Source of the DNA: Acaryochloris sp. CCMEE 5410
Lineage (GTDB): Bacteria > Cyanobacteriota > Cyanobacteriia > Thermosynechococcales > Thermosynechococcaceae
Assembly: GCF_000238775.2 (NCBI RefSeq)
Contig: NZ_AFEJ02000001.1
Location: 4,278,001 to 4,342,000 of the forward strand
Reading direction: 5' to 3'
DNA: 64,000 nucleotides
This document shows positions 1 through 64,000 of this stretch, one piece after another. Each line of letters begins with the position of its first letter. Position 1 is the first letter of the stretch. The notes below the pieces were generated by a model that was not told where the DNA came from, made no database searches, and worked only from the letters and a program-made list of their open reading frames with translations. The position numbers and the translations under genes are program-made.

Positions 1-1147
1 CTAATCCCGTTTGTTCTGTTTTACCAGTGGCTAAGGCTTGGGCAACAATATCATCCCAAGCGGCAATGGCTCGGTCCCAAACCTGTTGCAAATTTTCACC
101 TTCCGGCATTTGCACGGTTTCTGGGGCTGTACGCCACCGATCAAGCTCACCGGGATAGTGGTCTTCAATTTCAGATTCTAAACAGCCTTCCCAGGTCCCA
201 TGGCTAATTTCCCATAAAGGTTCTGAAAGATCGAGCTGCACCTGAGGGTGATGCTGGAGAATTAGTTCTGCGGTTTCTTTGGGGCGAGCCAGAGAGCTGC
301 TGATGGCAAAGTCAATGGGAATTGTTTTGAGGAAATCGGCGGCCTGCTGACCTTGGCCACGACCATTGTCATTCAAGGGCACATCGATTTGTCCTTGAAA
401 CTGGCCGCGACGATTCCAGTCCGTTTCGCCATGGCGCACGAGAATAAGGCGTAATCCCTGATAATGCCGCCATAATTTGGGTAATGGCAATCCGAGATGA
501 TTTGTTAAGTTCAGGGCTTCAAGCTGCGGCTTTTGCTTAAAGCCATCGGGGAAATTGAGAACGCTAATATTGCAGTTGGCTTGCTGGAGTCGTTGATAGC
601 GATCGGGGGTTAATCCGAGAGCGGTGCTGAGTAACGCTCGGTTAATGCCGCTATGGCCGACTAATAAGATGGTTTGCCCCTCATGTTGAGGCAGCAGTTT
701 TTGCCATAGGGCTTTGGCCTGGTCGTAGAGCGCCGGGACAGGATAAAAAGATTCGGAACCTTCTGGGCTAGATAGCTCCATACAGAGCTTCTCTGGAGCA
801 GAATTCCAACATTGATATTGTTCTGGGAAATCGGTTTTGACCTGCTCAAAGAGCATGCCTTCCCAAAGGGGGAGGCCAATCTCAATCAATCCTTGTTCCA
901 CCTGGATCGCTGGGACTGCAGCATTATTAGCGAGGGCATCATGAATCGTTGCAGCCGTTTGTCCAGCTCGCTGCAACGGGCTGCAGTAAATAGCATCAAA
1001 AGCAATTCCGTTTAAAGCCTCACCCACTCGACGGGCATCAGCTAATCCTTGTTCGGTTAAGGATGATTCATCAAGATGACCTTGGACGCGGCCTTCTACA
1101 TTAAAGGTGCTTTCACCATGCCGGACCAATATTACGCGAGTAGCCAG
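1..1147 (-). CDS. Two-domain histidine phosphatase (phosphoglycerate mutase-like), 3' part outside window
   Basis: The minus frame stays open from about 1147 to the window edge (about 382 codons; the C-terminus is missing). It holds two histidine-phosphatase domains in tandem. The first begins with VILVRHGESTFN near residue 5, with a second catalytic segment LLVGHSGINRALL. The second begins with LILVRHGETDWN near residue 230. RHGE supplies the phospho-accepting histidine of the family, which includes phosphoglycerate mutases and metal-independent phosphoserine or sugar phosphatases; the substrate cannot be decided here. There is no ATG, GTG or TTG at the N-terminus. The conserved region starts SLATRVILVRHG, and a strong Shine-Dalgarno GGAGGT (1160-1155) lies 7 nt before a CTG at 1147, so I chose that unusual start. 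Divergent from the CPBP protease gene. Confidence 0.8.
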   Translation of the reverse strand, partial: MATRVILVRHGESTFNVEGRVQGHLDESSLTEQGLADARRVGEALNGIAFDAIYCSPLQRAGQTAATIHDALANNAAVPAIQVEQGLIEIGLPLWEGMLFEQVKTDFPEQYQCWNSAPEKLCMELSSPEGSESFYPVPALYDQAKALWQKLLPQHEGQTILLVGHSGINRALLSTALGLTPDRYQRLQQANCNISVLNFPDGFKQKPQLEALNLTNHLGLPLPKLWRHYQGLRLILVRHGETDWNRRGQFQGQIDVPLNDNGRGQGQQAADFLKTIPIDFAISSSLARPKETAELILQHHPQVQLDLSEPLWEISHGTWEGCLESEIEDHYPGELDRWRTAPETVQMPEGENLQQVWDRAIAAWDDIVAQALATGKTEQTGL

Positions 1148-1280
1148 GGACTTGACCTCCAGAAGGATAACGGCTGCATCAGGATGGCGCTCACTTGATA
1201 TTCAGAGTGGTCTAAGCTGAGGCCAGAAAGATTTTAACCTGTGGTGAGGGTTGTTGGTTAGTGAATCCTCATTTCGAGTG

Positions 1281-1306
1281 CATTGATCGGCAGGAACCGA
1301 TCAATG
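1281..1306. promoter_or_regulatory. Perfect 10-bp inverted repeat in a divergent promoter region
   Basis: CATTGATCGG and CCGATCAATG are exact inverted repeats separated by CAGGAA. The repeat lies midway between two divergently transcribed genes (phosphatase start 1147, protease start 1385) and has no T-run, so it looks more like an operator or a 5'-leader hairpin than a terminator. The binding factor is unknown. Confidence 0.35.
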
Positions 1307-1384
1307 AGACAACAAAGATTAGGATAAGAAAGCTGTCGATGGCAAAGACTCCATATCCAACGTGATGAGGGCAAAGACTTCAAT

Positions 1385-3016
1385 ATGGCAAATGATCAAA
1401 AAATTCAGCAGCAACAGCGCTATCGCTTAGTCTTAATCATTTTGACCGCGATTGTAACCTTTCTGATTAGCGTGGAACTGATTAGCAGTTGGAGTCAGCC
1501 TAAAGCCCAAAGTCAGCTCAATCTCTATCAAAGTGATTTGTTGTTGCAAGCGTCGGAATGGCAGCCGGTCGTTGAAGATGAAGCGCCAACTCAAACCCTT
1601 TCTAATCCTCTTTTAGAAGCTGATCCTGTAGCCGCAGCTCTGAAAGCTTACCGCCAGGTCCGCAGTTCGGTGCAAACGGATTTGGAGCGGATGGAGAAAA
1701 CGGCTTCATCGGAGGATGCTACAGCGATGGCTCAACAGCAAAATCGCAGTCAGTTCAGGGATAATTTAGATCTCAGAATTGGTTTACTGCTGGCTCAGTC
1801 GGATCAGGTCGAGGATGCGATCGCAACCTGGTCTCCCCTGACCACCTCCCAAACTACCGTCAGTAATGCCGCCGCCGCCTCCAGTTTAATGGGGCTATGG
1901 AGCGATCCACCTCAACTGCTGCCCAATGCTCAACAATCCCTTCAATCTCAGCTATCCGGCTGGTTTGAAGACCAAGCCTTAGAACGTCTGTTTACCTTAT
2001 CTCAACGTCAAGACGACCTCACGACTTTACAGATTGACCAGCAAATCACGGCCAGCAGCGCCCTGGTTCGGGTCGTAACGATTAACGGCCTGACCTTGGT
2101 GGGGAACGGTGTCGGGGTCATTATTTTACTGTTTTGGCTCGTCCGATCTTGGCGACAACGAACCGGGGCGTCTAGTTCACCGCCATCCCCTCATCCCTTA
2201 CAGGATTTTCAAATGCCACCCACTGATGCGAAGGTTGCACCCAATCTTGAGGCATCAGCCATTGATGAATCGCAAGTCTACTTAGCCCAAACAAGTCTGG
2301 CTAACTCAGTCTTGTGGCCTCCCGATCTGATCTGGCAAGTGATGGTGTTATGGTTTATTGCCTTCTTTGCGGTGAGTTTGTCGATTCCTGTACTGATCTA
2401 TGTCTTAGGGATTAAACCGACTGCTTTAGGTGCTCGCCCCCAGGCCTATTTAGCCTTTTCCAACTATGCCATTCTGGTGGTGGTGGGCTTATCTATCTTG
2501 ATCTGGTCTTTGAAAGGGTTTCTCTCCACTCCCTTCAAATGGTTTAGGATTCGTTGGCAGGGAAATTGGTTAGTCTGGGGAATGAGCGGTTATTTTGCAG
2601 CTCTCCCTCTCGTGATTTTAATTGCCCTGTTGAATCAAAAAATATTAGGTGATCAAGGGGGCGGAAATCCTCTGTTAGAGCTGATTATCCAAAGCCATGA
2701 CCCCGTGACTGCTAGCCTCTTATTCATCATGGTGGCTGTTCTAGCGCCTGTCTTTGAAGAGATTCTATTTCGTGGGTTTTTCTTAACGTCTTTAACCCGA
2801 TATCTTCCCATGTGGGGGGCAATCGGTATCAGCGGGATTGTATTTGCAGTCGCCCATCTCAACTTGGCCGATATCTTGCCGCTGTCTGTCTTAGGCTGTG
2901 TTTTGGGATTTGTGTATTCTCGTTCTCGGAATTTGCTGGCTTCGATGTTGTTGCACAGCCTGTGGAACAGTGGTTCGTTCTTGAGTTTACTGATTCTAGG
3001 GAGTAGTGCTCGTTAA
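1385..3016 (+). CDS. CPBP family intramembrane metalloprotease
   Basis: 543-residue membrane protein. An N-terminal membrane anchor (about residues 14-32) is followed by a long soluble region rich in Gln and Ser, another membrane segment near 230-250, and then a C-terminal bundle of several hydrophobic segments from about 320. The C-terminal part is the CPBP (Abi/CAAX protease) domain. It has the EEILFRGF motif around residue 458, a second conserved His in FAVAHLN (about 491), and a final HSLWNS motif; these supply the Glu and His ligands expected of the metalloprotease site. Family members process prenylated proteins or act in stress and bacteriocin immunity; the long N-terminal extension is typical of cyanobacterial homologues whose substrate is unknown. 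The ATG has only a weak upstream purine stretch. Confidence 0.85.
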   Translation: MANDQKIQQQQRYRLVLIILTAIVTFLISVELISSWSQPKAQSQLNLYQSDLLLQASEWQPVVEDEAPTQTLSNPLLEADPVAAALKAYRQVRSSVQTDLERMEKTASSEDATAMAQQQNRSQFRDNLDLRIGLLLAQSDQVEDAIATWSPLTTSQTTVSNAAAASSLMGLWSDPPQLLPNAQQSLQSQLSGWFEDQALERLFTLSQRQDDLTTLQIDQQITASSALVRVVTINGLTLVGNGVGVIILLFWLVRSWRQRTGASSSPPSPHPLQDFQMPPTDAKVAPNLEASAIDESQVYLAQTSLANSVLWPPDLIWQVMVLWFIAFFAVSLSIPVLIYVLGIKPTALGARPQAYLAFSNYAILVVVGLSILIWSLKGFLSTPFKWFRIRWQGNWLVWGMSGYFAALPLVILIALLNQKILGDQGGGNPLLELIIQSHDPVTASLLFIMVAVLAPVFEEILFRGFFLTSLTRYLPMWGAIGISGIVFAVAHLNLADILPLSVLGCVLGFVYSRSRNLLASMLLHSLWNSGSFLSLLILGSSAR

Positions 3017-3053
3017 AGATCTGTGATAGTCCATTGAGTATTGCTGATATCGA

Positions 3054-3368
3054 TTAGCAATACTGGGTAACATCTTCACCACATTCATCAGCTAAGAAGA
3101 CTAAAGCTTTAAACCGCAGTTCAACAAACTCATCGTAGGCTGGGTTTAGCTTGCACATCGGGGGAATATGAAATAATTCATGCCCGAAAAATACGATATC
3201 TCTTTCAAAAGGACATTGTGCAGGAATCAGTTGACAAATTCGATGGGCGACTTGAGGGTTTTCAAGATCAAGGGTCGAGAAATACCAGCGAACGACTTTC
3301 TTACAGAACGCTTTAATGGGATTAATGGGTGAAGGGCTAGGTGGGATATTCAGAGCGGTAGATTGCAT
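3054..3368 (-). CDS. Mo-dependent nitrogenase C-terminal domain-like protein
   Basis: 104 residues from the ATG at 3368; the frame extends further upstream to 3473, but that extension is low-complexity and overlaps another small frame. The body matches the cyanobacterial family named after the C-terminus of Mo-nitrogenase proteins: LENPQVAHRICQLIPAQCPF, FHIPPMCKLNPAYDEFVELR and the ending ADECGEDVTQYC are its hallmark blocks with conserved cysteines. Despite the family name, these stand-alone proteins occur in non-fixing cyanobacteria and no nif gene is near, so the name should not be read as nitrogen fixation. Function unknown. Confidence 0.8.
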   Translation of the reverse strand: MQSTALNIPPSPSPINPIKAFCKKVVRWYFSTLDLENPQVAHRICQLIPAQCPFERDIVFFGHELFHIPPMCKLNPAYDEFVELRFKALVFLADECGEDVTQYC

Positions 3369-3423
3369 CGTTTGATTCGATTTAAATAAGATAGGTACGT
3401 TTAGGAAAGTTGAAATAAAAGGC

Positions 3424-3522
3424 TTAATAGTTGTTATTTTGGGCTTCGATAGAGAAGTAACAGCCGAAAGCACAAGCGATAACCCAGATGCTTAAAATTT
3501 GAGTAATGATAGCTTCTAACAT
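3424..3522 (-). CDS. Possible 32-residue single-span membrane peptide
   Basis: Tiny frame from the ATG at 3522 to the TAA at 3424. It has a GGAG Shine-Dalgarno about 9 nt upstream. The product starts MLEAIITQILSIWVIACAFG and ends in a short polar tail (EAQNNNY), the layout of a one-helix membrane protein. It sits 55 nt upstream of the nitrogenase-C-like gene on the same strand and could be its leader or partner. I do not recognise a family; size and composition resemble small photosynthetic membrane subunits, but that is only an analogy. Confidence 0.4.
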   Translation of the reverse strand: MLEAIITQILSIWVIACAFGCYFSIEAQNNNY

Positions 3523-4530
3523 CAGAACGGACTCCTTGCTCTGGGCAGTAGTAGTAGAAGATGAATGCGAACTGCTTGGGGAATTAGCGGTCTGGACTCT
3601 TTTGTTACTGTTATTATGTTCAACTTGCCCCGAAAATCCTTGAGGATAATCACGGAACTTTCAAAGAAATAAACAGTATTTTTTTGCCGTGAATTGCGTA
3701 GATGTTCGCAGAAAGCTTCAGGGTCTCCGTATATTTATGGAACCTGGGTTCTAGAGCTTCATACTTAATTACGTATAAATGGAGAAAAATAAGGAGATTA
3801 CATCAAGCAATTGTGAATATGATGCGTCAGTTTTGGCTTTGTTCTATTTGATATATCGTGAGATCGATAGAATTTTATGCCAGTTCTCTATTGAATCTCT
3901 GCAGATCTTCAGAACGAGTCAATTTGATATAGAGCTGTATGTGTCCAAGGTTGAGTTAGGCCTGAGCACCAGGCGTATTTGTGATTGCTTACACTGCAAT
4001 CTCTTTGCAGAAGAGGTGGGGATAAGACTTGTGCGGTTTGCCTTGGTCGCATCAAGGTGCAGCTCTCACTGCATTGACTTCAGAGAAGGCCATTTTTAAA
4101 AGCACCATATCTTCTAGTTCTATAGCCGCTAGCGACAACACATATTGGGTAAGAGTATTCGACCTAAAAATTCTGAACTCCCTGGGCTATCGATAACAGA
4201 CTTGTTCATGCTCTGTCCTTGGTGTAGTTGGGTATTGATAAAAAGACAGCTTAAATCTTAGAAAATAATTAAGAATTGAAATCAATGCCTACCTCTCAGT
4301 AATTGTCCTAAGGCTTGAAAAATCAGGAAAACAGACCTAATTCTTGTACTCTATGGAACAAATGACGAGCCAAAGGTTGCTACTGACTAGGTTGTGATTT
4401 GGTCCGTCATAAAATGGCGGTTTGGTAAGAGTCTGAAACTGAGAGAAGATTAAATAAAGTTAAAAAACATTGGTAGTATGTAGGAAAAAGAATCAAATAT
4501 TTATTTTTAATCAATAAAAAATATAGTTCG
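3523..4530. other. Gene-poor stretch of about 1 kb
   Basis: AT-rich DNA between the small membrane ORF and the DUF2605 gene. The only sizeable frame is a doubtful 106-codon one at 3779-4099, listed separately. I see no tRNA, no strong terminator hairpin and no recognisable transposase remnant. Confidence 0.5.
3779..4099 (+). CDS. Doubtful hypothetical protein, 106 aa
   Basis: Open frame of 106 codons beginning MEKNKEITSSNCEYDASVLA in an otherwise empty stretch. No Shine-Dalgarno is evident before the ATG, the product is Cys-rich in its last third, and I recognise no family. It may be a chance frame in AT-rich DNA or the remains of a gene. Kept only because nothing else occupies this stretch. 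Confidence 0.18.
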   Translation: MEKNKEITSSNCEYDASVLALFYLIYREIDRILCQFSIESLQIFRTSQFDIELYVSKVELGLSTRRICDCLHCNLFAEEVGIRLVRFALVASRCSSHCIDFREGHF

Positions 4531-4848
4531 ATGATAAATCCATACTTTCCTGAACCAGACCTGTTCTCGGTCCGTTTAGGGCCACTACTGGGAGACTATC
4601 ATTACTGGCTTAGTCGCTCTCGTTCCCTATTAGAGTTCGAGGAAATTGATTTTCTTGATACTCAACAGCAATCTGATTTACTCGGACGGGTGCACCAAAC
4701 TTTGTCAGAGGTGATTGCTGCTCGCAGTCTATTCAAAGCAACATATGGACAAATTGGGATTGAGCTAAATTTGCTGGAAACCTGGCATGATCTAGTGTCT
4801 GAGTGTTGGCAGATCATGATCCAGCTTCGTCTAGGGCAGTCAAATTGA
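4531..4848 (+). CDS. DUF2605 family protein
   Basis: 105 residues, soluble and acidic. It matches the cyanobacterial DUF2605 family: an N-terminal PEPDLFSVRLGPLLGDYHYW block, the SRSLLEFEEIDFL segment, and an ETWHDLVSECWQIMIQ ending. It is followed after 118 bp by a DUF2973 gene on the same strand, a pairing I know from other cyanobacteria, which suggests a joint but uncharacterised role. The start codon has no clear Shine-Dalgarno. Confidence 0.78.
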   Translation: MINPYFPEPDLFSVRLGPLLGDYHYWLSRSRSLLEFEEIDFLDTQQQSDLLGRVHQTLSEVIAARSLFKATYGQIGIELNLLETWHDLVSECWQIMIQLRLGQSN

Positions 4849-4966
4849 GCAAAATGGTTTAAATTTCAAAGAAGACTAGATCACTATAATTATAATTTCA
4901 GCTTGCATTAAAAGATGTCAGGCTACGAGCAATCCCTGAAATAATCTTGGCTTGGGAGGGCTATGG

Positions 4967-5269
4967 ATGATGCTTCAGATTCTATATATGATTGCCTTTA
5001 TCGTGTTAGCGGTATTGGCGGTAGGCAACTTGATCCGTAACGTTTATTCGGTGGGCTTTCTATCCCAGCGCGATTATCACTTGCCCCTTCCTCCTCCCGC
5101 TTATCCAGAAGATAAGCCTCAATTAGTCCCCCATCCAGAGCTTCTGGATGAAGCTGGCAATGTGATTGATGAGCCTCTGCTCGTCATGCGTTCCATGAGT
5201 GTAGAGGATGCCCGAGAGCAGTTAGATGCCCTTTACAATCAATCACCAGGCTCTAAAGAGGACGTTTAG
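4967..5269 (+). CDS. DUF2973 family membrane-anchored protein
   Basis: About 100 residues. The N-terminus LQILYMIAFIVLAVLAVGNL is a single membrane anchor, followed by a proline-rich linker (LPLPPPAYPEDKPQ) and an acidic soluble tail with PHPELLDEAGNVIDEPLLVM, characteristic of DUF2973. The frame opens at a TTG (4952), but a Shine-Dalgarno GGAGG at 4955-4959 lies 7 nt before the ATG at 4967, so that start is preferred (ATG 4970 is the alternative). Likely co-transcribed with the DUF2605 gene. Function unknown. Confidence 0.72.
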   Translation: MMLQILYMIAFIVLAVLAVGNLIRNVYSVGFLSQRDYHLPLPPPAYPEDKPQLVPHPELLDEAGNVIDEPLLVMRSMSVEDAREQLDALYNQSPGSKEDV

Positions 5270-5355
5270 GCCGCTAGGCTCCATTTGCGGCTTGCCCATA
5301 ATGGTGAGAGTCTGTGCCGACGAGCATCCTCTTTCGTTGTAACCCTTGATATCCA

Positions 5356-6699
5356 ATGGTGGAAAATTCTCAACCGCCAGATCCCTCCTGCCCTCCTCAG
5401 TCGATCTCCAAAAAGTTTTGGCAGCCAGGTCCAGCCAAGAAATTTCTCAAAACTGCTCGACACTTATTACAGCCGATCCGGCAAGGTAGCCAATCCTTAA
5501 AGCGATACTTTCAGATCGATGAGCAAGAGGTTGCGGCTATCTTAGAGCGGGTGAAAGCAACCTTACCGACCACAGAAGTCATTTTGATTGGTAAGCCTCA
5601 ATCAGGCAAAAGTTCCATTATCCGGAGTCTAACGGGGGCGACTACAGACATTATTGGCCAAGGGTTCCGTCCCCATACCGCTCATACTCAGCAATATGCA
5701 TATCCCACGGAGGAGCTACCGCTTCTCTATTTCACCGACACGATGGGATTGGGAGAGGCCCAGCCAGATACCTCTGATCCGATGATGGAGCTATCGCAGC
5801 TTCTCACCCCTGACAGCAGTCTGACTGTCGATACGCCGTCAGCGAAGGTCATGATTCTCACCGTAAAACTGAATGATTTTGCAACGGACTTTCTACAAAA
5901 TGTGATTGCACAGCTTCGAGAGCAACATCCTCAAGTTCCCTGCCTGCTAGCGGTCACTTGTGCCCATGAACTCTATCCCCCTCATGTCGAGAATCATCCT
6001 GCTTATCCCCCTAATGAGGCTGAGGTCTCACGAGCGTTTGCCGCGATCCAAAAGCAGTTTGAAGGCATCTGCGATCGCAGCGTCTTGATTGACTTCACTC
6101 TGGAGGAAGATGCATTTACTCCCCTGTTCTATGGTTTGGATACCTTTGTAGACCAGTTGGCAGAGCTACTGCCGGAAGCCGAATCGAGACTCCTCCATCA
6201 AATCCTAGATGATGCCGGTATCGGGACTGAAATTGGCTCCCTTTATCGGGAAACCAGTCGACGCTATTTGACGACCTTTGCCGCTATGGCGGCGACTTTA
6301 GCGGCAGTTCCTCTGCCGTTTGCAACGATGCCAGCTTTAACGGCACTTCAAGTCACGTTAGTCAGTCTCTTAGGGCGACTATATGGCCAATCCCTCAGTT
6401 TGTCCCAGGCTGGGGGAGTGATTAGTGCGATCGCAGGTGGTTTTATTGCGCAAGTTGTAGGCCGTGAACTGATCAAGTTTGTACCTGGCTTTGGTAGTGT
6501 GGTCGCTGCGACTTGGGCTGCTGCCTATACCTGGGCCTTAGGAGAAGGGGCTTGTGTCTATTTTGGCGATCTATTGGGGGGTAAAACACCTGATCCTCAG
6601 CAAATCCAGCAGACGATGCAGCAATCTTTCCAAGAAGCCAAGATCCGGTTTAAGGGAGAGGTTTGGTCGGCAGACTCTCAATCCCCCCCGACAGAATAA
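5356..6699 (+). CDS. Era-like GTPase with C-terminal DUF697 domain
   Basis: 447 residues. The GTPase domain has a Walker A/G1 motif GKPQSGKS near residue 76 and a G3 motif FTDTMGLG near 125. The usual G4 motif NKxD is not present: the corresponding strand reads LLAVTCAHEL, so base specificity may be altered. The C-terminal third (about 300-420) contains a hydrophobic Ala/Gly-rich hairpin region typical of DUF697 (YcjF-like), which tethers such GTPases to membranes. Family members are thought to act in envelope stress or membrane remodelling; substrate unknown. The stop codon lies inside a 22-bp tandem duplication. Convergent with hisD. Confidence 0.82.
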   Translation: MVENSQPPDPSCPPQSISKKFWQPGPAKKFLKTARHLLQPIRQGSQSLKRYFQIDEQEVAAILERVKATLPTTEVILIGKPQSGKSSIIRSLTGATTDIIGQGFRPHTAHTQQYAYPTEELPLLYFTDTMGLGEAQPDTSDPMMELSQLLTPDSSLTVDTPSAKVMILTVKLNDFATDFLQNVIAQLREQHPQVPCLLAVTCAHELYPPHVENHPAYPPNEAEVSRAFAAIQKQFEGICDRSVLIDFTLEEDAFTPLFYGLDTFVDQLAELLPEAESRLLHQILDDAGIGTEIGSLYRETSRRYLTTFAAMAATLAAVPLPFATMPALTALQVTLVSLLGRLYGQSLSLSQAGGVISAIAGGFIAQVVGRELIKFVPGFGSVVAATWAAAYTWALGEGACVYFGDLLGGKTPDPQQIQQTMQQSFQEAKIRFKGEVWSADSQSPPTE

Positions 6700-6730
6700 C
6701 CCTTATTTCCCGACAGAATAACCCTTATTT
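6687..6730. repeat. Perfect 22-bp tandem duplication over a stop codon
   Basis: The unit beginning CCCGACAGAATAACCC and ending TTATTT occurs twice in direct succession (6687-6708 and 6709-6730) without a mismatch. The first copy contains the last codons and TAA stop of the GTPase gene; the second lies in the 57-bp gap before the convergent hisD stop. Confidence 0.9.
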
Positions 6731-6756
6731 ATGGAAACAATGTAGATCCGGCTCTC

Positions 6757-8052
6757 TTATTCAGACTGTTCGGATCGAATACGCAGGGAGAGAGATTGTG
6801 CGGTTCCCCCCTCTAGCTGGACGAGGGTATCTAAGTGTTGAGCAGAGTGGGATAAAGCGTTGGCCGAATATTGGATTAAATGAGTTTGCTTCATAAAGGT
6901 ATCGACTCCAGGGCCAGAGCTATAACGTGCTGTTCCTGCAGTCGGTAGATTGGGATTGGCACCTACCAGCAACTGACCTGTCGAGGGAGGCGTGTGAGAC
7001 CCCATGAGAATGGAGCCAGCATGGCGAATATGCTCCACCAAACGCCAAGGATCATGAAGGGCAAGGGAAACCTGAGCGGGGGCCATCCCATTGACGAGGG
7101 ACGTCGCGTTTTGTATATCGTCTACGGTGATGACTAAGCCATAGTGGGCGATCGCTTTTTCCGTCAATATCCCATAGCTGGATAAGGTCTGATTCACTTC
7201 CAAGACGACCTTGGTCGCCAGGGTTGTATCTGAGGTGATTAAAATAGCTGCTGCGAGGGGGTCAGATTCAGCCTGCGCTAATAGGTCCGCAGCAATATAC
7301 GAAGGATTGGCGGTATGGTCTGCCAGAATAACCAGTTCTGGAGGTCCGGTTAGAGCATCGAGGCCTACAGAGCCATACACTAATTTCTTCGCCAGGGTGA
7401 CGTAGATATTTCCACTACCGGCAATGACATCTACCGCAGGAATCGTGGCTGTCCCATAGGCCAAAGCTGCAATGCCTTGGGCACCTCCCACCCGATAAAT
7501 CGCTTCTATGCCAGCTTCCTGGGCTGCGACAAGTACGGCAGGATGCATCTGTTGTTCTGGCCTGGGTGGCGTCAACATCACAATGTTGGGGACACCAGCG
7601 ACAACGGCTGGAATCGCATTTAAAAGGATTGGACTCGGAGAAATGTTTTGAGCCCCTCGGATATAGAGACCTACCCGATCCACGGGGGTGTAGCGTTGAC
7701 CCACCACGACTTGGTGATCACCAAAGTGGACCTGACTTTGACGGCGTTGCTTGAGGTGAAAGGCTTTAATCTGCTGGGCATACGACCGAATGGCGTCCAA
7801 TTGCTCCTGAGAAATTTGTTGATATGCTGCATCTAGTTCGGCACCGCTCACTTTGAGTTGGTCTAGGCTTAAGGTGAGGTGGTCGAACTCAGCGGTATAT
7901 TGAAGCAGGGCTAAGTCACCTTGGCGTTGGACCGATGCTAGGACTTCTCGAACGGTCGATTCTTTGTGCAAAAGAGAGTCATCCTGAGTGCGATCGCAAA
8001 TCCGTCTCAGTTCTGCAATTGCCTCCGCTTGCTGGGTAATGGTTCGGAGCAT
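6757..8052 (-). CDS. hisD: Histidinol dehydrogenase
   Basis: 431 residues, the normal length. HisD carries out the last two steps of histidine biosynthesis, oxidising L-histidinol to L-histidine with two NAD+ and a zinc ion. Recognisable blocks are YIRGAQNISPSPILLNAIPA near 130, GSGNIYVTLAKK near 211, ALTGPPELVILAD near 232 (substrate region) and the C-terminal NPNLPTAGTARYSSGPGVDTF segment. The ATG at 8052 gives the usual N-terminus. It is monocistronic and convergent with the GTPase gene; the other his genes are not in this window, as is common in cyanobacteria. Confidence 0.97.
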   Translation of the reverse strand: MLRTITQQAEAIAELRRICDRTQDDSLLHKESTVREVLASVQRQGDLALLQYTAEFDHLTLSLDQLKVSGAELDAAYQQISQEQLDAIRSYAQQIKAFHLKQRRQSQVHFGDHQVVVGQRYTPVDRVGLYIRGAQNISPSPILLNAIPAVVAGVPNIVMLTPPRPEQQMHPAVLVAAQEAGIEAIYRVGGAQGIAALAYGTATIPAVDVIAGSGNIYVTLAKKLVYGSVGLDALTGPPELVILADHTANPSYIAADLLAQAESDPLAAAILITSDTTLATKVVLEVNQTLSSYGILTEKAIAHYGLVITVDDIQNATSLVNGMAPAQVSLALHDPWRLVEHIRHAGSILMGSHTPPSTGQLLVGANPNLPTAGTARYSSGPGVDTFMKQTHLIQYSANALSHSAQHLDTLVQLEGGTAQSLSLRIRSEQSE

Positions 8053-8238
8053 GACTCTGAAATGCCTATCTGCAACCGCCAGGGAAAGGATGCCATTCTC
8101 TGCAAATGTAACGCATTTACTGAGGAGGTGGGGGACAATGAGCGGCTCATGCCACCGGGTTAAAGTCGCCCCAGGCTTTGGTTAACGGCATGCTTTACTC
8201 TTGTCCTCAGCTTAACTCGAAAATTTATAAAGGGCCTA

Positions 8239-8258
8239 TTGACAATTGGTGCTACAAT
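8239..8258 (+). promoter_or_regulatory. Candidate promoter elements upstream of rpsT
   Basis: A TTGACA at 8239-8244 and a TACAAT at 8253-8258 lie about 55-70 bp before rpsT. Only 8 bp separate them, so they cannot be a single -35/-10 pair; TACAAT is the better -10 candidate. Confidence 0.3.
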
Positions 8259-8311
8259 ATCCCTTTGGGTAATTAATCGTTCCATATTGGAAGTCTGCTG
8301 AGCAACTAAAC

Positions 8312-8596
8312 GTGGCCAATATCAAATCTGCAAAAAAACGAATTCTAATCGCTGAACGGAATCGTTTGCAAAACAAAGCTTACAAATCAGCGATCAAAAC
8401 TTTCACTAAGCGGTTTCAAGCAGCGGTGGATGACTACAAAAATAATCCCTCTGATGATCAGCTTGCTGCGATACAGAATGAGATGTCCGTGACTTACAGC
8501 AAAATTGATAAAGCTGTCAAGGTCGGGGTTTTTCATCGAAATACAGGCGCTCGGAAGAAAGCCGGTTTAGCTCGGATCCTCAAAGCAGCGACTTGA
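8312..8596 (+). CDS. rpsT: 30S ribosomal protein S20
   Basis: 94 residues, very basic, with the family N-terminus [21 protein letters not shown]20 binds 16S rRNA early in 30S assembly. Translation begins at a GTG (8312), a rare start often seen for rpsT and linked in other bacteria to translational autoregulation. First gene of the rpsT-tatD-rpoB-rpoC1-rpoC2 block that is conserved in cyanobacteria. Confidence 0.97.
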
Positions 8597-8682
8597 GGTT
8601 GGGCACCGTTTTTCCTGAAATCTAGATATAGCTGATTTTTTACTCTAGATTCTGTCTCCACCGCTTTGGACATTGCTTCTTC

Positions 8683-9477
8683 ATGCAACTCATAGACACT
8701 CATGTTCATTTGAACTTTGATGTTTTTCAGCCTGATCTCGACCAGATAGCTCAGCGTTGGCGTGATCATCACATTGTGAGGTTAGTCCATTCTTGTGTTG
8801 AGCCATCGGAGTTTGAACAAATCCAAAGTCTGTCCCAGCGTTTTTCTGAACTCTACTATGCAGTAGGTGTCCATCCTCTAGATGTCGAGAAATGGACTGC
8901 TGAGGCAGAAGCTCAGATGCGATTGATGGCCAAATCTGATTCTAAAGTGGTGGCTATCGGTGAAACCGGTTTAGATTTCTTCAAAGCCAATAACTTCGAT
9001 CAACAAAAGCAAGTCTTTTGGACCCATCTCCAGATGGCTCAGCAACTGCAGCTCCCAGTGATTATTCACTGCCGAGAAGCGGCAACCGCAATGGTGGAGT
9101 TGCTCGAAAAATTTTGGGGAATACACGGGTCCGTGAAGGGAGTGATGCATTGTTGGAGTGGCACCCCAGAAGAGACGCAACAGTTCCTAGCGTTGGGATT
9201 CTATGTCAGTTTTAGCGGTATCGTCACCTTCAAAAATGCGGCTCAAGTTCATGAGTCCGCCCGTCTTGTGCCTTGCGATCGCATTCTCATAGAAACAGAT
9301 TGTCCGTTTCTGGCACCTGTTCCTGTGCGAGGTAAACGCCGCAATGAACCTGCAAACGTAAGATATGTAGCTCAGCAGGTGGCGGATTTGCGAGGCGTCC
9401 CTTTAGAAGAATTAGCAGCTACAACGACTCAAAATGCCTGTCGATTATTCCAGTTGTCTTTACCCGTTCAATCTTAA
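8683..9477 (+). CDS. tatD: TatD family metal-dependent hydrolase
   Basis: 264 residues. TatD proteins are TIM-barrel metal-dependent DNases/hydrolases of the amidohydrolase superfamily. The expected ligands are visible: H7 and H9 in [10 protein letters not shown]94 in GETGLDFF, H129 in IIHCREA, H156 in MHCWSG and D206 in ETDCPFLAP. It lies between rpsT and rpoB on the same strand. The start at 8683 gives [10 protein letters not shown], the canonical N-terminus. Confidence 0.92.
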
Positions 9478-9483
9478 AAAAGA

Positions 9484-9513
9484 TTGATTTTCGATACAAA
9501 CGTACCCTAAAAT
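9484..9513 (+). promoter_or_regulatory. Candidate sigma70-type promoter for rpoB
   Basis: TTGATT (9484-9489) and TAAAAT (9508-9513) are separated by 18 bp, about 45 bp ahead of the rpoB ATG in the tatD-rpoB gap. A GAGG Shine-Dalgarno precedes the ATG at 9557. Confidence 0.5.
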
Positions 9514-9556
9514 TGTTGATTCTATTCGCGCTGGGCGTGATTCTTAGAGGAGCTGT

Positions 9557-12500
9557 ATGACTAACTCGATCTACACTCAACCCGCCTTTACTTTACCTGA
9601 CTTAGTTGAAATTCAGCGGGAAAGTTTTCGTTCATTTTTGGAAGAAGGATTGATCGAGGAACTAGAAAGTTTCTCCCCCATCTCAGACTATACCGGCAAA
9701 ATAGAGCTTCACTTTTTAGCCAAAAACTATAAGCTCAAACGCCCCAAATATGATGTAGACGAGGCCAAGCGGCGGGATAGCACCTATGGTGTGCAGATGT
9801 ACGTTCCGACTCGTTTAATCAACAAAGAAACGGGTGAAATTAAAGAACAAGAGGTCTTTATTGGTGACCTGCCTCTGATGACGGAGCGAGGCACCTTTAT
9901 TATAAATGGTGCTGAGCGGGTTATTGTTAACCAAATCGTTCGTAGTCCTGGGGTTTACTACAAATCTGAAACGGATAAAAATGGGCGCCGGACTTACAAC
10001 GCCAGCCTTATTCCTAACCGGGGTGCCTGGTTAAAATTTGAGACAGATAAAAATAGTTTGGTCTGGGTTCGCATTGATAAAACCCGTAAGCTATCGGCCC
10101 AAGTTCTACTCAAGGCTCTAGGTCTCAGCGATGGTGAAATTTTTGATCGCCTTCGCCACCCAGAATATTATCAAAAGACCATTGATAAGGAGGGTCAGTT
10201 TGGGGAAGAGGAAGCCCTTCTAGAACTTTACCGAAAACTGCGCCCCGGCGAACCTCCTACGGTCAGTGGGGGTACTCAGCTGCTAGAGTCCCGATTCTTT
10301 GACCCCAAGCGGTATGACTTAGGTCGAGTCGGTCGCTATAAACTAAACAAGAAACTTCGTCTCAATACCCCTGAGCCCACGCGGGTGTTGACGCCAGACG
10401 ATATCTTAGCCGCCATCGATTACTTAATCAATTTGGAATTTGATATCGGCTCTGTGGATGACATCGACCACTTAGGGAATCGTCGGGTTCGCTCTGTGGG
10501 CGAACTGTTGCAGAATCAAGTTCGTGTTGGTCTCAACCGCCTCGAGCGGATCATCAAAGAGCGGATGACGGTGTCTGACGTGGAGTCTTTGACCCCTGCA
10601 TCTTTGGTCAATCCCAAACCACTGGTGGCGGCCATTAAAGAATTCTTTGGGTCCAGCCAACTGTCTCAGTTTATGGATCAGACGAATCCTCTGGCAGAGC
10701 TGACCCACAAGCGTCGACTAAGTGCCCTCGGCCCAGGAGGATTGACCCGGGAACGTGCAGGCTTTGCGGTTCGTGATATTCACCCCAGTCACTATGGCCG
10801 AATTTGCCCGATTGAGACTCCTGAAGGTCCTAACGCGGGTCTGATTGGTTCTTTGGCCACCCATGCTCGGGTGAATCCTTATGGATTTATCGAAACCCCC
10901 TTCTATCCAGTTGAGCATGGTCGAGTTCTTAAAGAACAGGCTCCGCAGTATATGACTGCCGATGAAGAAGATGATTTGCGGGTTGCACCTGGGGATATCC
11001 CCATGGATGCAGAGGGATATATCCAAGGTGAGATTGTGCCTGTGCGCTATCGTCAGGACTTTACCACCACATCCCCTGAAGAGGTAGACTATGTGGCGGT
11101 CTCTCCCGTGCAAATTATTTCGGTGGCAACCTCTCTGATTCCGTTTCTTGAGCATGATGATGCTAACCGTGCCTTGATGGGATCGAACATGCAGCGACAG
11201 GCCGTGCCTTTGCTACAGCCGGAGCGCCCTTTGGTGGGTACCGGGCTAGAAGCTCAGGCAGCTCGCGACTCAGGGATGGTGATTATCAGCCAGACTGATG
11301 GTGAAGTCACCTATGTCTCTGCGGATTCCATTCGCATTCGAGACCTGGAGGGGAATGAAAACGAGTATTTAATCCAAAAATATCAGCGCTCTAACCAGGA
11401 TACTTGCTTAAACCAACGCCCCATTGTGTTTGTGGGCGATCAGGTTCGAGAAGGTCAAATTATTGCAGATGGCTCGGCAACAGAAGGTGGGGAATTGGCA
11501 TTGGGCCAGAATATCCTCGTGGTCTATATGCCCTGGGAAGGCTACAACTATGAAGATGCCATCCTCGTGAGTGAGCGGTTGGTGCGTGATGATGTGTATA
11601 CCTCCATCCACATCGAGAAATTTGAAATTGAAGCCCGGCAAACCAAGCTAGGCCCAGAAGAAATTACCCGAGAAATTCCCAACGTGGGTGAAGATTCTCT
11701 CCGGCAACTGGATGAGAACGGCATTATTCGGATTGGTGCTTGGGTCGAAGCAGGCGACATTTTGGTGGGTAAAGTCACGCCCAAGGGTGAATCGGATCAG
11801 CCTCCTGAAGAAAAGTTACTGCGAGCCATCTTTGGTGAAAAAGCCAGAGATGTGCGAGATAACTCCCTAAGAGTACCCAACGGTGAAAAAGGCCGGGTGG
11901 TCGATGTCCGGGTCTTTACCCGTGAGCAAGGAGATGAACTTCCACCTGGGGCCAATATGGTGGTTCGCGTTTACGTTGCCCAGAAACGCAAACTGCAGGT
12001 GGGTGACAAGATGGCCGGTCGTCACGGCAACAAAGGGATTATCTCCCGTATCTTGCCGATTGAAGATATGCCGTATCTCGCGGATGGAACTCCGGTTGAC
12101 CTCGTGTTGAATCCCCTGGGGGTTCCCTCTCGAATGAATGTGGGCCAAGTCTTTGAATGTCTCCTAGGTTGGGCGGGGCAAAATCTAAATACCCGCTTCA
12201 AACTGACTCCCTTTGATGAAATGCATGGAGAAGAGGCATCTCGAAGTACGGTTCACGGCAAGCTAGAGGAAGCTCAACAGAAAACTGGCAAAGATTGGCT
12301 TTATGACCCTGAAAAACCAGGCAAACTGCAGGTGTTTGATGGGCGAACCGGGGAACCCTTTGACCAACCGGTCACGGTGGGTAAAGCCTATATGTTGAAG
12401 CTGGTTCACTTGGTGGATGACAAGATTCACGCTCGGTCGACGGGTCCATACTCCTTGGTGACTCAGCAGCCTTTGGGGGGTAAAGCCCAGCAGGGTGGAC

Positions 12501-12856
12501 AGCGATTTGGAGAAATGGAAGTGTGGGCCTTGGAAGCCTTTGGGGCAGCCTATACCTTGCAAGAACTCCTAACGGTCAAATCCGACGATATGCAAGGGCG
12601 GAATGAAGCGCTGAATGCCATTGTGAAAGGCCAGGCGATTCCCCGACCGGGTACACCTGAATCCTTCAAGGTGTTGATGCGAGAGCTGCAATCTCTGTGT
12701 TTAGATATCGCGGTTCACAAAATCGAAACGGAAGATGATGGTGGTAGCCGGGATATGGAAGTCGATTTGATGGCTGATGTTAGCCACAAGCGCACTCCCT
12801 CCCGTCCCACCTATGAATCGTTCTCCAGGATTGATATGGAAGAAGGGGAAAGTTAA
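9557..12856 (+). CDS. rpoB: DNA-directed RNA polymerase subunit beta
   Basis: 1099 residues, the short cyanobacterial form of beta. It forms one half of the polymerase claw and the binding site for rifampicin-type inhibitors. Recognisable segments are [20 protein letters not shown] near residue 115, the rifampicin-region block [16 protein letters not shown] near 390, [16 protein letters not shown], the [13 protein letters not shown] segment near 815, and the C-terminal [19 protein letters not shown]. It ends 93 bp before rpoC1. Confidence 0.99.
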
Positions 12857-12949
12857 TTGTCTGCCGGACAGTAGGGTTGAACGGATGATCCCTTCAACCC
12901 AATTCATTTCGAAGCATATTTAGCAAGGAACAAGAGGAAGCTAATCGCG

Positions 12950-14821
12950 ATGCCAAAGCTCGAACAACGATTTGACTATGTCAAAATTGGGCTAGCCTCT
13001 CCGGAACGGATCCGGCAGTGGGGGGAGCGTACCTTACCCAATAACCAAGTGGTCGGTGAAGTCACCAAACCAGAAACCATCAACTACCGAACTTTAAAAC
13101 CGGAGATGGATGGTCTGTTTTGTGAGCGGATCTTTGGTCCTGCCAAGGATTGGGAATGTCACTGTGGCAAATATAAGCGGGTTCGGCACCGAGGTATCGT
13201 CTGTGAGCGCTGTGGCGTCGAGGTGACTGAGTCGCGGGTGCGACGACATCGTATGGGCTATATCAAATTAGCTGCTCCCGTGACCCACGTTTGGTACTTG
13301 AAAGGTATTCCGAGCTATATGGCTACGTTGCTGGACATGCCCCTGCGGGATGTAGAGCAGATTGTTTATTTCAATGCCTATGTGGTTTTGGACCCAGGCA
13401 ACGCAGATACCTTGTCCTATAAGCAACTACTAACGGAAGATCAGTGGATCGAAATTGAAGATCAAATCTATAGCGAGGATTCTCAGCTAGAAGGGATTGA
13501 AGTCGGCATTGGTGCTGAGGCTGTGCAAAGACTGCTCCAGGACATCCAGCTTGAAACAGAAGCTGAAACCCTGAGAGAGGACATTGGCAACGCTAAGGGC
13601 CAGAAAAGAGCCAAGCTGATTAAGCGATTGCGGGTCATCGATAACTTTGTAGGAACGGGCTCTCAAACCGATTGGATGGTTCTGAGCGTGATCCCAGTTA
13701 TTCCACCGGATTTGAGGCCAATGGTGCAGTTGGATGGTGGACGATTTGCCACCTCTGACCTCAATGATCTGTACCGTCGAGTGATTAATCGCAATAATCG
13801 CCTCGCTCGATTGCAAGAGATTTTAGCTCCAGAGATTATCGTTCGAAATGAGAAACGGATGTTGCAAGAGGCGGTGGATGCCTTGATCGACAACGGCCGC
13901 CGAGGTCGAACTGTGGTGGGAGCGAATAACCGTCCCTTAAAATCCTTGTCTGACATCATTGAAGGAAAGCAAGGTCGTTTCCGGCAGAACCTTCTGGGTA
14001 AACGGGTTGACTATTCCGGTCGTTCTGTGATCGTCGTGGGTCCCAAGCTGAAGATGCACCAGTGCGGCTTGCCCAAAGAGATGGCGATTGAACTCTTTCA
14101 ACCCTTTGTTATTCACCGTTTGATTGGCCAAGGTCTAGTGAATAACATCAAAGCGGCTAAGCGCCTAATCCAGCGTAATGATCCCGTCATTTGGGATGTG
14201 TTGGAAGAAGTGATTGAAGGGCATCCAGTGATGCTCAACCGAGCGCCGACCTTGCACCGATTGGGAATTCAAGCGTTTGAACCTATCTTGGTGGATGGTC
14301 GAGCCATTCAACTTCATCCTTTGGTTTGCCCGGCCTTTAACGCCGACTTTGACGGGGACCAAATGGCGGTGCACGTTCCCCTTTCAATTGAAGCTCAGTC
14401 TGAAGCCCGTCTTCTGATGTTGGCCTCAAATAATATTCTGTCGCCAGCCACAGGGCGTCCCATTGTTACGCCTAGTCAGGACATGGTGTTGGGAGCTTAC
14501 TATCTGACCGCAGATAATCCAGGTCGGCAAAATGGGGCAGGTAAGTATTTTGCGAGTTTAGACGATGCCATTATGGCCTATGAGCAGCAGCAAGTTGACT
14601 TACATGCCTATGTGTGGGTGCGGTTTGATGGACCAGTAGATGATGGCGAGGACGACATTGAGCCTGAGGTAGAAACCTCTGCGGATGGCGTTGTCACTCA
14701 AACTTACCCCTCTCGTCGAATTCGTAAGGATGCAGACGGGACATTAATTTCACAATATATTCGCACAACCCCTGGTCGCATTATTTACAACAAAACCATC
14801 CAGGATTCATTGGCTAGCTAA
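12950..14821 (+). CDS. rpoC1: DNA-directed RNA polymerase subunit gamma (N-terminal half of beta-prime)
   Basis: 623 residues. In cyanobacteria and plastids beta-prime is split; this gene encodes its N-terminal part. The zinc site is C70, C72, C85 and C88 (CHCGKYKR...VCERCG). The catalytic magnesium-binding motif NADFDGD is at about residues 464-470 in [18 protein letters not shown]. It ends 16 bp before the rpoC2 ATG. Confidence 0.99.
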
Positions 14822-14837
14822 GTTGGAGAAGCAGATT

Positions 14838-17800
14838 ATGGCAGAACATTCCACCCATTCCCCTCGCGAGGCGACTCCACCAGCCTTTTGCAACAAAATT
14901 GTGAATAAAGGTCAGCTGAAGTCACTGGTTCACTGGGCATTTACCCACTATGGAACCGCTCGGACCGCTGAAATGGCGGATCATTTGAAAGATCTAGGAT
15001 TTCGATATGCGACGAAGGCCGGGGTTTCCATTAGTGTGGATGACCTTCAAGTTCCTCCCAGTAAGCGTCAGCTGCTAGAAACGGCTGAAGAAGAAATTCG
15101 GGTAACTGAAGATCGCTATACGCGCGGTGAAATCACGGAAGTTGAGCGTTTTCAGAAAGTTATTGATACTTGGAACGGGACGAGTGAGGAACTCAAAGAC
15201 GAAGTGGTACGCCATTTTCGCTCCAATAATCCCCTGAACTCGGTCTATATGATGGCCTTTTCTGGGGCAAGAGGTAACTTGTCTCAGGTTCGTCAGCTCG
15301 TTGGTATGCGAGGACTGATGGCGGATCCTCAAGGAGAAATCATTGACTTACCGATTAAGACTAACTTCCGGGAAGGCTTAACGGTTACGGAATATATTAT
15401 TTCCTCGTACGGTGCCCGTAAAGGTCTGGTTGATACCGCTCTGAGAACAGCTGACTCCGGGTACCTTACCCGCCGCTTGGTAGACGTCTCTCAGGACGTG
15501 ATTATTCGGGAACTCGATTGTGGAACCCAGCGAGGGATTCCAGTGCAGAGTATGACCGATGGCGATCGCGTTTTGATCCCTTTAGCCAATCGATTGTTAG
15601 GGCGTGTTGTTCTGGAAGAAGTGGTTCACCCTGAGACGGGAGAAGTGATTCTGCCCAAAAATGAGGCTGTTTCTGAGTCCATTGCGAAAGAGATTGCAAA
15701 GGCTGGCGTGGAAGAAGTCATTGTTCGCTCTCCCCTAACCTGTGAAGCTGCTCGTTCGGTTTGTCAACATTGCTATGGCTGGAGCCTGGCCCATGCCCAC
15801 CTTGTAGATACTGGGGAAGCTGTTGGTATTATTGCAGCCCAATCCATCGGTGAGCCTGGAACACAGCTAACGATGAGAACCTTCCACACAGGTGGGGTGT
15901 TCACCGGAGAAGTGGCTCGCCAAATCCGTGCGCCATTTAACGGCAAAATCAAGTTCCCTAAAAAGATGCGGAGCCGTCCCTTCAGAACTCGCCATGGGGA
16001 AGATGCATTGACGGCTGAGGTGAGCACGAGTTTGACGTTAGAAGGAGACGGTCAAACTGAAACTTTTGAAATCACCCAAAACTCGACGCTCTTGGTCAAG
16101 GATGGCCAAGCGGTGAAAATGGGGCAGATGTTGGCTGAAGTGGCAGCTGCAGGTCGGAATGTTCGCAAAACCACTGAAAAAGCGACAAAAGACGTGGCCT
16201 CTGATCTGGCTGGAGAGGTGCAATTCTCGAACCTCGTGCCTGAAGAAAAACATGACCGCCAAGGCAATACAACCCGCATTGCGCCTCGTGGTGGCTTGAT
16301 TTGGGTCTTGTCGGGGGAAGTCTATAACTTACCGCCAGGTGCTGAGCCGACTGTTAAAAATGAGGACTACATTGAAGGAGAAGATGTCTTAGCCGAGACT
16401 AAACTCGTGACTGAGCATGGTGGCGTTGTTCGTCTGCCAGTACAGGAGGAAGGCAAAGGAGGTCGAGAAGTTGAAATTATTACGGCTTCTGTTTTGCTGG
16501 ATCAAGCTAAAGTCTGGCTGGAAAGTCTCCAAGGCCGTGACCAGTATGTGATTGAAGCCCAGAAGAAGCAGCGCTTTTTATTGAAAGCGGCTCCAGGGAC
16601 GAAAGTCATTAATGGTCAAGTGGTTGCTGAGCTGATCGATGATCACTACCGTACCAAGACTGGTGGCATCCTGAAATATGCTGGCGTTGAAGTTACTAAA
16701 AAAGGCAAAGCCAAGCAGGGGTATGAAGTGACCCAGGGTGGAACATTACTCTGGATTGCAGAAGAATCCCATGAGGTGAATAAAGATATTTCTTTACTGT
16801 TGGTTGAAGATGGCCAATATGTTGAAGCTGGTACAGAAGTCGTCAAAGATATCTTTTGCCAAAGTAATGGGGTCGTGGAAGTTACCCAGAAAAACGATAT
16901 TTTGCGAGAAGTGTTGGTCAAACCTGGGGATCTACATCTGGTAGACGATCCAGAAGCAGTCAAGGGTAAAGATCAATCTCTGTTAAATCCTGGGGAAGAG
17001 TTGTTACCTGGATTAGGCACGGATGAACTGCGGTACATCGAATGTGTTACCACTCCGGAAGGTGAGGCGGTTCTCCTTAGGCCTGTCACTGAGTTTCCGG
17101 TGCCGGATCAACCGTCGGTTCCGTCCCAAGAGTCCATTAATGAGGCCGGTCGGGCGATTTGTTTGAAGGCCGTGCAGCGTCTTCCCTACAAAGATGGTGA
17201 ACGGGTGAAGTCTGTTGAAGGGGTGGATTTACTCCGGACGCAATTAGTACTGGAAATTGATACGGATGCGCCGCAAATTGCAGCTGATATTGAGATTTTG
17301 CCTGATGAAAAGGATGAAGAAGTCTCTCGTTTACAGCTGGTGATTTTAGAAACCCTAGTCATTCGTCGGGATGTTTCTGCGGATCAAACCCAAGGAAGTA
17401 CCAAAACACGGCTCTTGGTGGAAGAGGGGCAGCAAATTGATCCGGGTGCTGTGGTGGCGCGGACTGAAATTAAGGCGAAGCAAGGCGGTAAAGTCCGAGG
17501 TATTCGCAGTGGGAACGAGGCAACTCGCCGGATTCTCTTGATGACAGATGATGATCTGATCACGATTGAGACGCAAGGCAAAGCCACGTCTGCTGCTGAG
17601 GGAGAACTCCTGAGAGCAGGGGATGAAGTCGCTGCTGGCGTGACGGTGGCCGAGTCTTGTCAAGTCATTAAAGTTGAAGATAGCCAGGTAACGTTACGGA
17701 TTGCTCGCCCTTACTTGGTCTCTCCCGGAGCGGTCTTACAAATTGATGACCAGGATCTGGTCCAGCGAGGTGATAATTTAGCGCTGTTGGTGTTTGAGCG

Positions 17801-18830
17801 CACGAAGACAGGAGATATTATCCAGGGTCTACCTCGAATTGAAGAGTTGCTAGAAGCTCGCAAACCTAAGGAGATGTGTACCCTGGCGCAACGCTCGGGA
17901 ACGTGCCAGGTGATTTACAACGATGATGACAGTATCGAAGTCAAGATTGTTGAGCAGGATGGGACCATTACTGACTATCCCATTGGACCTGGGCAAAACC
18001 CCATTGTTTTGGATGGTCAGACGGTTGAGGCGGGCGAAGCGGTGACCGATGGTCCGCTGAACCCCCATGACATTCTGGAAATTTATTTCCGATTCCACCG
18101 GGAGACGAAAGGGGTTTATGAATCTGCGTTGCTGAGTTTGCAAAAGGTCCAAAATTTCCTAGTTAATGGTGTGCAGTCAGTGTATCAATCTCAAGGGATT
18201 GATATTGCGGATAAACATATTGAAGTGGTGGTCCGTCAGATGACCTCTAAGGTCCGAATCGATGATGGGGGTGATACCACGATGCTGCCAGGAGAGCTAA
18301 TTGATCTGTACCAAGTGGAACAGGTGAATGCAGCCATGTCGATTACGGGTGGTGCTCCGGCTGAATATACGCCTGTGTTATTGGGGATTACCAAAGCATC
18401 CTTGAACACGGATAGCTTTATCTCAGCTGCGAGTTTCCAAGAAACCACTCGAGTTCTAACTGAAGCTGCGATTCAGGGTAAATCTGATTGGTTGCGTGGT
18501 TTGAAAGAGAATGTGATTATTGGACGTCTCATTCCTGCGGGTACAGGTTTTAATTCCTATGATGACGGTGGTTTAGGGGAACCGGATCCTTCCTTTGAAG
18601 GCATGCCCTTTACGGATGATGATGATGTGATTGATGACCGCACAGCGCGGAATTACAACATCAATGATGTTAAACCGTTCTCTGGCGAACGGCCCGCTTA
18701 TGATCCCAGCAAGCCTGGTGAACAGCAGCGGTCTATGCTTGGTATTGATCCTGCGGCAGTCGGGGATGATACCTTGATTGACGATCAAGTGGCTGAGAAG
18801 CTGAATGCCAATCTGGAAGGCGACCAGTAA
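14838..18830 (+). CDS. rpoC2: DNA-directed RNA polymerase subunit beta-prime (C-terminal half)
   Basis: About 1330 residues, the C-terminal half of beta-prime. The trigger-loop region reads [18 protein letters not shown] near residue 335. After it comes the very long cyanobacterial insertion of sandwich-barrel hybrid repeats (about 350-980) that makes this protein larger than other bacterial counterparts, and then the conserved C-terminal part with [16 protein letters not shown]. The frame opens at a TTG (14823), but GGAGAAG lies 6 nt before the ATG at 14838, and [11 protein letters not shown] is the likely N-terminus. Confidence 0.98.
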
Positions 18831-18838
18831 TCAGTAAC

Positions 18839-18870
18839 AGAAGGGGCTCAACTTGAGCCCCTTCTCTTTA
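18839..18870 (+). terminator. Rho-independent terminator of the rpo operon
   Basis: AGAAGGGGCTCAA (18839-18851) and TTGAGCCCCTTCT (18853-18865) form a 13-bp perfect inverted repeat, effectively with a short AACTT loop, followed by CTTTA. It starts 8 bp after the rpoC2 stop. Confidence 0.85.
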
Positions 18871-18937
18871 GGTTGATGTGCAGACTTTCGTTGAGAGAGC
18901 GAATATCTGATCGTCGAGAAGGCATGAGGTAAACACC

Positions 18938-19789
18938 ATGCGGGCTAGAATTCGCGATACTGAACTTTACTTTGATGTGGAAGGTTCTGAACTTGCGATC
19001 GCAACCTCCCAAATTCAGATCAAACCCGTATTCTTTGTCATTCATGGTGGACCAGGAGTCGATCATACGACCTGTCGTCCCGTCTTATCTCCACTCAGTG
19101 AAATCGCTCAACTGATCTATTTTGACCATCGTGGGCATGGTCGCTCGGCACGAAGTAATCCTGAGACCTATACTCTGGACAATAATGTTGAAGATCTGGA
19201 GGCACTGCGCCAGCATTTAGGGCTAGAGCAAATTGGATTGCTTGGGTTTTCCTATGGTGGGATGGTGGCCCTTGCCTATGCTAGCCGCTACCCCACCTAT
19301 GTATCTCAGTTGATTCCCGTTGTTACCGCTGCTGATGCTCGATTTTTGGCCTTAGCCCAGGCGAAGCTGGCTAAAGACGGCACTCCTGAACAGCAAGCGA
19401 TTGCCCAACTGTTATGGGATGGCAAGTTTGAATCTGAACAGCAACTTCAGGACTATTTTCAGCTGTTAGGGCCGCTCTATTCTCTAACCTTCGACCTCGA
19501 AAAGTCGATGAAGGCTTGGCGTCGAGTGATTTTTAATCCTGAAGCCATCAATCAAGCTTTTGGAGGCTTTTTAAGGACCTATGATATTCGAGCGGAATTG
19601 CCTCAAATCACTGCGCCAACCCTAGTGATCGGGGCTGAGCAAGACTGGATTTGCCCACCCCAATTTTCGGAAGAAATTGCTCAAGCTATTCCGAAGGCCA
19701 AGTTAGATATTATTCCTAACTCTGGCCATTCGGTTCGAGCAGATGCACCTGAAAGATTGCTCGAACTCATTTCAAATTTTTTGAAGTAG
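18938..19789 (+). CDS. Alpha/beta hydrolase (proline iminopeptidase-like)
   Basis: 283 residues with a complete alpha/beta-hydrolase site. The oxyanion-hole motif HGGPG is at residues 36-40, FDHRGHGRS near 66, the nucleophile elbow GFSYGG near 104-109, the acid Asp in GAEQDW near 234, and the catalytic His in NSGHSVRADAPE near 268. HGGPG is characteristic of the prolyl aminopeptidase branch, but many relatives act on other amides or esters, so the substrate is open. Cytoplasmic: no signal peptide. Monocistronic, between the rpo terminator and the ISKra4 insertion. Confidence 0.85.
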   Translation: MRARIRDTELYFDVEGSELAIATSQIQIKPVFFVIHGGPGVDHTTCRPVLSPLSEIAQLIYFDHRGHGRSARSNPETYTLDNNVEDLEALRQHLGLEQIGLLGFSYGGMVALAYASRYPTYVSQLIPVVTAADARFLALAQAKLAKDGTPEQQAIAQLLWDGKFESEQQLQDYFQLLGPLYSLTFDLEKSMKAWRRVIFNPEAINQAFGGFLRTYDIRAELPQITAPTLVIGAEQDWICPPQFSEEIAQAIPKAKLDIIPNSGHSVRADAPERLLELISNFLK

Positions 19790-19919
19790 TTGCCAGTCTA
19801 TGAACAATCAGCTGCTCCAATGCTGTTGTTAAAATCTGAGTCTATCGAGAAAGAATTTTAATTGGTTATGGGTAGCTGGGCGATTGCATCGGTATAGACA
19901 AGATTAATCCCACCACAGG

Positions 19920-21401
19920 GGGCGTAGCTAATGGATCGGGGATGCCTTAGACTTCGGAATGGTTACCCCTGGGAATAGGGAGTCAAACCGTTGATTGACC
20001 CAGGCAAGCCGCAGCATGAGTAGATGATTGAAACCATCCTCACTCCAGCGCATACCAACCCCCTTAAAGCGCTGTTGAATCAGCCACTTACAAGCACTTT
20101 CGACCATTCCTGACCCCAGCGGTATCTGTAGTTGTTCAAAGTGGCGATATTGGATGTGTCGCAGATGGCGCTGGAAATAAGCCTGTACCTGGAGCAACGT
20201 CGTAAAAGATTTGCCCGTAAACAATTGTGAGTGAATCAACATCGTCAAGGACCGCAATACTAATAGGTGTTGCCCATGTCGCAATTGGTGTCGCCAGCGC
20301 CGAAACCAGGCTTGGGCTTGAGCAGAGCGAGCATCCCCAAACATCGCTTTTGTTGCTCGTGCAAGATGGCCTGCTGCATGAAAGAAATCGAGAACTGCCA
20401 CAGCACAGTGAGAGAACAAGGTGCGGTAGACTCGCCAGAAGCCTCGCCCCCATCACTCAACCAGATGACGCTTGGGGCCGATTCAAAGTCTTGTTTGCGG
20501 GCTTCGAGGTGCAGTAAGGGGATGAACTGGTCGATATCGCCCAATACTGCCACCAGTCTTCGACGTAGTAGTTGGGGGACACGCTTTTGTGCTCGGGTGC
20601 CCCGTGTTCCTAGGCGGGCTAAGATAGCAACTTTGACTTCTCGCCACTGGATTTTTCCCTTGGGGTTTTCGGGGTGGGGCGAAAGGGCACCATCACACCG
20701 TCAGCAGCAATGGCCAAAGGTAGAACAGACAACACCTCTGAAATCGCTTCACAAGGAGTCTGGTCACCTGAGGCTTGAGCTTTGAGTTGAGTCTCTAGCT
20801 CCTGATAAGCTTTGTTGCCCATGACTTGCACCCAACTCCACAAGCTTGATGAGCTGACGGATAAACCACTCCACTGACTCAGCATCCAACTGGCCAGTTC
20901 ATAGGGCATAAATAGACTTAACAAGCAGCCTAGACGAACCAATTCTTCACTGCTGTGCTGATAGGAGGTAATCCCAATGGATTGATCCAAAGGAGCGGAT
21001 AGACTACCTGGACACCTGTGGGGACAACGACCCACCCGTCGCTTTCAGGCAATATTTCCCACCAGTGTCTGCATCTGACGAGATTCCCATCCCTTCGAGT
21101 GCAAGCGGGTTCCGCAAGTGGGACACCTCGGCCATTCCAATACTGTTTTGCTCGCCGTGAGAGTTCATCCTCCAGAAGCCAGCGAGCCAAAACAAACCCA
21201 TTTGCAGAACGATATAAACCATCTGACTCAGGCTGGGTGCTTCTTTGAGTGCTTCGACCTGTTCTAGAAATTCGTGATGCTCTAGTACGGTTGGCAATTG
21301 CGATGTTAGGCTCATGACAAGTTTTTGATTCGGGTACAGGATCTATTGTCCTTGACCCGTTTTTCTTTGAGCCATACATCCCCGATTCTGTGCTTACGCC
21401 C
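19920..21401 (-). mobile_element. Complete ISKra4-type insertion sequence with target duplication
   Basis: A 1482-bp element. Both ends share GGGCGTA at the tip and ATCGGGGATG at positions 16-25 (left end 19920-19944, right end inverted from 21401). It is bordered by a perfect 9-bp direct repeat CACCACAGG (19911-19919 and 21402-21410), the target-site duplication. The transposase inside is frame-shifted, so the element is structurally whole but probably not autonomous. It interrupts the last codons of the gene starting at 21901. Confidence 0.85.
19928..21315 (-). pseudogene. ISKra4-family transposase, broken by frameshifts
   Basis: Transposase sequence runs from the ATG at 21315 (MSLTSQLPTVLEHHEFLEQV) to 19928 but changes frame several times. 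The N-terminus is in one frame to about 21180, then ARWLLEDELSRRAKQYWN in a second. A third frame (21035-20650) carries the CPHRCPGSLSAP zinc-like segment and AIAADGVMVPFRP. The C-terminal part in 20550-19928 includes VIWLSDGGE, LDFFHAAGHLARA and GSGMVESACKWLIQQRFKG. These blocks are those of ISKra4-type transposases. With at least three shifts, programmed frameshifting is unlikely; this is a decayed gene. Confidence 0.8.
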
Positions 21402-21901
21402 CACCACAGGTGTATCAAATTATCTCTCAGTAATGGTGCCAAAAGAGCCTGGCCCTCTTCTAACTCAGATACATATCTTTCTAAACCTGCCTTGATGGCA
21501 TTCTGACGGCGAAAGAGAGCTTCAATCTCTAACACTTCTTTTTCAGTCACTTGATGTTTGAATTTCAGCTTGAGTCCTGCAGCATCGGTAAACCAGGCTT
21601 GGCATGGACAGATATGCTCTATCTTTTTGACATTCTCCATAACCAAGGCAATTACAGCGTCAGCATTAAACCCGTAGCTCATCGCACCATGTGAACCAAC
21701 TTGAAACACTTTAATAATGCTGCTAATGGGGGTATCAACAGGAACAGAGTAAATTTTATAGGCGGGATCCTTATCTAATAATCCGAAGAACGAAATTCTT
21801 GACGAGCTATATAATTCTGGCGGATCGCCATATATTAAGTCTTGATTATTGAGATCATCAACAACCCAATTTTCGGGAAGATTAGCGGGCTTGAAAGGCA
21901 T
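21402..21901 (-). pseudogene. Unrecognised gene interrupted two codons before its stop by the ISKra4 element
   Basis: Frame from the ATG at 21901: MPFKPANLPENWVVDDLNNQ, then a mixed alpha/beta body with CPCQAWFTDAAGLKLKF near residue 105 and a coiled-coil-like stretch around 120-150. The IS inserts within codon 167. Joining the flanks across the element with one copy of the 9-bp repeat gives LIHLWWD then TAA at 19906-19904, i.e. a natural 168-residue protein. In the present arrangement the frame reads on into the IS for about 155 more codons, to 20930, giving a chimeric 323-residue product. I recognise no family. Confidence 0.6.
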
Positions 21902-21903
21902 GG

Positions 21904-21940
21904 CACTATGGAGTTTGATTAAGAACCCAACTCCATAGTG
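21904..21940. promoter_or_regulatory. 12-bp perfect hairpin directly before a start codon
   Basis: CACTATGGAGTT (21904-21915) and AACTCCATAGTG (21929-21940) are exact inverted repeats with a 13-nt spacer. On the minus strand the hairpin ends 2 nt before the ATG at 21901, where the ribosome binding site should be. It could control translation, or be the joined ends of an old insertion. Confidence 0.5.
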
Positions 21941-22049
21941 TCATGAATAATAGAAGATCTGGCCATGACTAAAGAGCTTTAAAGTATTCAGGAATTACAA
22001 GTTTTTGTAATCGTCCTGTACCGCTATTTTCGAGTTGCTTGTCAGCTCA

Positions 22050-23432
22050 CTATATTGGTGATTCAAGAGGGAGTGTTGGTCGGAGATTACAGGTTCTTTG
22101 ATTCCAAAAATAAGCACCCACCCCAGTCAGAAGGTTAGACAGGCCCGTGGCGATAAAAATGCCTTGAATACCAAAGAAGTGTGACCCTAAATAGGCCATC
22201 GGGATATAGAGCACAAACATTCTGATGGCCGTCATGACCACGGAAGGAATGGGTTTACCTAAGGCATTAAAGGTCGCGCTCGAAACTTGAATAATTCCTG
22301 CTGGAGCATAGGTAATGGGCACGATGAGGAGATATAGAGCTGCGATCTCAACCACCTCAGGGTTGCCATTAAACGAACTCACCAATTGCTTGCCGGTGGC
22401 TGCCAATAGCACCGCCATCAACATGCCCCAAAATAGACAAAACTGGAAGCTGACTTTGAGGGATTGCTGCACCCGACCATAAGCTTTTGCCCCCCAGTTC
22501 TGCCCTACAAAAGGCCCCATACTCGCCGCCAGGGCAAATAGCGTGATTAGGGCAAAAGACTCCACTCGCGATGCTACCCCAAAGGCGGCAACGGCTTCTT
22601 CTCCATAAAAAGCCAGGAGACTGGTGATTATGCCCACAGAAATAGGCGTAATCATACTGGTCATGGCTGCTGGCAAACCAATACGGAGGATATCCAACCA
22701 GCACCTCAGCATCTCCGATAGCTTAGGGCGTTGAAAGCAGAGCAGATGCTCTTTGAAATGGAGAACAACGAGAGAGGCGATAAAAGTGAGGGCGCGGGCA
22801 ATCACCGTTGCGATGGCTGCACCTTGTAGCTCTAAGCGCGGTAAGCCCGCTAGACCTAGGATAAACAGGGGATCCAAGGCAATATTAATCCCAGCGGCAA
22901 CGGTCATAATGATGCTGGGGGTAGCCGTATTCCCGGCTGCACGGATGGCGCTGTTCCCCACCATCGGCACCACCAAGAAAATCATGCCTAGATACCAAAT
23001 CTGCATATAGTCCCGCACCAAGGGAAGAACATCTGCCGTTGCTCCCAAGGCCGTGAAGAGTGGATCAATCGTCAATAGACCCACCACAATAAAAACACCA
23101 ACAATAGCCAGAGCCAACGTCAAACTGTTGGTGGTAAAGCGCTGTACTCGGGTTTGATCGCCTTCACCAATCGCTCGGGCAATAATTGAAGCCGCACCCG
23201 TTCCCAATCCCATGGCTAAGCTACCAAAGGTAGTGACCACCGGAAAGGTAAAACTCATGGCTGCCAGCTCTTGAGTCCCGAGCTGACCCACAAAATAGGT
23301 GTCTGCTAAATTGAAGGCAACAATCGCAAAAATCCCCCACACCAGCGGCAAGGTAAGTTTGATCAATTGGGTACTAACATTGCCTTCCGTTAATCGCTGT
23401 CTCACGGTTTTTAGGGGAGTAGGTTGGGGCAT
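22050..23432 (-). CDS. MATE family efflux transporter
   Basis: 460 residues with about twelve hydrophobic segments in two homologous halves. The N-terminus (VSTQLIKLTLPLVWGIFAIVAFN then LADTYFVGQLGTQELAAMSF) is the standard MATE opening. The second half starts near IGLPAAMTSMITPISVGII. MATE proteins export cationic drugs, dyes or metabolites using a sodium or proton gradient across the inner membrane; the substrate cannot be read from sequence. Monocistronic. Confidence 0.92.
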   Translation of the reverse strand: MPQPTPLKTVRQRLTEGNVSTQLIKLTLPLVWGIFAIVAFNLADTYFVGQLGTQELAAMSFTFPVVTTFGSLAMGLGTGAASIIARAIGEGDQTRVQRFTTNSLTLALAIVGVFIVVGLLTIDPLFTALGATADVLPLVRDYMQIWYLGMIFLVVPMVGNSAIRAAGNTATPSIIMTVAAGINIALDPLFILGLAGLPRLELQGAAIATVIARALTFIASLVVLHFKEHLLCFQRPKLSEMLRCWLDILRIGLPAAMTSMITPISVGIITSLLAFYGEEAVAAFGVASRVESFALITLFALAASMGPFVGQNWGAKAYGRVQQSLKVSFQFCLFWGMLMAVLLAATGKQLVSSFNGNPEVVEIAALYLLIVPITYAPAGIIQVSSATFNALGKPIPSVVMTAIRMFVLYIPMAYLGSHFFGIQGIFIATGLSNLLTGVGAYFWNQRTCNLRPTLPLESPI

Positions 23433-23562
23433 TTAGATCCAACAACGATGCCCAGCTTTGGGTACAATCTTACTCAACATCGTTGCATTTCTTTACAAAT
23501 CTTAAAGCATTTTGCCCACTTACCGCACAGCGACTGCGCCGCAATAACGACAGATAGACTGT

Positions 23563-23585
23563 GCACCTATTAATTCAATAGGTGC
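23563..23585. other. 9-bp inverted repeat between two genes
   Basis: GCACCTATT and AATAGGTGC with a 5-nt loop, 30 bp beyond the stop of the gene ending at 23615 and 130 bp upstream of the MATE start. There is no T-run, so its role as terminator is uncertain. Confidence 0.35.
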
Positions 23586-23614
23586 GTTAATCCATATATT
23601 AGGTGTGAAAACGT

Positions 23615-24802
23615 TTAGGCAGGGCTATCTGTTGTTAGCTCCGGCGGTGTAGTGCGTCGCTGCAGCACGATAATGTTTGACCCCACCACAGGCTCTCTAG
23701 CTAAGAGCTGGTCCGTTTGATCGCGAATTTCTAGCTTGGGAAAATCTAGTTTGCGGCTCCGTTCCAGGGCATCTGTTCCCAACTGATTTTGTTCAGAACG
23801 AGACAATTCAAACCAGCGATCGCTCACCTTAATCACTAACCGCTCATCTTGGAAATTCGCTTGAACAGACTGAACAATATCTTGAGAATATTGATCAAAC
23901 ACTTGGGCGACCTGAGACTGTACCTCAATAATTTGTTTCCGCGCTGGTTCAGGCGGGGGAGGCGGCTCTTCGACGGGAGCCTCTGTAACAGGTGTCGAAG
24001 GCGGTGAGACCGGGGTAGGTTGAGCAACAGGAGCAGGCGCTTTCGCGACCGGAGCAGGGTCTGGCGGTTGCTGAACGGTGGGTTGACTCGGTGGGATCAG
24101 GGATGAAAATAGCCAATAGATTAGGGTTGCAATGCTGAGAATAACAACCGTTAGAAACCGATCTGAGAATGACTTTAATCCATTTGGAAAGCGACCCCGC
24201 AGAATTTTCAGTCCTATCCCCCAGATAGGCTTAATCACCACATTGCCGAGGGTCACAATGATGTTGTTCCATAACCAGCTAATGACTTTAACACCTGGCT
24301 CTATTTTGCTGTAAAACGAGGTTTTCTTGACCTGATTGCCGATGGCAGAGAGGATCGATCCCAGTACCTTGCCTACGGTACCTACAATTTGGGTCAGAAC
24401 AGCTTCAATGGGAGAATCGCCGATAACCTCGCCCTCAGAAGATTCGGTCTTGGACTTGACGCCCTTGGCGGCTGTGGATTTTGGCCCTTTGCCAGGTTGA
24501 GGTCTCGCTGATTTGAGCTTGTCAGCCTTCGGCTTGCCAGCTCGATCGGCCGCAGCAGAGATAGGCTCCTTTTTCTCTTCAGACTGGGAGGAAGACTTGG
24601 AGGCCGATTTGGATGACTCTGAGGGAAGATCCGTAGGCTTTGCTTTGGCAGATGAGTCAAAAGTCGTAGCGGTTGACTCTGCCTTAGGGGGAATATTGGT
24701 GGTGGCTTTTTCAGAATCAGAAGCGTCGGGTTTTTCAAGGTTAGCTTGGGGTTCCTTGATATCTGCTTCTGATTCTGCAGGGGTAGGTTGCTCTTCTGGC
24801 AT
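23615..24802 (-). CDS. Hypothetical single-span protein with long disordered N-terminus
   Basis: 395 residues. Residues 1-130 are low-complexity (Ser, Lys, Pro, Glu, Ala). The middle (about 130-210) looks amphipathic and includes PIEAVLTQIVGTVGKVLGSI. One membrane segment (TVVILSIATLIYWLFSSLIP, near 220-238) is followed by a proline-rich linker and a C-terminal globular region with DQYSQDIVQSVQANFQDERL and VKVSDRWFELSRSEQNQLG. I know similar proteins only as cyanobacterial hypotheticals. The C-terminal part faces away from the N-terminal tail across the membrane. No function is assigned. Confidence 0.75.
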   Translation of the reverse strand: MPEEQPTPAESEADIKEPQANLEKPDASDSEKATTNIPPKAESTATTFDSSAKAKPTDLPSESSKSASKSSSQSEEKKEPISAAADRAGKPKADKLKSARPQPGKGPKSTAAKGVKSKTESSEGEVIGDSPIEAVLTQIVGTVGKVLGSILSAIGNQVKKTSFYSKIEPGVKVISWLWNNIIVTLGNVVIKPIWGIGLKILRGRFPNGLKSFSDRFLTVVILSIATLIYWLFSSLIPPSQPTVQQPPDPAPVAKAPAPVAQPTPVSPPSTPVTEAPVEEPPPPPEPARKQIIEVQSQVAQVFDQYSQDIVQSVQANFQDERLVIKVSDRWFELSRSEQNQLGTDALERSRKLDFPKLEIRDQTDQLLAREPVVGSNIIVLQRRTTPPELTTDSPA

Positions 24803-24985
24803 AGGTTTAGAACAAAAGACAGAATTGGGCTTATTCTCAAAACGTAAGCAGGCTACCGCTGCTCAGCCCTAATCTATCATCAAACCGGGATGCCAAGTGG
24901 CCCATTCAAGTAACGAATGACTAACGAATGGGCGATACCAAGCGGTGAAGAAACAGAGATTCTATTTCGTTTGCTACGGCTGTAC

Positions 24986-25156
24986 TTAAGACAGCGTGGC
25001 AGCAAAGGCACAAAGACCAACCACTAGAAGAACACCACCGACTGTCAACGCCATATTCAGTGTTTTCTTTTTATCGGATGCAGGCTCGGCTGCATAGGAT
25101 TTGGGCTCGACGGCAAAATTATTGACGAGACCCCGGTCTTCAGTGGTATAAGGCAT
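24986..25156 (-). CDS. psb34: Psb34-like photosystem II assembly protein
   Basis: 56 residues from the ATG at 25156 (an upstream in-frame start at 25183 is less likely, as family members begin MPYTTED). The N-terminal RGLVNNFAVEPKSYAAEP resembles the NNFAxEP motif shared by high-light-inducible proteins and the one-helix protein Psb34, which binds a PSII assembly intermediate (CP47 module) in cyanobacteria. The C-terminal half is one membrane helix, MALTVGGVLLVVGLCAFAA. Assignment rests on size, motif and single helix. Confidence 0.7.
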   Translation of the reverse strand: MPYTTEDRGLVNNFAVEPKSYAAEPASDKKKTLNMALTVGGVLLVVGLCAFAATLS

Positions 25157-25359
25157 AGTTAAAGAAAGTTCATTAAGTTTCACAAATTATAGCAGACCGT
25201 ATCCGGCATCAAATGTCTGTGGTGACAGCCTTTTCATCTGTTTTAACTATGAACTTTACTGTAACGAGAACGTTAATATATCTTTTTTCATTCCTAGCTT
25301 GTGGGAAGAGTCTTTAGATTTTTTTAATGAGCTGGTCGCGGAAAAGAGAAACTTTTTCC

Positions 25360-26187
25360 CTAACTAGAAATTCGACCTACCAAGGGAGAACTGGCACTGG
25401 CATAGGCTTTGACTGGAATGCGTCCCGATTGGTAGGCGAATCGTCCTGCTTGGGTGGCCATGCCCATGGCAGTTGCCATCATCACCGGGTCTTGAGCTTT
25501 GGCAATGGCAGTATTGATTAGTAATGCATCAGCTCCCATCTCCATGGCTTGGGCTGCTTCACTGGGAGAACCGATGCCAGCGTCTACGACGACTGGTACT
25601 GTGGCATTCTCAATAATGATCTGAATATTGGCCATATTTTTGATCCCTTGCCCCGATCCTATGGGAGATCCTAGGGGCATGACAGTAGCACAGCCGACAT
25701 CTTCTAGGCGCTTAGCTAACAGGGGATCGGCATTGATATAGGGAAGAACAGCGAACCCCTCTTTAACCAATTGTTCAGCCGCCTCCAAGGTACCGATGGG
25801 ATCAGGTAGCAAGTACTTAGAGTCTGGGATCACCTCTAGCTTGATAAAGTTATTATCTTCTTGACCTAACAGCTTGGCCATTTCTCGACCGAGCCGGGCG
25901 ACCCGAACGGCCTCTTCTGCTGTTTGGCAACCAGCGGTATTTGGGAGCATCCATACCTTGTTCCAATCCACGGCTTCAGCTAAGCCTTGATGCCCAGGGG
26001 CGTTGGTTTGTACTCGCCGAACGGCGACGGTCACAATTTCGCAACCACTGGCCGCAATACTACGCCGCATCGTTTCAAAATCGTCATATTTGCCGGTACC
26101 GGTCATTAACCTTGACTGGAACTGTCGATGACCGATTTGTAGGGGTTCAGTCGTCGCAGCCGAGGAGGAAGAATCAATGGTTTGCAT
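25360..26187 (-). CDS. thiG: Thiazole synthase
   Basis: About 275 residues. ThiG is a TIM-barrel enzyme that condenses deoxyxylulose phosphate, dehydroglycine and ThiS-thiocarboxylate into the thiazole moiety of thiamine. Diagnostic blocks are [10 protein letters not shown] near 28, [58 protein letters not shown] and [20 protein letters not shown]. The frame opens at a TTG (26193); the ATG two codons later (26187) is preferred. thiS is not adjacent in this window. Confidence 0.95.
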
Positions 26188-26347
26188 AGCCAAGGATGAA
26201 GGTCTAAGAAAAGTTCAGCAATGAAGGGAAACTGCCGCTAGGCTAGTGAAGTATCTCACATTATAAGAAACCAACTTGCGGTCATGGGAACCCCTTATTT
26301 ATCCCCTGCGTCAGAAAGGGCAGGTGTAATTATGGTCAATTCCATTC

Positions 26348-27010
26348 ATGACAGCCAGTCTTCAGGTATCTTGGTCAAGGGTTAGGGTTGAGGATTCAGA
26401 ACCTCACGTGCAAATACCAGCAGCGAAACTTGGCAACTCTGAGCTGGTGCAACTTTGTCAAGCTGGGTTGCGCCCCGATCGTGTTGCTTTCACAGAACTC
26501 CTCAGACGCTACCAGTCTCATGTCGATCGGGTGCTTTATCATCTTGCTCCCGATTGGGATGATCGAGCCGATTTGGCCCAAGAAGTGTGGATACGAGTCT
26601 ATCGAAATATCAGCCGTCTTAAGGAACCCGCGAAGTTCCGGGGATGGTTGAGTCGGATTACCACCAATTTGTTTTATGACGAGCTTCGCAAGCGTAAGCG
26701 CCACCGCAGCCCCCTATCTCTTGATGCACGGCTGACTATGGAAGATGGTGATATTGCCTGGGAGATTGCGTCAGGAGAGCCAGGGCCGGATGAAAGCTTG
26801 GCCACCCATGAGTTTTACGGTCAACTCAATGATGCGATCTCAGAACTCCCAGAAGCATTTCGTACCACGATTGTTTTACGGGAAATTGAAGGCTTAGCCT
26901 ACGAAGAAATTGCCGAAATTACGGGTGTTTCCTTGGGAACGGTCAAATCTCGGATTGCTCGGGCTCGTTTGCGGCTGCAAGGGCAATTGCAAAATTATCT
27001 TAAAGATTGA
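26348..27010 (+). CDS. sigG: ECF-type RNA polymerase sigma factor (SigG-like)
   Basis: 220 residues. Region 2 reads LLRRYQSHVDRVLYHL...DLAQEVWIRVYRN (about 55-95) and includes FRGWLSRITTNLFYDELRKR. Region 4 is LPEAFRTTIVLREIEG and the helix-turn-helix AYEEIAEITGVSLGTVKSRI near 180-200. There is no region 3, as in ECF sigma factors. The downstream gene on the same strand looks like a membrane anti-sigma factor, which matches the SigG/anti-SigG pair (slr1545-slr1546) of Synechocystis. Divergent from thiG. Confidence 0.9.
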   Translation: MTASLQVSWSRVRVEDSEPHVQIPAAKLGNSELVQLCQAGLRPDRVAFTELLRRYQSHVDRVLYHLAPDWDDRADLAQEVWIRVYRNISRLKEPAKFRGWLSRITTNLFYDELRKRKRHRSPLSLDARLTMEDGDIAWEIASGEPGPDESLATHEFYGQLNDAISELPEAFRTTIVLREIEGLAYEEIAEITGVSLGTVKSRIARARLRLQGQLQNYLKD

Positions 27011-27264
27011 CGTTAAATTCTTCATCAAAGTTGATCATTCTAAGGATATAGAAGTAAAACCTTTAACACTTCTTTGTCGGTCCCCTAAACATACGTTAGA
27101 TTTGAACTAGGCTTTCATTGATGAAACGCTTGCTTGAGATACCGACCTGGTATCAGCTTTTTGTCTCAGGTAGATGACCGTACTGATCACCTTACTGTAC
27201 TAATCAGGGTGAGACATTAATTTATTTCATCTAAACCTCCCAATCGGGCAAGTGAGATACTGCT

Positions 27265-27756
27265 ATGGATGACATTAAAACAATAGAATTTGATCGGTTT
27301 GAGCTACTGAGTGCCTATCTGGACGACGAGGCCTCCGCTGCTGAGCGGAAGCAAGTGGAAGCTTGGCTAGCAACTGACCCTGAATTTAGTCAGTGCTATC
27401 AGCAACTTCTGCAACTCCAGCGTGGCTTTCAGTCTACCCCTGCGCCTACCTCTACGCCAGTGGAACAGACGGCAGAAGCTGTGTTTTCCCAAGTAGAGCG
27501 CAAGCCAAAATTAGCCTTGTGGGCAACGGTAGGTACGGCAGCTGCAGTGTCCGTCGCAGCGATTACGGGCCTTTTCTCTGGTGGAGGATCGTTGATCCCC
27601 CAAACGGCTCAGAATTCTGAGAATGCCGAGAATGCTACTGTGGCCATTAACTCTCAGTCGGATAACTTGAAGCCTTCCGATTTACTGATTGCCATTGAAC
27701 AATCTCCCGTTGATATTCCAGTGGCGATTAACCTCTCAGATACAGAGGCGCGGTAG
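27265..27756 (+). CDS. Anti-sigma factor, probably of the upstream ECF sigma factor
   Basis: 163 residues. The N-terminal domain FDRFELLSAYLDDEASAAER then KQVEAWLATDPEFSQCYQQL resembles the anti-sigma domain of RseA/ChrR-type regulators but lacks the HxxxCxxC zinc motif. One membrane segment lies near 90-112 (LALWATVGTAAAVSVAAITG), and the C-terminal tail is periplasmic. It lies 254 bp downstream of the sigma gene. Its TAG (27754-27756) abuts the stop of the convergent prenyltransferase gene with no gap. Confidence 0.8.
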   Translation: MDDIKTIEFDRFELLSAYLDDEASAAERKQVEAWLATDPEFSQCYQQLLQLQRGFQSTPAPTSTPVEQTAEAVFSQVERKPKLALWATVGTAAAVSVAAITGLFSGGGSLIPQTAQNSENAENATVAINSQSDNLKPSDLLIAIEQSPVDIPVAINLSDTEAR

Positions 27757-28644
27757 CTAGCGCAGTAACGATCCGGTGATCATGCCAACTAATAGGAGTA
27801 ATCCTATCCAGACGTTTTGACGAAAAAGCTGACCATAGGCGCTAGGAACTAGGTTTTTACGCCTGAGTCGGTAAATTTGTCGCCACCAGAGATAAGTGCT
27901 GAGTCCAAGGGATATCCAATACCCAAAGTGGAGATTGAGGGCGTACCCCAGTACACCTAAACAGATGATAGTAGCCACTAAAAAGAAGGAAATGGCAGCT
28001 TCGGCATAATTGCCAAAGAATAATGCACTGGAATTAATGCCCAGCCGCCGATCATCAGGACGGTCAGGCATGGCATAGATGGTGTCAAAACCCAACGTCC
28101 AAAGTACGGTCGCAGCCCACAGCAGCCAGGCTCCTATGCTGAGATTGCCAACTGCAGCACTCCAGCTAATCAGTACCGAAAAGCCCCAAGCAATGGCCAG
28201 CACCAATTGTGGGACTGGAAAAACTCGCTTGGCTAATGGATAGCAGATAATAACGGGAACGGCGGCGACGCATAACCCAAAGCTCAGCGGGTTGAGGAAT
28301 TGAGATAGTCCAAATGCACAGGCGAAAGCAGTAAAAGCAACCGCTAAACCCACCCGAATGGTCAGAGTTCGATCGGCTAAAGGTCGCTTTCGAGTGCGTT
28401 GAACTTGGGGATCAATATTCCGATCCCACAAGTCATTTACAACACAACCGGCAGCACTGGTGGCCAGGCTGCCGGTAATAATGATAGTAACGAGTCCCAA
28501 AGAGGGTTTACCTTGGGCTGCTAGCACAATGGCCCACAGTGCTGGAATCATTAGGATTAAGCGGCCTTCTGGTTTATCCCATCGCAACAGTTTGATGACT
28601 GCGAGCCAGGTGGGAGTAGACGGTTTGGACTGAAGGCGGGCCAT
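27757..28644 (-). CDS. plqA: 4-hydroxybenzoate polyprenyltransferase (plastoquinone pathway)
   Basis: 295 residues, UbiA superfamily with about eight membrane helices. The two Asp-rich motifs are NDLWDRNIDPQVQRTRKRPL (near 67-86) and DTIYAMPDRPDDRRLGINS (near 187-205); they bind Mg-diphosphate of the polyprenyl donor. The N-terminal DKPEGRLILMIPALWA is typical of the UbiA/COQ2 branch. In cyanobacteria this enzyme attaches the solanesyl chain to 4-hydroxybenzoate for plastoquinone-9. plqA is the name I know for the cyanobacterial enzyme; ubiA is the general one. Confidence 0.9.
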   Translation of the reverse strand: MARLQSKPSTPTWLAVIKLLRWDKPEGRLILMIPALWAIVLAAQGKPSLGLVTIIITGSLATSAAGCVVNDLWDRNIDPQVQRTRKRPLADRTLTIRVGLAVAFTAFACAFGLSQFLNPLSFGLCVAAVPVIICYPLAKRVFPVPQLVLAIAWGFSVLISWSAAVGNLSIGAWLLWAATVLWTLGFDTIYAMPDRPDDRRLGINSSALFFGNYAEAAISFFLVATIICLGVLGYALNLHFGYWISLGLSTYLWWRQIYRLRRKNLVPSAYGQLFRQNVWIGLLLLVGMITGSLLR

Positions 28645-28762
28645 GCTGTTTCATCGTGAATTCCATTACTAATCATGCCAAAGATTGAAAAGCATGGGAT
28701 CAGGAAATAGAAATGATGAGACAAGATTCGCTAGAAATTTGATGGGGCTAAGCACGGGTCAG

Positions 28763-29281
28763 CTAAGAGTGCTTCCATACCCAAGATAAAAGTACGCCAC
28801 TGGCTGCAAGCTTCAGGACTTCAAAACTCCAGTACACATAGTGCAGTTGATCCATCGTGTCGGGGACAACCACAGATTCAAATAGAGACAGTTGAATTCC
28901 TAAGCCACTCATTTGTGGGGTGAGGCCGTAGGTATAGATTAAGGGGATAGCGAGTAAAATAGTCGCCAGAACAATCGCTGCTTTACTCAACGGCAGCTGC
29001 GGAGTGATGGCTCGCCACAGCAACGTGCCCGATAGCACGACAGCTCCGGCCACTAATTCAACGCGATTAAACATAGAGAAAATCATATCTCCAGCTGATG
29101 CAAATCCAGGGTCTGACATCATGCCAGAAAGATATAGCCCTGGCATGATGATAAAGTCCATCAGGACGCTGGCACCGATCCAGGCCATGACAGTCGCAAT
29201 CATGATGGCTTGGACGATGGAGAGATTGAGGGGACTCGTCTGTGTTAGAGCATTGGGTTGATTCTTTGCAGCAATGGTCAT
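28763..29281 (-). CDS. Four-helix membrane protein (DUF4149-like)
   Basis: About 172 residues from the ATG at 29281; a TTG five codons upstream opens the frame. There are four hydrophobic segments (about 20-50, 75-100, 105-125 and 150-170), with conserved-looking FNRVELVAGAVVLSG in the second and MDQLHYVYWSFEVLKLAASG in the last. The pattern of a His and Tyr in the final helix is reminiscent of DUF4149 proteins, a tentative assignment. Function unknown. Located 118 bp upstream of plqA on the same strand. Confidence 0.7.
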   Translation of the reverse strand: MTIAAKNQPNALTQTSPLNLSIVQAIMIATVMAWIGASVLMDFIIMPGLYLSGMMSDPGFASAGDMIFSMFNRVELVAGAVVLSGTLLWRAITPQLPLSKAAIVLATILLAIPLIYTYGLTPQMSGLGIQLSLFESVVVPDTMDQLHYVYWSFEVLKLAASGVLLSWVWKHS

Positions 29282-29416
29282 AATCTTGCGATCCAAGTTC
29301 CGTCTAGTGAAGGTCTTAAGAACCTCCGTATTGCTAGCCTAACGAGAACTTTTGGAATTCTCAGGTCTTTGAAACAAAACGCAAGTCTATTGCAATAAAA
29401 CGACAAGTTACGGTGT

Positions 29417-30466
29417 TTATAGCGGCTGAGATTCTAGGATGATGCGTGTTGACCCTAGCGCTTTGAGAACTGGGTTAGTTTTCCAATCTTCAATGAGTAA
29501 GCGTTGTAGCAACTGTGCTGCTTGCTTACTATCTGGCGTCTCTAGCTGGCCGAGATAATGCCGAGCGCTGTGGAAAGAATCATCTTGACCCAGCTCAAAA
29601 ATACTATCGGCCCGTTCCATTAAAGATTTGACTTGATTTTGCAGATTGGTCCATAGATCTACATGCCTAAGATTACTAAAGGCTTCGGCGACTAGATCTT
29701 GGCGATGCTGAATGAGGACGGTTTGGGGTCGAAGAAGCGGTGGTAAATCATCCACCATCACCGCAGGACCATAAAAAATGCAGTGGAGAGCGTCAATCCA
29801 CTTCGTATAGGGCTGGAAAAACCTTTGCAGGATATGGAGGGCTTGAGCTGCAATAATACTGCCCTGACTGTGGGCCAGAATGATGACTTCTGACCCTGTT
29901 CGAATACTGTGCACGACTTCATAGGCTAGACGAAAGATGGATCGTGGGGCTCCTGCTGGATAACTGCCATATAAATACGCCTCGAAGTCGTCCCAATTCA
30001 TGTTTTGAATAAAGGGGAGTCGCCGCATAATCTCTAGGTCAAACGGTAACTTCTGAGCGGCTTCTCCTAGGGTAATCGCTAGATTTTGCCGCTGTTGCTG
30101 CAGTTCGGCGAGGATGTCAGCTTCTGGAGGGAGGGTGAGATCGCACAAAAGTGTCAGCATATCGGCATACTTTTGCAGGCGTTTGTCGCTGTCTGTAGAG
30201 AGCCGCTCTGGCCAGAATTGGGCGAGTTCGGCTTTGCCCATCATGGACTCTAGTAAATCACCTCGATACCCGGAGGTACTGTTATGGATGCCGATGATGT
30301 CAAGGGGACGATCTAGAGTTAACCAGACTAAGGTTTCTAAATCCTGTAGCTGTCTTTCGGCTGAACTCGTCACACCGTTAACGTGAAGCAAGCGCTTGGC
30401 TCGACCAATAGGTTTTGCAGGTGGATAAACCAGTAAATGACCGTCTTGTTGCGGTTCGCTCAGCAT
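29417..30466 (-). CDS. Alpha/beta-hydrolase-like protein with AHSQGS nucleophile motif
   Basis: 349 residues, soluble. The segment EVIILAHSQGSIIAAQALHI near residue 196 is a serine-nucleophile elbow with Ala in the first position, as in many lipases. The N-terminal LLHVNGVTSSAERQLQDLET supplies a plausible oxyanion-hole strand. Between them lies a long helical insertion with LPPEADILAELQQQRQNLAI. No signal peptide is present, so it probably acts in the cytoplasm. I recognise no specific family; esterase or lipase activity is inference. Confidence 0.72.
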   Translation of the reverse strand: MLSEPQQDGHLLVYPPAKPIGRAKRLLHVNGVTSSAERQLQDLETLVWLTLDRPLDIIGIHNSTSGYRGDLLESMMGKAELAQFWPERLSTDSDKRLQKYADMLTLLCDLTLPPEADILAELQQQRQNLAITLGEAAQKLPFDLEIMRRLPFIQNMNWDDFEAYLYGSYPAGAPRSIFRLAYEVVHSIRTGSEVIILAHSQGSIIAAQALHILQRFFQPYTKWIDALHCIFYGPAVMVDDLPPLLRPQTVLIQHRQDLVAEAFSNLRHVDLWTNLQNQVKSLMERADSIFELGQDDSFHSARHYLGQLETPDSKQAAQLLQRLLIEDWKTNPVLKALGSTRIILESQPL

Positions 30467-30687
30467 AGAACAATAGACTGCGTGTTACCAACAGTATCGA
30501 TAGTGATAAGGATCACGAAGTCTGCGTGATCCACATCCTGCCTGGACCTGTCTTCAATTGCCATACTACAAGAGACTCGGTGCTATCTGAGTCGTCAATG
30601 GGGAACACACAGTACGCCGGCAGACTTGGTTCAGTTTGTCGGTTTTTTATTGCTTATTTTTAGTGAACCTTGTCTTGAACCATAACC

Positions 30688-31284
30688 CTATTTCATTAAG
30701 CCCATCGTGTGCTTCCAGGACAACTCTTTACGCAAAATATCGAGAGCTCTGCGATCGCTACCGTCAAATAGGGGACTAATTTGCCCAAGAACCTGCTCAA
30801 CAAGCTGTGAGGCAAATGCTCCTCCAGATCGTAATAGATGGCTGTAATAGCCAAATTGGGGTTGATGTGTGCGATCTAAATGAAAGGCGTGGATATCATC
30901 CGTGGTCATCGTCCACACTGGTGTATTCACTGGAACAACCAAGCTTGGAATACCTTGATCGCCGTAAGCATCTGATTGGTCCTGAACCAGTACACCAATG
31001 AGAACACACCAGAGCAAGGTTCGAGTTTCTCGGATTAAATCGGGCGTAAAGAAGGGATCCGGCTGACTGACTAAGCGTGGCCCTGAACTGAGATAGGCGG
31101 GATTAAATAATTGAGAGTTATAGACCAGCCCCACAGCCCAATGTCGATCTTCAGTTTCAAGCTTGACGAAGCAGCCAAACCCATAGTCATCCGGTCGAGG
31201 AGGGGTCAAGACTTCCATGGCATCATCCACTTGGATGACGTAGTCGCAATGTGAATCTGATTTAACAACTTTTCCGAGTTTCAT
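30688..31284 (-). CDS. HAS-barrel domain protein
   Basis: About 198 residues from the ATG at 31284 (frame opens at a TTG 6 nt earlier). The N-terminal half, MKLGKVVKSDSHCDYVIQVD with YGFGCFVKLETEDRHWAVGLVYN, is a beta-rich HAS-barrel, the domain found at the N-terminus of HerA-type ATPases. The C-terminal half is helical with RALDILRKELSWKHTMG. Here the barrel stands alone without an ATPase, as in a cyanobacterial conserved family. Role unknown; association with DNA-processing ATPases is only by domain kinship. Confidence 0.72.
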   Translation of the reverse strand: MKLGKVVKSDSHCDYVIQVDDAMEVLTPPRPDDYGFGCFVKLETEDRHWAVGLVYNSQLFNPAYLSSGPRLVSQPDPFFTPDLIRETRTLLWCVLIGVLVQDQSDAYGDQGIPSLVVPVNTPVWTMTTDDIHAFHLDRTHQPQFGYYSHLLRSGGAFASQLVEQVLGQISPLFDGSDRRALDILRKELSWKHTMGLMK

Positions 31285-31401
31285 ACTCAAGAGTTAGGCT
31301 ATGTTTGCTTGAATTCTAGATGCCTTCATCTGTTATTGGTGTCAGCTTACAAAGACTTAAGACCTGTGGCAGCTATACAGCCGTAAATGCAAGGCTAATG
31401 T

Positions 31402-31713
31402 CTAAGCCTGGGGAGCTTTAGAGGTGTTCTGTGAACCATGTCCATGGGTGGGACAAGGCGGTGCACTAATGGATCGATCCAGCCAACCTACGGCTTGCTG
31501 TAAGCGCAGTAAGCCTTCTTCAGACTGATCATTAAGGAGAAATACAATCGCAGTAGCAGCCTGCTCTAATGCTCGAGCCCGACGGTTACCTTTGAGGCGA
31601 TGCCAATCCCCAGAGGTAATAGTTAACTGTTCTACCAGTTTGCGAGCAGTTTCGAGGGTAACCTCTGTTGAGGTGGATAGCTTAGAAGACTGAGTGGGAG
31701 AGTCGGATGACAT
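31402..31713 (-). CDS. Small conserved cyanobacterial protein (DUF6439-like)
   Basis: 103 residues. A Ser/Thr-rich N-terminus precedes a helical core ETARKLVEQLTITSGDWHRL then KGNRRARALEQAATAIVFLL, and the tail has a Pro/Cys/His stretch (SAPPCPTHGHGS). The core resembles a short cyanobacterial family that I think is DUF6439. Function unknown. Upstream of it, on the other strand, lies the 6S RNA promoter region. Confidence 0.65.
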   Translation of the reverse strand: MSSDSPTQSSKLSTSTEVTLETARKLVEQLTITSGDWHRLKGNRRARALEQAATAIVFLLNDQSEEGLLRLQQAVGWLDRSISAPPCPTHGHGSQNTSKAPQA

Positions 31714-31839
31714 ATGCAGATCCTAAATTGTGCCTGAAGCTGATTGTAATAGGGGTATCCTAATTGTGTCAGGCTCAGGTATTTACCGAACTCTTGACTT
31801 TAAGTGGGCTGATACAGAAATCCCTGTTACAATGCCCAC

Positions 31840-32030
31840 TAGCGATTCCTGCGACGTTGGTGACTGCCAATATTGTTTTTTGATCTATACCTTTAACGCT
31901 AGGGAGCCATTTGCTCGATGGCAGTAGACCAAGCTTGTACTTGGAAACTTTAAATCGATGTTTTCAACTCCCACCTGGATGATTCCAGGTCAAAAACTGA
32001 GGTAAGACGGCGTTGCGGGAAAAGCACCTC
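31840..32030 (+). ncRNA. ssaA: Probable 6S RNA
   Basis: A region of about 190 nt whose ends pair: TCCTGCGACG (31847-31856) with CGTTGCGGGA (32011-32020), ten consecutive pairs including G-U. Inside, TGGTGACTGCCA pairs with TGGCAGTAGACCA to form a long internal arm, and ACCTGGA/TCCAGGT forms a small hairpin just before the 3' closing strand. This arrangement (closing stem, open centre, terminal arm, small 3' hairpin) is that of 6S RNA, the RNA that mimics an open promoter and binds RNA polymerase holoenzyme. A -10-like TACAAT lies at 31828-31833. The exact ends are estimates. Confidence 0.62.
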
Positions 32031-32045
32031 AAAAAAAGGTTTTTA

Positions 32046-32081
32046 AAAAGAAGAACCCCAGTCACCTGGGGTTCTTCTTTT
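32046..32081. terminator. Bidirectional terminator between 6S RNA and tRNA-Leu
   Basis: AAAAGAAGAACCCCAG (32046-32061) and CTGGGGTTCTTCTTTT (32066-32081) are a perfect 16-bp inverted repeat with loop TCAC. T-runs follow on both strands, so it can end both the rightward 6S RNA and the leftward tRNA-Leu transcript, whose 3' end is only 4 bp away. Confidence 0.85.
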
Positions 32082-32084
32082 GGA

Positions 32085-32412
32085 TGGGGGCGGAGGGACT
32101 TGAACCCTCACGACCTTACCGGTCAACGGATTTTCATTCTCCTGCTGCTTTCGCAGCTGCCAATGTGGTTTTGAGAATTGGACTCTCCCTTTACCCGCGC
32201 CATACCTCAAGATTTGTTTTGAGTCGCGTGAGGGTAGCTCCCGTCGAGTCTCTGCACCTTCCAAATCAGTTATGACTTGGCTTGGCTCAGGATTGCCTTG
32301 TCTGAACGTTCAGATTTAGGTTTCCCTGAGTTTGAGAGCATTCACTTACAAGATTTCTCCTGTAAGGCTCAGCTTTCTAAGTCCGTAGCGTCTACCATTC
32401 CGCCACGCCCCC
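32085..32412 (-). tRNA. trnL-UAA: tRNA-Leu(UAA) with group I intron
   Basis: The 5' exon is 32412-32379 (GGGGGCGTGGCGG... to CTACGGACTT) and the 3' exon 32134-32085 (AAAATCCGTTG... to TCCGCCCCCA). Spliced, the two give a class II tRNA: acceptor stem GGGGGCG/CGCCCCC, anticodon loop CUUAAAA with anticodon UAA, a long variable arm, the T-loop GGTTCAAGTCC and discriminator A. CCA is not encoded. The split after the first anticodon base is the position of the ancient cyanobacterial and plastid trnL intron. Confidence 0.95.
32135..32378 (-). ncRNA. Group I intron of tRNA-Leu(UAA)
   Basis: 244-nt intron. It interrupts the anticodon after U34 and ends in the terminal G (complement of c32135). The core contains ACTCGACGGGAGCTACCC and GGGAGAGTCCAATTCTC, conserved segments of the self-splicing group IC3 intron known from Anabaena and plastids. 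No homing-endonuclease frame is inside. Confidence 0.92.
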
Positions 32413-32559
32413 TTATTGCTTGGACTACAATAGCACGGGATTATGACAAGTTTGCAAGTCAATTTGGTCGTGTCTCAAACAATTGTGGGGTAGTAGAGCA
32501 TCTCATGCCAGTGACATGCGCAACCAGCTAGTGCTGCTGTTGTTTTCAGCCAAGTGAAG

Positions 32560-33110
32560 CCAATTGAAATAACTCACCACTCACCGAGCGATGATCTTTG
32601 GTTCAGACTCAGACTTTGCCAAACTTATTCTGGCGGCGATGTCATCGTAAGGTTTGCTGACGGACAACCCCATTAGTGTGCTTCAATCCTTGTGCCCAGT
32701 CTTTAGCGTTGTAGGGGCTAATCTCTGAAGCTAAGACATGCTCATACCTGCCTCAATCATCACTATTCCTAGCGTTGTTATCGGTATTGCCTTCAGAACT
32801 GCTTGTCAGTTCATCTGAATGAAGAGTCGGTATGTATTCTGACGTGACAGATTGACGCCAAGCCGTTGTCGTTCGCTAACTCAATTGCTACCCTACCTCT
32901 AACTCTTAGGTGAGACAGTGCTTTGGCTTTTGTTCAGAAAAGACCACATCTCATCAGCACTGCTATCATCAGTATCGATTGCTGGAGCAGTTCCATTACC
33001 GAGAAATTGAGAGCGCTGGCTGGCAGCACGGACAAGCGCATCAATAAATTGGTGTTTCCTTTATATCAAACGGTATCAGGTCGCTCAAACCCATCAAATA
33101 GATGTTGCTG
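32560..33110 (-). pseudogene. Heavily decayed IS1-type transposase remnant
   Basis: On the minus strand a short frame around 32958-32930 reads SADEMWSFLNKSQS. DEMWSF is the signature surrounding a catalytic Asp in IS1 transposases. Flanking DNA on both sides has no long frame and is riddled with stops, so limits are approximate. The rest of the 32413-33383 stretch has no recognisable gene. Confidence 0.33.
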
Positions 33111-33383
33111 CTTGCTAGGTAAACGGAAGAGTTCTGAGTTCAGCAGAGTGGTCTCGATCTAGTAGACCAAATAGCACAAGGTTGATTCAGGAACCTCCCA
33201 ATCCCCGCCAATATGTAAACAAATCAGAGATTCTCGTCAATATTGAAGGACTACCAATAGTTAATCAGGACGGCAACATTTCGAAGATCACCCTGCATTG
33301 AAGTGACCCAGGTGATCAGTGCGCCATTCAGGAGCAAGAGTGTGAAGGGTGGATTTTTGAGTTTAGTTCGTCGTTTGTAGCCC

Positions 33384-34704
33384 TGAGCCTGACTGCCTGA
33401 CAGAAGTATCTCAAAGCCTTTATTTTCATAGTCTTTGAGAAAAGAGTGGAGCGACATGTGAAGCTAGATTTAAGCACAAATCAGCGTTACTCAAATGTCA
33501 GGCTCCACCCAAATTTATCGTCAACTGTTCTCCTTTTTACGTCAACACAGCCATTATCGAGATTTGCGTCATCTCATGACCCTGGGATGGATGGTGAGCG
33601 CCTTAATCTGCAGTGAACGATTATGCTTATCTGCTTGGAATCCTATGTCCCCTGCCGAGCAAAAAAGCCCAAAGTGTCGAGCGTCGCTGGCAACGCTTTC
33701 TGTGCAATCCGCTCATTGATGTCCACAAACTGTATGTCCCTTTGGTCCTTCTAGCGCTTAAGAACTGGCGAACCCATCGCCTTTACCTAGCGATGGATAC
33801 CACGGTTTTATGGAATGAATACTGCATGATTCATGTATCCGTTGTCTGCTGTGGCAGAGCAGTACCGTTGTTATGGAAAGTATTAGAGCACAAGAGTGCG
33901 GCGGTTGCTTTTGAGGAATATCAACCGCTATTGCGTCAGGCCCGTTGGTTATTACGGCAGCATCCAGATGTCATGTTGTTAGCAGATCGTGGGTTCGCGA
34001 ACCATCAACTGATGAGCTGGTTACAGCAGAGCCGTTGGCATTACTGTCTGCGTATCCCATGTGATGTCCTTCTCCATGGCCCCCGTCAATGTCCAAGAGA
34101 AGTCCGTAGGTTATGGCCATCCAAAGGAGAAGCTCTCCTCTACCGTAATGTCGGGCTTTGGGATGATGGCCTCTATCGGTGCAATTTGGTACTGGCGAAT
34201 ATCCGAGGCGTAAAAGAACCATGGGCAGTGATTACAGATGAATCACCCTCGTTACAAACCTTGTGGCAATACGCCTTGAGGTTTCGGGTGGAAGAATTAT
34301 TCCTCGATAGTAAATCTGGTGTGTTTGAGCTTGAAGAGTCGAAAATTCGCTGTGCTGATGCTCTGGAGAGGCTGTACCTGATTGCTGCTGTGGCACTGCT
34401 ATACAGCACGACTCAGGGGATGGCTGTTCATATTAAAGGGCTACGCCAACAGGTTGATCCCCATTGGCACAGAGGCATTAGCTATCTCAAGATTGGATTG
34501 CGGTGGCTCAAGGGGGTGGTCCATAAAGGACGGGAGTTGTTGATGCCAGTCCCCTTATTCACCAAGGATCCGCAACCGTGTTTTGCCTCTAAAAAAGCTC
34601 AAAAGAAACACTACAACAAAATCTGGTTCTCTCGTATCCGCTCTCTACAGTGCAAAGCTTTATGAGCTATGGAATACAAAGATCTGTCAGGTAGTCAGGG
34701 CTCA
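33384..34704 (+). mobile_element. IS4-family insertion sequence
   Basis: About 1.3 kb, bounded by inverted repeats: TGAGCCTGACTGCCTGACAG on the left (33384-33403) and, inverted, TGAGCCCTGACTACCTGACA on the right (from 34704). They differ by one inserted C and one substitution. A single transposase reading direction fills the interior. I found no target-site duplication outside the repeats, so the ends may have recombined since insertion. Confidence 0.75.
33495..34665 (+). pseudogene. IS4-family transposase with a single frame break at a run of six A
   Basis: The N-terminus starts at 33495 (MSGSTQIYRQLFSFLRQHSH) and reads in frame to SPAEQK. The remainder is in the next frame (33613-34665), ending at SLQCKAL. 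The two match up at GAGCAAAAAAGCC near 33660: with one A fewer, the product reads PAEQKAQSVERRWQRFL without interruption. The DDE residues are in the second part: D in LAMDTTVLW, D in MLLADRGFA and E in FRVEELFLDSKSG. It is either a recent inactivating insertion or a slippage site that yields some full-length protein. Confidence 0.8.
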
Positions 34705-34827
34705 AGACTAGATTGCAAAGCCAATGATACACAGAATATAAATATTTTGAACCTAATGCTTTATGAAAAAACCAGTCTTTCAGTTCAGTGTTCTGTTGTA
34801 AATATCTTTAGCGAACTTGCTAAATTT

Positions 34828-35586
34828 TTATAATTTTCTGTATTTTATTAATGCTCGAATAGCATAGTTTAAAAAACTCCAAATCGAACGAGATAAGCTT
34901 AGTTTTTCTATGTCTCGGTAAACTTTCCATACTTCTAATGCTGAACGAAACTTATTGCGAGATATAGAACCACTCATAATACGATATCGCATTAAATCTT
35001 TGTCTAACCCATAGGCTGTTAACCCTGATTTTAATATTTCTAAAAAACATACAAAGTCGTCATAATAGACTGACTGCATTGTGATACGCTTACACTTTAT
35101 CTTATCTATCAGAACGGTTGAAGTGGCTATTGCAGTATTTCCAAGGAAATCTTGATAGTTCAGAGTATCAGGAACAGGTATATACTGCCCAATTTTGGAG
35201 CCATCAGCATTGGTTCTCCTGAATCCAGTGAAAATGATTGCAGCATTATTCTTCACCGCAAATTCTATAGATTTTTCAAGTTTTTGTGGTAGCCAATAAT
35301 CATCACTATCTAAGAACGCTATCCATCTTCCATTAGCATTCTCGAGACCCATATTCCTAGTAGCTGCAGGGCCACTATTGACAGGCATATGGTAGAGCTT
35401 AATTCTTGTGTCTTTCTCACACCAATACTCGACAAGTTTACATGTATTATCCGATGAGCAATCATCAATTATTATCATTTCCCAATCACAATATGTTTGA
35501 GAAATTACTGATTTAATTGTTTCTTCAATATGATTCGAAGCACAATATGCTGGAACAATAATTGAAACAAGATTGCTATTAAGCAT
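34828..35586 (-). CDS. Family 2 glycosyltransferase
   Basis: 252 residues, GT-A fold. The N-terminus LVSIIVPAYCASNHIEETIK is the nucleotide-sugar binding strand. IIIDDCSSDNT holds the first Asp pair, and IAFLDSDDYW near 90 is the DxD-like metal site. The C-terminal part is helical without membrane segments. It probably adds a sugar to the lipid-linked repeat unit of the surface glycan. It starts 4 bp downstream of the polymerase gene's stop and is the last gene of this leftward run. Confidence 0.9.
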   Translation of the reverse strand: MLNSNLVSIIVPAYCASNHIEETIKSVISQTYCDWEMIIIDDCSSDNTCKLVEYWCEKDTRIKLYHMPVNSGPAATRNMGLENANGRWIAFLDSDDYWLPQKLEKSIEFAVKNNAAIIFTGFRRTNADGSKIGQYIPVPDTLNYQDFLGNTAIATSTVLIDKIKCKRITMQSVYYDDFVCFLEILKSGLTAYGLDKDLMRYRIMSGSISRNKFRSALEVWKVYRDIEKLSLSRSIWSFLNYAIRALIKYRKL

Positions 35587-35590
35587 ATTA

Positions 35591-36859
35591 CTAATGAGCT
35601 GAACTAATTACTTTGCCTTTTCTGTTATATACTGCTGGCCAGCATATAAAAATACTAATAAATGCAAAAGGGTAACTAAGAATATCTACAGCACAAAGAA
35701 AAGGAGATAAAAGAGAAATAGTTTCGATAAAATGTGATAAGAAAAAATTTAAATAACTACCTTTATTTTTCTTCATTAAGATATAAGATATCTTAGCTAA
35801 ATACCCAAGAATGATTGCAAAAAGACAGGTGCCTAGGAAGGAATATTGGTAATATACCGCCCCTGGTAGTGAAGGGAATCTACCAACTAAGATCCAGTCA
35901 GTATCAACAGAGATCTCAACCCCAAGTCTAGATAGTAACGAGTAAAAATAGTTAAATATAATTACCTTATCTTCTACAGGACTAGATAGTAGTTTAACCG
36001 TTGTAGAAAGACTATGAGTGAGATATGAAAAACCCAAATTTATAACTGCTAATATTGAGCCAATGATAGGTGTATTTGAACAAAAATCTTCAAACCACTT
36101 ATCTTGGGAAAGTCCAAGAAAGTTAAGTATATGATTAGCATATAAAACGATGTGCTGATCACTAGCTTGGCTGCGCCATACGAAAACTAGAAGTAGATAA
36201 ATTAGTAAGGAAATGATTAGTGCTCGTATAGTAATTCGATACTGAATCTTGTTAAAAAGTTTTTCTGATGGCAATCGACTATCTGAGAAATACGAAGAAA
36301 CCATAAATGCAATCATTAAAAATATATTGGATCTCCCTCCGGTTATGAGACCATTAATTAAAGATATTGTAAAAACTATAAAAAAGAATCTTATGCGTGT
36401 CGAATTTGGGAGCTTTACTGAACGTTTCATTAATAAAATAACAGCTAAGAAATAACTGTTGCCAAGTAAATATCCCAGTACACTGAAAATCGATGATATG
36501 CTTCCATCTCGCTCTTCACCAAAAGTTTTCCACTGCTCTCTTGCTACGCTAAAACCTTGAGAAAAGTCAATTCCTTGAATCGCTACTTTATCAATGATAA
36601 GGGCCAATAAACCAATCATCGAGAGGTATATACAAAACCTCAGATATTTTTTTGTTGTTTTGGGATTAGAGAAAAGTGGTTCACACTTTTTAGATTTCAC
36701 AAATTTACTTGGAATTAGTTTGTATGCCAGTGAGAAACAAATGGCAAATAAAAATTGAATTGATAATGCATAATTAATTTCTCCATAGATAGACTCAATG
36801 GGCTGGATGATAAAAATCATCCAGTAACTAATCCATATTATCCAAAATCTTGTAAGCAT
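35591..36859 (-). CDS. O-antigen polymerase-like membrane protein (Wzy type)
   Basis: 422 residues, AT-rich codon use, with about ten to twelve hydrophobic segments and a large loop around 235-320 (SQASDQHIVLYANHILNFLG and on), the layout of Wzy/EpsG-type repeat-unit polymerases. The family is poorly conserved, so assignment rests on topology, the GGRSNIFLMIAFM segment near 175 and position between flippase and glycosyltransferase genes. It would polymerise the lipid-linked repeat at the periplasmic face. Confidence 0.7.
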   Translation of the reverse strand: MLTRFWIIWISYWMIFIIQPIESIYGEINYALSIQFLFAICFSLAYKLIPSKFVKSKKCEPLFSNPKTTKKYLRFCIYLSMIGLLALIIDKVAIQGIDFSQGFSVAREQWKTFGEERDGSISSIFSVLGYLLGNSYFLAVILLMKRSVKLPNSTRIRFFFIVFTISLINGLITGGRSNIFLMIAFMVSSYFSDSRLPSEKLFNKIQYRITIRALIISLLIYLLLVFVWRSQASDQHIVLYANHILNFLGLSQDKWFEDFCSNTPIIGSILAVINLGFSYLTHSLSTTVKLLSSPVEDKVIIFNYFYSLLSRLGVEISVDTDWILVGRFPSLPGAVYYQYSFLGTCLFAIILGYLAKISYILMKKNKGSYLNFFLSHFIETISLLSPFLCAVDILSYPFAFISIFICWPAVYNRKGKVISSAH

Positions 36860-37009
36860 ATTTTTGTTGATAATTATTAGAAATAATTACTATGAATTGA
36901 TATAGGTAGATATAAATATGAGATAATGCATATTTGAATTAGTAGACATAAGAAAATATTGAAATAAATCAAATATTCAGAATCCATTGCTTTTGTGCCT
37001 CTAAGAAAG

Positions 37010-38302
37010 TTATAAAGTTTGTGGTTGTTTTCTAAAAGTTGTCTGCCATGATGTAGCCATTGTCACTAAATAATCACTGATACTCAATACTCCTGAAAAA
37101 ACTGCCAAATTGCCAAGGCTTATAATATTAGTGTGGAAGAAATGAATATAAAATATCCATAGAATAATACTGAAAGTTATAGTAAACATTTTTAATGTAA
37201 ATAACTGGATATTATTGCCAGTTATGATTAAAAAACTAGACCAAATACCAGCTATCCGGAATGATGCAGTAACCATAAAATAAGGTAGTAGTGCTTGTAT
37301 GTTTTGGTATTTAGGGAATATATGTATGAATCCATAATTCATAATAAGCCAAATAGCTATGCTTAGCACTGCCCAAGCACAAAATAAGATTCCAGAAATC
37401 TTTAATGATAAAAAGTAGGTGTGAACTTTACCAAAAGTTGCATTGCGACGTACTAGCATTGGAAATACAGTAGTATTGATCAAAGACTGGATCATTTGTC
37501 CAACTATCAAGATAGTTCCTGCAAATGTATAAAGTCCGAAGTCTTCTTTGTTAAAAGTATGTGATGCAATCCATCTATCAATATTAAACATCAGGAATGT
37601 CGTACTAGATGCGAGAAATAGCCAAATGGATGCCTTCCATTGGATATTTGGGAGCTTTCTTATTGCCAGATGTAATGCATGAGTAAACTTAATAGATGCG
37701 TTACGATAAACTGAAACTAGTAATCGATGGATAGTGATGATAACTACCGATGTCTCAGCCACTAATGTTAAGAAAGCTGAGCCAGTGGCACTAGCAATTA
37801 ATCCACCTACTACTATTATCCCTGATGATCTAGCTAGGTACTGTAATGAATATCGAGTAGGTTGTCCACGACTTCGGCTTTCAGTAGTAGCAATTAAAAA
37901 TATTTGCTGAACTAGTCCATGGAGTAGCCCAATTAGCATAAATTTAGTTGGAATTTCTAAAGTTAAGATGTTAGCAATAAAAATAACTAAGAAAATAAAA
38001 CATCCAGATACTGAAGAAACTATAAGACACTGACTGAGTAAAATTGCACCCGACTTTTCATGATGGCGAAGGATCATGATGGGTAAATCTCGTTGCAATA
38101 TGATTTGAAGACCAAGACAATTCAACATATTAAAAGAGCTTGAAACTAAAAGCCCAAAGCTAAATTCTCCAAAAGCTTCAAGTGATAGCAATCTTGCCAT
38201 TAATAGCGTACGAGCCATCATGATGGACATGGCTAGTAGTAGTATCGGAACATACCACAGTTTTTGGAGAGACTGTACTGAATATTTTGTGCGTAAATTC
38301 AT
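37010..38302 (-). CDS. Polysaccharide flippase-like membrane protein (Wzx type)
   Basis: 430 residues with about twelve membrane helices. The N-terminal LARLLSLEAFGEFSFGLLVS pattern (LSxxxFGxFxxxL) is typical of the polysaccharide-specific transporter/Wzx group in the MOP superfamily. It would flip the undecaprenyl-linked repeat unit across the inner membrane before polymerisation. AT-rich like the polymerase gene beside it. Confidence 0.82.
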   Translation of the reverse strand: MNLRTKYSVQSLQKLWYVPILLLAMSIMMARTLLMARLLSLEAFGEFSFGLLVSSSFNMLNCLGLQIILQRDLPIMILRHHEKSGAILLSQCLIVSSVSGCFIFLVIFIANILTLEIPTKFMLIGLLHGLVQQIFLIATTESRSRGQPTRYSLQYLARSSGIIVVGGLIASATGSAFLTLVAETSVVIITIHRLLVSVYRNASIKFTHALHLAIRKLPNIQWKASIWLFLASSTTFLMFNIDRWIASHTFNKEDFGLYTFAGTILIVGQMIQSLINTTVFPMLVRRNATFGKVHTYFLSLKISGILFCAWAVLSIAIWLIMNYGFIHIFPKYQNIQALLPYFMVTASFRIAGIWSSFLIITGNNIQLFTLKMFTITFSIILWIFYIHFFHTNIISLGNLAVFSGVLSISDYLVTMATSWQTTFRKQPQTL

Positions 38303-38473
38303 ATGTTCTTGATATATGATTCTGGTTTTATAAGAATTAAACTTTTAATAAGGAAAGAATAATTTCTTCCCAACTAATATCTTTTTTCCTTAATATATTT
38401 GATGCTCTAATTTATAAGCGGCTGAGAATTAAATACTAGAATAGTGATAGTTTTATATTGTGAATGACTAGCT

Positions 38474-38567
38474 TATAGCGGATTACATAACTATCGAAAC
38501 TACATGATCAGTTTAAAGCCTTGTTAGGAAGGTACTTGGCGTTTCCATAATTCTGAAAGCCGCTATA
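38474..38567. repeat. MITE-like 94-bp element, copy 1
   Basis: Begins TATAGCGG and ends CCGCTATA, with imperfect inverted similarity extending about 27 bp inwards (TATAGCGGATTACATAACTA against TATAGCGGCTTTCAGAATTA). A second copy of identical length lies at 59505-59598 with 5 differences in 94 bp, all transitions. No coding capacity. The ends and the TA tips are in the style of IS630/Tc1-related miniature elements. Confidence 0.85.
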
Positions 38568-38673
38568 ATAAGATCTTTTTAAGGGATCGAGTTTAGATAG
38601 AACTCATTAAAAGTTTTGTATGAAGCTACTAACTCCTTAAAGCTTGGTTGGAAAAGGCATGGAAATAATTTGG

Positions 38674-38814
38674 TTATGGTTTAGGTATTGTCCGTTGTAA
38701 AACACTGTCACTTTTCCCTGCAAACCTTAGGATATTTAAGCTCTCTTCAGTATCGATAATTTTTGAGGATTGGGTCACTCGATGAGAGACAACGGCAATT
38801 TTATTAATCACCAT
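38674..38814 (-). pseudogene. Possible remnant of an ABC-transporter ATPase C-terminus
   Basis: A 46-codon frame starting at the ATG at 38814 reads MVINKIAVVSHRVTQSSKII. It resembles the H-loop region of ABC exporter ATPases (VSHR followed by a short helix and Ile-rich strand), but no Walker A, Q-loop or signature motif is present upstream. Probably a fragment. The rest of 38568-39140 contains no gene that I can support. Confidence 0.22.
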
Positions 38815-39140
38815 CTTTGATTTTTAGGTTTATTGATGTAAATGGATCTGAGGTTAAACCAGAAATCACTAAGATTGTAAATACGTTCTATATCAGAATG
38901 AAATCAGAACATAAGTTGGATTGTGATATGAATAAGGCATACGACTTTAAATATCTCGCTTTGAAATTACCATTCATTTCTGGTCTCTTTTCGACTTTGT
39001 GATTTAGCCTATTCAGTAATTGCAATGTAGATTGTAAACAAGAATAACTTTGACATTTATAATAAAAATATTTAAATTCTAATTATAATTGAATGCTTTG
39101 TGAGATCGAATTTACTGCTTCAAATATAAATTTCAGTTGA

Positions 39141-39998
39141 TTAGCGTGGCTTTTGACAGGTGATTTTTGCTCTTACTGTGAAGATGTCAGGTTTTTCAAA
39201 ATCTTGGAATTCTTGGCTTATGACTAAGTTTTCTGGAGGCTTTTCCCTCTCGGATGAAACTTGTAGAATAATAAAATTGTTTTCTGAAAAAAGACTTATA
39301 TATTCACTATGCCTCATCCTATTGACGAAGTGGAGTGGAGTATTATGTTTAGACCAATCTTGTTCTGAATACTGTAAAAAATTAAAGGGAGAAATACTAT
39401 TGTCTGATCGCGCATAATGGTCAGAGTAGTCAATAAAATTAATGCATAGTCCTTGTGGTTTGAGTATTGTAGAAATGTCGCCAATAAGAAGACGAAGAGC
39501 ATCTCTAGGAATGTGTTCTAGTGTATCTGTCGTATAGAAGACGTCAACAGAATTGGGATGGATGTTGGCATTAGCAAGTGAAGATGGAGCAACATAGTGT
39601 ATGCCAAAATCTTCTATATCGCTAAAAGTTTTGATAGAAGGTAGGGGTACACTTAATTTTTTAGAAAGATAAGATGCAGCTTTCTGAATTAGATACGGTT
39701 TTGCTAGTGGGAATAAGTCGATACAAGTTATCTTCTCCACTCCCAACATACGTAAAGCAATTGCTAGGGCGAGATCTCGTCCAGCACCAATTTCTACATA
39801 ATGTGCTGGAGAAGATGTTTCTCTAGTATTATCGACTTCATATTTGATTTTTTTCGCAGCTATGAGTAATCTTTCAAAGATGTAATCTTTTCGAGGTATC
39901 TCCTTCGTGACATGCCTTTGGAGTCTGTATAATATGTCTTGGGATAAAGGGAAATAATTAATGATTCTGAAAGCGCTTGACTTAGTTTTCCAATGCAT
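39141..39998 (-). CDS. Class I SAM-dependent methyltransferase
   Basis: 285 residues. The SAM-binding motif I reads YVEIGAGRDLALAIALRMLG near residue 67, with acidic motif II in KITCIDLFPLAKP and motif IV-like VDVFYTTDTLEHIPRDAL near 155. The last motif (TTDTLEHIP) is that of class I methyltransferases acting on small molecules or sugars. It lies 29 bp beyond the stop of the next gene upstream (40028) on the same strand. Substrate unknown; in this cluster a sugar or nonulosonic acid is likely. Confidence 0.8.
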   Translation of the reverse strand: MHWKTKSSAFRIINYFPLSQDILYRLQRHVTKEIPRKDYIFERLLIAAKKIKYEVDNTRETSSPAHYVEIGAGRDLALAIALRMLGVEKITCIDLFPLAKPYLIQKAASYLSKKLSVPLPSIKTFSDIEDFGIHYVAPSSLANANIHPNSVDVFYTTDTLEHIPRDALRLLIGDISTILKPQGLCINFIDYSDHYARSDNSISPFNFLQYSEQDWSKHNTPLHFVNRMRHSEYISLFSENNFIILQVSSEREKPPENLVISQEFQDFEKPDIFTVRAKITCQKPR

Positions 39999-40027
39999 AT
40001 TTGATTAAGAATTATAATATGAGTAAA

Positions 40028-41641
40028 CTAAAGATCACCACGTTTAATTCTATGTCTAATAACATCGATTAAAGCGTAAAATGAGCGTCGTCTAATTGCC
40101 AAATACTCTTCTGTATCTTTCGTGCCTTTCATGGCTTGACTTCTATGATATATATCAAGCCATTTGTTTCTTTGTATCAACTCGATGAATTCTGTTTCCG
40201 CATTGTTGTTTGCAGAGTATTTAGTATCATCCGCTTTTAATTCTCCCGTTCTTAAAAGTTTTATGAGACGATTGCAATCTGCTCCTTTTTTGTAAATAAA
40301 TTTTGTTGGTGTGCGAATATTAACATAATCAACAAATTGAGGTATCCGATGGGTCATCGTATAACAGAATCTAAGAGTTTGCCTTATAATGGCCTTTTTC
40401 TGTACATCTTGCTCTGTTTCTGGTTGGTCTTTGTAGAGATACAAATTATTAAGTTGTTCGGGATTGCAGACATCAGTTCGCATTCCTGATTTTTGATAGA
40501 TTGATCCAGCTGTTGCGATTATTTGCTTTCCTAAAGCTCCAGCTTCCAATGCTGAACTTCCACTGGCGATAACAATAGCATCACTTTGTTGAATTAAACC
40601 TAATGTACTTGTTTTATCATTGCTTGAAATAGTTAAAATATTTCGTTCCTTAGCCCAATCACTATAGTATTTCTCAATATGTTGACCATCACGCTTTCCT
40701 ATCTTTTCTCCCCAATTTGGATGGCAGCGTAAAATCATGTCTTCTGACTGTAGTTTGAGGTGATTGATAATGGCATCATACGCTTCTAATTGATTTTTCC
40801 ATCCTGAACTCCAATCGGGATGCCCCCATACTTCATTCCTACTGTTTGGAATTAGCAAAATCTTGTAATCCGAATTTTCAATAGGCCATGGAACAAATTC
40901 TGATTGGGCATTATACATGCGCCATTCAGTCGTATTCTTTTTTAAAAAACGTGATGCAATATAACTAGCTGCTTTAGCGGCCTGATGTTGACTGAGTGGC
41001 TTATCTTTCCATTCCACCATTAGCTTATTAACAGAGCTTAGCCCTAAACAATTTTCATCAGGGTAAATCTGTAAACCATTACCGAACCAGGTACGTTCAA
41101 TACTCAAAACTCGAATGCCAACACTATGGGCAGCTTCAAAAATTGCTCTTGTTGCGTCTATTCGACCATTAAAAACGCAAATAGCATCTAAATTATTATT
41201 TAATATCCAGTTCTTAGCTGATGAATAAGTGATTTCAAGAATAGGATGAAGCTTTTTTGTAAGGTGATCGAACTCTAGTCCTTCATAGTCTTCATCTGAT
41301 TCAAATCGACCGAGAGTACTAGCACTAGAGTAGACCCACTCATGTGAATCTTTTGGTAACTTATGCTTCAAAGATGTATAGTCTTTGATCGATGAAACAT
41401 TATATTTTGTGTAGGAACGTATATTACCTGCACGGCACATTAAACATTCTTGCCAACTTGGTCGAATATCTCGCATCTCATGAGTATAGCAAGTGGGTAA
41501 GTCAGCCTCACAAGTTAAGAATAAAGTTTCATGTCCTGCTTCTCTTAACAACTCAGACAAGTAGAATAAGTGCTCAACATGTGGTCGCCATGAATAGATC
41601 GTTGTAAAACCAATTCGCATTTTTTTTTGTTGATTTAGCAT
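40028..41641 (-). CDS. Surface-carbohydrate biosynthesis protein, probable GT-B glycosyltransferase
   Basis: 537 residues; a second ATG at 41620 starts the conserved part MRIGFTTIYSWRPHVEHLFY. A Cys-rich N-terminal block follows: LTCEADLPTCYTHE and RPSWQECLMCRAGNIRSY (near 60-75), with a CxxC pair. The C-terminal Rossmann-like half has ILRCHPNWGEK near 305 and SDAIVIASGSSALEAGALGK near 352, like the nucleotide-sugar side of GT-B enzymes and capsule proteins. It could be the transferase using CMP-pseudaminic acid, but that is a guess from position. The tail (about 430-537) is helical. Confidence 0.65.
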   Translation of the reverse strand: MLNQQKKMRIGFTTIYSWRPHVEHLFYLSELLREAGHETLFLTCEADLPTCYTHEMRDIRPSWQECLMCRAGNIRSYTKYNVSSIKDYTSLKHKLPKDSHEWVYSSASTLGRFESDEDYEGLEFDHLTKKLHPILEITYSSAKNWILNNNLDAICVFNGRIDATRAIFEAAHSVGIRVLSIERTWFGNGLQIYPDENCLGLSSVNKLMVEWKDKPLSQHQAAKAASYIASRFLKKNTTEWRMYNAQSEFVPWPIENSDYKILLIPNSRNEVWGHPDWSSGWKNQLEAYDAIINHLKLQSEDMILRCHPNWGEKIGKRDGQHIEKYYSDWAKERNILTISSNDKTSTLGLIQQSDAIVIASGSSALEAGALGKQIIATAGSIYQKSGMRTDVCNPEQLNNLYLYKDQPETEQDVQKKAIIRQTLRFCYTMTHRIPQFVDYVNIRTPTKFIYKKGADCNRLIKLLRTGELKADDTKYSANNNAETEFIELIQRNKWLDIYHRSQAMKGTKDTEEYLAIRRRSFYALIDVIRHRIKRGDL

Positions 41642-41885
41642 AATATTAAAACAATATATTTAAGCTAATTAGAGTTAGCTAAAAATGATTAACTAAGTAT
41701 TTTGTCTTAACTAAGTTAAAAAATTTTCATGTATATGAATATCAAACTTGAATTTGAAACTTACAATAGCTTTACGGTTCTTACCTAATTGGCAATTTTT
41801 AATTATTTAAAAGCTAATAATTCATTGATTAGAAAATATATTTCAGGCTCAATTTCATTCTTTTATTGGTAGTCTGTATTCAGGT

Positions 41886-42112
41886 TCAGCAATTCTCATT
41901 TTAAACAGAAGCTTATCCAGCAATGCTTTTGGGATTCTGAAATCAGTCACATATTTTGTGAAAAGCGATCAAAATACTCATTAAATCCAAATTAATGGGT
42001 TGTCTAAGCACAATTACCACTGCCAAGGACATTACAGAGTAAAAACTGGAAGTGAAGAAAGTACCAGTGGATAGGGCTTAGAGGAATAGTCTGCCAAAAT
42101 GAGAATTGCTGA
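41886..42112. repeat. Inverted-repeat-bounded 227-bp segment
   Basis: TCAGCAATTCTCATTTT (41886-41902) recurs exactly inverted as AAAATGAGAATTGCTGA (42096-42112). The 193 bp between have no open frame of note. Looks like a MITE or the shrunken remains of an insertion sequence. No target duplication was found. Confidence 0.6.
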
Positions 42113-42167
42113 TTCAGGTTTACGTTGTTCAAATCTATGGGCATTATAATGTAATCTCATGCTTCAT

Positions 42168-42297
42168 TAGACCTTATCGGAAATAGCTGAAAGCCTTACT
42201 GGGAAAGCGTTTTATTTTTGGAGAAAAATCGGCCTCAAAGACTTACGACATAGACGTTTGAAGTTATTCTCACCCATTTTATTTCCGATAAGGTCTA
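42168..42297. repeat. MITE-like 130-bp element with 18-bp perfect terminal inverted repeats
   Basis: TAGACCTTATCGGAAATA at 42168-42185 recurs exactly inverted at 42280-42297. The outermost TA on each side could be a TA target duplication, leaving 16-bp ends GACCTTATCGGAAATA, as in TA-targeting elements. The 94-bp interior is non-coding. Confidence 0.82.
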
Positions 42298-42336
42298 TTA
42301 TTTGCTGATACATAATAAAATTACAAGCAAGTAAAC

Positions 42337-43026
42337 TTAATTTTCTAGCCTTCTGCCTAAGATAAATGCTTCAGCAGCTTCGACACCAACATTTGTCCCC
42401 CGCCAACGGGACAGATATTCAACTGCTTTTAGCGATCGAGGATGAGGCCACTCCCGCATTTCTGATTCATATGCCATCAACGCCTCCAGTTTTAGATGGA
42501 GCGTATCGGAAATATTCACATACCAATTGGGCGTGAAAGTTGGGGCCGAAAAGGGCAGTTGCCATTCAGTGCTAGACGGAATCTCGAAAAATAATATCGA
42601 TTTCACTGACTGGCCAGGCAAAGGCCGACAGGCTGTCATGACTGCCTCATGAATGACACGATGATCGATATTCAGATCGCCACCATGATGTGTATAAATA
42701 ATCTCGGGGAGAAATGTATGAATAGATGTTTCAATGCTTTTGACAACATCTAATAAATCACAGCTATCCATTCGGTTATCCGGAAAACCTTCGAGTTTCG
42801 TAGAAGTGACCCCCAGAATCTCGCCAGCCTTATGGGCAGCATGCGCTAATACCGACAGCTCATCCTGCGCTTTTTCTCGATCCCGTATCACAGCTCGACT
42901 GGTCACCCCCTCAGACAGGATTAGGGTATTCACTTGATCACCAGCTTTGATATGTTTGGCGATAGTCCCCGCACATCCCAAAATCTCATCATCTGGATGG
43001 GCTGCAATCACTAAAATTGACTTCAT
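42337..43026 (-). CDS. PIG-L family deacetylase
   Basis: 229 residues. The zinc site motif AAHPDDEILG is at residues 8-17 (H10, D12, D13, E14), and the second ligand region is YTHHGGDLNIDHRVIHEAV near 115-132. PIG-L enzymes remove N-acetyl groups from GlcNAc-type sugars (GlcNAc-PI, mycothiol and bacillithiol precursors, antibiotics). Here a sugar or nonulosonic acid intermediate of the surrounding cluster is the likely substrate. First of a run of leftward genes ending at the repeats at 42.3 kb. Confidence 0.87.
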   Translation of the reverse strand: MKSILVIAAHPDDEILGCAGTIAKHIKAGDQVNTLILSEGVTSRAVIRDREKAQDELSVLAHAAHKAGEILGVTSTKLEGFPDNRMDSCDLLDVVKSIETSIHTFLPEIIYTHHGGDLNIDHRVIHEAVMTACRPLPGQSVKSILFFEIPSSTEWQLPFSAPTFTPNWYVNISDTLHLKLEALMAYESEMREWPHPRSLKAVEYLSRWRGTNVGVEAAEAFILGRRLEN

Positions 43027-43155
43027 CAGAATTGATATGAAACTTACCTAATACATTGTTAGCAGCCTAGCGAACGTTCCCTAGACATTTGAGGCCCAAA
43101 AAGACGGGAACTATAGAATATTCAAGCAAAACACCCCCAATCCTAGGAGAGAAAA

Positions 43156-43875
43156 CTATCCTATCTTTCTCAAAATGATTTCGGGTTGACGAGTGAGTGG
43201 GTTAGAGAGCACTTCAAACATGCCCGGATAATCAGCAAGGAACTCACTCAAAGCCTGGCTTTCACCTTTCCAAGTCTCAGACATACCTTCATCAAGAGCG
43301 ATCATGCCTCCTAACACCAATCGCTCACCCACAAAGTCAAGTGCTAATTTTGTTGGTTCATATAGATCAAAATCAATATAGGCAAGACTCACCAGCTTAT
43401 GAGAATTTTCATCACAAAACTGGGGTATTGTTTGCCTTGCATCTCCTATTTGTAGCTGAATTAAATTCTCAAAACCATTGGCCGTAATAATGTCTTGAAG
43501 TCTTGCTAAATTCCCGCAATATTGACCAACAAATTCTTTTGCAAGCACGCCATCTTCGTCACTAGAAACTGGCAAGCCTTCAAAGTTATCAAAAACATAA
43601 ACTTTTTTTGGAGATTGAGGAGATAATAGCCTCAACATTTTAGAGATAAAAATTGTCGTAGATCCATGCCAAGCACCAAACTCAAAAATATCTCCTGACA
43701 AGGGAAGGGTTTCTTTGATTAACTCATACTGATATATATGTCTCGCGATACAATGAGTCCCAGAGAAGAGTGGGAACTGATCTGCAACACTAAAAACTTC
43801 ATCACCATATTTACCTTTGAGGTAATCTCTGGCTTCAAAGAAAGATTTATCTTCTAAAACTCTTAAGTCTTCCAT
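43156..43875 (-). CDS. TylF/MycF-type O-methyltransferase
   Basis: About 239 residues. GDIFEFGAWHGSTTIFISKML near 65 is the SAM site, VYVFDNFEGLPVSSDEDG follows, and VSLAYIDFDLYEPTKLALDF and GGMIALDEGMSETW hold the metal and catalytic Asp residues of the TylF family, which methylate sugar hydroxyls. A first ATG at 43887 exists, but GAGG (43885-43882) is placed 6 nt before the ATG at 43875, so I prefer that start. It lies 129 bp upstream of the PIG-L gene. Confidence 0.83.
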   Translation of the reverse strand: MEDLRVLEDKSFFEARDYLKGKYGDEVFSVADQFPLFSGTHCIARHIYQYELIKETLPLSGDIFEFGAWHGSTTIFISKMLRLLSPQSPKKVYVFDNFEGLPVSSDEDGVLAKEFVGQYCGNLARLQDIITANGFENLIQLQIGDARQTIPQFCDENSHKLVSLAYIDFDLYEPTKLALDFVGERLVLGGMIALDEGMSETWKGESQALSEFLADYPGMFEVLSNPLTRQPEIILRKIG

Positions 43876-43967
43876 TGAAAACCTCATTTCATGATTTAAA
43901 GCGTCTTGATTATACCTGCTCAGCAGAGCCTACCCATATACAGAATCATCTGAGTGAATGTCAGCCT

Positions 43968-44747
43968 CTAGCATCCTTGATCAGCGCATTCTATTGCCCT
44001 TTCAAGAAGGATTTGATCTCGGGCAACGATAATTCCTTCTGGCTTGTCCATAGGACCCTCAAAAATAAATGGCGATCCATTTGCCAACCTCAAGAATCCT
44101 CCAACCTCGTTTAGAATAACGGCCACAGGAGCGATATCCCAATCCCGCACCACAACGGGCTTTATAAATAAGTCCACTGTCCCATCAGCGACTAAACAAG
44201 ATTTGAGGCCAATACTACCGGACTCATAGTAACCGGAAGCATTCATAGATGACATCAAATCTTTGACAAAACCATGTGGTTCTGGCGTATTGTCCACAAA
44301 AACAAGTCTAGATGATGACTTTAATGACTTCAACGGAGCATTATTGAGAAATGCACCTCCATTCTTTAATGCAGTCCATGTTTTATTCAAAACTGGAGCG
44401 ACAACAACACCAAAAACCGGCTCTGCATTGTCAACTAAAGCAACTTGGGAAACAAAACCACTAAACCCCCCATACCAGCTAGCAGTACCATCTATTGGAT
44501 CAATTAACCAATACCGAGTAGGTCGTGTGCTGAGATGAGCCTCATCTTCTTCAGATATAACCGGTATATCAGGATAGAGATGGCTTAATTCACTCGTTAA
44601 AAACGCATGAGCACGCCTATCTGCTTCCGTCTTAAAGTCTTGCTGAGAATGAAGATGCCGAGCATTATTATCATGACGCCAGTGAGCAACTTGCTCACTT
44701 AACGTTTGAACGACTTTAACAACATCGGTAAACACACTATTGCTCAC
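43968..44747 (-). CDS. Inositol monophosphatase family enzyme (CysQ/IMPase-like)
   Basis: 259 residues with all three metal-site motifs of the lithium-sensitive phosphatases: VISEEDEA near 59-66, YWLIDPIDGTASWYGG near 77-92 and VVRDWDIAPVAVILNEVGG near 199-217. Relatives dephosphorylate inositol phosphate, PAP or sugar phosphates. It overlaps the epimerase gene by 4 nt (ATGA), so the two are translationally coupled and should act in one pathway, most likely on a phosphorylated sugar. Confidence 0.85.
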   Translation of the reverse strand: MSNSVFTDVVKVVQTLSEQVAHWRHDNNARHLHSQQDFKTEADRRAHAFLTSELSHLYPDIPVISEEDEAHLSTRPTRYWLIDPIDGTASWYGGFSGFVSQVALVDNAEPVFGVVVAPVLNKTWTALKNGGAFLNNAPLKSLKSSSRLVFVDNTPEPHGFVKDLMSSMNASGYYESGSIGLKSCLVADGTVDLFIKPVVVRDWDIAPVAVILNEVGGFLRLANGSPFIFEGPMDKPEGIIVARDQILLERAIECADQGC

Positions 44748-45571
44748 AACATTTGTCCAAACTCTATGATTGCTTGCCTAAATGATCGACTCGGAAGAAT
44801 TCCTAATTCAGCAGCCTTATTCAAATTAAATTCAAAATCTGGATGCCCGATATCATAATCAATCAATCGTCCAAAAATGTTTTCAACTTCTTTGACAAAC
44901 CGCGAGATTGAATAAACCCCTGGATAGCCAACATTCACAGCACAAAATTGATTCGTTTCATTATCAGTTAATAATGCAATGCTTTGTGCTGCATCTTCAA
45001 CAAGCATTGCAGCCCACAAAATCGGCCTTTCTGGTAAAGATATTGCTTGTCTTTCCTTACAAGATCTAACTACGTTTGCCACCAATCCATTTTGACGAGG
45101 AGGACCAAATAGACCGGGGAGACGAACCGCAAACGCTGGGCGACCATCATTTTTGAGCATTTCTTCGCCGCTTAACTTACCTTTCCCATAAGCGGAAGTT
45201 GGATGCCCCACTTCTAATTCTGTTTTAGGTCCACTGGTCGCAGCATCATACACAGTCATTGAAGAGATGTAAATAAACGGGCACGATGAAGCTTGCAGAA
45301 CATTCCGCAACATGGCCAAGCTAACTTCAGTGGCATCAGCATCTTGATATTCTTGTTGTGTCTGAGGCACAAAAGCAGCACAGTGAATGATTTGCTCGGG
45401 CTGGAGGCGAGAAACAAGTTGGACGACCTCACCATATTGAGTCAAATCACAAGTCCAAACGTTTTGACTAGAACGTCTCCCAGTCTTATGTACGTGCTCA
45501 CCTTTAGCAATCAGCGCTTCTACAACTTTGCTCCCAAGATACCCTTGAGCACCCGTCACAAGAATAGACAT
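44744..45571 (-). CDS. NAD-dependent epimerase/dehydratase (extended SDR)
   Basis: 275 residues. The Rossmann NAD-binding motif TGAQGYLGSKVVEAL is at residues 6-20. IIHCAAFVPQTQQEY holds the central strand and ISSMTVYDAATSG the Ser. The catalytic Tyr and Lys of YxxxK are in TSAYGKGKLSGEEML near 127. The C-terminal substrate domain is short. Could be a sugar epimerase, reductase or dehydratase; the substrate is not deducible. Coupled by overlap to the phosphatase gene and 49 bp from the sialic-acid-type synthase upstream. Confidence 0.83.
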   Translation of the reverse strand: MSILVTGAQGYLGSKVVEALIAKGEHVHKTGRRSSQNVWTCDLTQYGEVVQLVSRLQPEQIIHCAAFVPQTQQEYQDADATEVSLAMLRNVLQASSCPFIYISSMTVYDAATSGPKTELEVGHPTSAYGKGKLSGEEMLKNDGRPAFAVRLPGLFGPPRQNGLVANVVRSCKERQAISLPERPILWAAMLVEDAAQSIALLTDNETNQFCAVNVGYPGVYSISRFVKEVENIFGRLIDYDIGHPDFEFNLNKAAELGILPSRSFRQAIIEFGQML

Positions 45572-45620
45572 GTTGTGGCAACGGCTTAAAAAGCCTATCT
45601 GATATCAGTTTTCACTGATA

Positions 45621-46661
45621 CTAAATCATATCCCAACTAATCCATTCATCCGCCAAAATATCTCTCTTCGCTGTTCGCCCAATCACTTGATCTCGTAAAA
45701 AAGGTGAAATTCCAGAGCCAGGTCGTTTTGTACAAAGCATCTCAACCGTGATGCGCTCTCCTTTGGAGATATCTTGAGAAGCATGTAATGAACGGCGGAC
45801 TTTTTCTGCCATTTCCATCTCTTCGGGGCGTGGTCCGTTTTTTACACCATCTCCTATCGCAGCTTCAACTAATCGAATTTGTTGGACTAAATCCTTTAAT
45901 TCATGCGGCTCAATGGCAAATGAATGATCTGGCCCAGGTAACTTCCGACTAAGCGTGAAGTGCTTTTCGAGCATACAAGCACCCAGAGCAACAGCAGCCA
46001 TGGGTACCGTGTTACCAATCGTATGATCTGAGTAGCCAGTTAACGTACGAAAAGAGGACCTCATCGTTGTCATGGCTCTCAAATTTGATAATTCAGCGGG
46101 AGCCGGATATAAAGATGTGCATTGCAATAAGATGACGTTCTCATTTCCAGCCGATCTACAGGTATCAACAGCCCGCTGGATATCCATCCAATCAGCACAC
46201 CCCGTAGAGAGGATAATGGGCTTGCCAGTTTTTGCAATATACTCAATCAGATCGAGATCAGGAAGATCGAAGGACGCAACTTTATGAGCAGTAACGCCAA
46301 TCTCTTCTAACGAATCTACTGCATCATAGTCACAGGGAGATGAGAAAAAGATGATCCCCTTGTTATTACAATAATCCTGAAATGGCTGCTGCCAGGAACG
46401 ATTCAGCTCCAGTGTTTGCAATAATCCTTGCACACTTTCACCTTCCATTAAATAGGAAGGCATTTTTGCATATTTTGATACATGACTCTCTGCCTTAAAG
46501 GTCTGGAATTTAACGGCATCGACACCAGCATCAATCGCAGCATCAATATGCTCAATCGCTAGATCAAAATCTTGATTATGATTAGACCCAATTTCAGCAA
46601 TGATAAAACACGGTTGTCCATCACCAATCAAGCGTTGTCCAACAGAAATTAAATTTTTCAA
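45621..46661 (-). CDS. pseI: NeuB/PseI-family nonulosonic acid synthase
   Basis: About 346 residues. The TIM-barrel domain opens with CFIIAEIGSNHNQDFDLAIE, includes AVKFQTFKAE, GYSDHTIGNTVPMAAVALGA and CMLEKHFTLSRKLPGPDHSF. A C-terminal SAF (antifreeze-like) domain starts near RRSLHASQDISKGERIT. The enzyme condenses phosphoenolpyruvate with a six-carbon sugar to a nine-carbon sialic-type acid. The frame is open to 46736, but that would overlap the next gene; a TTG at 46661 with GGGAGG 9 nt upstream gives MKNLISVGQRLIG. The other genes point to pseudaminic acid as product, though sequence alone could also allow legionaminic or neuraminic acid. Confidence 0.85.
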   Translation of the reverse strand: MKNLISVGQRLIGDGQPCFIIAEIGSNHNQDFDLAIEHIDAAIDAGVDAVKFQTFKAESHVSKYAKMPSYLMEGESVQGLLQTLELNRSWQQPFQDYCNNKGIIFFSSPCDYDAVDSLEEIGVTAHKVASFDLPDLDLIEYIAKTGKPIILSTGCADWMDIQRAVDTCRSAGNENVILLQCTSLYPAPAELSNLRAMTTMRSSFRTLTGYSDHTIGNTVPMAAVALGACMLEKHFTLSRKLPGPDHSFAIEPHELKDLVQQIRLVEAAIGDGVKNGPRPEEMEMAEKVRRSLHASQDISKGERITVEMLCTKRPGSGISPFLRDQVIGRTAKRDILADEWISWDMI

Positions 46662-46687
46662 ATTCTCTGTCCTCCCTGACAAGATAC

Positions 46688-47632
46688 TTACGATATTGGA
46701 ATAATTGTATTCACCCAATTTCTCTGAAGAGAACAATCTACCTTTGGAGTGAAACAGGAAGGATGCTCAAGATTCTGTTCACCGAGGAAAATTTTAACGG
46801 GATCGAACCCCGTGCTCAAAGCCAAGCAGAAAGTAGTCGATACTCTTGGATTAACTTCAAACGGCATCACTGTTGCATCATCCAATACAACACACTGGAT
46901 GTTATAAACACCAGATGGTTTAAAGTAAGACTGAAATTTGGATACATATTCAGTGATTTCAGGTACCTTTTCTGTTTTAGCTGAAATAGTAATCCCTTTT
47001 TTCTCATTAACTTTTACTGGAATAACAGCACGAAGCTGGCCATAACTATCTGCACAAACGAAAACGGTATATTCTTGCCCCTTCATATGCTCTTGCGCAA
47101 TAAAGGCACTAGCTTGTTTCTGCTGCAAGGTTAAGTAAGCTTGTACTTGTTCGATATCCTGGAGAAGCATAACACCTCGAGATCCTCGCCCTGAGCGAGG
47201 TTTCGCGATAAGTGGAAAGCCAATTTCCGCGGCATCCATAAGAGGTAATGTTCTCGGACACATCAAACCAGCAGATGCTACAGCATTAAAACAAGCCAGC
47301 TTATCTAACATTAGATCCACAAAGGCTTGTGACGGTAATAAAAACTCGGGCCAGTCTGAGTTCCCTTGCAAAGCAGATAATTGTGATAGTTCTTCATCTA
47401 CTCCTGGAACTAGTAGGTCTATATCCAGCTCTTGGCATACCTTACAAAGCGTTATGCAAAACGATAGGTCACTGGCTAAAGGGATCGATACACGGCGATC
47501 ACGAGGAATTACCGGAGTGATCGCCTGAACAGATGCATCAGCGAAATAAAGTGAATATTTATCCTTCCAAAGCTTCCAAATAGCTTCTGTCCCTGCTCCT
47601 CCTCCCCCTGTAAATAAAATATTTTTTCTCAT
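46688..47632 (-). CDS. ATP-grasp family ligase
   Basis: About 314 residues from the ATG at 47632 (the frame extends to 47716 without a better start). MRKNILFTGGGGAGTEAIWK is the N-terminal nucleotide-type fold. The ATP-grasp core has FPLIAKPRSGRGSRGVMLLQ near 125, ASAFIAQEHMKGQEYTVFV and the Mg-binding VMPFEVNPRVSTTF near 260. It is closest in style to carbamoyl-phosphate-synthase-like or PylC-like ligases that join an amine or acid using ATP. Located 26 bp upstream of the synthase. It may attach an amino acid or acyl group to a cluster sugar; the substrate is unknown. Confidence 0.8.
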   Translation of the reverse strand: MRKNILFTGGGGAGTEAIWKLWKDKYSLYFADASVQAITPVIPRDRRVSIPLASDLSFCITLCKVCQELDIDLLVPGVDEELSQLSALQGNSDWPEFLLPSQAFVDLMLDKLACFNAVASAGLMCPRTLPLMDAAEIGFPLIAKPRSGRGSRGVMLLQDIEQVQAYLTLQQKQASAFIAQEHMKGQEYTVFVCADSYGQLRAVIPVKVNEKKGITISAKTEKVPEITEYVSKFQSYFKPSGVYNIQCVVLDDATVMPFEVNPRVSTTFCLALSTGFDPVKIFLGEQNLEHPSCFTPKVDCSLQRNWVNTIIPIS

Positions 47633-47877
47633 ACTATCCAGTTGTCCTGACAAGAATTTGAATAATGAAATTTCAATAACTACCAACCCGCAACCATACA
47701 GAAGGCAGCTGATCAATCAATAATTTAAATATTCACAGATTAATAGAATCTACTCAATCCACCACAAAGCCACTATCAGAAAACAACATTTCTAAGGCAT
47801 CCTATACGAGAAAATGGAGCAACGGTATAGACCTAATTTCAAAAGTGCCTTCCCTCAAAAGACCTAGGAGAACGTGG

Positions 47878-49377
47878 CTAAGTAACTTTCCTCCTTTCAA
47901 GAACATAATGATAGGATGATGCGTTTCGCTCCTTCATGGAGAAATTAGCTTTCTCAAAAGTCTTGATAGAGGCAATATTATCAGGCTTTATATATGCATT
48001 AATCACTTCAATGATCGTTTCTCGAAAAATCAGATGAACCGCTTCCATCAGTAGCCGTGAACCATAACCAGATCCTCTCCGACCTGGAGCCAAATGAATA
48101 TCAATTTCTGCCTGGTTCGTAGCCTCCACATCAAACCTGACTTGCCCAACCGGAAGATCGTCACCATCCATGGCTATAAAAATAAAGCAATTAGGATCTT
48201 GCAACTTATGCGTGAACCATGCCACATGCTCTTCCCAAGAAATTAACTTCGAGGAAAAAGCAGACACTCTCACTTGGGGATCATTGACCCATTCCCATAA
48301 CATCTTGTCATCTGCTTGATTCGCTGTTCTTAATCTCAGGTAGTTATTTCGTAACTTCCTGACAATACGACGACTTCCTTCTCCATCTACTAACTGTCGA
48401 GCCGTATTGGAGAGCGTCTGTCTAAGATCAGATGACATTAGCAGGTTATCAACAGCATCAGTAATCGACCTTGGACTTATTGAAGAGTACCATCCTAAAT
48501 TAATTGCAGCCCCTAGATCATCCAACTTTTCTGCAACTTCAAGCTGATTATCAGCTAGAACAATAATCAAGTTCGGCAAACCTAAAAAAGCTATATCCCA
48601 GCAAGTACTACCTCCAGCAGTAACAGCGATATCAGCCCAGACAATCAGCTCTGCCATATTGCTAACATTACACTTCAAGACAATATTTAGATCTGTTTTC
48701 TGGGTAAAATCTAACAACTGCTCATAGTTTGGATTGCTACCACCAATAACAACAATAATTTCTACCTCTTGATCCTTGATGTTCTCCAAGCCTTTCAGAA
48801 CATTTAGTGTCACATTATTCGGATCAGCCCCTCCTAGGGTGACAAAGATTTTTTTTCCCTTGGTTGGGATTTCTCTCAACCAATTGCGATATCCATAAAA
48901 TTCATTCCTGATCAGCGAATACGTACAACCCAATAAAAGTTTGGTATAAGATTCCTTATGAGCGTACAGTGTTTCGCTAGCATAAACATTGGGATTAACG
49001 ATATAATCAGCCCAATAATGTTGGGCATGCCCATAATCATCAATAGCTAATAGTTGCAGCCCATTTTTTTTGATCCAGGACTGATAAGTTTCTCCAAAAT
49101 GGTAGCCATCTAGTATCATCCAGGCTGCCTTAAATACTTTAGAGAGTTCTACTGTATACACGGCATCCTCTTGACTACCTGGAACAATTGAGTCTGCCAA
49201 ATAGCGAACCTGTACTCCTTCCATTTGCAAACGATCTGCGACGGGTCGCGTACTAAGGCTTGTTAGGTAGGTTACTTGCCCTCCTTCATCCAGGCACACT
49301 TGAGCCAGAGCAAGACACCGCATTACATGACCTATACCCTGCTGACGAGAAGCATCTGCACGAATTAAAAGATGCAT
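47878..49377 (-). CDS. pseG: PseG-PseH fusion: UDP-sugar hydrolase plus N-acetyltransferase
   Basis: 499 residues, two enzymes in one chain. Residues 1 to about 340 are PseG, a GT-B-like hydrolase that frees 2,4-diacetamido-trideoxyaltrose from UDP: MHLLIRADASRQQGIGHVMR at the N-terminus and TAGGSTCWDIAFLGLPNLII near 255. Residues about 350-499 are a GNAT acetyltransferase, the place of PseH, with LRLRTANQADDKMLWEWVND and the acetyl-CoA loop GRRGSGYGSRLLMEAV. PseH acetylates the 4-amino group made by PseC, so fusion joins consecutive steps. It is followed by the methylase, with 3 bp between the genes. Confidence 0.9.
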   Translation of the reverse strand: MHLLIRADASRQQGIGHVMRCLALAQVCLDEGGQVTYLTSLSTRPVADRLQMEGVQVRYLADSIVPGSQEDAVYTVELSKVFKAAWMILDGYHFGETYQSWIKKNGLQLLAIDDYGHAQHYWADYIVNPNVYASETLYAHKESYTKLLLGCTYSLIRNEFYGYRNWLREIPTKGKKIFVTLGGADPNNVTLNVLKGLENIKDQEVEIIVVIGGSNPNYEQLLDFTQKTDLNIVLKCNVSNMAELIVWADIAVTAGGSTCWDIAFLGLPNLIIVLADNQLEVAEKLDDLGAAINLGWYSSISPRSITDAVDNLLMSSDLRQTLSNTARQLVDGEGSRRIVRKLRNNYLRLRTANQADDKMLWEWVNDPQVRVSAFSSKLISWEEHVAWFTHKLQDPNCFIFIAMDGDDLPVGQVRFDVEATNQAEIDIHLAPGRRGSGYGSRLLMEAVHLIFRETIIEVINAYIKPDNIASIKTFEKANFSMKERNASSYHYVLERRKVT

Positions 49378-49380
49378 ATC

Positions 49381-50004
49381 TCAAGTGGTCTTTTTCATCA
49401 AAAACCAAGTTGTATCATCTTGAGGAAAATTAGGATCTCTGTGATACGAAAATCCATAATCCACAAGCTTCAGATCAGGATATTTATCAAGAAGATCACC
49501 TGCGAAATCTCTCTTAAAAAGTTTATTTTCATGTCCACGATAGGTCACTTCCACGGGGACAGGGTTAAAATACTCAATCACCAGAATATATTTACAAGAT
49601 GCTTGATAAAGCAAGTTGTAAACCTTATCAATGAAGTCAGGATTTATATGAATCAAAACGCCTTTAATCAAAACCAAATCATACTCAGCTTCTGCTTGAA
49701 AATCTAGTAAAGATTGATGATAAGGTTGTACCCATTTCAGTTGTTGAAGATGCTTAATTGCTTTATCATTGATTTCCACAGCAGAAAACACTGCACTAGG
49801 CCTGAGTGTTTTCAATGCATGCAGATTCAGGCCCAGATTAGCCCCTAGTTCTAAGACACTATTGACTTGATCAGTTCGAGATAGAATTTTTGAAAAAAGG
49901 GCTATATTCGCAGCGATCGCGTCAGCACCATTGTTCCTATCAACATAATCATCGCCAAATTGTCCAGCCCAAAACACCTCTTGATCTGTTTTAAATGACC
50001 GCAT
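49381..50004 (-). CDS. Pseudaminic acid biosynthesis-associated methylase
   Basis: 207 residues. QEVFWAGQFGDDYVDRN at the N-terminus, then the SAM site VLELGANLGLNLHAL near 67 and FSAVEINDKAIKHLQQL. This N-terminal block is typical of the small methylases found almost only next to pseudaminic acid genes. It shares one base with the pseF stop (TAATG), so the two are coupled. It may O-methylate pseudaminic acid or a precursor; this step is not established for the family. Confidence 0.85.
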   Translation of the reverse strand: MRSFKTDQEVFWAGQFGDDYVDRNNGADAIAANIALFSKILSRTDQVNSVLELGANLGLNLHALKTLRPSAVFSAVEINDKAIKHLQQLKWVQPYHQSLLDFQAEAEYDLVLIKGVLIHINPDFIDKVYNLLYQASCKYILVIEYFNPVPVEVTYRGHENKLFKRDFAGDLLDKYPDLKLVDYGFSYHRDPNFPQDDTTWFLMKKTT

Positions 50005-50744
50005 TAAGTTTCACCATATGCTTTCTGTTTGATATTCGAGTTTATGCGAATCCACTCGGGATTTTGTTCATGTAGCCTTAAACAATCTTCCATAGAAAAG
50101 TACGGCAATGTAGGATATAGATTCTCCAACATCACTTTTACTAATAAAAAGTCTTCCATAGTGTCAACCGTCCATCGATGCTGGGATTGGTCTTCACAAT
50201 GCCTAACGTGCCCTATTCGATACTGTTCAGGATGTCGGTAAATATATGGTGTAACATGCTCCCTATCTGCCTTAGATGTAGCTTGAGCATGAATTTGCTT
50301 CAGTACACGGAACGAGAAAACCTCTGTATCCATCCCACGAGGATAAGTGCGTTCTAAACAATTAGCAACATAATCTTTGGCCGGCGAAGCCAGGCAGTAG
50401 GCATGAATGACTTGGTCAACCACCATTGGATCAATCAATGGACAATCTGATGTAATTCGAACAACGACATCAGCATCGAATAGTTGAGCTGATTCATAGT
50501 ATCTCGAGAGAACATCTTCCTCTGAACCTCGGTAAGAGGAGACATTTAGCTGGTTACAAAGGGTAACGATGGGATCATCAGTAAGGTTGGTTGTAGTGGC
50601 CACCACAACATCATCCGCATTACTGACTCGTTTGAGCCGTTCAAGCTGATATTCCAGTAGTGGTTTACCCAATACTTTTTTTAGAACTTTGCCGGGCAGG
50701 CGAGTTGAAGTCATGCGAGCTTGCACAACTATCAGAATTCTCAT
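50004..50744 (-). CDS. pseF: CMP-pseudaminic acid cytidylyltransferase
   Basis: 246 residues. The N-terminus IVVQARMTSTRLPGKVLKKV is the CTP-binding signature of the spore-coat SpsF/PseF cytidylyltransferases. VVRITSDCPLIDPMVVDQV near 97 holds the metal-binding Asp, and EHVTPYIYRHPEQYRIGH follows. It activates the free nonulosonic acid to the CMP form used by transferases. It overlaps pseC by 4 nt (ATGA). Confidence 0.87.
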   Translation of the reverse strand: MRILIVVQARMTSTRLPGKVLKKVLGKPLLEYQLERLKRVSNADDVVVATTTNLTDDPIVTLCNQLNVSSYRGSEEDVLSRYYESAQLFDADVVVRITSDCPLIDPMVVDQVIHAYCLASPAKDYVANCLERTYPRGMDTEVFSFRVLKQIHAQATSKADREHVTPYIYRHPEQYRIGHVRHCEDQSQHRWTVDTMEDFLLVKVMLENLYPTLPYFSMEDCLRLHEQNPEWIRINSNIKQKAYGET

Positions 50745-51907
50745 CGCACAATCGCTTTAAGTGTGTCTACAATATAGTCTTGCTGTTCAAGCGTTAATCC
50801 ATAATGCAGAGGGATGCTAATCGCCTCACTATAATACTTCTCTGCTTCAGGGAAATCCCCGCGTTGAAATCCAAGATCGGTGTAGTAAGGCTGGGTATGA
50901 ACTGGGATATAGTGAAGATTAACTCCTATATTTGCTCGTCTCAACTCTTCAAAGATCTGTCTGTGCGTCTTACTAAGCTCTGGTAACCGCAATCGAATGA
51001 CATACAAATGCCAACTAGACTCACAGTCTTTATGTTGAAGAGGAAGTTGAATGGGCAAATGAGATAGCAGCTGATTATAACGGCGAGCCAAAAATCTGCG
51101 ACGGTCAACAAACGTCTCTAGCCTATCCATCTGACTTGCACCTAACGCTGCCTGAATATCAGTCATGCGATAGTTATATCCCAGCTCAAGCTGCTGATAG
51201 TACCAGGGCCCTTCAGATATCTCCCTCATTAATCTTGGATTGCGTGTGATACCGTGCGTCCTTAAACGAGTCAGTTTTTCGAACAAATCAGTATTGTTTG
51301 TCAGGACCATTCCTCCTTCACCCGAAGTAATGATTTTCACAGGGTGAAAGCTAAAAACCGTTAAATCTGAGTATTGACACGAGCCAACTGCTTTATCACA
51401 ATACCGGGCCCCAATCGCATGAGAGGCATCTTCTAAAATTTTGATGTCATATTGCCTCGCAAGAGACGATATTATCTCCATCTGGCAGGATTGCCCTGCA
51501 AAGTGTACAGGGATAATGACTTTAGGTAATTTACCTAACTGAGCAGCCGCAGACAGTTTATTTTCTAATTGTTGAACACTGAGATTATATAGTGTCGGAT
51601 CTATATCTACGAAATCCACTGAAGCCCCACAATACAGACCACAGTTTGCAGAGGCAACAAACGTATTGGGCGAAGTCCATATAACATCGCCTTCACTTAA
51701 TCCTAGAGCCAGGCAGGAAATATGTAGGGCAGCAGTGGCACTACTGACGGCAACCGCATAACGACTCCCACAATAGTTAGCCACCAACTCTTCAAAACGT
51801 TCTATCGCTGGCCCTTGAGTAATATAATCTGATGTCAATACATCGATTACAGCATCAATATCCGCTTGATTGATATCCTGCCGACCATATGGAATAAAAT
51901 TTGACAT
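50741..51907 (-). CDS. pseC: UDP-4-keto-6-deoxy-L-altrosamine aminotransferase
   Basis: 388 residues, DegT/DnrJ family fold-type I PLP enzyme. The N-terminal MSNFIPYGRQDINQADIDAV is characteristic of PseC. The pocket includes AVSSATAALHISCLALG, IEDASHAIGARY-type segment (here ILEDASHAIGARYCDKAV), and the PLP lysine in FSFHPVKIITSGEGGMV near 188. It adds an amino group at C4 of the PseB product using glutamate. 10 bp from pseB. Confidence 0.9.
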   Translation of the reverse strand: MSNFIPYGRQDINQADIDAVIDVLTSDYITQGPAIERFEELVANYCGSRYAVAVSSATAALHISCLALGLSEGDVIWTSPNTFVASANCGLYCGASVDFVDIDPTLYNLSVQQLENKLSAAAQLGKLPKVIIPVHFAGQSCQMEIISSLARQYDIKILEDASHAIGARYCDKAVGSCQYSDLTVFSFHPVKIITSGEGGMVLTNNTDLFEKLTRLRTHGITRNPRLMREISEGPWYYQQLELGYNYRMTDIQAALGASQMDRLETFVDRRRFLARRYNQLLSHLPIQLPLQHKDCESSWHLYVIRLRLPELSKTHRQIFEELRRANIGVNLHYIPVHTQPYYTDLGFQRGDFPEAEKYYSEAISIPLHYGLTLEQQDYIVDTLKAIVR

Positions 51908-51917
51908 TAGCTATAAA

Positions 51918-52934
51918 TTATGCTGTAAAACTAGGATCTACATGTTTCTGAATTAGAGACTGTATCTCAGAAATGGTAAGAAAGTGGTTGTTATCTCCAG
52001 AGTTATAGCTAAAACCTACCGGAACAAGTTCAGCACCCGTCAATTGGCAATACTCTTCTAAGGTGTAATTCATGTTGACAGGAAGAATCGCAAAATAGTC
52101 ACCAACCTTTACGGTAGAAGTTGAATCAGAGGTCGTGATTAATTCCTCATGAATTTTCTCACCTGGTCTCAAGCCGATAATTGTATGCTTACATTGAGGT
52201 CCAATCGCCTTGGCAATATCTGTGACACGATATGAAGGCATCTTAGGCACAAGTATCTCCCCACCTCTAGAATTCTCGATTGACCAAAGTACCATCTCAA
52301 CCCCCTCTTCAAGAGAGATATTGAAGCGAGTCATCTGTGGATCAGTAATCGGTAAGATGCCTTCATGACGTTTTTTTAGAAAAAACGGTATCACCGAACC
52401 CCGAGATCCCATAACGTTCCCATAGCGGACGACGCTAAAGGTTAAATCGCGGTTCCCTTTGATGTTATTGGCTGCTATGAATAATTTGTCGGAGCATAGT
52501 TTGGTGGCTCCATATAGATTAATGGGAGCTGCAGCTTTATCTGTCGAAAGAGCAATTACTTGCTTGACTTGTGTATTAAGAGCTGATTGGATGACATTCT
52601 CTGCACCCAGAACATTAGTTTTGATACACTCCATTGGATTGTATTCTGCGGTAGGAACTTGCTTCAATGCTGCTGCATGAATGACGATGTCAATGCCTTC
52701 AAAAGCTAACATTAAGCGTTGATTATCTCGGATATCCCCTATGAAATATCTAATTCCTGGGTAGTTTTGGCTTGAGTATTGCTGCGCCATTTCATATTGC
52801 TTAAGCTCATCTCGAGAATAAATTACAAGACGTCTTATATTTGGAAACTGGCTTAAAATAATGTCTACAAATTTCTTTCCGAAAGATCCAGTTCCTCCTG
52901 TGATTAAGAGAGAGCTGTTTTCATTTATAACCAT
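51918..52934 (-). CDS. pseB: UDP-GlcNAc 4,6-dehydratase (inverting)
   Basis: 338 residues, extended SDR. The NADP-binding motif LLITGGTGSFGKKFV is at residues 9-23. VIHAAALKQVPTAEYNP and IALSTDKAAAPINLYGATK (Ser/Thr, Tyr and Lys of the active site, YxxxK) follow. It catalyses dehydration with C5 inversion, the first committed step of pseudaminic acid synthesis. It heads the tightly spaced pseB-pseC-pseF-methylase run. Compare the CapD-type protein at 57-59 kb, which has Met in place of this Tyr. Confidence 0.92.
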   Translation of the reverse strand: MVINENSSLLITGGTGSFGKKFVDIILSQFPNIRRLVIYSRDELKQYEMAQQYSSQNYPGIRYFIGDIRDNQRLMLAFEGIDIVIHAAALKQVPTAEYNPMECIKTNVLGAENVIQSALNTQVKQVIALSTDKAAAPINLYGATKLCSDKLFIAANNIKGNRDLTFSVVRYGNVMGSRGSVIPFFLKKRHEGILPITDPQMTRFNISLEEGVEMVLWSIENSRGGEILVPKMPSYRVTDIAKAIGPQCKHTIIGLRPGEKIHEELITTSDSTSTVKVGDYFAILPVNMNYTLEEYCQLTGAELVPVGFSYNSGDNNHFLTISEIQSLIQKHVDPSFTA

Positions 52935-52978
52935 AAATAACTAACCAGATATGACACAAAGTTTATGCAAAGTACGCT

Positions 52979-54139
52979 TTAAGTACAACAAATTGGTGTT
53001 TGTTTAAAGAGTTTGATGTCAGTAGATATTTTTTCTATCATCTTTGGTTTTAACTCCGGCCAAATTGGTAGACTTAGAACTTCTTTAGAACATTGGTGAC
53101 TCACGTTACACTTGCTATATTGCCCTTGATATACTGGCAGCTGATCCTGTGGGATTGGGTAATATATCATGGAATCAACTCCTTGCTTTGATAAAGCTTC
53201 TTTGAGCGCATTACGCTGTTCGTCTAATACACGAATTGTATATTGGTTGAAAACGTGTCCTTTAATGATTTGTGGCGTAATTACACCAAGAATCCCTTCT
53301 AATTCGTGATTGTAAGTACGAGCTATCTTTTGCCGGGTTTGATTCCACTGATCTACATACTTTAGCTTTGTCCTTAGAATGGCAGCCTGGATAGTGTCCA
53401 ACCGGGAATTATATCCTAAAACTTCATTCTGATACTTTTTTTGAGTTCCATGAACTCGTAGCATGTAAGCTTGTTCAGCTATTGTGTCATCGTCTGTGAC
53501 AACCAGGCCACCATCTCCATATGCTCCAAGATTTTTGGAAGGAAAAAAGGAGTAGGCTCCTACCGTACCCATAGTGCCTGCGAGTTTGCCATAGATATCA
53601 CTCAAACCATCTGAATTTGCGATATTTAGAGCCGGATTATAGTACTTGGCGCCAAATGCCTGTGCACAATCTTCAATGACTTTCAAGTTATATTGATGGG
53701 CAATCTCTAAAATCTTTGCCATGTCTGCTGGCCGCCCATATAAATGAACCGGCATAATAGCTTTTGTGTTGGATGTGATTTTAGCTGTAATTTCTTGCGC
53801 TGCAATATTAAATGTATCGGCTTCAATATCAGCAAATATAGGCTTAGCACCCACATTGCTAATTGATTCTGCTGTTGCACAAAAAGAGAAAGGTGTGGTA
53901 ATCACCTCATCCCCTGGGCCAATTCCTAGTGCTCTCAATCCAATCACTAATGCATCTGTTCCAGAGTTGACGCTAATCGCATACTTGACGCCGAGATAAG
54001 TTGCAACCTCTTGCTCAAATAACTGAACATCTGGCCCCAGAATAAATTCGCCTGATACCAGTACTCTATTAATCGCTTCATTAATCTCAGCTTCCAGAAA
54101 AGCGTATTGGGTTTTGAGATCAAGGAAGGGAATTTTCAT
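52979..54139 (-). CDS. DegT/DnrJ/EryC1 family sugar aminotransferase
   Basis: 386 residues, PLP-dependent. The N-terminal KIPFLDLKTQYAFLEAEINE is the family start. AISVNSGTDALVIGLRALGI binds the cofactor phosphate, and VIEDCAQAFGAKYYNP and the Schiff-base Lys in YSFFPSKNLGAYGDGG near 200 are clear. It is distinct from pseC and must aminate another 3- or 4-keto sugar nucleotide. With the Gfo/Idh oxidoreductase upstream it could make a 3-amino sugar (WlbA/WlbC-like pairing), which is inference. Confidence 0.9.
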   Translation of the reverse strand: MKIPFLDLKTQYAFLEAEINEAINRVLVSGEFILGPDVQLFEQEVATYLGVKYAISVNSGTDALVIGLRALGIGPGDEVITTPFSFCATAESISNVGAKPIFADIEADTFNIAAQEITAKITSNTKAIMPVHLYGRPADMAKILEIAHQYNLKVIEDCAQAFGAKYYNPALNIANSDGLSDIYGKLAGTMGTVGAYSFFPSKNLGAYGDGGLVVTDDDTIAEQAYMLRVHGTQKKYQNEVLGYNSRLDTIQAAILRTKLKYVDQWNQTRQKIARTYNHELEGILGVITPQIIKGHVFNQYTIRVLDEQRNALKEALSKQGVDSMIYYPIPQDQLPVYQGQYSKCNVSHQCSKEVLSLPIWPELKPKMIEKISTDIKLFKQTPICCT

Positions 54140-54593
54140 GCTTGTCTAATGAATGCCATGAGTAAGACTATCAATTTAGAAATTAGCCGCTGTAGCACGT
54201 CTATAGACACTCGTGTAAAGCTATGACTAGCACCATGAAAACTTTTCAGGGGACTAGATCTGGCATGTTGCCCACCCGGTGGTTGATATTGTGCAGTCAG
54301 TGTGTGGCGTATGTAAACACTCCTCTCCATGAGGATTTTTGGTGTTGATGTCGCCATATTTTTAAGGCATTAAATAAGGCTTGCAAGGGTTATGTAATGT
54401 GTAAAGAAAGGAATTGTGTTGGATGAAGAATGGGTTGGGGTTGTGAGAGTGGCATTTCATGCTTCAACGTTATCTGGCTATTGTGAAGTGTAAAGTGAAC
54501 TGGGTGCAATAAATAAAGGAGTAAGAATCTTGCCTTTTTTTTATTAGCTTCTAGAAGATTCATAGACTCAGTTGTTTAATCTCTCATGTCAGC
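54140..54593. other. Gap of 454 bp without a recognised feature
   Basis: Lies between the aminotransferase and the oxidoreductase genes, both leftward. A 73-codon minus frame at 54136-54357 has no family resemblance and no ribosome site. I see no terminator hairpin or repeat; a promoter for the downstream pse run may be here. Confidence 0.4.
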
Positions 54594-55538
54594 TCAGCAA
54601 CACATCACCTCTTGAGCTTTTTCCAAAATGTCAACAACAGCAACCCCATTCCAACCATTAGATCTCGGTTGCTGGCGTGTATTGAGACACTCAAGAAAAT
54701 GCTCACACTCTAATTGAAGCGGTTGAGTAGTAGCTATGTCGGCTATCCAAGCCTTAGCATCAATTTGTTGGAGGTTAGTATCAATGGATTTTTCATAAAC
54801 TGTGACTCGTTGCATTACTTCGTCATAAGTTATCATTTGTCGCTCTGCAATAATAGTGGTGGATCTCTGTAATTGTGGATGATACCAAGAGACATAAATA
54901 TGTGAGGTTTGACCACTCTCAAAAATTAAATCAACATGGACATTATCAGCAATATGAGGTTGTATCATGGCAAGGCCATTAGCCTGTATTGCTTGCAGGT
55001 TAGGGTTGTTCAGTAAATCCAGCACAACAGATATATCATGGGGGGCAAAAGACCACCAAACGTTTTTGTCTGAGCATGTTCTGCCTAGTCTGGTGCGTTG
55101 AGCCATGATATGCAAAACCTTACCTGCTTGACCGCTAATGAGATGATTGCGTATCCATGCGATCGCAGGTTGATACAACAGTAAATGTCCCACCATTAAA
55201 ATCAGATCATGCTGATCTGCATATTGGGCTAGCTCAATGGCTTCTTGGGTAAGCAATGTCATTGGTTTTTCAAGAAAGACATCTTTACCAGCGCCTAGAG
55301 CAGCCTTCGCCAAGGAATAATGGGTTGAAGCGGGTGTTGCAAAGACTATTGCTGAGATGTCAGTTTCTAAAACTTCTCGATAGTCACTATAAATCTGCAG
55401 ATTTTGATAGTTGGAAGCAACGGTCTGCCGTAGGTCTGGTTTAATCTCGACAACACCTGCTAAAGCATGGAGTTCATGAAAATTCTTAATTAGGTTCTTA
55501 CCCCAGTTACCTGCACCAACCACAACAACTTTGTTCAT
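54594..55538 (-). CDS. Gfo/Idh/MocA family oxidoreductase
   Basis: 314 residues from the ATG at 55538 (a GTG two codons upstream opens the frame). The NAD(P)-binding strand is KVVVVGAGNWGKNLIKNFHE. Then come AIVFATPASTHYSLAKAAL and DVFLEKPMTLLTQEAIEL, the EKP motif of the family, and HDISVVLDLLNNP with the catalytic His region near 172. Members oxidise or reduce sugars and sugar nucleotides; WlbA/WbpB-type relatives oxidise UDP-GlcNAcA at C3. The following aminotransferase would fit such a path. Confidence 0.85.
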   Translation of the reverse strand: MNKVVVVGAGNWGKNLIKNFHELHALAGVVEIKPDLRQTVASNYQNLQIYSDYREVLETDISAIVFATPASTHYSLAKAALGAGKDVFLEKPMTLLTQEAIELAQYADQHDLILMVGHLLLYQPAIAWIRNHLISGQAGKVLHIMAQRTRLGRTCSDKNVWWSFAPHDISVVLDLLNNPNLQAIQANGLAMIQPHIADNVHVDLIFESGQTSHIYVSWYHPQLQRSTTIIAERQMITYDEVMQRVTVYEKSIDTNLQQIDAKAWIADIATTQPLQLECEHFLECLNTRQQPRSNGWNGVAVVDILEKAQEVMCC

Positions 55539-55700
55539 AAACACTGGGTATTTCTAAATCGATATGGATTAGATCAGTTCCCATATGGAGTGTAGAAGAT
55601 AGTTGGCTTAATCGCTTGTTTGTCAGGCCATTATTAACATTTCTCACTTCACCCTCTAGTTGAGCTATCACAGCAGTAACACCATTGTTTAACCCAAATC

Positions 55701-57002
55701 GTGCGACAAACCACCAATCCTTATCGCTTGGTACGTCGAGCGAGCATCATCCTATCAGCCGCTTCAGGCGAAAGTAATACCCAGATTAGCCGTCAATGGC
55801 AGCTCGACCACAACCAAGTTCGCTATTGGCGTCAGCGCTGGCTAGATAACCAAGAGCGTCTTGCCCTTTGTGAGCAGGTGGATGACAGCGAAACAGAATT
55901 AACCCAGCAAGTGTTGGAGACCTTAACAGATGCCCCACGTCCAGGTGTCCCCCCCACCTTTACCCCAGAGCAGGTGGTCCAAATTGTGGCCATTGCCCCA
56001 GGACTAAGCTCGCCCTGTGAGTCAATAGACGCCTGAAGAGATTGCTGATGAGGCGGTTAAACGTGGCATCGTCACTCATATTTCGGCAAGCAGTGTGAGA
56101 CGTTTTTTGGGGAGAGGCTCAGCTGCAGACCCATCGGAGTCGCTATTGGCTCAATGCTAACCCTGAAGATCCAGAGCTGTTCGAGGCGAAAGTGCATCAG
56201 GTTTGCCAACTGTATGAATCAGCAGCTGAATTGGATGCTCAACAGATTCACCTTGTCAGTACGGATGAAATGACGGGCATTCAAGCGCTTGAACGACTAC
56301 ATCCAGACCAAGCCATGAAACCAGGGCAACCACGTCGCTTGGAATATGAATATGAGCGGCATGGTACCCTCAGTCTGATCGCCAACTGGCATGTGGCTCT
56401 AAGAAAGGTGATTGCGCCTTCTATCGGACCCACTCGAAAAGAATTTGACTTTGCCAATCATATTGCCAATACAGTTGAAACTGCACCAGACGATGGGGGA
56501 GCATGTCACCTTTGCAGATGCACAAAATTTAGAATTAAAAATTTGGTGTCTGAAAGCAAGGCTAGCAAGGATTTCTGAGATGAGTATAAATACTAGCTTG
56601 CAAAAGTGACATGCTCCCGACGATGGATGGGTTTTTCTGCTCGACCAACTCAATACCCACCGGTCTGCTTCCCTAGTGCGATGGGTCGCGGTCTGTTGCG
56701 GTATTGATGCAGATTTAGGCGTTAAAGGTCAATCCGGCATCCTTAAATCGATGGAGACTCGCACGGCTTTCTTGAGCGACCCCAGCCATCGGATTCGGTT
56801 TGTTTATATCCCCAAACATACCTCCTGGCTTAATCAGATTGAATGCTGGTTTAGTATTTTGGTGCGTCGATTGATTCGTCGAGGAAATTTCACCTCAACG
56901 GATGATTTACAGCAGCGTATCCTAGAATTTATTGAGTATTTCAATCACACTATGGCCAAACCTTTCAACTGGCAATTTAAGGGATTCACGCCGCACGAAT
57001 AA
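55701..57002 (+). pseudogene. IS630-family transposase, decayed and split by a MITE
   Basis: Three frame pieces make up one transposase. 55701-56036 is the N-terminal DNA-binding part (RRASIILSAASGESNTQISR, a helix-turn-helix). 56192-56490 carries the first catalytic Asp in LVSTDEMTGIQAL. 56627-57002 carries the second Asp in FLLDQLNTHR and the Glu in SWLNQIECWFS. There are frame changes near 56020 and 56110, and the stretch before the second Asp is interrupted by the 122-bp element at 56497-56618. Removing that element restores ETAPDDGWVFLLDQLNTH exactly. The outer IS ends were not identified. Confidence 0.85.
56497..56618. repeat. 122-bp MITE with 8-bp target duplication inside the IS630 transposase
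   Basis: The ends are GGGAGCATGTCACCTTTGCA and, inverted, GGGAGCATGTCACTTTTGCA (one difference in 20). It is flanked on both sides by GACGATGG (56489-56496 and 56619-56626), the duplicated target. The interior is non-coding. An 8-bp duplication and GGG-tipped ends do not fit the IS630 family (TA targets), so a different transposase mobilised it. Confidence 0.93.
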
Positions 57003-57061
57003 CTGATGAACTATTTACAGATCTATGGACTAGGTATCTTCGACAAACTCAGTGAATGATA

Positions 57062-58996
57062 TCAGCGAGGAGAAACAGGGGTTTTAGTTTGATATCCAGG
57101 TACTAGCTTCTGGAGTAAAGACCGAATTTCCATTGAATCATTAATTGATGCAGATTGCAGTAAATCAGCAACATGTTGCAATAGCTGACTAGGAATATTT
57201 TGACTAGCGTTTTTAACGACCAGTAACTTCTCATGACCAGTCTTGTGATATTCTTCATCCGGCAGAAATAACTCTTCAAATAGCTTTTCGCCTGGGCGTA
57301 ACCCTGTATAAGCGATTTCTATATCTTTGCCAACTTGGTAGCCCGATAAGCAAATGAGATCCTTTGCTAAATCCACAATTTTTACAGGCTCCCCCATATT
57401 CAGCATCAATATCTCCCCGCCAGGGCTCATCACCACTGCTTGTAGGACTAATTGCACTGCTTCTGGGATGGTCATAAAATACCGGCATATCTCTGGATGA
57501 GTCACTGTGACAGGCCCACCTGCAGCAATCTGTCGTTTGAATGTGGGAATCACGCTCCCTCGACTACCCAGAACATTACCGAATCGGACAACAACAAACG
57601 GCAGGCCACTCGTTTGGGCCGCCTTTAGCACAATCATTTCAGCAATACGCTTGCTAGCTCCCATTACATTGGTAGGGTTAACAGCTTTGTCCGTAGAAAT
57701 CATGACAAAATGTTGTACCCCAAATTCAACAGCCAAATCAGTTAATGCTTTAGTGCCTAGAACATTATTAGTGACAGCTTCAGGCGCATTATTTTCCATT
57801 AAAGGGACATGCTTGTGGGCTGCTGCATGGAATACGACTTCCGGTTGGTACTTTTCAAAGGCAAACCGTAAGCGAGAGGGATGTCTTAGATCTGCAATGA
57901 AAGGTCTAAGTATAGGAACGGATACATCAGAACTGGCAACACCATTATGATTCTGATATTGAAGAAGTTCTTGTTGTATCTGGAATACAGAGTTTTCCCC
58001 ATGACCCAGCAGAATAAGTTCTATCGGTGCACAACGAAAGATTTGTCGACAGAGTTCGCTACCAATCGATCCACCAGCTCCAGTCACCAACACCCGGCGC
58101 CCTTTAAGGAGCTGACGAACACCTTGTATATCTGTCTGAATCGGCTCACGACGAAGCAGATCTTCAATCTGCACTTCCCGAATGCTGTTTTGTAAATCTT
58201 GTTGACCGACTAAGACATCTTGTAACGCTGGTAAGGTTAAGGTCTCAACTCCAGTCATCTGACATAGTGCAACAATATCTCGTAGGCTCTGGCCAGATAA
58301 AGAAGGCATGGCAATAATCACGGTCTGAATATGCCAAGATTGGATCGTATCTGGGATGACATTCCGATTACCAACGACGGGTAATCCCCGGATGCGCAAA
58401 TTTAATTTTGCAGGGTTGTCATCGACAAAAGCGATAGGCAGTAAACCAATATGGGGACTCCGTTCCAGCTCTTGTACAAGAGCAACACCTGCATTGCCTG
58501 CCCCGACAACTAATGCTCTTTTCCTTAAGTCTCTGCGTTCAGAGGTTTCAAGTTGACGCTTTCTCCGTTCTATTGCCCGAACACTAAACCGAATACCGCC
58601 AATAATGAGTAGTGTGAGCAGACCATCCAAAAACGGTAAGGATCGTGGCAAGGACAAAATGGAAAGGGATTTTAGCACTGCAAACGCTAAAGTTTGCAAA
58701 ATAACTGATGAGCCTGTGAGCACAGCAACATTGCTCAACTCATCAATGCTTGCATAACGCCAGTAGTGCTTATAAAAACCACCTGACAGAAAAACAGTGA
58801 GTTTAATCACCATAAATAGCAAGGTGGCTAGCAATAAGTCAGCTTGGTATCGTTCGAAAGTCAGGATAAATCCCAGTGCACTATCTAAGCGCAAGCTCAA
58901 GGCAAACAGCGGGATAAATGTAAAGGCAATGATATCAACAAGCAAAAAGTGACGATTTCTGAGATGCAGGCAGTAATTTCCTAACCTATCGATCAT
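57062..58996 (-). CDS. Membrane-bound nucleotide-sugar 4,6-dehydratase (WbpM/CapD type)
   Basis: 644 residues. Four membrane helices (about 15-150) precede a first Rossmann region with VVGAGNAGVALVQELERSPH near 163, and the SDR catalytic domain starts at VLVTGAGGSIGSELCRQ near 302. The active-site segment FVMISTDKAVNPTNVMGASK has Met where small SDRs have Tyr, as in the WbpM/PglF/FlaA1 long family. It makes 4-keto-6-deoxy UDP-sugars from UDP-GlcNAc, typically for the first sugar of an O-antigen or exopolysaccharide. Its GC content and codon use resemble the chromosome more than the AT-rich genes at 35-42 kb. Confidence 0.9.
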   Translation of the reverse strand: MIDRLGNYCLHLRNRHFLLVDIIAFTFIPLFALSLRLDSALGFILTFERYQADLLLATLLFMVIKLTVFLSGGFYKHYWRYASIDELSNVAVLTGSSVILQTLAFAVLKSLSILSLPRSLPFLDGLLTLLIIGGIRFSVRAIERRKRQLETSERRDLRKRALVVGAGNAGVALVQELERSPHIGLLPIAFVDDNPAKLNLRIRGLPVVGNRNVIPDTIQSWHIQTVIIAMPSLSGQSLRDIVALCQMTGVETLTLPALQDVLVGQQDLQNSIREVQIEDLLRREPIQTDIQGVRQLLKGRRVLVTGAGGSIGSELCRQIFRCAPIELILLGHGENSVFQIQQELLQYQNHNGVASSDVSVPILRPFIADLRHPSRLRFAFEKYQPEVVFHAAAHKHVPLMENNAPEAVTNNVLGTKALTDLAVEFGVQHFVMISTDKAVNPTNVMGASKRIAEMIVLKAAQTSGLPFVVVRFGNVLGSRGSVIPTFKRQIAAGGPVTVTHPEICRYFMTIPEAVQLVLQAVVMSPGGEILMLNMGEPVKIVDLAKDLICLSGYQVGKDIEIAYTGLRPGEKLFEELFLPDEEYHKTGHEKLLVVKNASQNIPSQLLQHVADLLQSASINDSMEIRSLLQKLVPGYQTKTPVSPR

Positions 58997-59504
58997 TGAG
59001 GTAAACCTTAAGGGGAAGAAGTCTCGGTGCTACTTCAGTAGACTGAATAATAAAGCGATGGGTTTCTTTGCGTGTTTTTGTGGCTGTTGTTAGTAAAAAG
59101 CTATTCTTTGTCAAAATATAAAAGTTCATAAAAATTATACTGGATTCTTAATTATTTTTCTCATCGCAATATAATCTTTAGGGTCTACTTCACGGAGGCT
59201 GTCAGTGCAGAAATTAGGCCAGGTAATCGAGGTGAAATTAAATGCATAGGGTGTTCATATCAATACAGTTCTAAAGACAATCTTTTCTCAGCAAAACAAC
59301 TGCAGGATGGTTGAAGATACATCTAGAACATCTTTTAACCAAGCCATATTAGTTTTTGTCAAGAGTTAAAGAGCACCTCAGAAACGAGATGGACTTGAGA
59401 TTTGAAGGGCCTGTAAATACTACCGTATCGTTATGGAGTATCGATACGGCTCGTTTATCTTCCATCAGAATTTTTTTTTGAGACAATCCTAGTCGATTTA
59501 AAGC

Positions 59505-59598
59505 TATAGCGGATTGCATAACTATCGAAACTACATGATCAGCTTAAAGCCTTGTTAGGAAGGTGCTTGGTGTTTCTATAATTCTGAAAGCCGCTATA
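59505..59598. repeat. MITE-like 94-bp element, copy 2
   Basis: Same length and ends (TATAGCGG ... CCGCTATA) as 38474-38567. The five differences are A/G or C/T changes. Located about 500 bp beyond the CapD-type gene start, in non-coding DNA. Confidence 0.85.
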
Positions 59599-60062
59599 TA
59601 CGTGCATTGTAAAAGGAAGTTGAGGTTGGCAAGTACTGCTAGTTTACGATAAACATATTGTGAGTTGTTGCTATTCCAATCCCATGATTTAATCGCATTT
59701 AAGTTAAGTATTTTAGTCTGTTAGACATGCCAAATCATTTTTAATAATATTTCAATGATACTTAGGTGTGAATATCTTGATTTGATCTAAATTGGCGACT
59801 CAAAAAGGGAGGTTCTATCTGGTTGAAAAGTTGGGTTTTGATGTGGTAAAAAGACTTCGATCCAATCATATGGAGCCATCTACCTCTATATGGACAAGCC
59901 CAACTCATTTTGACCAAGCTCTATCGGTTGCATCTTTTTTGAGGGGCAATCTAAAAGTATGATTTTTTAGTCTCTGGACTTCAAGCGTATACTAATGCTC
60001 ACCATGCTTGGATGAGTGAGAATAATTATTTAATATGTGCAACAGCTGGAGTTTAACAGTGG

Positions 60063-60172
60063 TTGGCCTATCCACTATTGGATAGGCATCAAGTTCTGTG
60101 GAGTGATAGGCAGAGTGGGTAAGTGTCCTTAACTAAAAAGACGCTAGTACCCAGAAATTCTAGCGTCTTTTT
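60063..60172 (+). ncRNA. Candidate small RNA ending in a strong terminator
   Basis: Two hairpins follow each other in non-coding DNA. GCCTATCC/GGATAGGC lies at about 60065-60086. Then AAAAAGACGCTAG (60135-60147) pairs with CTAGCGTCTTTTT (60160-60172), a 13-bp perfect stem ending in a T-run, i.e. a terminator. No protein gene lies upstream for over 1 kb on the plus strand, so the terminator implies an untranslated transcript. The 5' end is unknown. The hairpin is symmetrical and could also stop leftward transcription from the lipoprotein gene. Confidence 0.4.
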
Positions 60173-60416
60173 ATCAGATATTTAAAAGCACTAATCGGAC
60201 AGCGCTGATATCTAGTAGCAATTTAAGAATTCATTTTCTCAAATTTTTACGTAAGATATTATCACTGTCCAATTGTCAGAATTCTGAGTGAAGTTTATTG
60301 CTAAGGTGTTTGAGTCAATTTGCTTGCTAGGAGCACTTCAACCTATATCTTAGAAAATTAAGATACGGTAAGCGATAACCAGACTACAGAGCAACGCTGA
60401 CTTAAACCGCTATTGC

Positions 60417-60560
60417 TTACTCAGCAGGAGAAGCTTCAGGGGAAGCCTCTGCTTCGGGAGAAGCTTCGGGGCTGGGAGACTCAGATGCGCTATCTGAGCA
60501 GGCACCTAAAAGGGTGGAAAAGCCAAGTAGAACGGCTAAAGCAGTTAGTTTGATTTTCAT
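60417..60560 (-). CDS. Small lipoprotein with Ser-Pro-Glu-Ala repeats
   Basis: 47 residues. MKIKLTALAVLLGFSTLLGA then C21 is a lipoprotein signal peptide with lipobox LGAC. The mature part is only about 27 residues and made of SPEASPEAEASPEASPAE, an acidic proline-rich repeat. GAGGAG lies 12 nt before the ATG. The signal peptide and ribosome site make this a real gene. It would be a membrane-anchored, unstructured acidic peptide; role unknown. Confidence 0.8.
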   Translation of the reverse strand: MKIKLTALAVLLGFSTLLGACSDSASESPSPEASPEAEASPEASPAE

Positions 60561-60811
60561 TTGTTTCTTAACTCCTCACAGTGGAATTGATAAAAAAAGA
60601 GCCACTTACTTGTATCAAGCCTACGCTGAATTTGCAACTGGTGCAGTTCAAGGCAGGATTATAGAAACATAGTAGTATGCGTCAGATGCTGGATTTGAGT
60701 GATAGAAATAGATTGTCCAGGTTTCTTCAAAATCTGTCAATCTATCTTTATGTTTTTGACAAAAATAATGTTTAATGATATGTGCAGGCTGTGAATTGAC
60801 TAATAGTGTTC

Positions 60812-61489
60812 TTAGTCGTTGCTAGTTTCTAGTTGGGTAGACCTTTGCTGGTTGTGCAGGTACTCAAACACACTTTTGTCACCAATATCTGGGGGAATAG
60901 GTTTGACGATTTTCCTAGATGCAAAAATCATAAACAGTATGGCCCAAGTACCTAATAATACTTTTTCACCTATGATAGGTAGCCAGTTCAACCAATGCCC
61001 TAATAGCAGTATCGGAACAACACCCGTTAGCAGCTTGGTCTCTCCATGATTGAAGCAAAACGCTTCTTTGAAGAAAATCCCAGTCAGTGCAACAAATAGC
61101 CAGCCAACACCAAATAGATGGAGTGGTTGCTGATAAATGCTAGTAATGAGGGGAGAGGGTTGTGTGATGGCGATATAGACTGCAACTAAAGAGCCAATAG
61201 CCCAAAAAATTTGTAGAGCTCGATGTAAGGCACTCATGTAGATGTGAATGGTGGCTAAACTCACTCCGATTGCCACTGCAAAACAAATAAATAAGCCAGT
61301 TAGCCATGACAATACATGAGCTTGAGGGCCTAAAAGTAGAAATAGGATAGAGCCCAGGGCAAAGCTAGAAGCCGCTAGCAGCATTGCTCCACGATAAATG
61401 ACGACTTCTATTCTATCGTCTTTAGAAATCGTGAATTCCCCAAAGTGGCCTTGATAAATGTCTGAGCTTGCTTCAAGGAAAGAAAACAT
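60812..61489 (-). CDS. DUF2301 family integral membrane protein
   Basis: 225 residues with about six hydrophobic segments. The N-terminal soluble part includes VYQG-type sequence (DIYQGHFGEFTISKDDRIEV). The core has LFGVGWLFVALTGIFFKEAF and CFNHGETKLLTGVVPILLLG, features of DUF2301 (cyanobacterial and proteobacterial membrane proteins of unknown role). GGAG lies 7 nt before the ATG at 61489. Monocistronic. Confidence 0.8.
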   Translation of the reverse strand: MFSFLEASSDIYQGHFGEFTISKDDRIEVVIYRGAMLLAASSFALGSILFLLLGPQAHVLSWLTGLFICFAVAIGVSLATIHIYMSALHRALQIFWAIGSLVAVYIAITQPSPLITSIYQQPLHLFGVGWLFVALTGIFFKEAFCFNHGETKLLTGVVPILLLGHWLNWLPIIGEKVLLGTWAILFMIFASRKIVKPIPPDIGDKSVFEYLHNQQRSTQLETSND

Positions 61490-61627
61490 ATGTTAACTCC
61501 TGGCTACTGCGGGTGGAATCCAAAGGTGTTGAATGAGTCAGGTGGGATGCCTTAATCGATCATTGTAGCGGGTGTCTGTGATGGAAGTTTGTGAGTCTTA
61601 TGGAGGGAACGGTCTAGGGTAAAAAAT

Positions 61628-62413
61628 TTACGGATTGAGATGTAGCTCTACTGGGTCTCCTATCTTGCTGTTTAGGATGTGATGAGCAGAGCCGTTGGGA
61701 AGAGCGATTTCAAGCCACCCATGACTACCAACCAGTGCTTTTAGGGTGGGATAAGCTTCTTCCGTGGTGTATGAGGTCGTACTGTGAATATGGTGCTGAT
61801 CAATCTGTAGGCTCCACGAAATGTGTTGGACCTCGCTGGCAGGAATATTGGTAATCAAATTGCCGAAATAGTCGATAGCCTGAATATTGCCCGTACCCCC
61901 ATTTGGGGTGGGTTGCCAGGTAAAAATATTAGATAGGGCTGTGAGTGCCGAAAGGGGTACCTCGGGACCCATGACCTGGAGAGAGAGTCCTTTGGCTAAG
62001 TAGGCAGCGGCTGGAGCGAAAATGTCTCTGCCATGAAAGGTATTGCTAGGTTGGGTGGAATACCAATATTGGCTGTTGGTTAGTTCTACGGCTGAGATCG
62101 CATCCTCATACTGCAGAACATGGCTAAATAGACCATTGTCAGGGCCAATCAGTATGCCTGAAGGCATTTGGATCGCAATGGCTCGTCGATGGCTGCCCAC
62201 GCCTGGATCAACGACGGCAACATGAATCGTACCTGGTGGGAAATGTGGATAGGCATTGCCGAGTTGGAAGCTGCCAAGGGCAATATTTTGAGGGGGGATT
62301 TGATGGGTTAAATCAATGACATGAGCCTGGGGATGAATGCCAGCGATAACCCCTTTCATAACGCCGACATAAATATCTTCTAGGCCAAAATCCGTAAGGA
62401 GTGTAATCATGGG
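61628..62413 (-). CDS. SAM hydroxide adenosyltransferase (DUF62, chlorinase/fluorinase family)
   Basis: About 261 residues. The conserved N-terminus is MITLLTDFGLEDIYVGVMKG, followed by AHVIDLTHQIPPQNI, VAVVDPGVGSHRRAI and GPDNGLFSHVL. The C-terminal domain has AIDYFGNLITNIP. Members hydrolyse S-adenosylmethionine to adenosine and methionine; halogenation is confined to rare relatives. The frame runs up to 62539, but that part overlaps the rpmA terminator, so the start is the ATG at 62413 (or 62452), giving the family's usual length. Confidence 0.85.
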   Translation of the reverse strand, partial: PMITLLTDFGLEDIYVGVMKGVIAGIHPQAHVIDLTHQIPPQNIALGSFQLGNAYPHFPPGTIHVAVVDPGVGSHRRAIAIQMPSGILIGPDNGLFSHVLQYEDAISAVELTNSQYWYSTQPSNTFHGRDIFAPAAAYLAKGLSLQVMGPEVPLSALTALSNIFTWQPTPNGGTGNIQAIDYFGNLITNIPASEVQHISWSLQIDQHHIHSTTSYTTEEAYPTLKALVGSHGWLEIALPNGSAHHILNSKIGDPVELHLNP

Positions 62414-62498
62414 TGTTGCCAATGGCAAGGGCTGGTTCAGGAGATACAACATGCTCCCTACTAGGATAGGAGAGCCCTGAACGCAGATATATATACAA

Positions 62499-62533
62499 AA
62501 ACGAGCTGCTACAGAACAGTTAGCAGCTCGTTT
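62499..62533 (-). terminator. Terminator of the rplU-rpmA operon
   Basis: AAACGAGCTGCT (62499-62510) and AGCAGCTCGTTT (62522-62533) form a 12-bp perfect stem with an 11-nt loop, 36 bp beyond the rpmA stop. Read leftward, the stem is followed by a short T-run. Confidence 0.85.
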
Positions 62534-62569
62534 ATTCAATGCTAAAAGTGCTTTTAATCAAGCGCAATT

Positions 62570-62824
62570 CTATGCAGGATAGACGCTGACTTTTTTGCGG
62601 GATTTACCTTTGCGCTCAAAAGTAACAATGCCATCAATCGTGGCAAATAATGTATCGTCACTACCGCGACCGACATTATTGCCAGGATGAACCTTAGTGC
62701 CCCGTTGACGAATAATGATGTTGCCTGCCCGAACGACTTCACCGCCGTAACGCTTAACCCCTAAACGCTGAGCGTTAGAGTCCCGTCCGTTGCGGGTACT
62801 ACCGGTTCCTTTCTTATGAGCCAT
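62570..62824 (-). CDS. rpmA: 50S ribosomal protein L27
   Basis: 84 residues with the conserved start [20 protein letters not shown] and [21 protein letters not shown]27's N-terminus reaches the peptidyl-transferase centre. There is no N-terminal extension to be cleaved as in Firmicutes. 50 bp downstream of rplU. Confidence 0.97.
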
Positions 62825-62874
62825 AATGTCCTCGTGAATGCTTTGGGATAAGGTTTGAAATTGGTTGGGAATAA

Positions 62875-63285
62875 CTAGTCCGCAACGACTTCTGCTTCAA
62901 CAGCCACTGCTTCGTCGCTTGCTTTGGATTTCTTGGTCTTTTTGGTGCTTGCTGCCCCAAGAGCCTTACCGTCGAGGTGAATGGCATCCACCATTAAGCG
63001 GGTGAGTTCTTGACGATGCCCCCGTTTCTTCCGGGTTTTCTTTTTGGGCTGCATTTTGTAAACGATAATCTTGCGATCGCGGCGATGTTGCATCACGGTC
63101 ACTTCAATGGTCGCCCCTTTGACTAGGGGTTGGCCAACCGTGGCTTCATTGCCATCATGGACGAGCAAGACTTGGTCGAGGGATAATTTGGTATCTGGAT
63201 CGTCTGCTAGACGATCGACGTCGTAATATCGACCGGGTTCTACTTTTAACTGTTTTCCACCCGTTTCGATAATTGCAAAAGTCAT
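62875..63285 (-). CDS. rplU: 50S ribosomal protein L21
   Basis: 136 residues. [20 protein letters not shown] is the family start, and the basic [20 protein letters not shown] block binds 23S rRNA. Beyond about residue 105 the protein has a Lys/Ala/Glu-rich C-terminal tail ([17 protein letters not shown]) longer than in E. coli L21 (103 residues), as in some cyanobacteria. Confidence 0.97.
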
Positions 63286-63397
63286 TTGATTTGAACCTCA
63301 ATAAGCCGTACAGGTATCTGATTCTCTGTTTTTGCTTGAGCATCAGCATTTAGGGCATGGACCTGATCCGAGCTGAACAAAAGTATGCCGAATATCT

Positions 63398-63427
63398 AGT
63401 ATTCAAAATTTTAGGGTGGATTGTCAA
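63398..63427 (-). promoter_or_regulatory. Candidate promoter of rplU-rpmA
   Basis: Read leftward, TTGACA (63427-63422) and AATACT (63403-63398) are 18 bp apart. The implied leader of about 105 nt before rplU is long enough for ribosomal-protein feedback control, not demonstrated here. Confidence 0.4.
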
Positions 63428-63449
63428 CTGTTAATCGCACAGACAACCA

Positions 63450-63872
63450 TCATCCTTCAGAGGGAGATTGAAAGGGCAAAGGTAGACGCTCTGCATGTCC
63501 CCAAAATGCCTCTAAATCATAGTATTCCCGCTGTTCCGGCATCAGTACATGGGAGATAACGTCGCCATAGTCTAGCACAACCCATGTGCCTTCAGCTTTC
63601 CCTTCTTGACGAGCCGGGAGCCTATGGCAATGGTCTTCAGCTGCTTTCTCCATGGACTCTGTAATTGCTCTCACCTGGGTTCGAGAAAAGCCAGTGACGA
63701 TGACGAAGTAATCAGCGATAAAAGAAACATCTGCGACCTGTAGCACCAAAATGTCGCCCCCTTTGCGGTCATCGGCTGCTTCAGCCAAGCATAAAGCCAA
63801 GGTTCGGGCTAAGTCTTGCGATGGTGACAAGGGAGTATTCAGGGTTGGTTGTCCAGAAGAATTAGAAACCAA
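63450..63872 (-). CDS. rsfS: Ribosomal silencing factor RsfS
   Basis: 140 residues. The RsfS/Iojap core is clear: DILVLQVADVSFIADYFVIV then TGFSRTQVRAITESMEKAAE and GTWVVLDYGDVISHVLMPEQ, ending EYYDLEAFWG. RsfS binds L14 on the 50S subunit and blocks subunit joining when nutrients are scarce. It is followed on the same strand by rplU and rpmA, 164 bp apart. Confidence 0.95.
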   Translation of the reverse strand: MVSNSSGQPTLNTPLSPSQDLARTLALCLAEAADDRKGGDILVLQVADVSFIADYFVIVTGFSRTQVRAITESMEKAAEDHCHRLPARQEGKAEGTWVVLDYGDVISHVLMPEQREYYDLEAFWGHAERLPLPFQSPSEG

Positions 63873-63964
63873 AAGTTTGAAAAGGTATAGAGCTATTCTC
63901 TACACCTTAACTTAGGAAATTTGAGTTGTATGTCAAGATTGCTGAACCTCAATTGGATGTGTCT

Positions 63965-64000
63965 TTAAGATTGAAGTTCTAACCATGCCCAATTGCGAGT
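63965..64000 (-). CDS. C-terminal end of an upstream gene (partial)
   Basis: The last eleven codons of a leftward frame entering from the right edge read TRNWAWLELQS then TAA at 63967-63965. In cyanobacteria an HD-domain yqeK gene often precedes rsfS, so this may be its end, but eleven residues cannot prove it. Confidence 0.3.
   Translation of the reverse strand, partial: TRNWAWLELQS

Follow-up and report, generated by a model that had tools for sequence, protein, structure and literature searches.

Gene content of the operon

The window, a stretch of 64,000 nucleotides from the genome of Acaryochloris sp. CCMEE 5410 (contig NZ_AFEJ02000001.1, positions 4,278,001 to 4,342,000), contains six adjacent minus-strand genes for a PIG-L de-N-acetylase, a TylF-family O-methyltransferase, an IMPase-like phosphatase, an extended SDR, a NeuB-family synthase and an ATP-grasp ligase (Table 1). 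An earlier sequence-only reading had listed these six, and family-model matches confirm that all are present and intact. The 4-nt overlap that it described between the phosphatase and epimerase (SDR) genes is also found, at positions 44744-44747. Upstream, the operon reaches beyond these genes as far as PseB, and it also encodes PseC, a CMP-sugar synthetase, a TIGR03587 methylase and a PseG-PseH fusion.

Table 1. Genes of the nonulosonic acid (NulO) operon and its downstream neighbors, in window coordinates
Feature	Position	Strand	Family-model match
PseB, UDP-GlcNAc 4,6-dehydratase (5-inverting)	51918..52934	-	TIGR03589 498 bits, cut-off 408
PseC aminotransferase	50741..51907	-	TIGR03588 556 bits, cut-off 423
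CMP-nonulosonate synthetase, SpsF-like CTP_transf_3	50004..50744	-	PF02348 114 bits
TIGR03587 pseudaminic-acid-associated methylase	49381..50004	-	290 bits, cut-off 112
PseG-PseH fusion, UDP-sugar hydrolase + N4-acetyltransferase	47878..49377	-	PseG TIGR03590 225 bits, above cut-off
ATP-grasp carboxylate-amine ligase, PRK12767-type	46688..47632	-	PF02655/PF15632
NeuB-family nonulosonate synthase + SAF	45621..46661 (about)	-	PF03102 293 bits + SAF
Extended SDR, RmlD-like	44744..45571	-	PF01370/PF04321
IMPase/CysQ-like phosphatase	43968..44747	-	PF00459 133 bits
TylF-family O-methyltransferase, sugar-methyltransferase-like	43156..43887	-	PF05711
PIG-L de-N-acetylase	42337..43026	-	PF02585 86 bits
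Downstream polysaccharide genes: glycosyltransferase, Wzy-like polymerase, Wzx-like flippase, methyltransferase-like, 537-aa protein	34828..41641	-	

The closest relatives of PseB (71%) and PseC (72%) are cyanobacterial. The PseH domain of the fusion protein scores 54 bits, under its cut-off of 93. The CMP-nonulosonate synthetase reaches just 24 bits with the PseF model TIGR03584 and probably fills the PseF role. The TIGR03587 methylase also occurs in cyanobacterial Pse loci that have no ATP-grasp or PIG-L gene. The NeuB gene starts with a TTG codon at about 46661; the mechanical open reading frame extends to 46736. Homologs of the downstream 537-residue protein are present in other NulO loci; its AF2 model has a pLDDT of 46 and was kept out of the fold search.

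The sequence motifs of the six enzymes are well preserved. The PIG-L domain has intact AHPDDE and DLNxDH motifs with invariant H10, D12, D13 and H122, and its AHPDDE and HxxH-type metal ligands make it a member of the PIG-L/LmbE family; family models place it as a distant relative of BshB. Its closest relative (66.7% identity) is encoded next to a formyltransferase gene in the Pse locus of a cyanobacterium; these PIG-L comparisons use identities alone, and the PIG-L tree is poorly resolved. In the ATP-grasp protein K144 and the EVNPR motif are intact, and K111, K144, E259, N261 and R263 are invariant across 10 homologs. Its AF2 model (pLDDT 91.4) superimposes on PDB entry 2pn1 with a Z score of 28.2 over 275 residues, followed by GAR synthetase, biotin carboxylase and PylC. 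The modeled fold and the ATP/Mg residues thus place the protein in the ATP-grasp carboxylate-amine ligase family. The fold does not fix the substrate, because its neighbors include both amide ligases (PurD, PylC) and carboxylases. The SDR retains GxxGxxG and YxxxK (Y128/K132), and the DPIDGT and WD motifs of the IMPase are intact and invariant. The best solved relative of the TylF protein is CalS11, a TDP-rhamnose 3'-O-methyltransferase.

The synthase and its SDR

The window NeuB fails the cut-offs of both relevant models, scoring 317 bits with the PseI model TIGR03586 (cut-off 340) and 367 bits with the NeuB/NnaB model TIGR03569 (cut-off 399.65). It forms a clade with the synthases of loci L003, L004, L005 and L057 (support 100/100). 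The members score 311-317 bits with the PseI model and 346-367 with the NeuB model (cut-offs 340 and 400), and the PseI proteins of other cyanobacteria score 413-510 with the PseI model. This five-member clade falls outside the 35-member PseI clade, which is itself supported at 100/100. In this clade, two positions close to the active site are C112 and D134 instead of the F and E found in PseI.

It was suggested in the sequence-only reading that the extra enzymes might form a second sialic-type route, similar to that of Neu or Kdn, which passes through a 9-phosphate and needs a phosphatase. The window NeuB fits the NeuB model better than the PseI model, although its score stays under the cut-off, and the phosphatase and SDR genes overlap; both observations are consistent with such a route. 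However, the genome contains a single true NeuB and, apart from the Kdo enzyme, a single CMP-synthetase, which argues against a second sialic pathway. Its sole other PF02348 gene is KdsB, located in a kdsB-kdsA-kdsC operon that has its own HAD phosphatase. The window phosphatase is IMPase/CysQ-like, not HAD, and in locus L052 it is paired with a canonical PseI. Furthermore, the Pse-specific PseB, PseC and PseG, together with PseH, share the operon and require the window NeuB as their synthase, contradicting the second route, which is very improbable. The window NeuB can serve as a Pse synthase despite falling outside the PseI family.

The SDR is closely associated with this synthase. An SDR ortholog is present in all five loci of the unusual NeuB clade, ortholog-level scores are confined to loci with the window's NeuB/ATP-grasp subfamily, and no ortholog was found within the 20 kb of L052, which combines acyl-exchange genes with a canonical PseI. 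Together with the position of the clade and its altered residues, this distribution allows a tentative alternative, in which the SDR would epimerize or oxidize/reduce the hexose prior to condensation, so that a NulO stereoisomer or skeleton different from the PseB/C/H/G product is built and acyl exchange is secondary. On the other hand, a phage contig (L050) carries the SDR and ATP-grasp genes beside a different NeuB, so the SDR may track the ATP-grasp gene instead. The catalytic residues of the synthase are conserved, and divergence alone is no proof of a new substrate. It is unlikely, though conceivable, that the SDR and the unusual NeuB make a NulO of new skeleton or stereochemistry to which PIG-L and ATP-grasp then add a non-acetyl acyl group, which would make the synthase a class distinct from PseI, LegI and NeuB. 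The 8-epimerization system of Acinetobacter was also considered; it consists of EpaA, in which CTP_transf_3 is fused to an aldo/keto reductase, and EpaB, an SDR of the adh_short family (PMC12053666). It gave no direct match, as the window SDR matches the RmlD/Epimerase families, but a reaction of this kind is still conceivable.

Recurrence of the cassette and the partners of PIG-L

The cassette is rare. Four alphaproteobacterial loci combine ATP-grasp, NeuB, SDR, IMPase and PIG-L genes, and a fifth genome has part of this set. The full set of five is found in L003, L004 and genome G783, where it is dispersed over about 26 kb, whereas L005 lacks the IMPase. L052 has PIG-L, ATP-grasp and IMPase with a canonical PseI. 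No orthologs turned up when plasmid and phage records of GenBank were scanned. In the sampled genomes the homologs were not found scattered without NeuB, and the recurrence of five of the six genes together in another phylum indicates that the cassette is more than a chance arrangement. TylF is its least conserved part, being found beside the module elsewhere only in L005, where a 36% homolog sits between ATP-grasp and NeuB. Judged by nearest relatives, ATP-grasp, NeuB, SDR, IMPase and TylF form one block, and PIG-L groups with the surrounding cyanobacterial Pse genes; a part of the enzyme set was apparently acquired from proteobacteria. The six-gene module proposed earlier is better seen as two parts, one for N-acyl exchange (PIG-L, ATP-grasp and probably IMPase) and one comprising the SDR and the unusual NeuB.

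The 78 NeuB loci that were compared include 19 with PIG-L, 12 of which also contain a formyltransferase and six an ATP-grasp gene; none has both, and one (L034) has neither. The association of PIG-L with such a partner is strong (Fisher p 6e-13). Exactly two N-acylating enzymes are encoded in 15 of 16 Pse-type loci with PIG-L, compared to one in 11 of 19 without it (p 9e-5). Five loci have two acylating enzymes yet no PIG-L. The loci share ancestry, and these p-values therefore overstate their independence. The clearest single case is a pair of cyanobacterial loci, L088 and L089, which are 96-98% identical save for a 1.42-kb PIG-L and formyltransferase pair adjoining PseI, cleanly present in one and absent from the other, with PseI unchanged. 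Gene fusions point in the same direction: PseH is fused to ATP-grasp in L003, PseG to a formyltransferase in L079, and a GNAT/PseH-like domain precedes a distant ATP-grasp homolog in L082. In L032 and L085, which have no PIG-L, a distant ATP-grasp takes the place of the missing PseH. The ATP-grasp homologs of L032, L082 and L085 are just 19-22% identical to that of the window.

Methyltransferases and deacetylases are frequent in polysaccharide loci, and the weak conservation of TylF would agree with the extra genes being unrelated surface-sugar tailoring genes that share the locus. This is improbable, given the same companions in different phyla, the gene fusions and the exclusive choice of PIG-L partners. 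The timing of the exchange is a separate question. The PseH-ATP-grasp fusion, the constant PseG-PseH-ATP-grasp neighborhood and the restriction of the unusual NeuB clade to most loci with ATP-grasp and PIG-L would be expected if PIG-L and ATP-grasp acted on the hexose or UDP-hexose before condensation, the NeuB being adapted to a bulkier N-acyl hexose. This order of events is possible but doubtful: L052 has the PIG-L/ATP-grasp/IMPase trio with a canonical PseI, and the identical PseI of L088 and L089, with and without the PIG-L and formyltransferase pair, fits action after PseI.

Proposed pathway and related systems

Comparative genomics suggests that the operon probably makes a CMP-activated NulO of the pseudaminic acid type, in which the GlcNAc-derived N5 amide is exchanged by PIG-L and ATP-grasp. 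PseB, PseC, PseH and PseG, assigned by family, would carry out the ordinary steps to a 2,4-diacetamido-6-deoxy-hexose, which the NeuB-family enzyme, as the sole NeuB in the genome, is expected to condense with PEP. PIG-L would then hydrolyze the N5 acetyl group, and ATP-grasp would activate a carboxylic acid as an acyl phosphate and join it to the freed amine; the N7 acetyl group from PseH would be retained. Exchange at N5 rather than N7 is the best explanation and follows from pathway logic. The most likely task of the phosphatase would be to remove phosphate from the acid or from a precursor of it; TylF might O-methylate the acid or the sugar. The new acyl group could be glyceroyl or O-methylglyceroyl, as in Campylobacter pseudaminic acid, but an amino acid is equally likely. 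The SDR presumably acts in a step specific to loci with the unusual NeuB and, because this NeuB is not a canonical PseI, the NulO skeleton itself may differ. The product probably enters the surface polysaccharide encoded downstream. The tailoring option put forward earlier (deacetylation, amide formation by ATP-grasp and O-methylation) is supported by the pairing of PIG-L with a re-acylating enzyme, the acyl-enzyme counts, the L088/L089 difference and the PseH-ATP-grasp fusions.

The canonical PseB-C-H-G-I-F pathway of Campylobacter and Helicobacter shares with the window PseB, PseC and PseG above their cut-offs, a PseH-like domain, one NeuB-family synthase and a CMP-synthetase. Unlike it, the window has a synthase outside the PseI clade, an SpsF-like CMP-synthetase and five extra enzymes. 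Cyanobacterial Pse loci with PIG-L and formyltransferase (L031, L088 and others) carry PIG-L enzymes of this family, with up to 66.7% identity, in a like operon setting, but there re-acylation would fall to the formyltransferase and PseI is canonical, whereas the window has ATP-grasp and the unusual NeuB. In mycothiol and bacillithiol synthesis (MshB/MshC, BshB/BshC) a PIG-L enzyme frees the amine of an amino sugar and a second enzyme acylates it; the deacetylate-then-acylate logic is alike, but the sugar and the acylating enzyme differ.

Exchange of the 5-N-acyl group is already known in Campylobacter, with other enzymes. In the 5-N-(2,3-di-O-methylglyceroyl)-Pse of C. jejuni the C5 acetamido group is exchanged, and the aminopeptidase-like Cj1295 is the proposed deacetylase; the oxonium ion reported for the dimethylglyceroyl form has m/z 391 (PMC3068675). 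By analogy alone, the window would likewise swap the C5 acetamido group for another acid, with O-methylation, but would use PIG-L and an ATP-grasp ligase. The sfmABCDE genes of Shewanella oneidensis encode a PseI-like SfmA, SDR-type SfmC, methyltransferase SfmD and ATP-grasp SfmE, and a 274-Da NulO receives an O-methylated group (PMC3765264). As far as descriptions allow comparison, synthase, SDR, methyltransferase and ATP-grasp are common to both, but the Shewanella system adds a TPP enzyme, has no described PIG-L or IMPase and uses the ATP-grasp_4 subfamily. In C. difficile, an ATP-grasp gene is also required for the peptidyl-amido sugar on flagellin (PMC5207246). In the literature searched, mostly outside subscription journals, no description was found of PIG-L and ATP-grasp performing 5-N-acyl exchange on pseudaminic acid, nor any paper that combines a carbamoyl-phosphate-synthase-like protein, IMPase and legionaminic acid.

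The published accounts consulted leave the deacetylation in 5-N-formyl-legionaminic acid unexplained, and the Cj1295 step is just proposed. If the proposed pathway is correct, enzymes of this type would be candidates in the formation of 5-N-formyl and 5-N-acyl NulOs, and the unusual NeuB group would merit assay as a NulO synthase clade. The N7 amide would depend on whether PseH is replaced by a formyltransferase or ATP-grasp; the N5 amide, inherited from GlcNAc, would be chosen by PIG-L with a second acylating enzyme. The L088/L089 presence-absence pair makes this rule directly testable, and the N-acyl patterns of bacterial NulOs would become predictable from gene content.

The operon and its setting

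The chromosome carrying the window is cyanobacterial and 8.09 Mb long; PsaA and PsaB were found by a genome search, and the window contains a split rpoC1 of the cyanobacterial type. The sequence-only reading had described six adjacent enzyme genes, and all six families were confirmed (see the table). Because genes of the pseudaminic acid (Pse) pathway are located upstream on the same strand, and Wzx-like and Wzy-like proteins and a glycosyltransferase are encoded downstream, the six genes form the distal end of a pseudaminic-type operon within a surface polysaccharide locus. Intergenic gaps are short except for those between PseG-PseH and ATP-grasp (245 nt) and between TylF and PIG-L (129 nt).

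Genes of the pseudaminic-type operon (window positions)
Feature	Position	Strand	Remark
PseB, PseC, SpsF-like CMP-synthetase, TIGR03587 methylase, PseG-PseH fusion	immediately upstream of the six genes	-	
ATP-grasp	46688-47632	-	six-gene set
NeuB+SAF	45621 to about 46661	-	six-gene set
SDR	44744-45571	-	six-gene set
IMPase	43968-44747	-	six-gene set; IMPase/CysQ-like
TylF	43156-43887	-	six-gene set
PIG-L	42337-43026	-	six-gene set
Wzx-like protein, Wzy-like protein, glycosyltransferase	downstream of the six genes		

A MITE-like element of 130 bp with perfect 18-nt terminal inverted repeats (TAGACCTTATCGGAAATA) is found just 3' of PIG-L (42168-42297), and its 17-nt end has 29 matches genome-wide, mostly in pairs at constant spacing. 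The polysaccharide region is flanked on one side by an IS4-type transposase gene (33613-34665) and on the other by putative broken transposase frames, recognized by ORF reading (55701-57002); between these flanks the G+C content falls from about 0.48 to 0.32-0.43. An (R)-S-adenosyl-L-methionine hydrolase family protein, scoring under the curated cut-off, is encoded at 61628-62539.

Conservation of the module and its synthase

A NeuB-centred search over GTDB contigs bore out the proposal that the genes form a unit. ATP-grasp, NeuB, SDR, IMPase and PIG-L recur in this order in alphaproteobacterial loci of a Stappia MAG (L003), Pinisolibacter (L004) and an alphaproteobacterial MAG (L005), although IMPase is missing from L005. 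The NeuB proteins of these loci are 60-67% identical to that of the window, and in L005 a TylF homologue (36%) is situated between ATP-grasp and NeuB. In one genome (G783) the module genes are scattered across about 26 kb (L051, L056, L057). Another (G446, locus L052) combines PseB, PseC, PseG-H, ATP-grasp, IMPase and PIG-L with a canonical PseI (493 bits, TIGR03586), and SDR is absent from the 20 kb seen around it. The ATP-grasp of the module is rare, being present in 1 of 386 cyanobacteria sampled (the window itself), in 4 of 385 genomes of the alphaproteobacterial-class sample, query genomes included, and in 1 of 398 of the phylum-wide sample (the query genome). L005 also contains HisH- and HisF-like (imidazole-glycerol-phosphate-synthase-like) genes within its module locus (3359-6117). 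The HisF domain was found, and the frame continues into a C-terminal region likened by eye to a sugar amidotransferase, which suggests an added acetamidino-type modification at L005.

The window NeuB falls into a five-member clade (support 100/100) that is distinct from the PseI clade (35 rows, likewise 100/100); its scores are below the curated cut-offs of both the PseI and NeuB models. The clade retains the catalytic residues and has C112 and D134 (Neisseria enzyme numbering) where PseI has F and E. The SDR accompanies this clade in 5/5 loci and the module's ATP-grasp subfamily in 6/6; its profile reaches 290-420 bits only in loci of the NeuB clade and in L050, other loci scoring 66 bits at most. 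The phage contig L050, which has terminase, portal and head genes (IMG/VR IMGVR_UViG_3300009285_000718), carries PseB-like, ATP-grasp (41% identical to that of the window), SDR, divergent NeuB, Gfo/Idh oxidoreductase and CMP-synthetase genes between the terminase and portal genes (2996-8511). Neither the viral collection nor phage GenBank records yielded a second copy of this set. The synthase and SDR of the module may, with modest probability, yield a new product. Long NeuB-containing proteins of about 750-770 aa are encoded in nine cyanobacterial loci (L098, L099, L100, L109, L114-L116, L120 and L122), and no Pse-specific genes scored near them.

The sequence-only reading had also offered a second, Neu/Kdn-like pathway via a 9-phosphate, and this option has been removed. 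A genome-wide PF03102 search gave a single strong NeuB, and its second match had an E of only 3.8e-6; therefore the PseB, PseC and PseG of the operon must use the window NeuB. Besides the CMP-synthetase of the operon, the only PF02348 gene is KdsB, which adjoins KdsA and the HAD phosphatase KdsC, and the phosphatase of the module is IMPase/CysQ-like rather than HAD.

Evidence for the proposed N-acyl exchange

In the proposed exchange, PIG-L would remove the acetyl group from the GlcNAc-derived amide (N5) and ATP-grasp would join another acid. The survey covered 78 NeuB loci, each at least 9 kb long and mostly cyanobacterial, using profiles built from the loci themselves; the formyltransferase was identified by Pfam in L029-L031. 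PIG-L is present in 19 loci, together with formyltransferase in 12, ATP-grasp in 6, both in 0 and neither in 1, whereas just 4 of the 59 loci without PIG-L contain either partner. When PseH, formyltransferase and ATP-grasp are counted as acylating enzymes in Pse-type loci, exactly two are found in 15 of the 16 loci with PIG-L, compared to one in 11, two in 5 and none in 3 of the 19 loci without it. The p-values of the two comparisons (6e-13 by Fisher's test and 9e-5, respectively) are only descriptive because the loci are related by descent and the thresholds were chosen here. Three PIG-L loci have two formyltransferases each and no PseH; L032 and L085 have a distant ATP-grasp without PseH or PIG-L. 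These counts would be expected if one enzyme serves the PseC-made amine (N7) and PIG-L frees N5. The sole exception to the pairing is the Pse locus L034 (5521-14120), in which PIG-L and a WbqC-family protein occur without formyltransferase, ATP-grasp or PseH; its NeuB, at 230 bits, is likewise below the PseI cut-off.

Loci L088 and L089 share 96-98% identity in the operon region and have identical PseI proteins, and a 1.42-kb insert in L088 (10692-12113, compared to 10695-10697 in L089) holds exactly PIG-L and formyltransferase. Thus the two genes come and go as a pair and need no changed PseI. Gene fusions join PseH to ATP-grasp (L003 4377-5906), GNAT to ATP-grasp (L082 6513-8102) and PseG to formyltransferase (L079 6717-8468). 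A CMP-synthetase fused to a class-III aminotransferase occurs in the nonulosonic acid locus L052 (11650-13674).

The chemistry has precedent in other organisms. Campylobacter jejuni makes 7-acetamido-5-(2,3-di-O-methylglyceroyl)amino-Pse, and Cj1295 is the enzyme proposed for cleaving off the acetamido group at C5 (PMC3068675). Halorubrum has 5-N-formyl-legionaminic acid, with a nearby formyltransferase proposed (PMC6137143), and Pseudoalteromonas has 7-formamido-Pse (PMC3210612). An ATP-grasp gene is required for the peptidyl-amido sugar of Clostridioides difficile flagellin (PMC5207246), and Shewanella sfmA-E combines PseI-like, SDR-type, methyltransferase and ATP-grasp proteins (PMC3765264). 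No description of PIG-L and ATP-grasp (with or without IMPase) in N-acyl exchange was found among the open-access papers searched, which is not proof of absence.

Origin of the operon and the predicted product

Judged by the best relative among the fetched loci, the operon is chimeric. The nearest relatives of PseB, PseC, CMP-synthetase, methylase, PseG-H and PIG-L are cyanobacterial (46-72%), whereas those of the contiguous block ATP-grasp, NeuB, SDR, IMPase and TylF are alphaproteobacterial (36-67%; best cyanobacterial 24-42%). L031, L088 and other cyanobacterial relatives have the order PseH, formyltransferase, PIG-L, PseI; in the window a block of about 4.5 kb separates PseG-H from PIG-L and PseI is gone. 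The simplest reading is that formyltransferase and PseI would have been replaced laterally by the ATP-grasp-to-TylF block.

The IMPase might act on a phospho-acid precursor, and an O-methylated acid or sugar is plausible because the operon has two methyltransferases. The earlier interpretation is partly supported: the tailoring of Pse has gained support from comparative genomics in the form of acyl exchange, and the Neu/Kdn option has not stood. The pathway in the window is probably of an N-acyl-modified pseudaminic type, and would represent a variant with PIG-L and ATP-grasp (and IMPase) enzymes.
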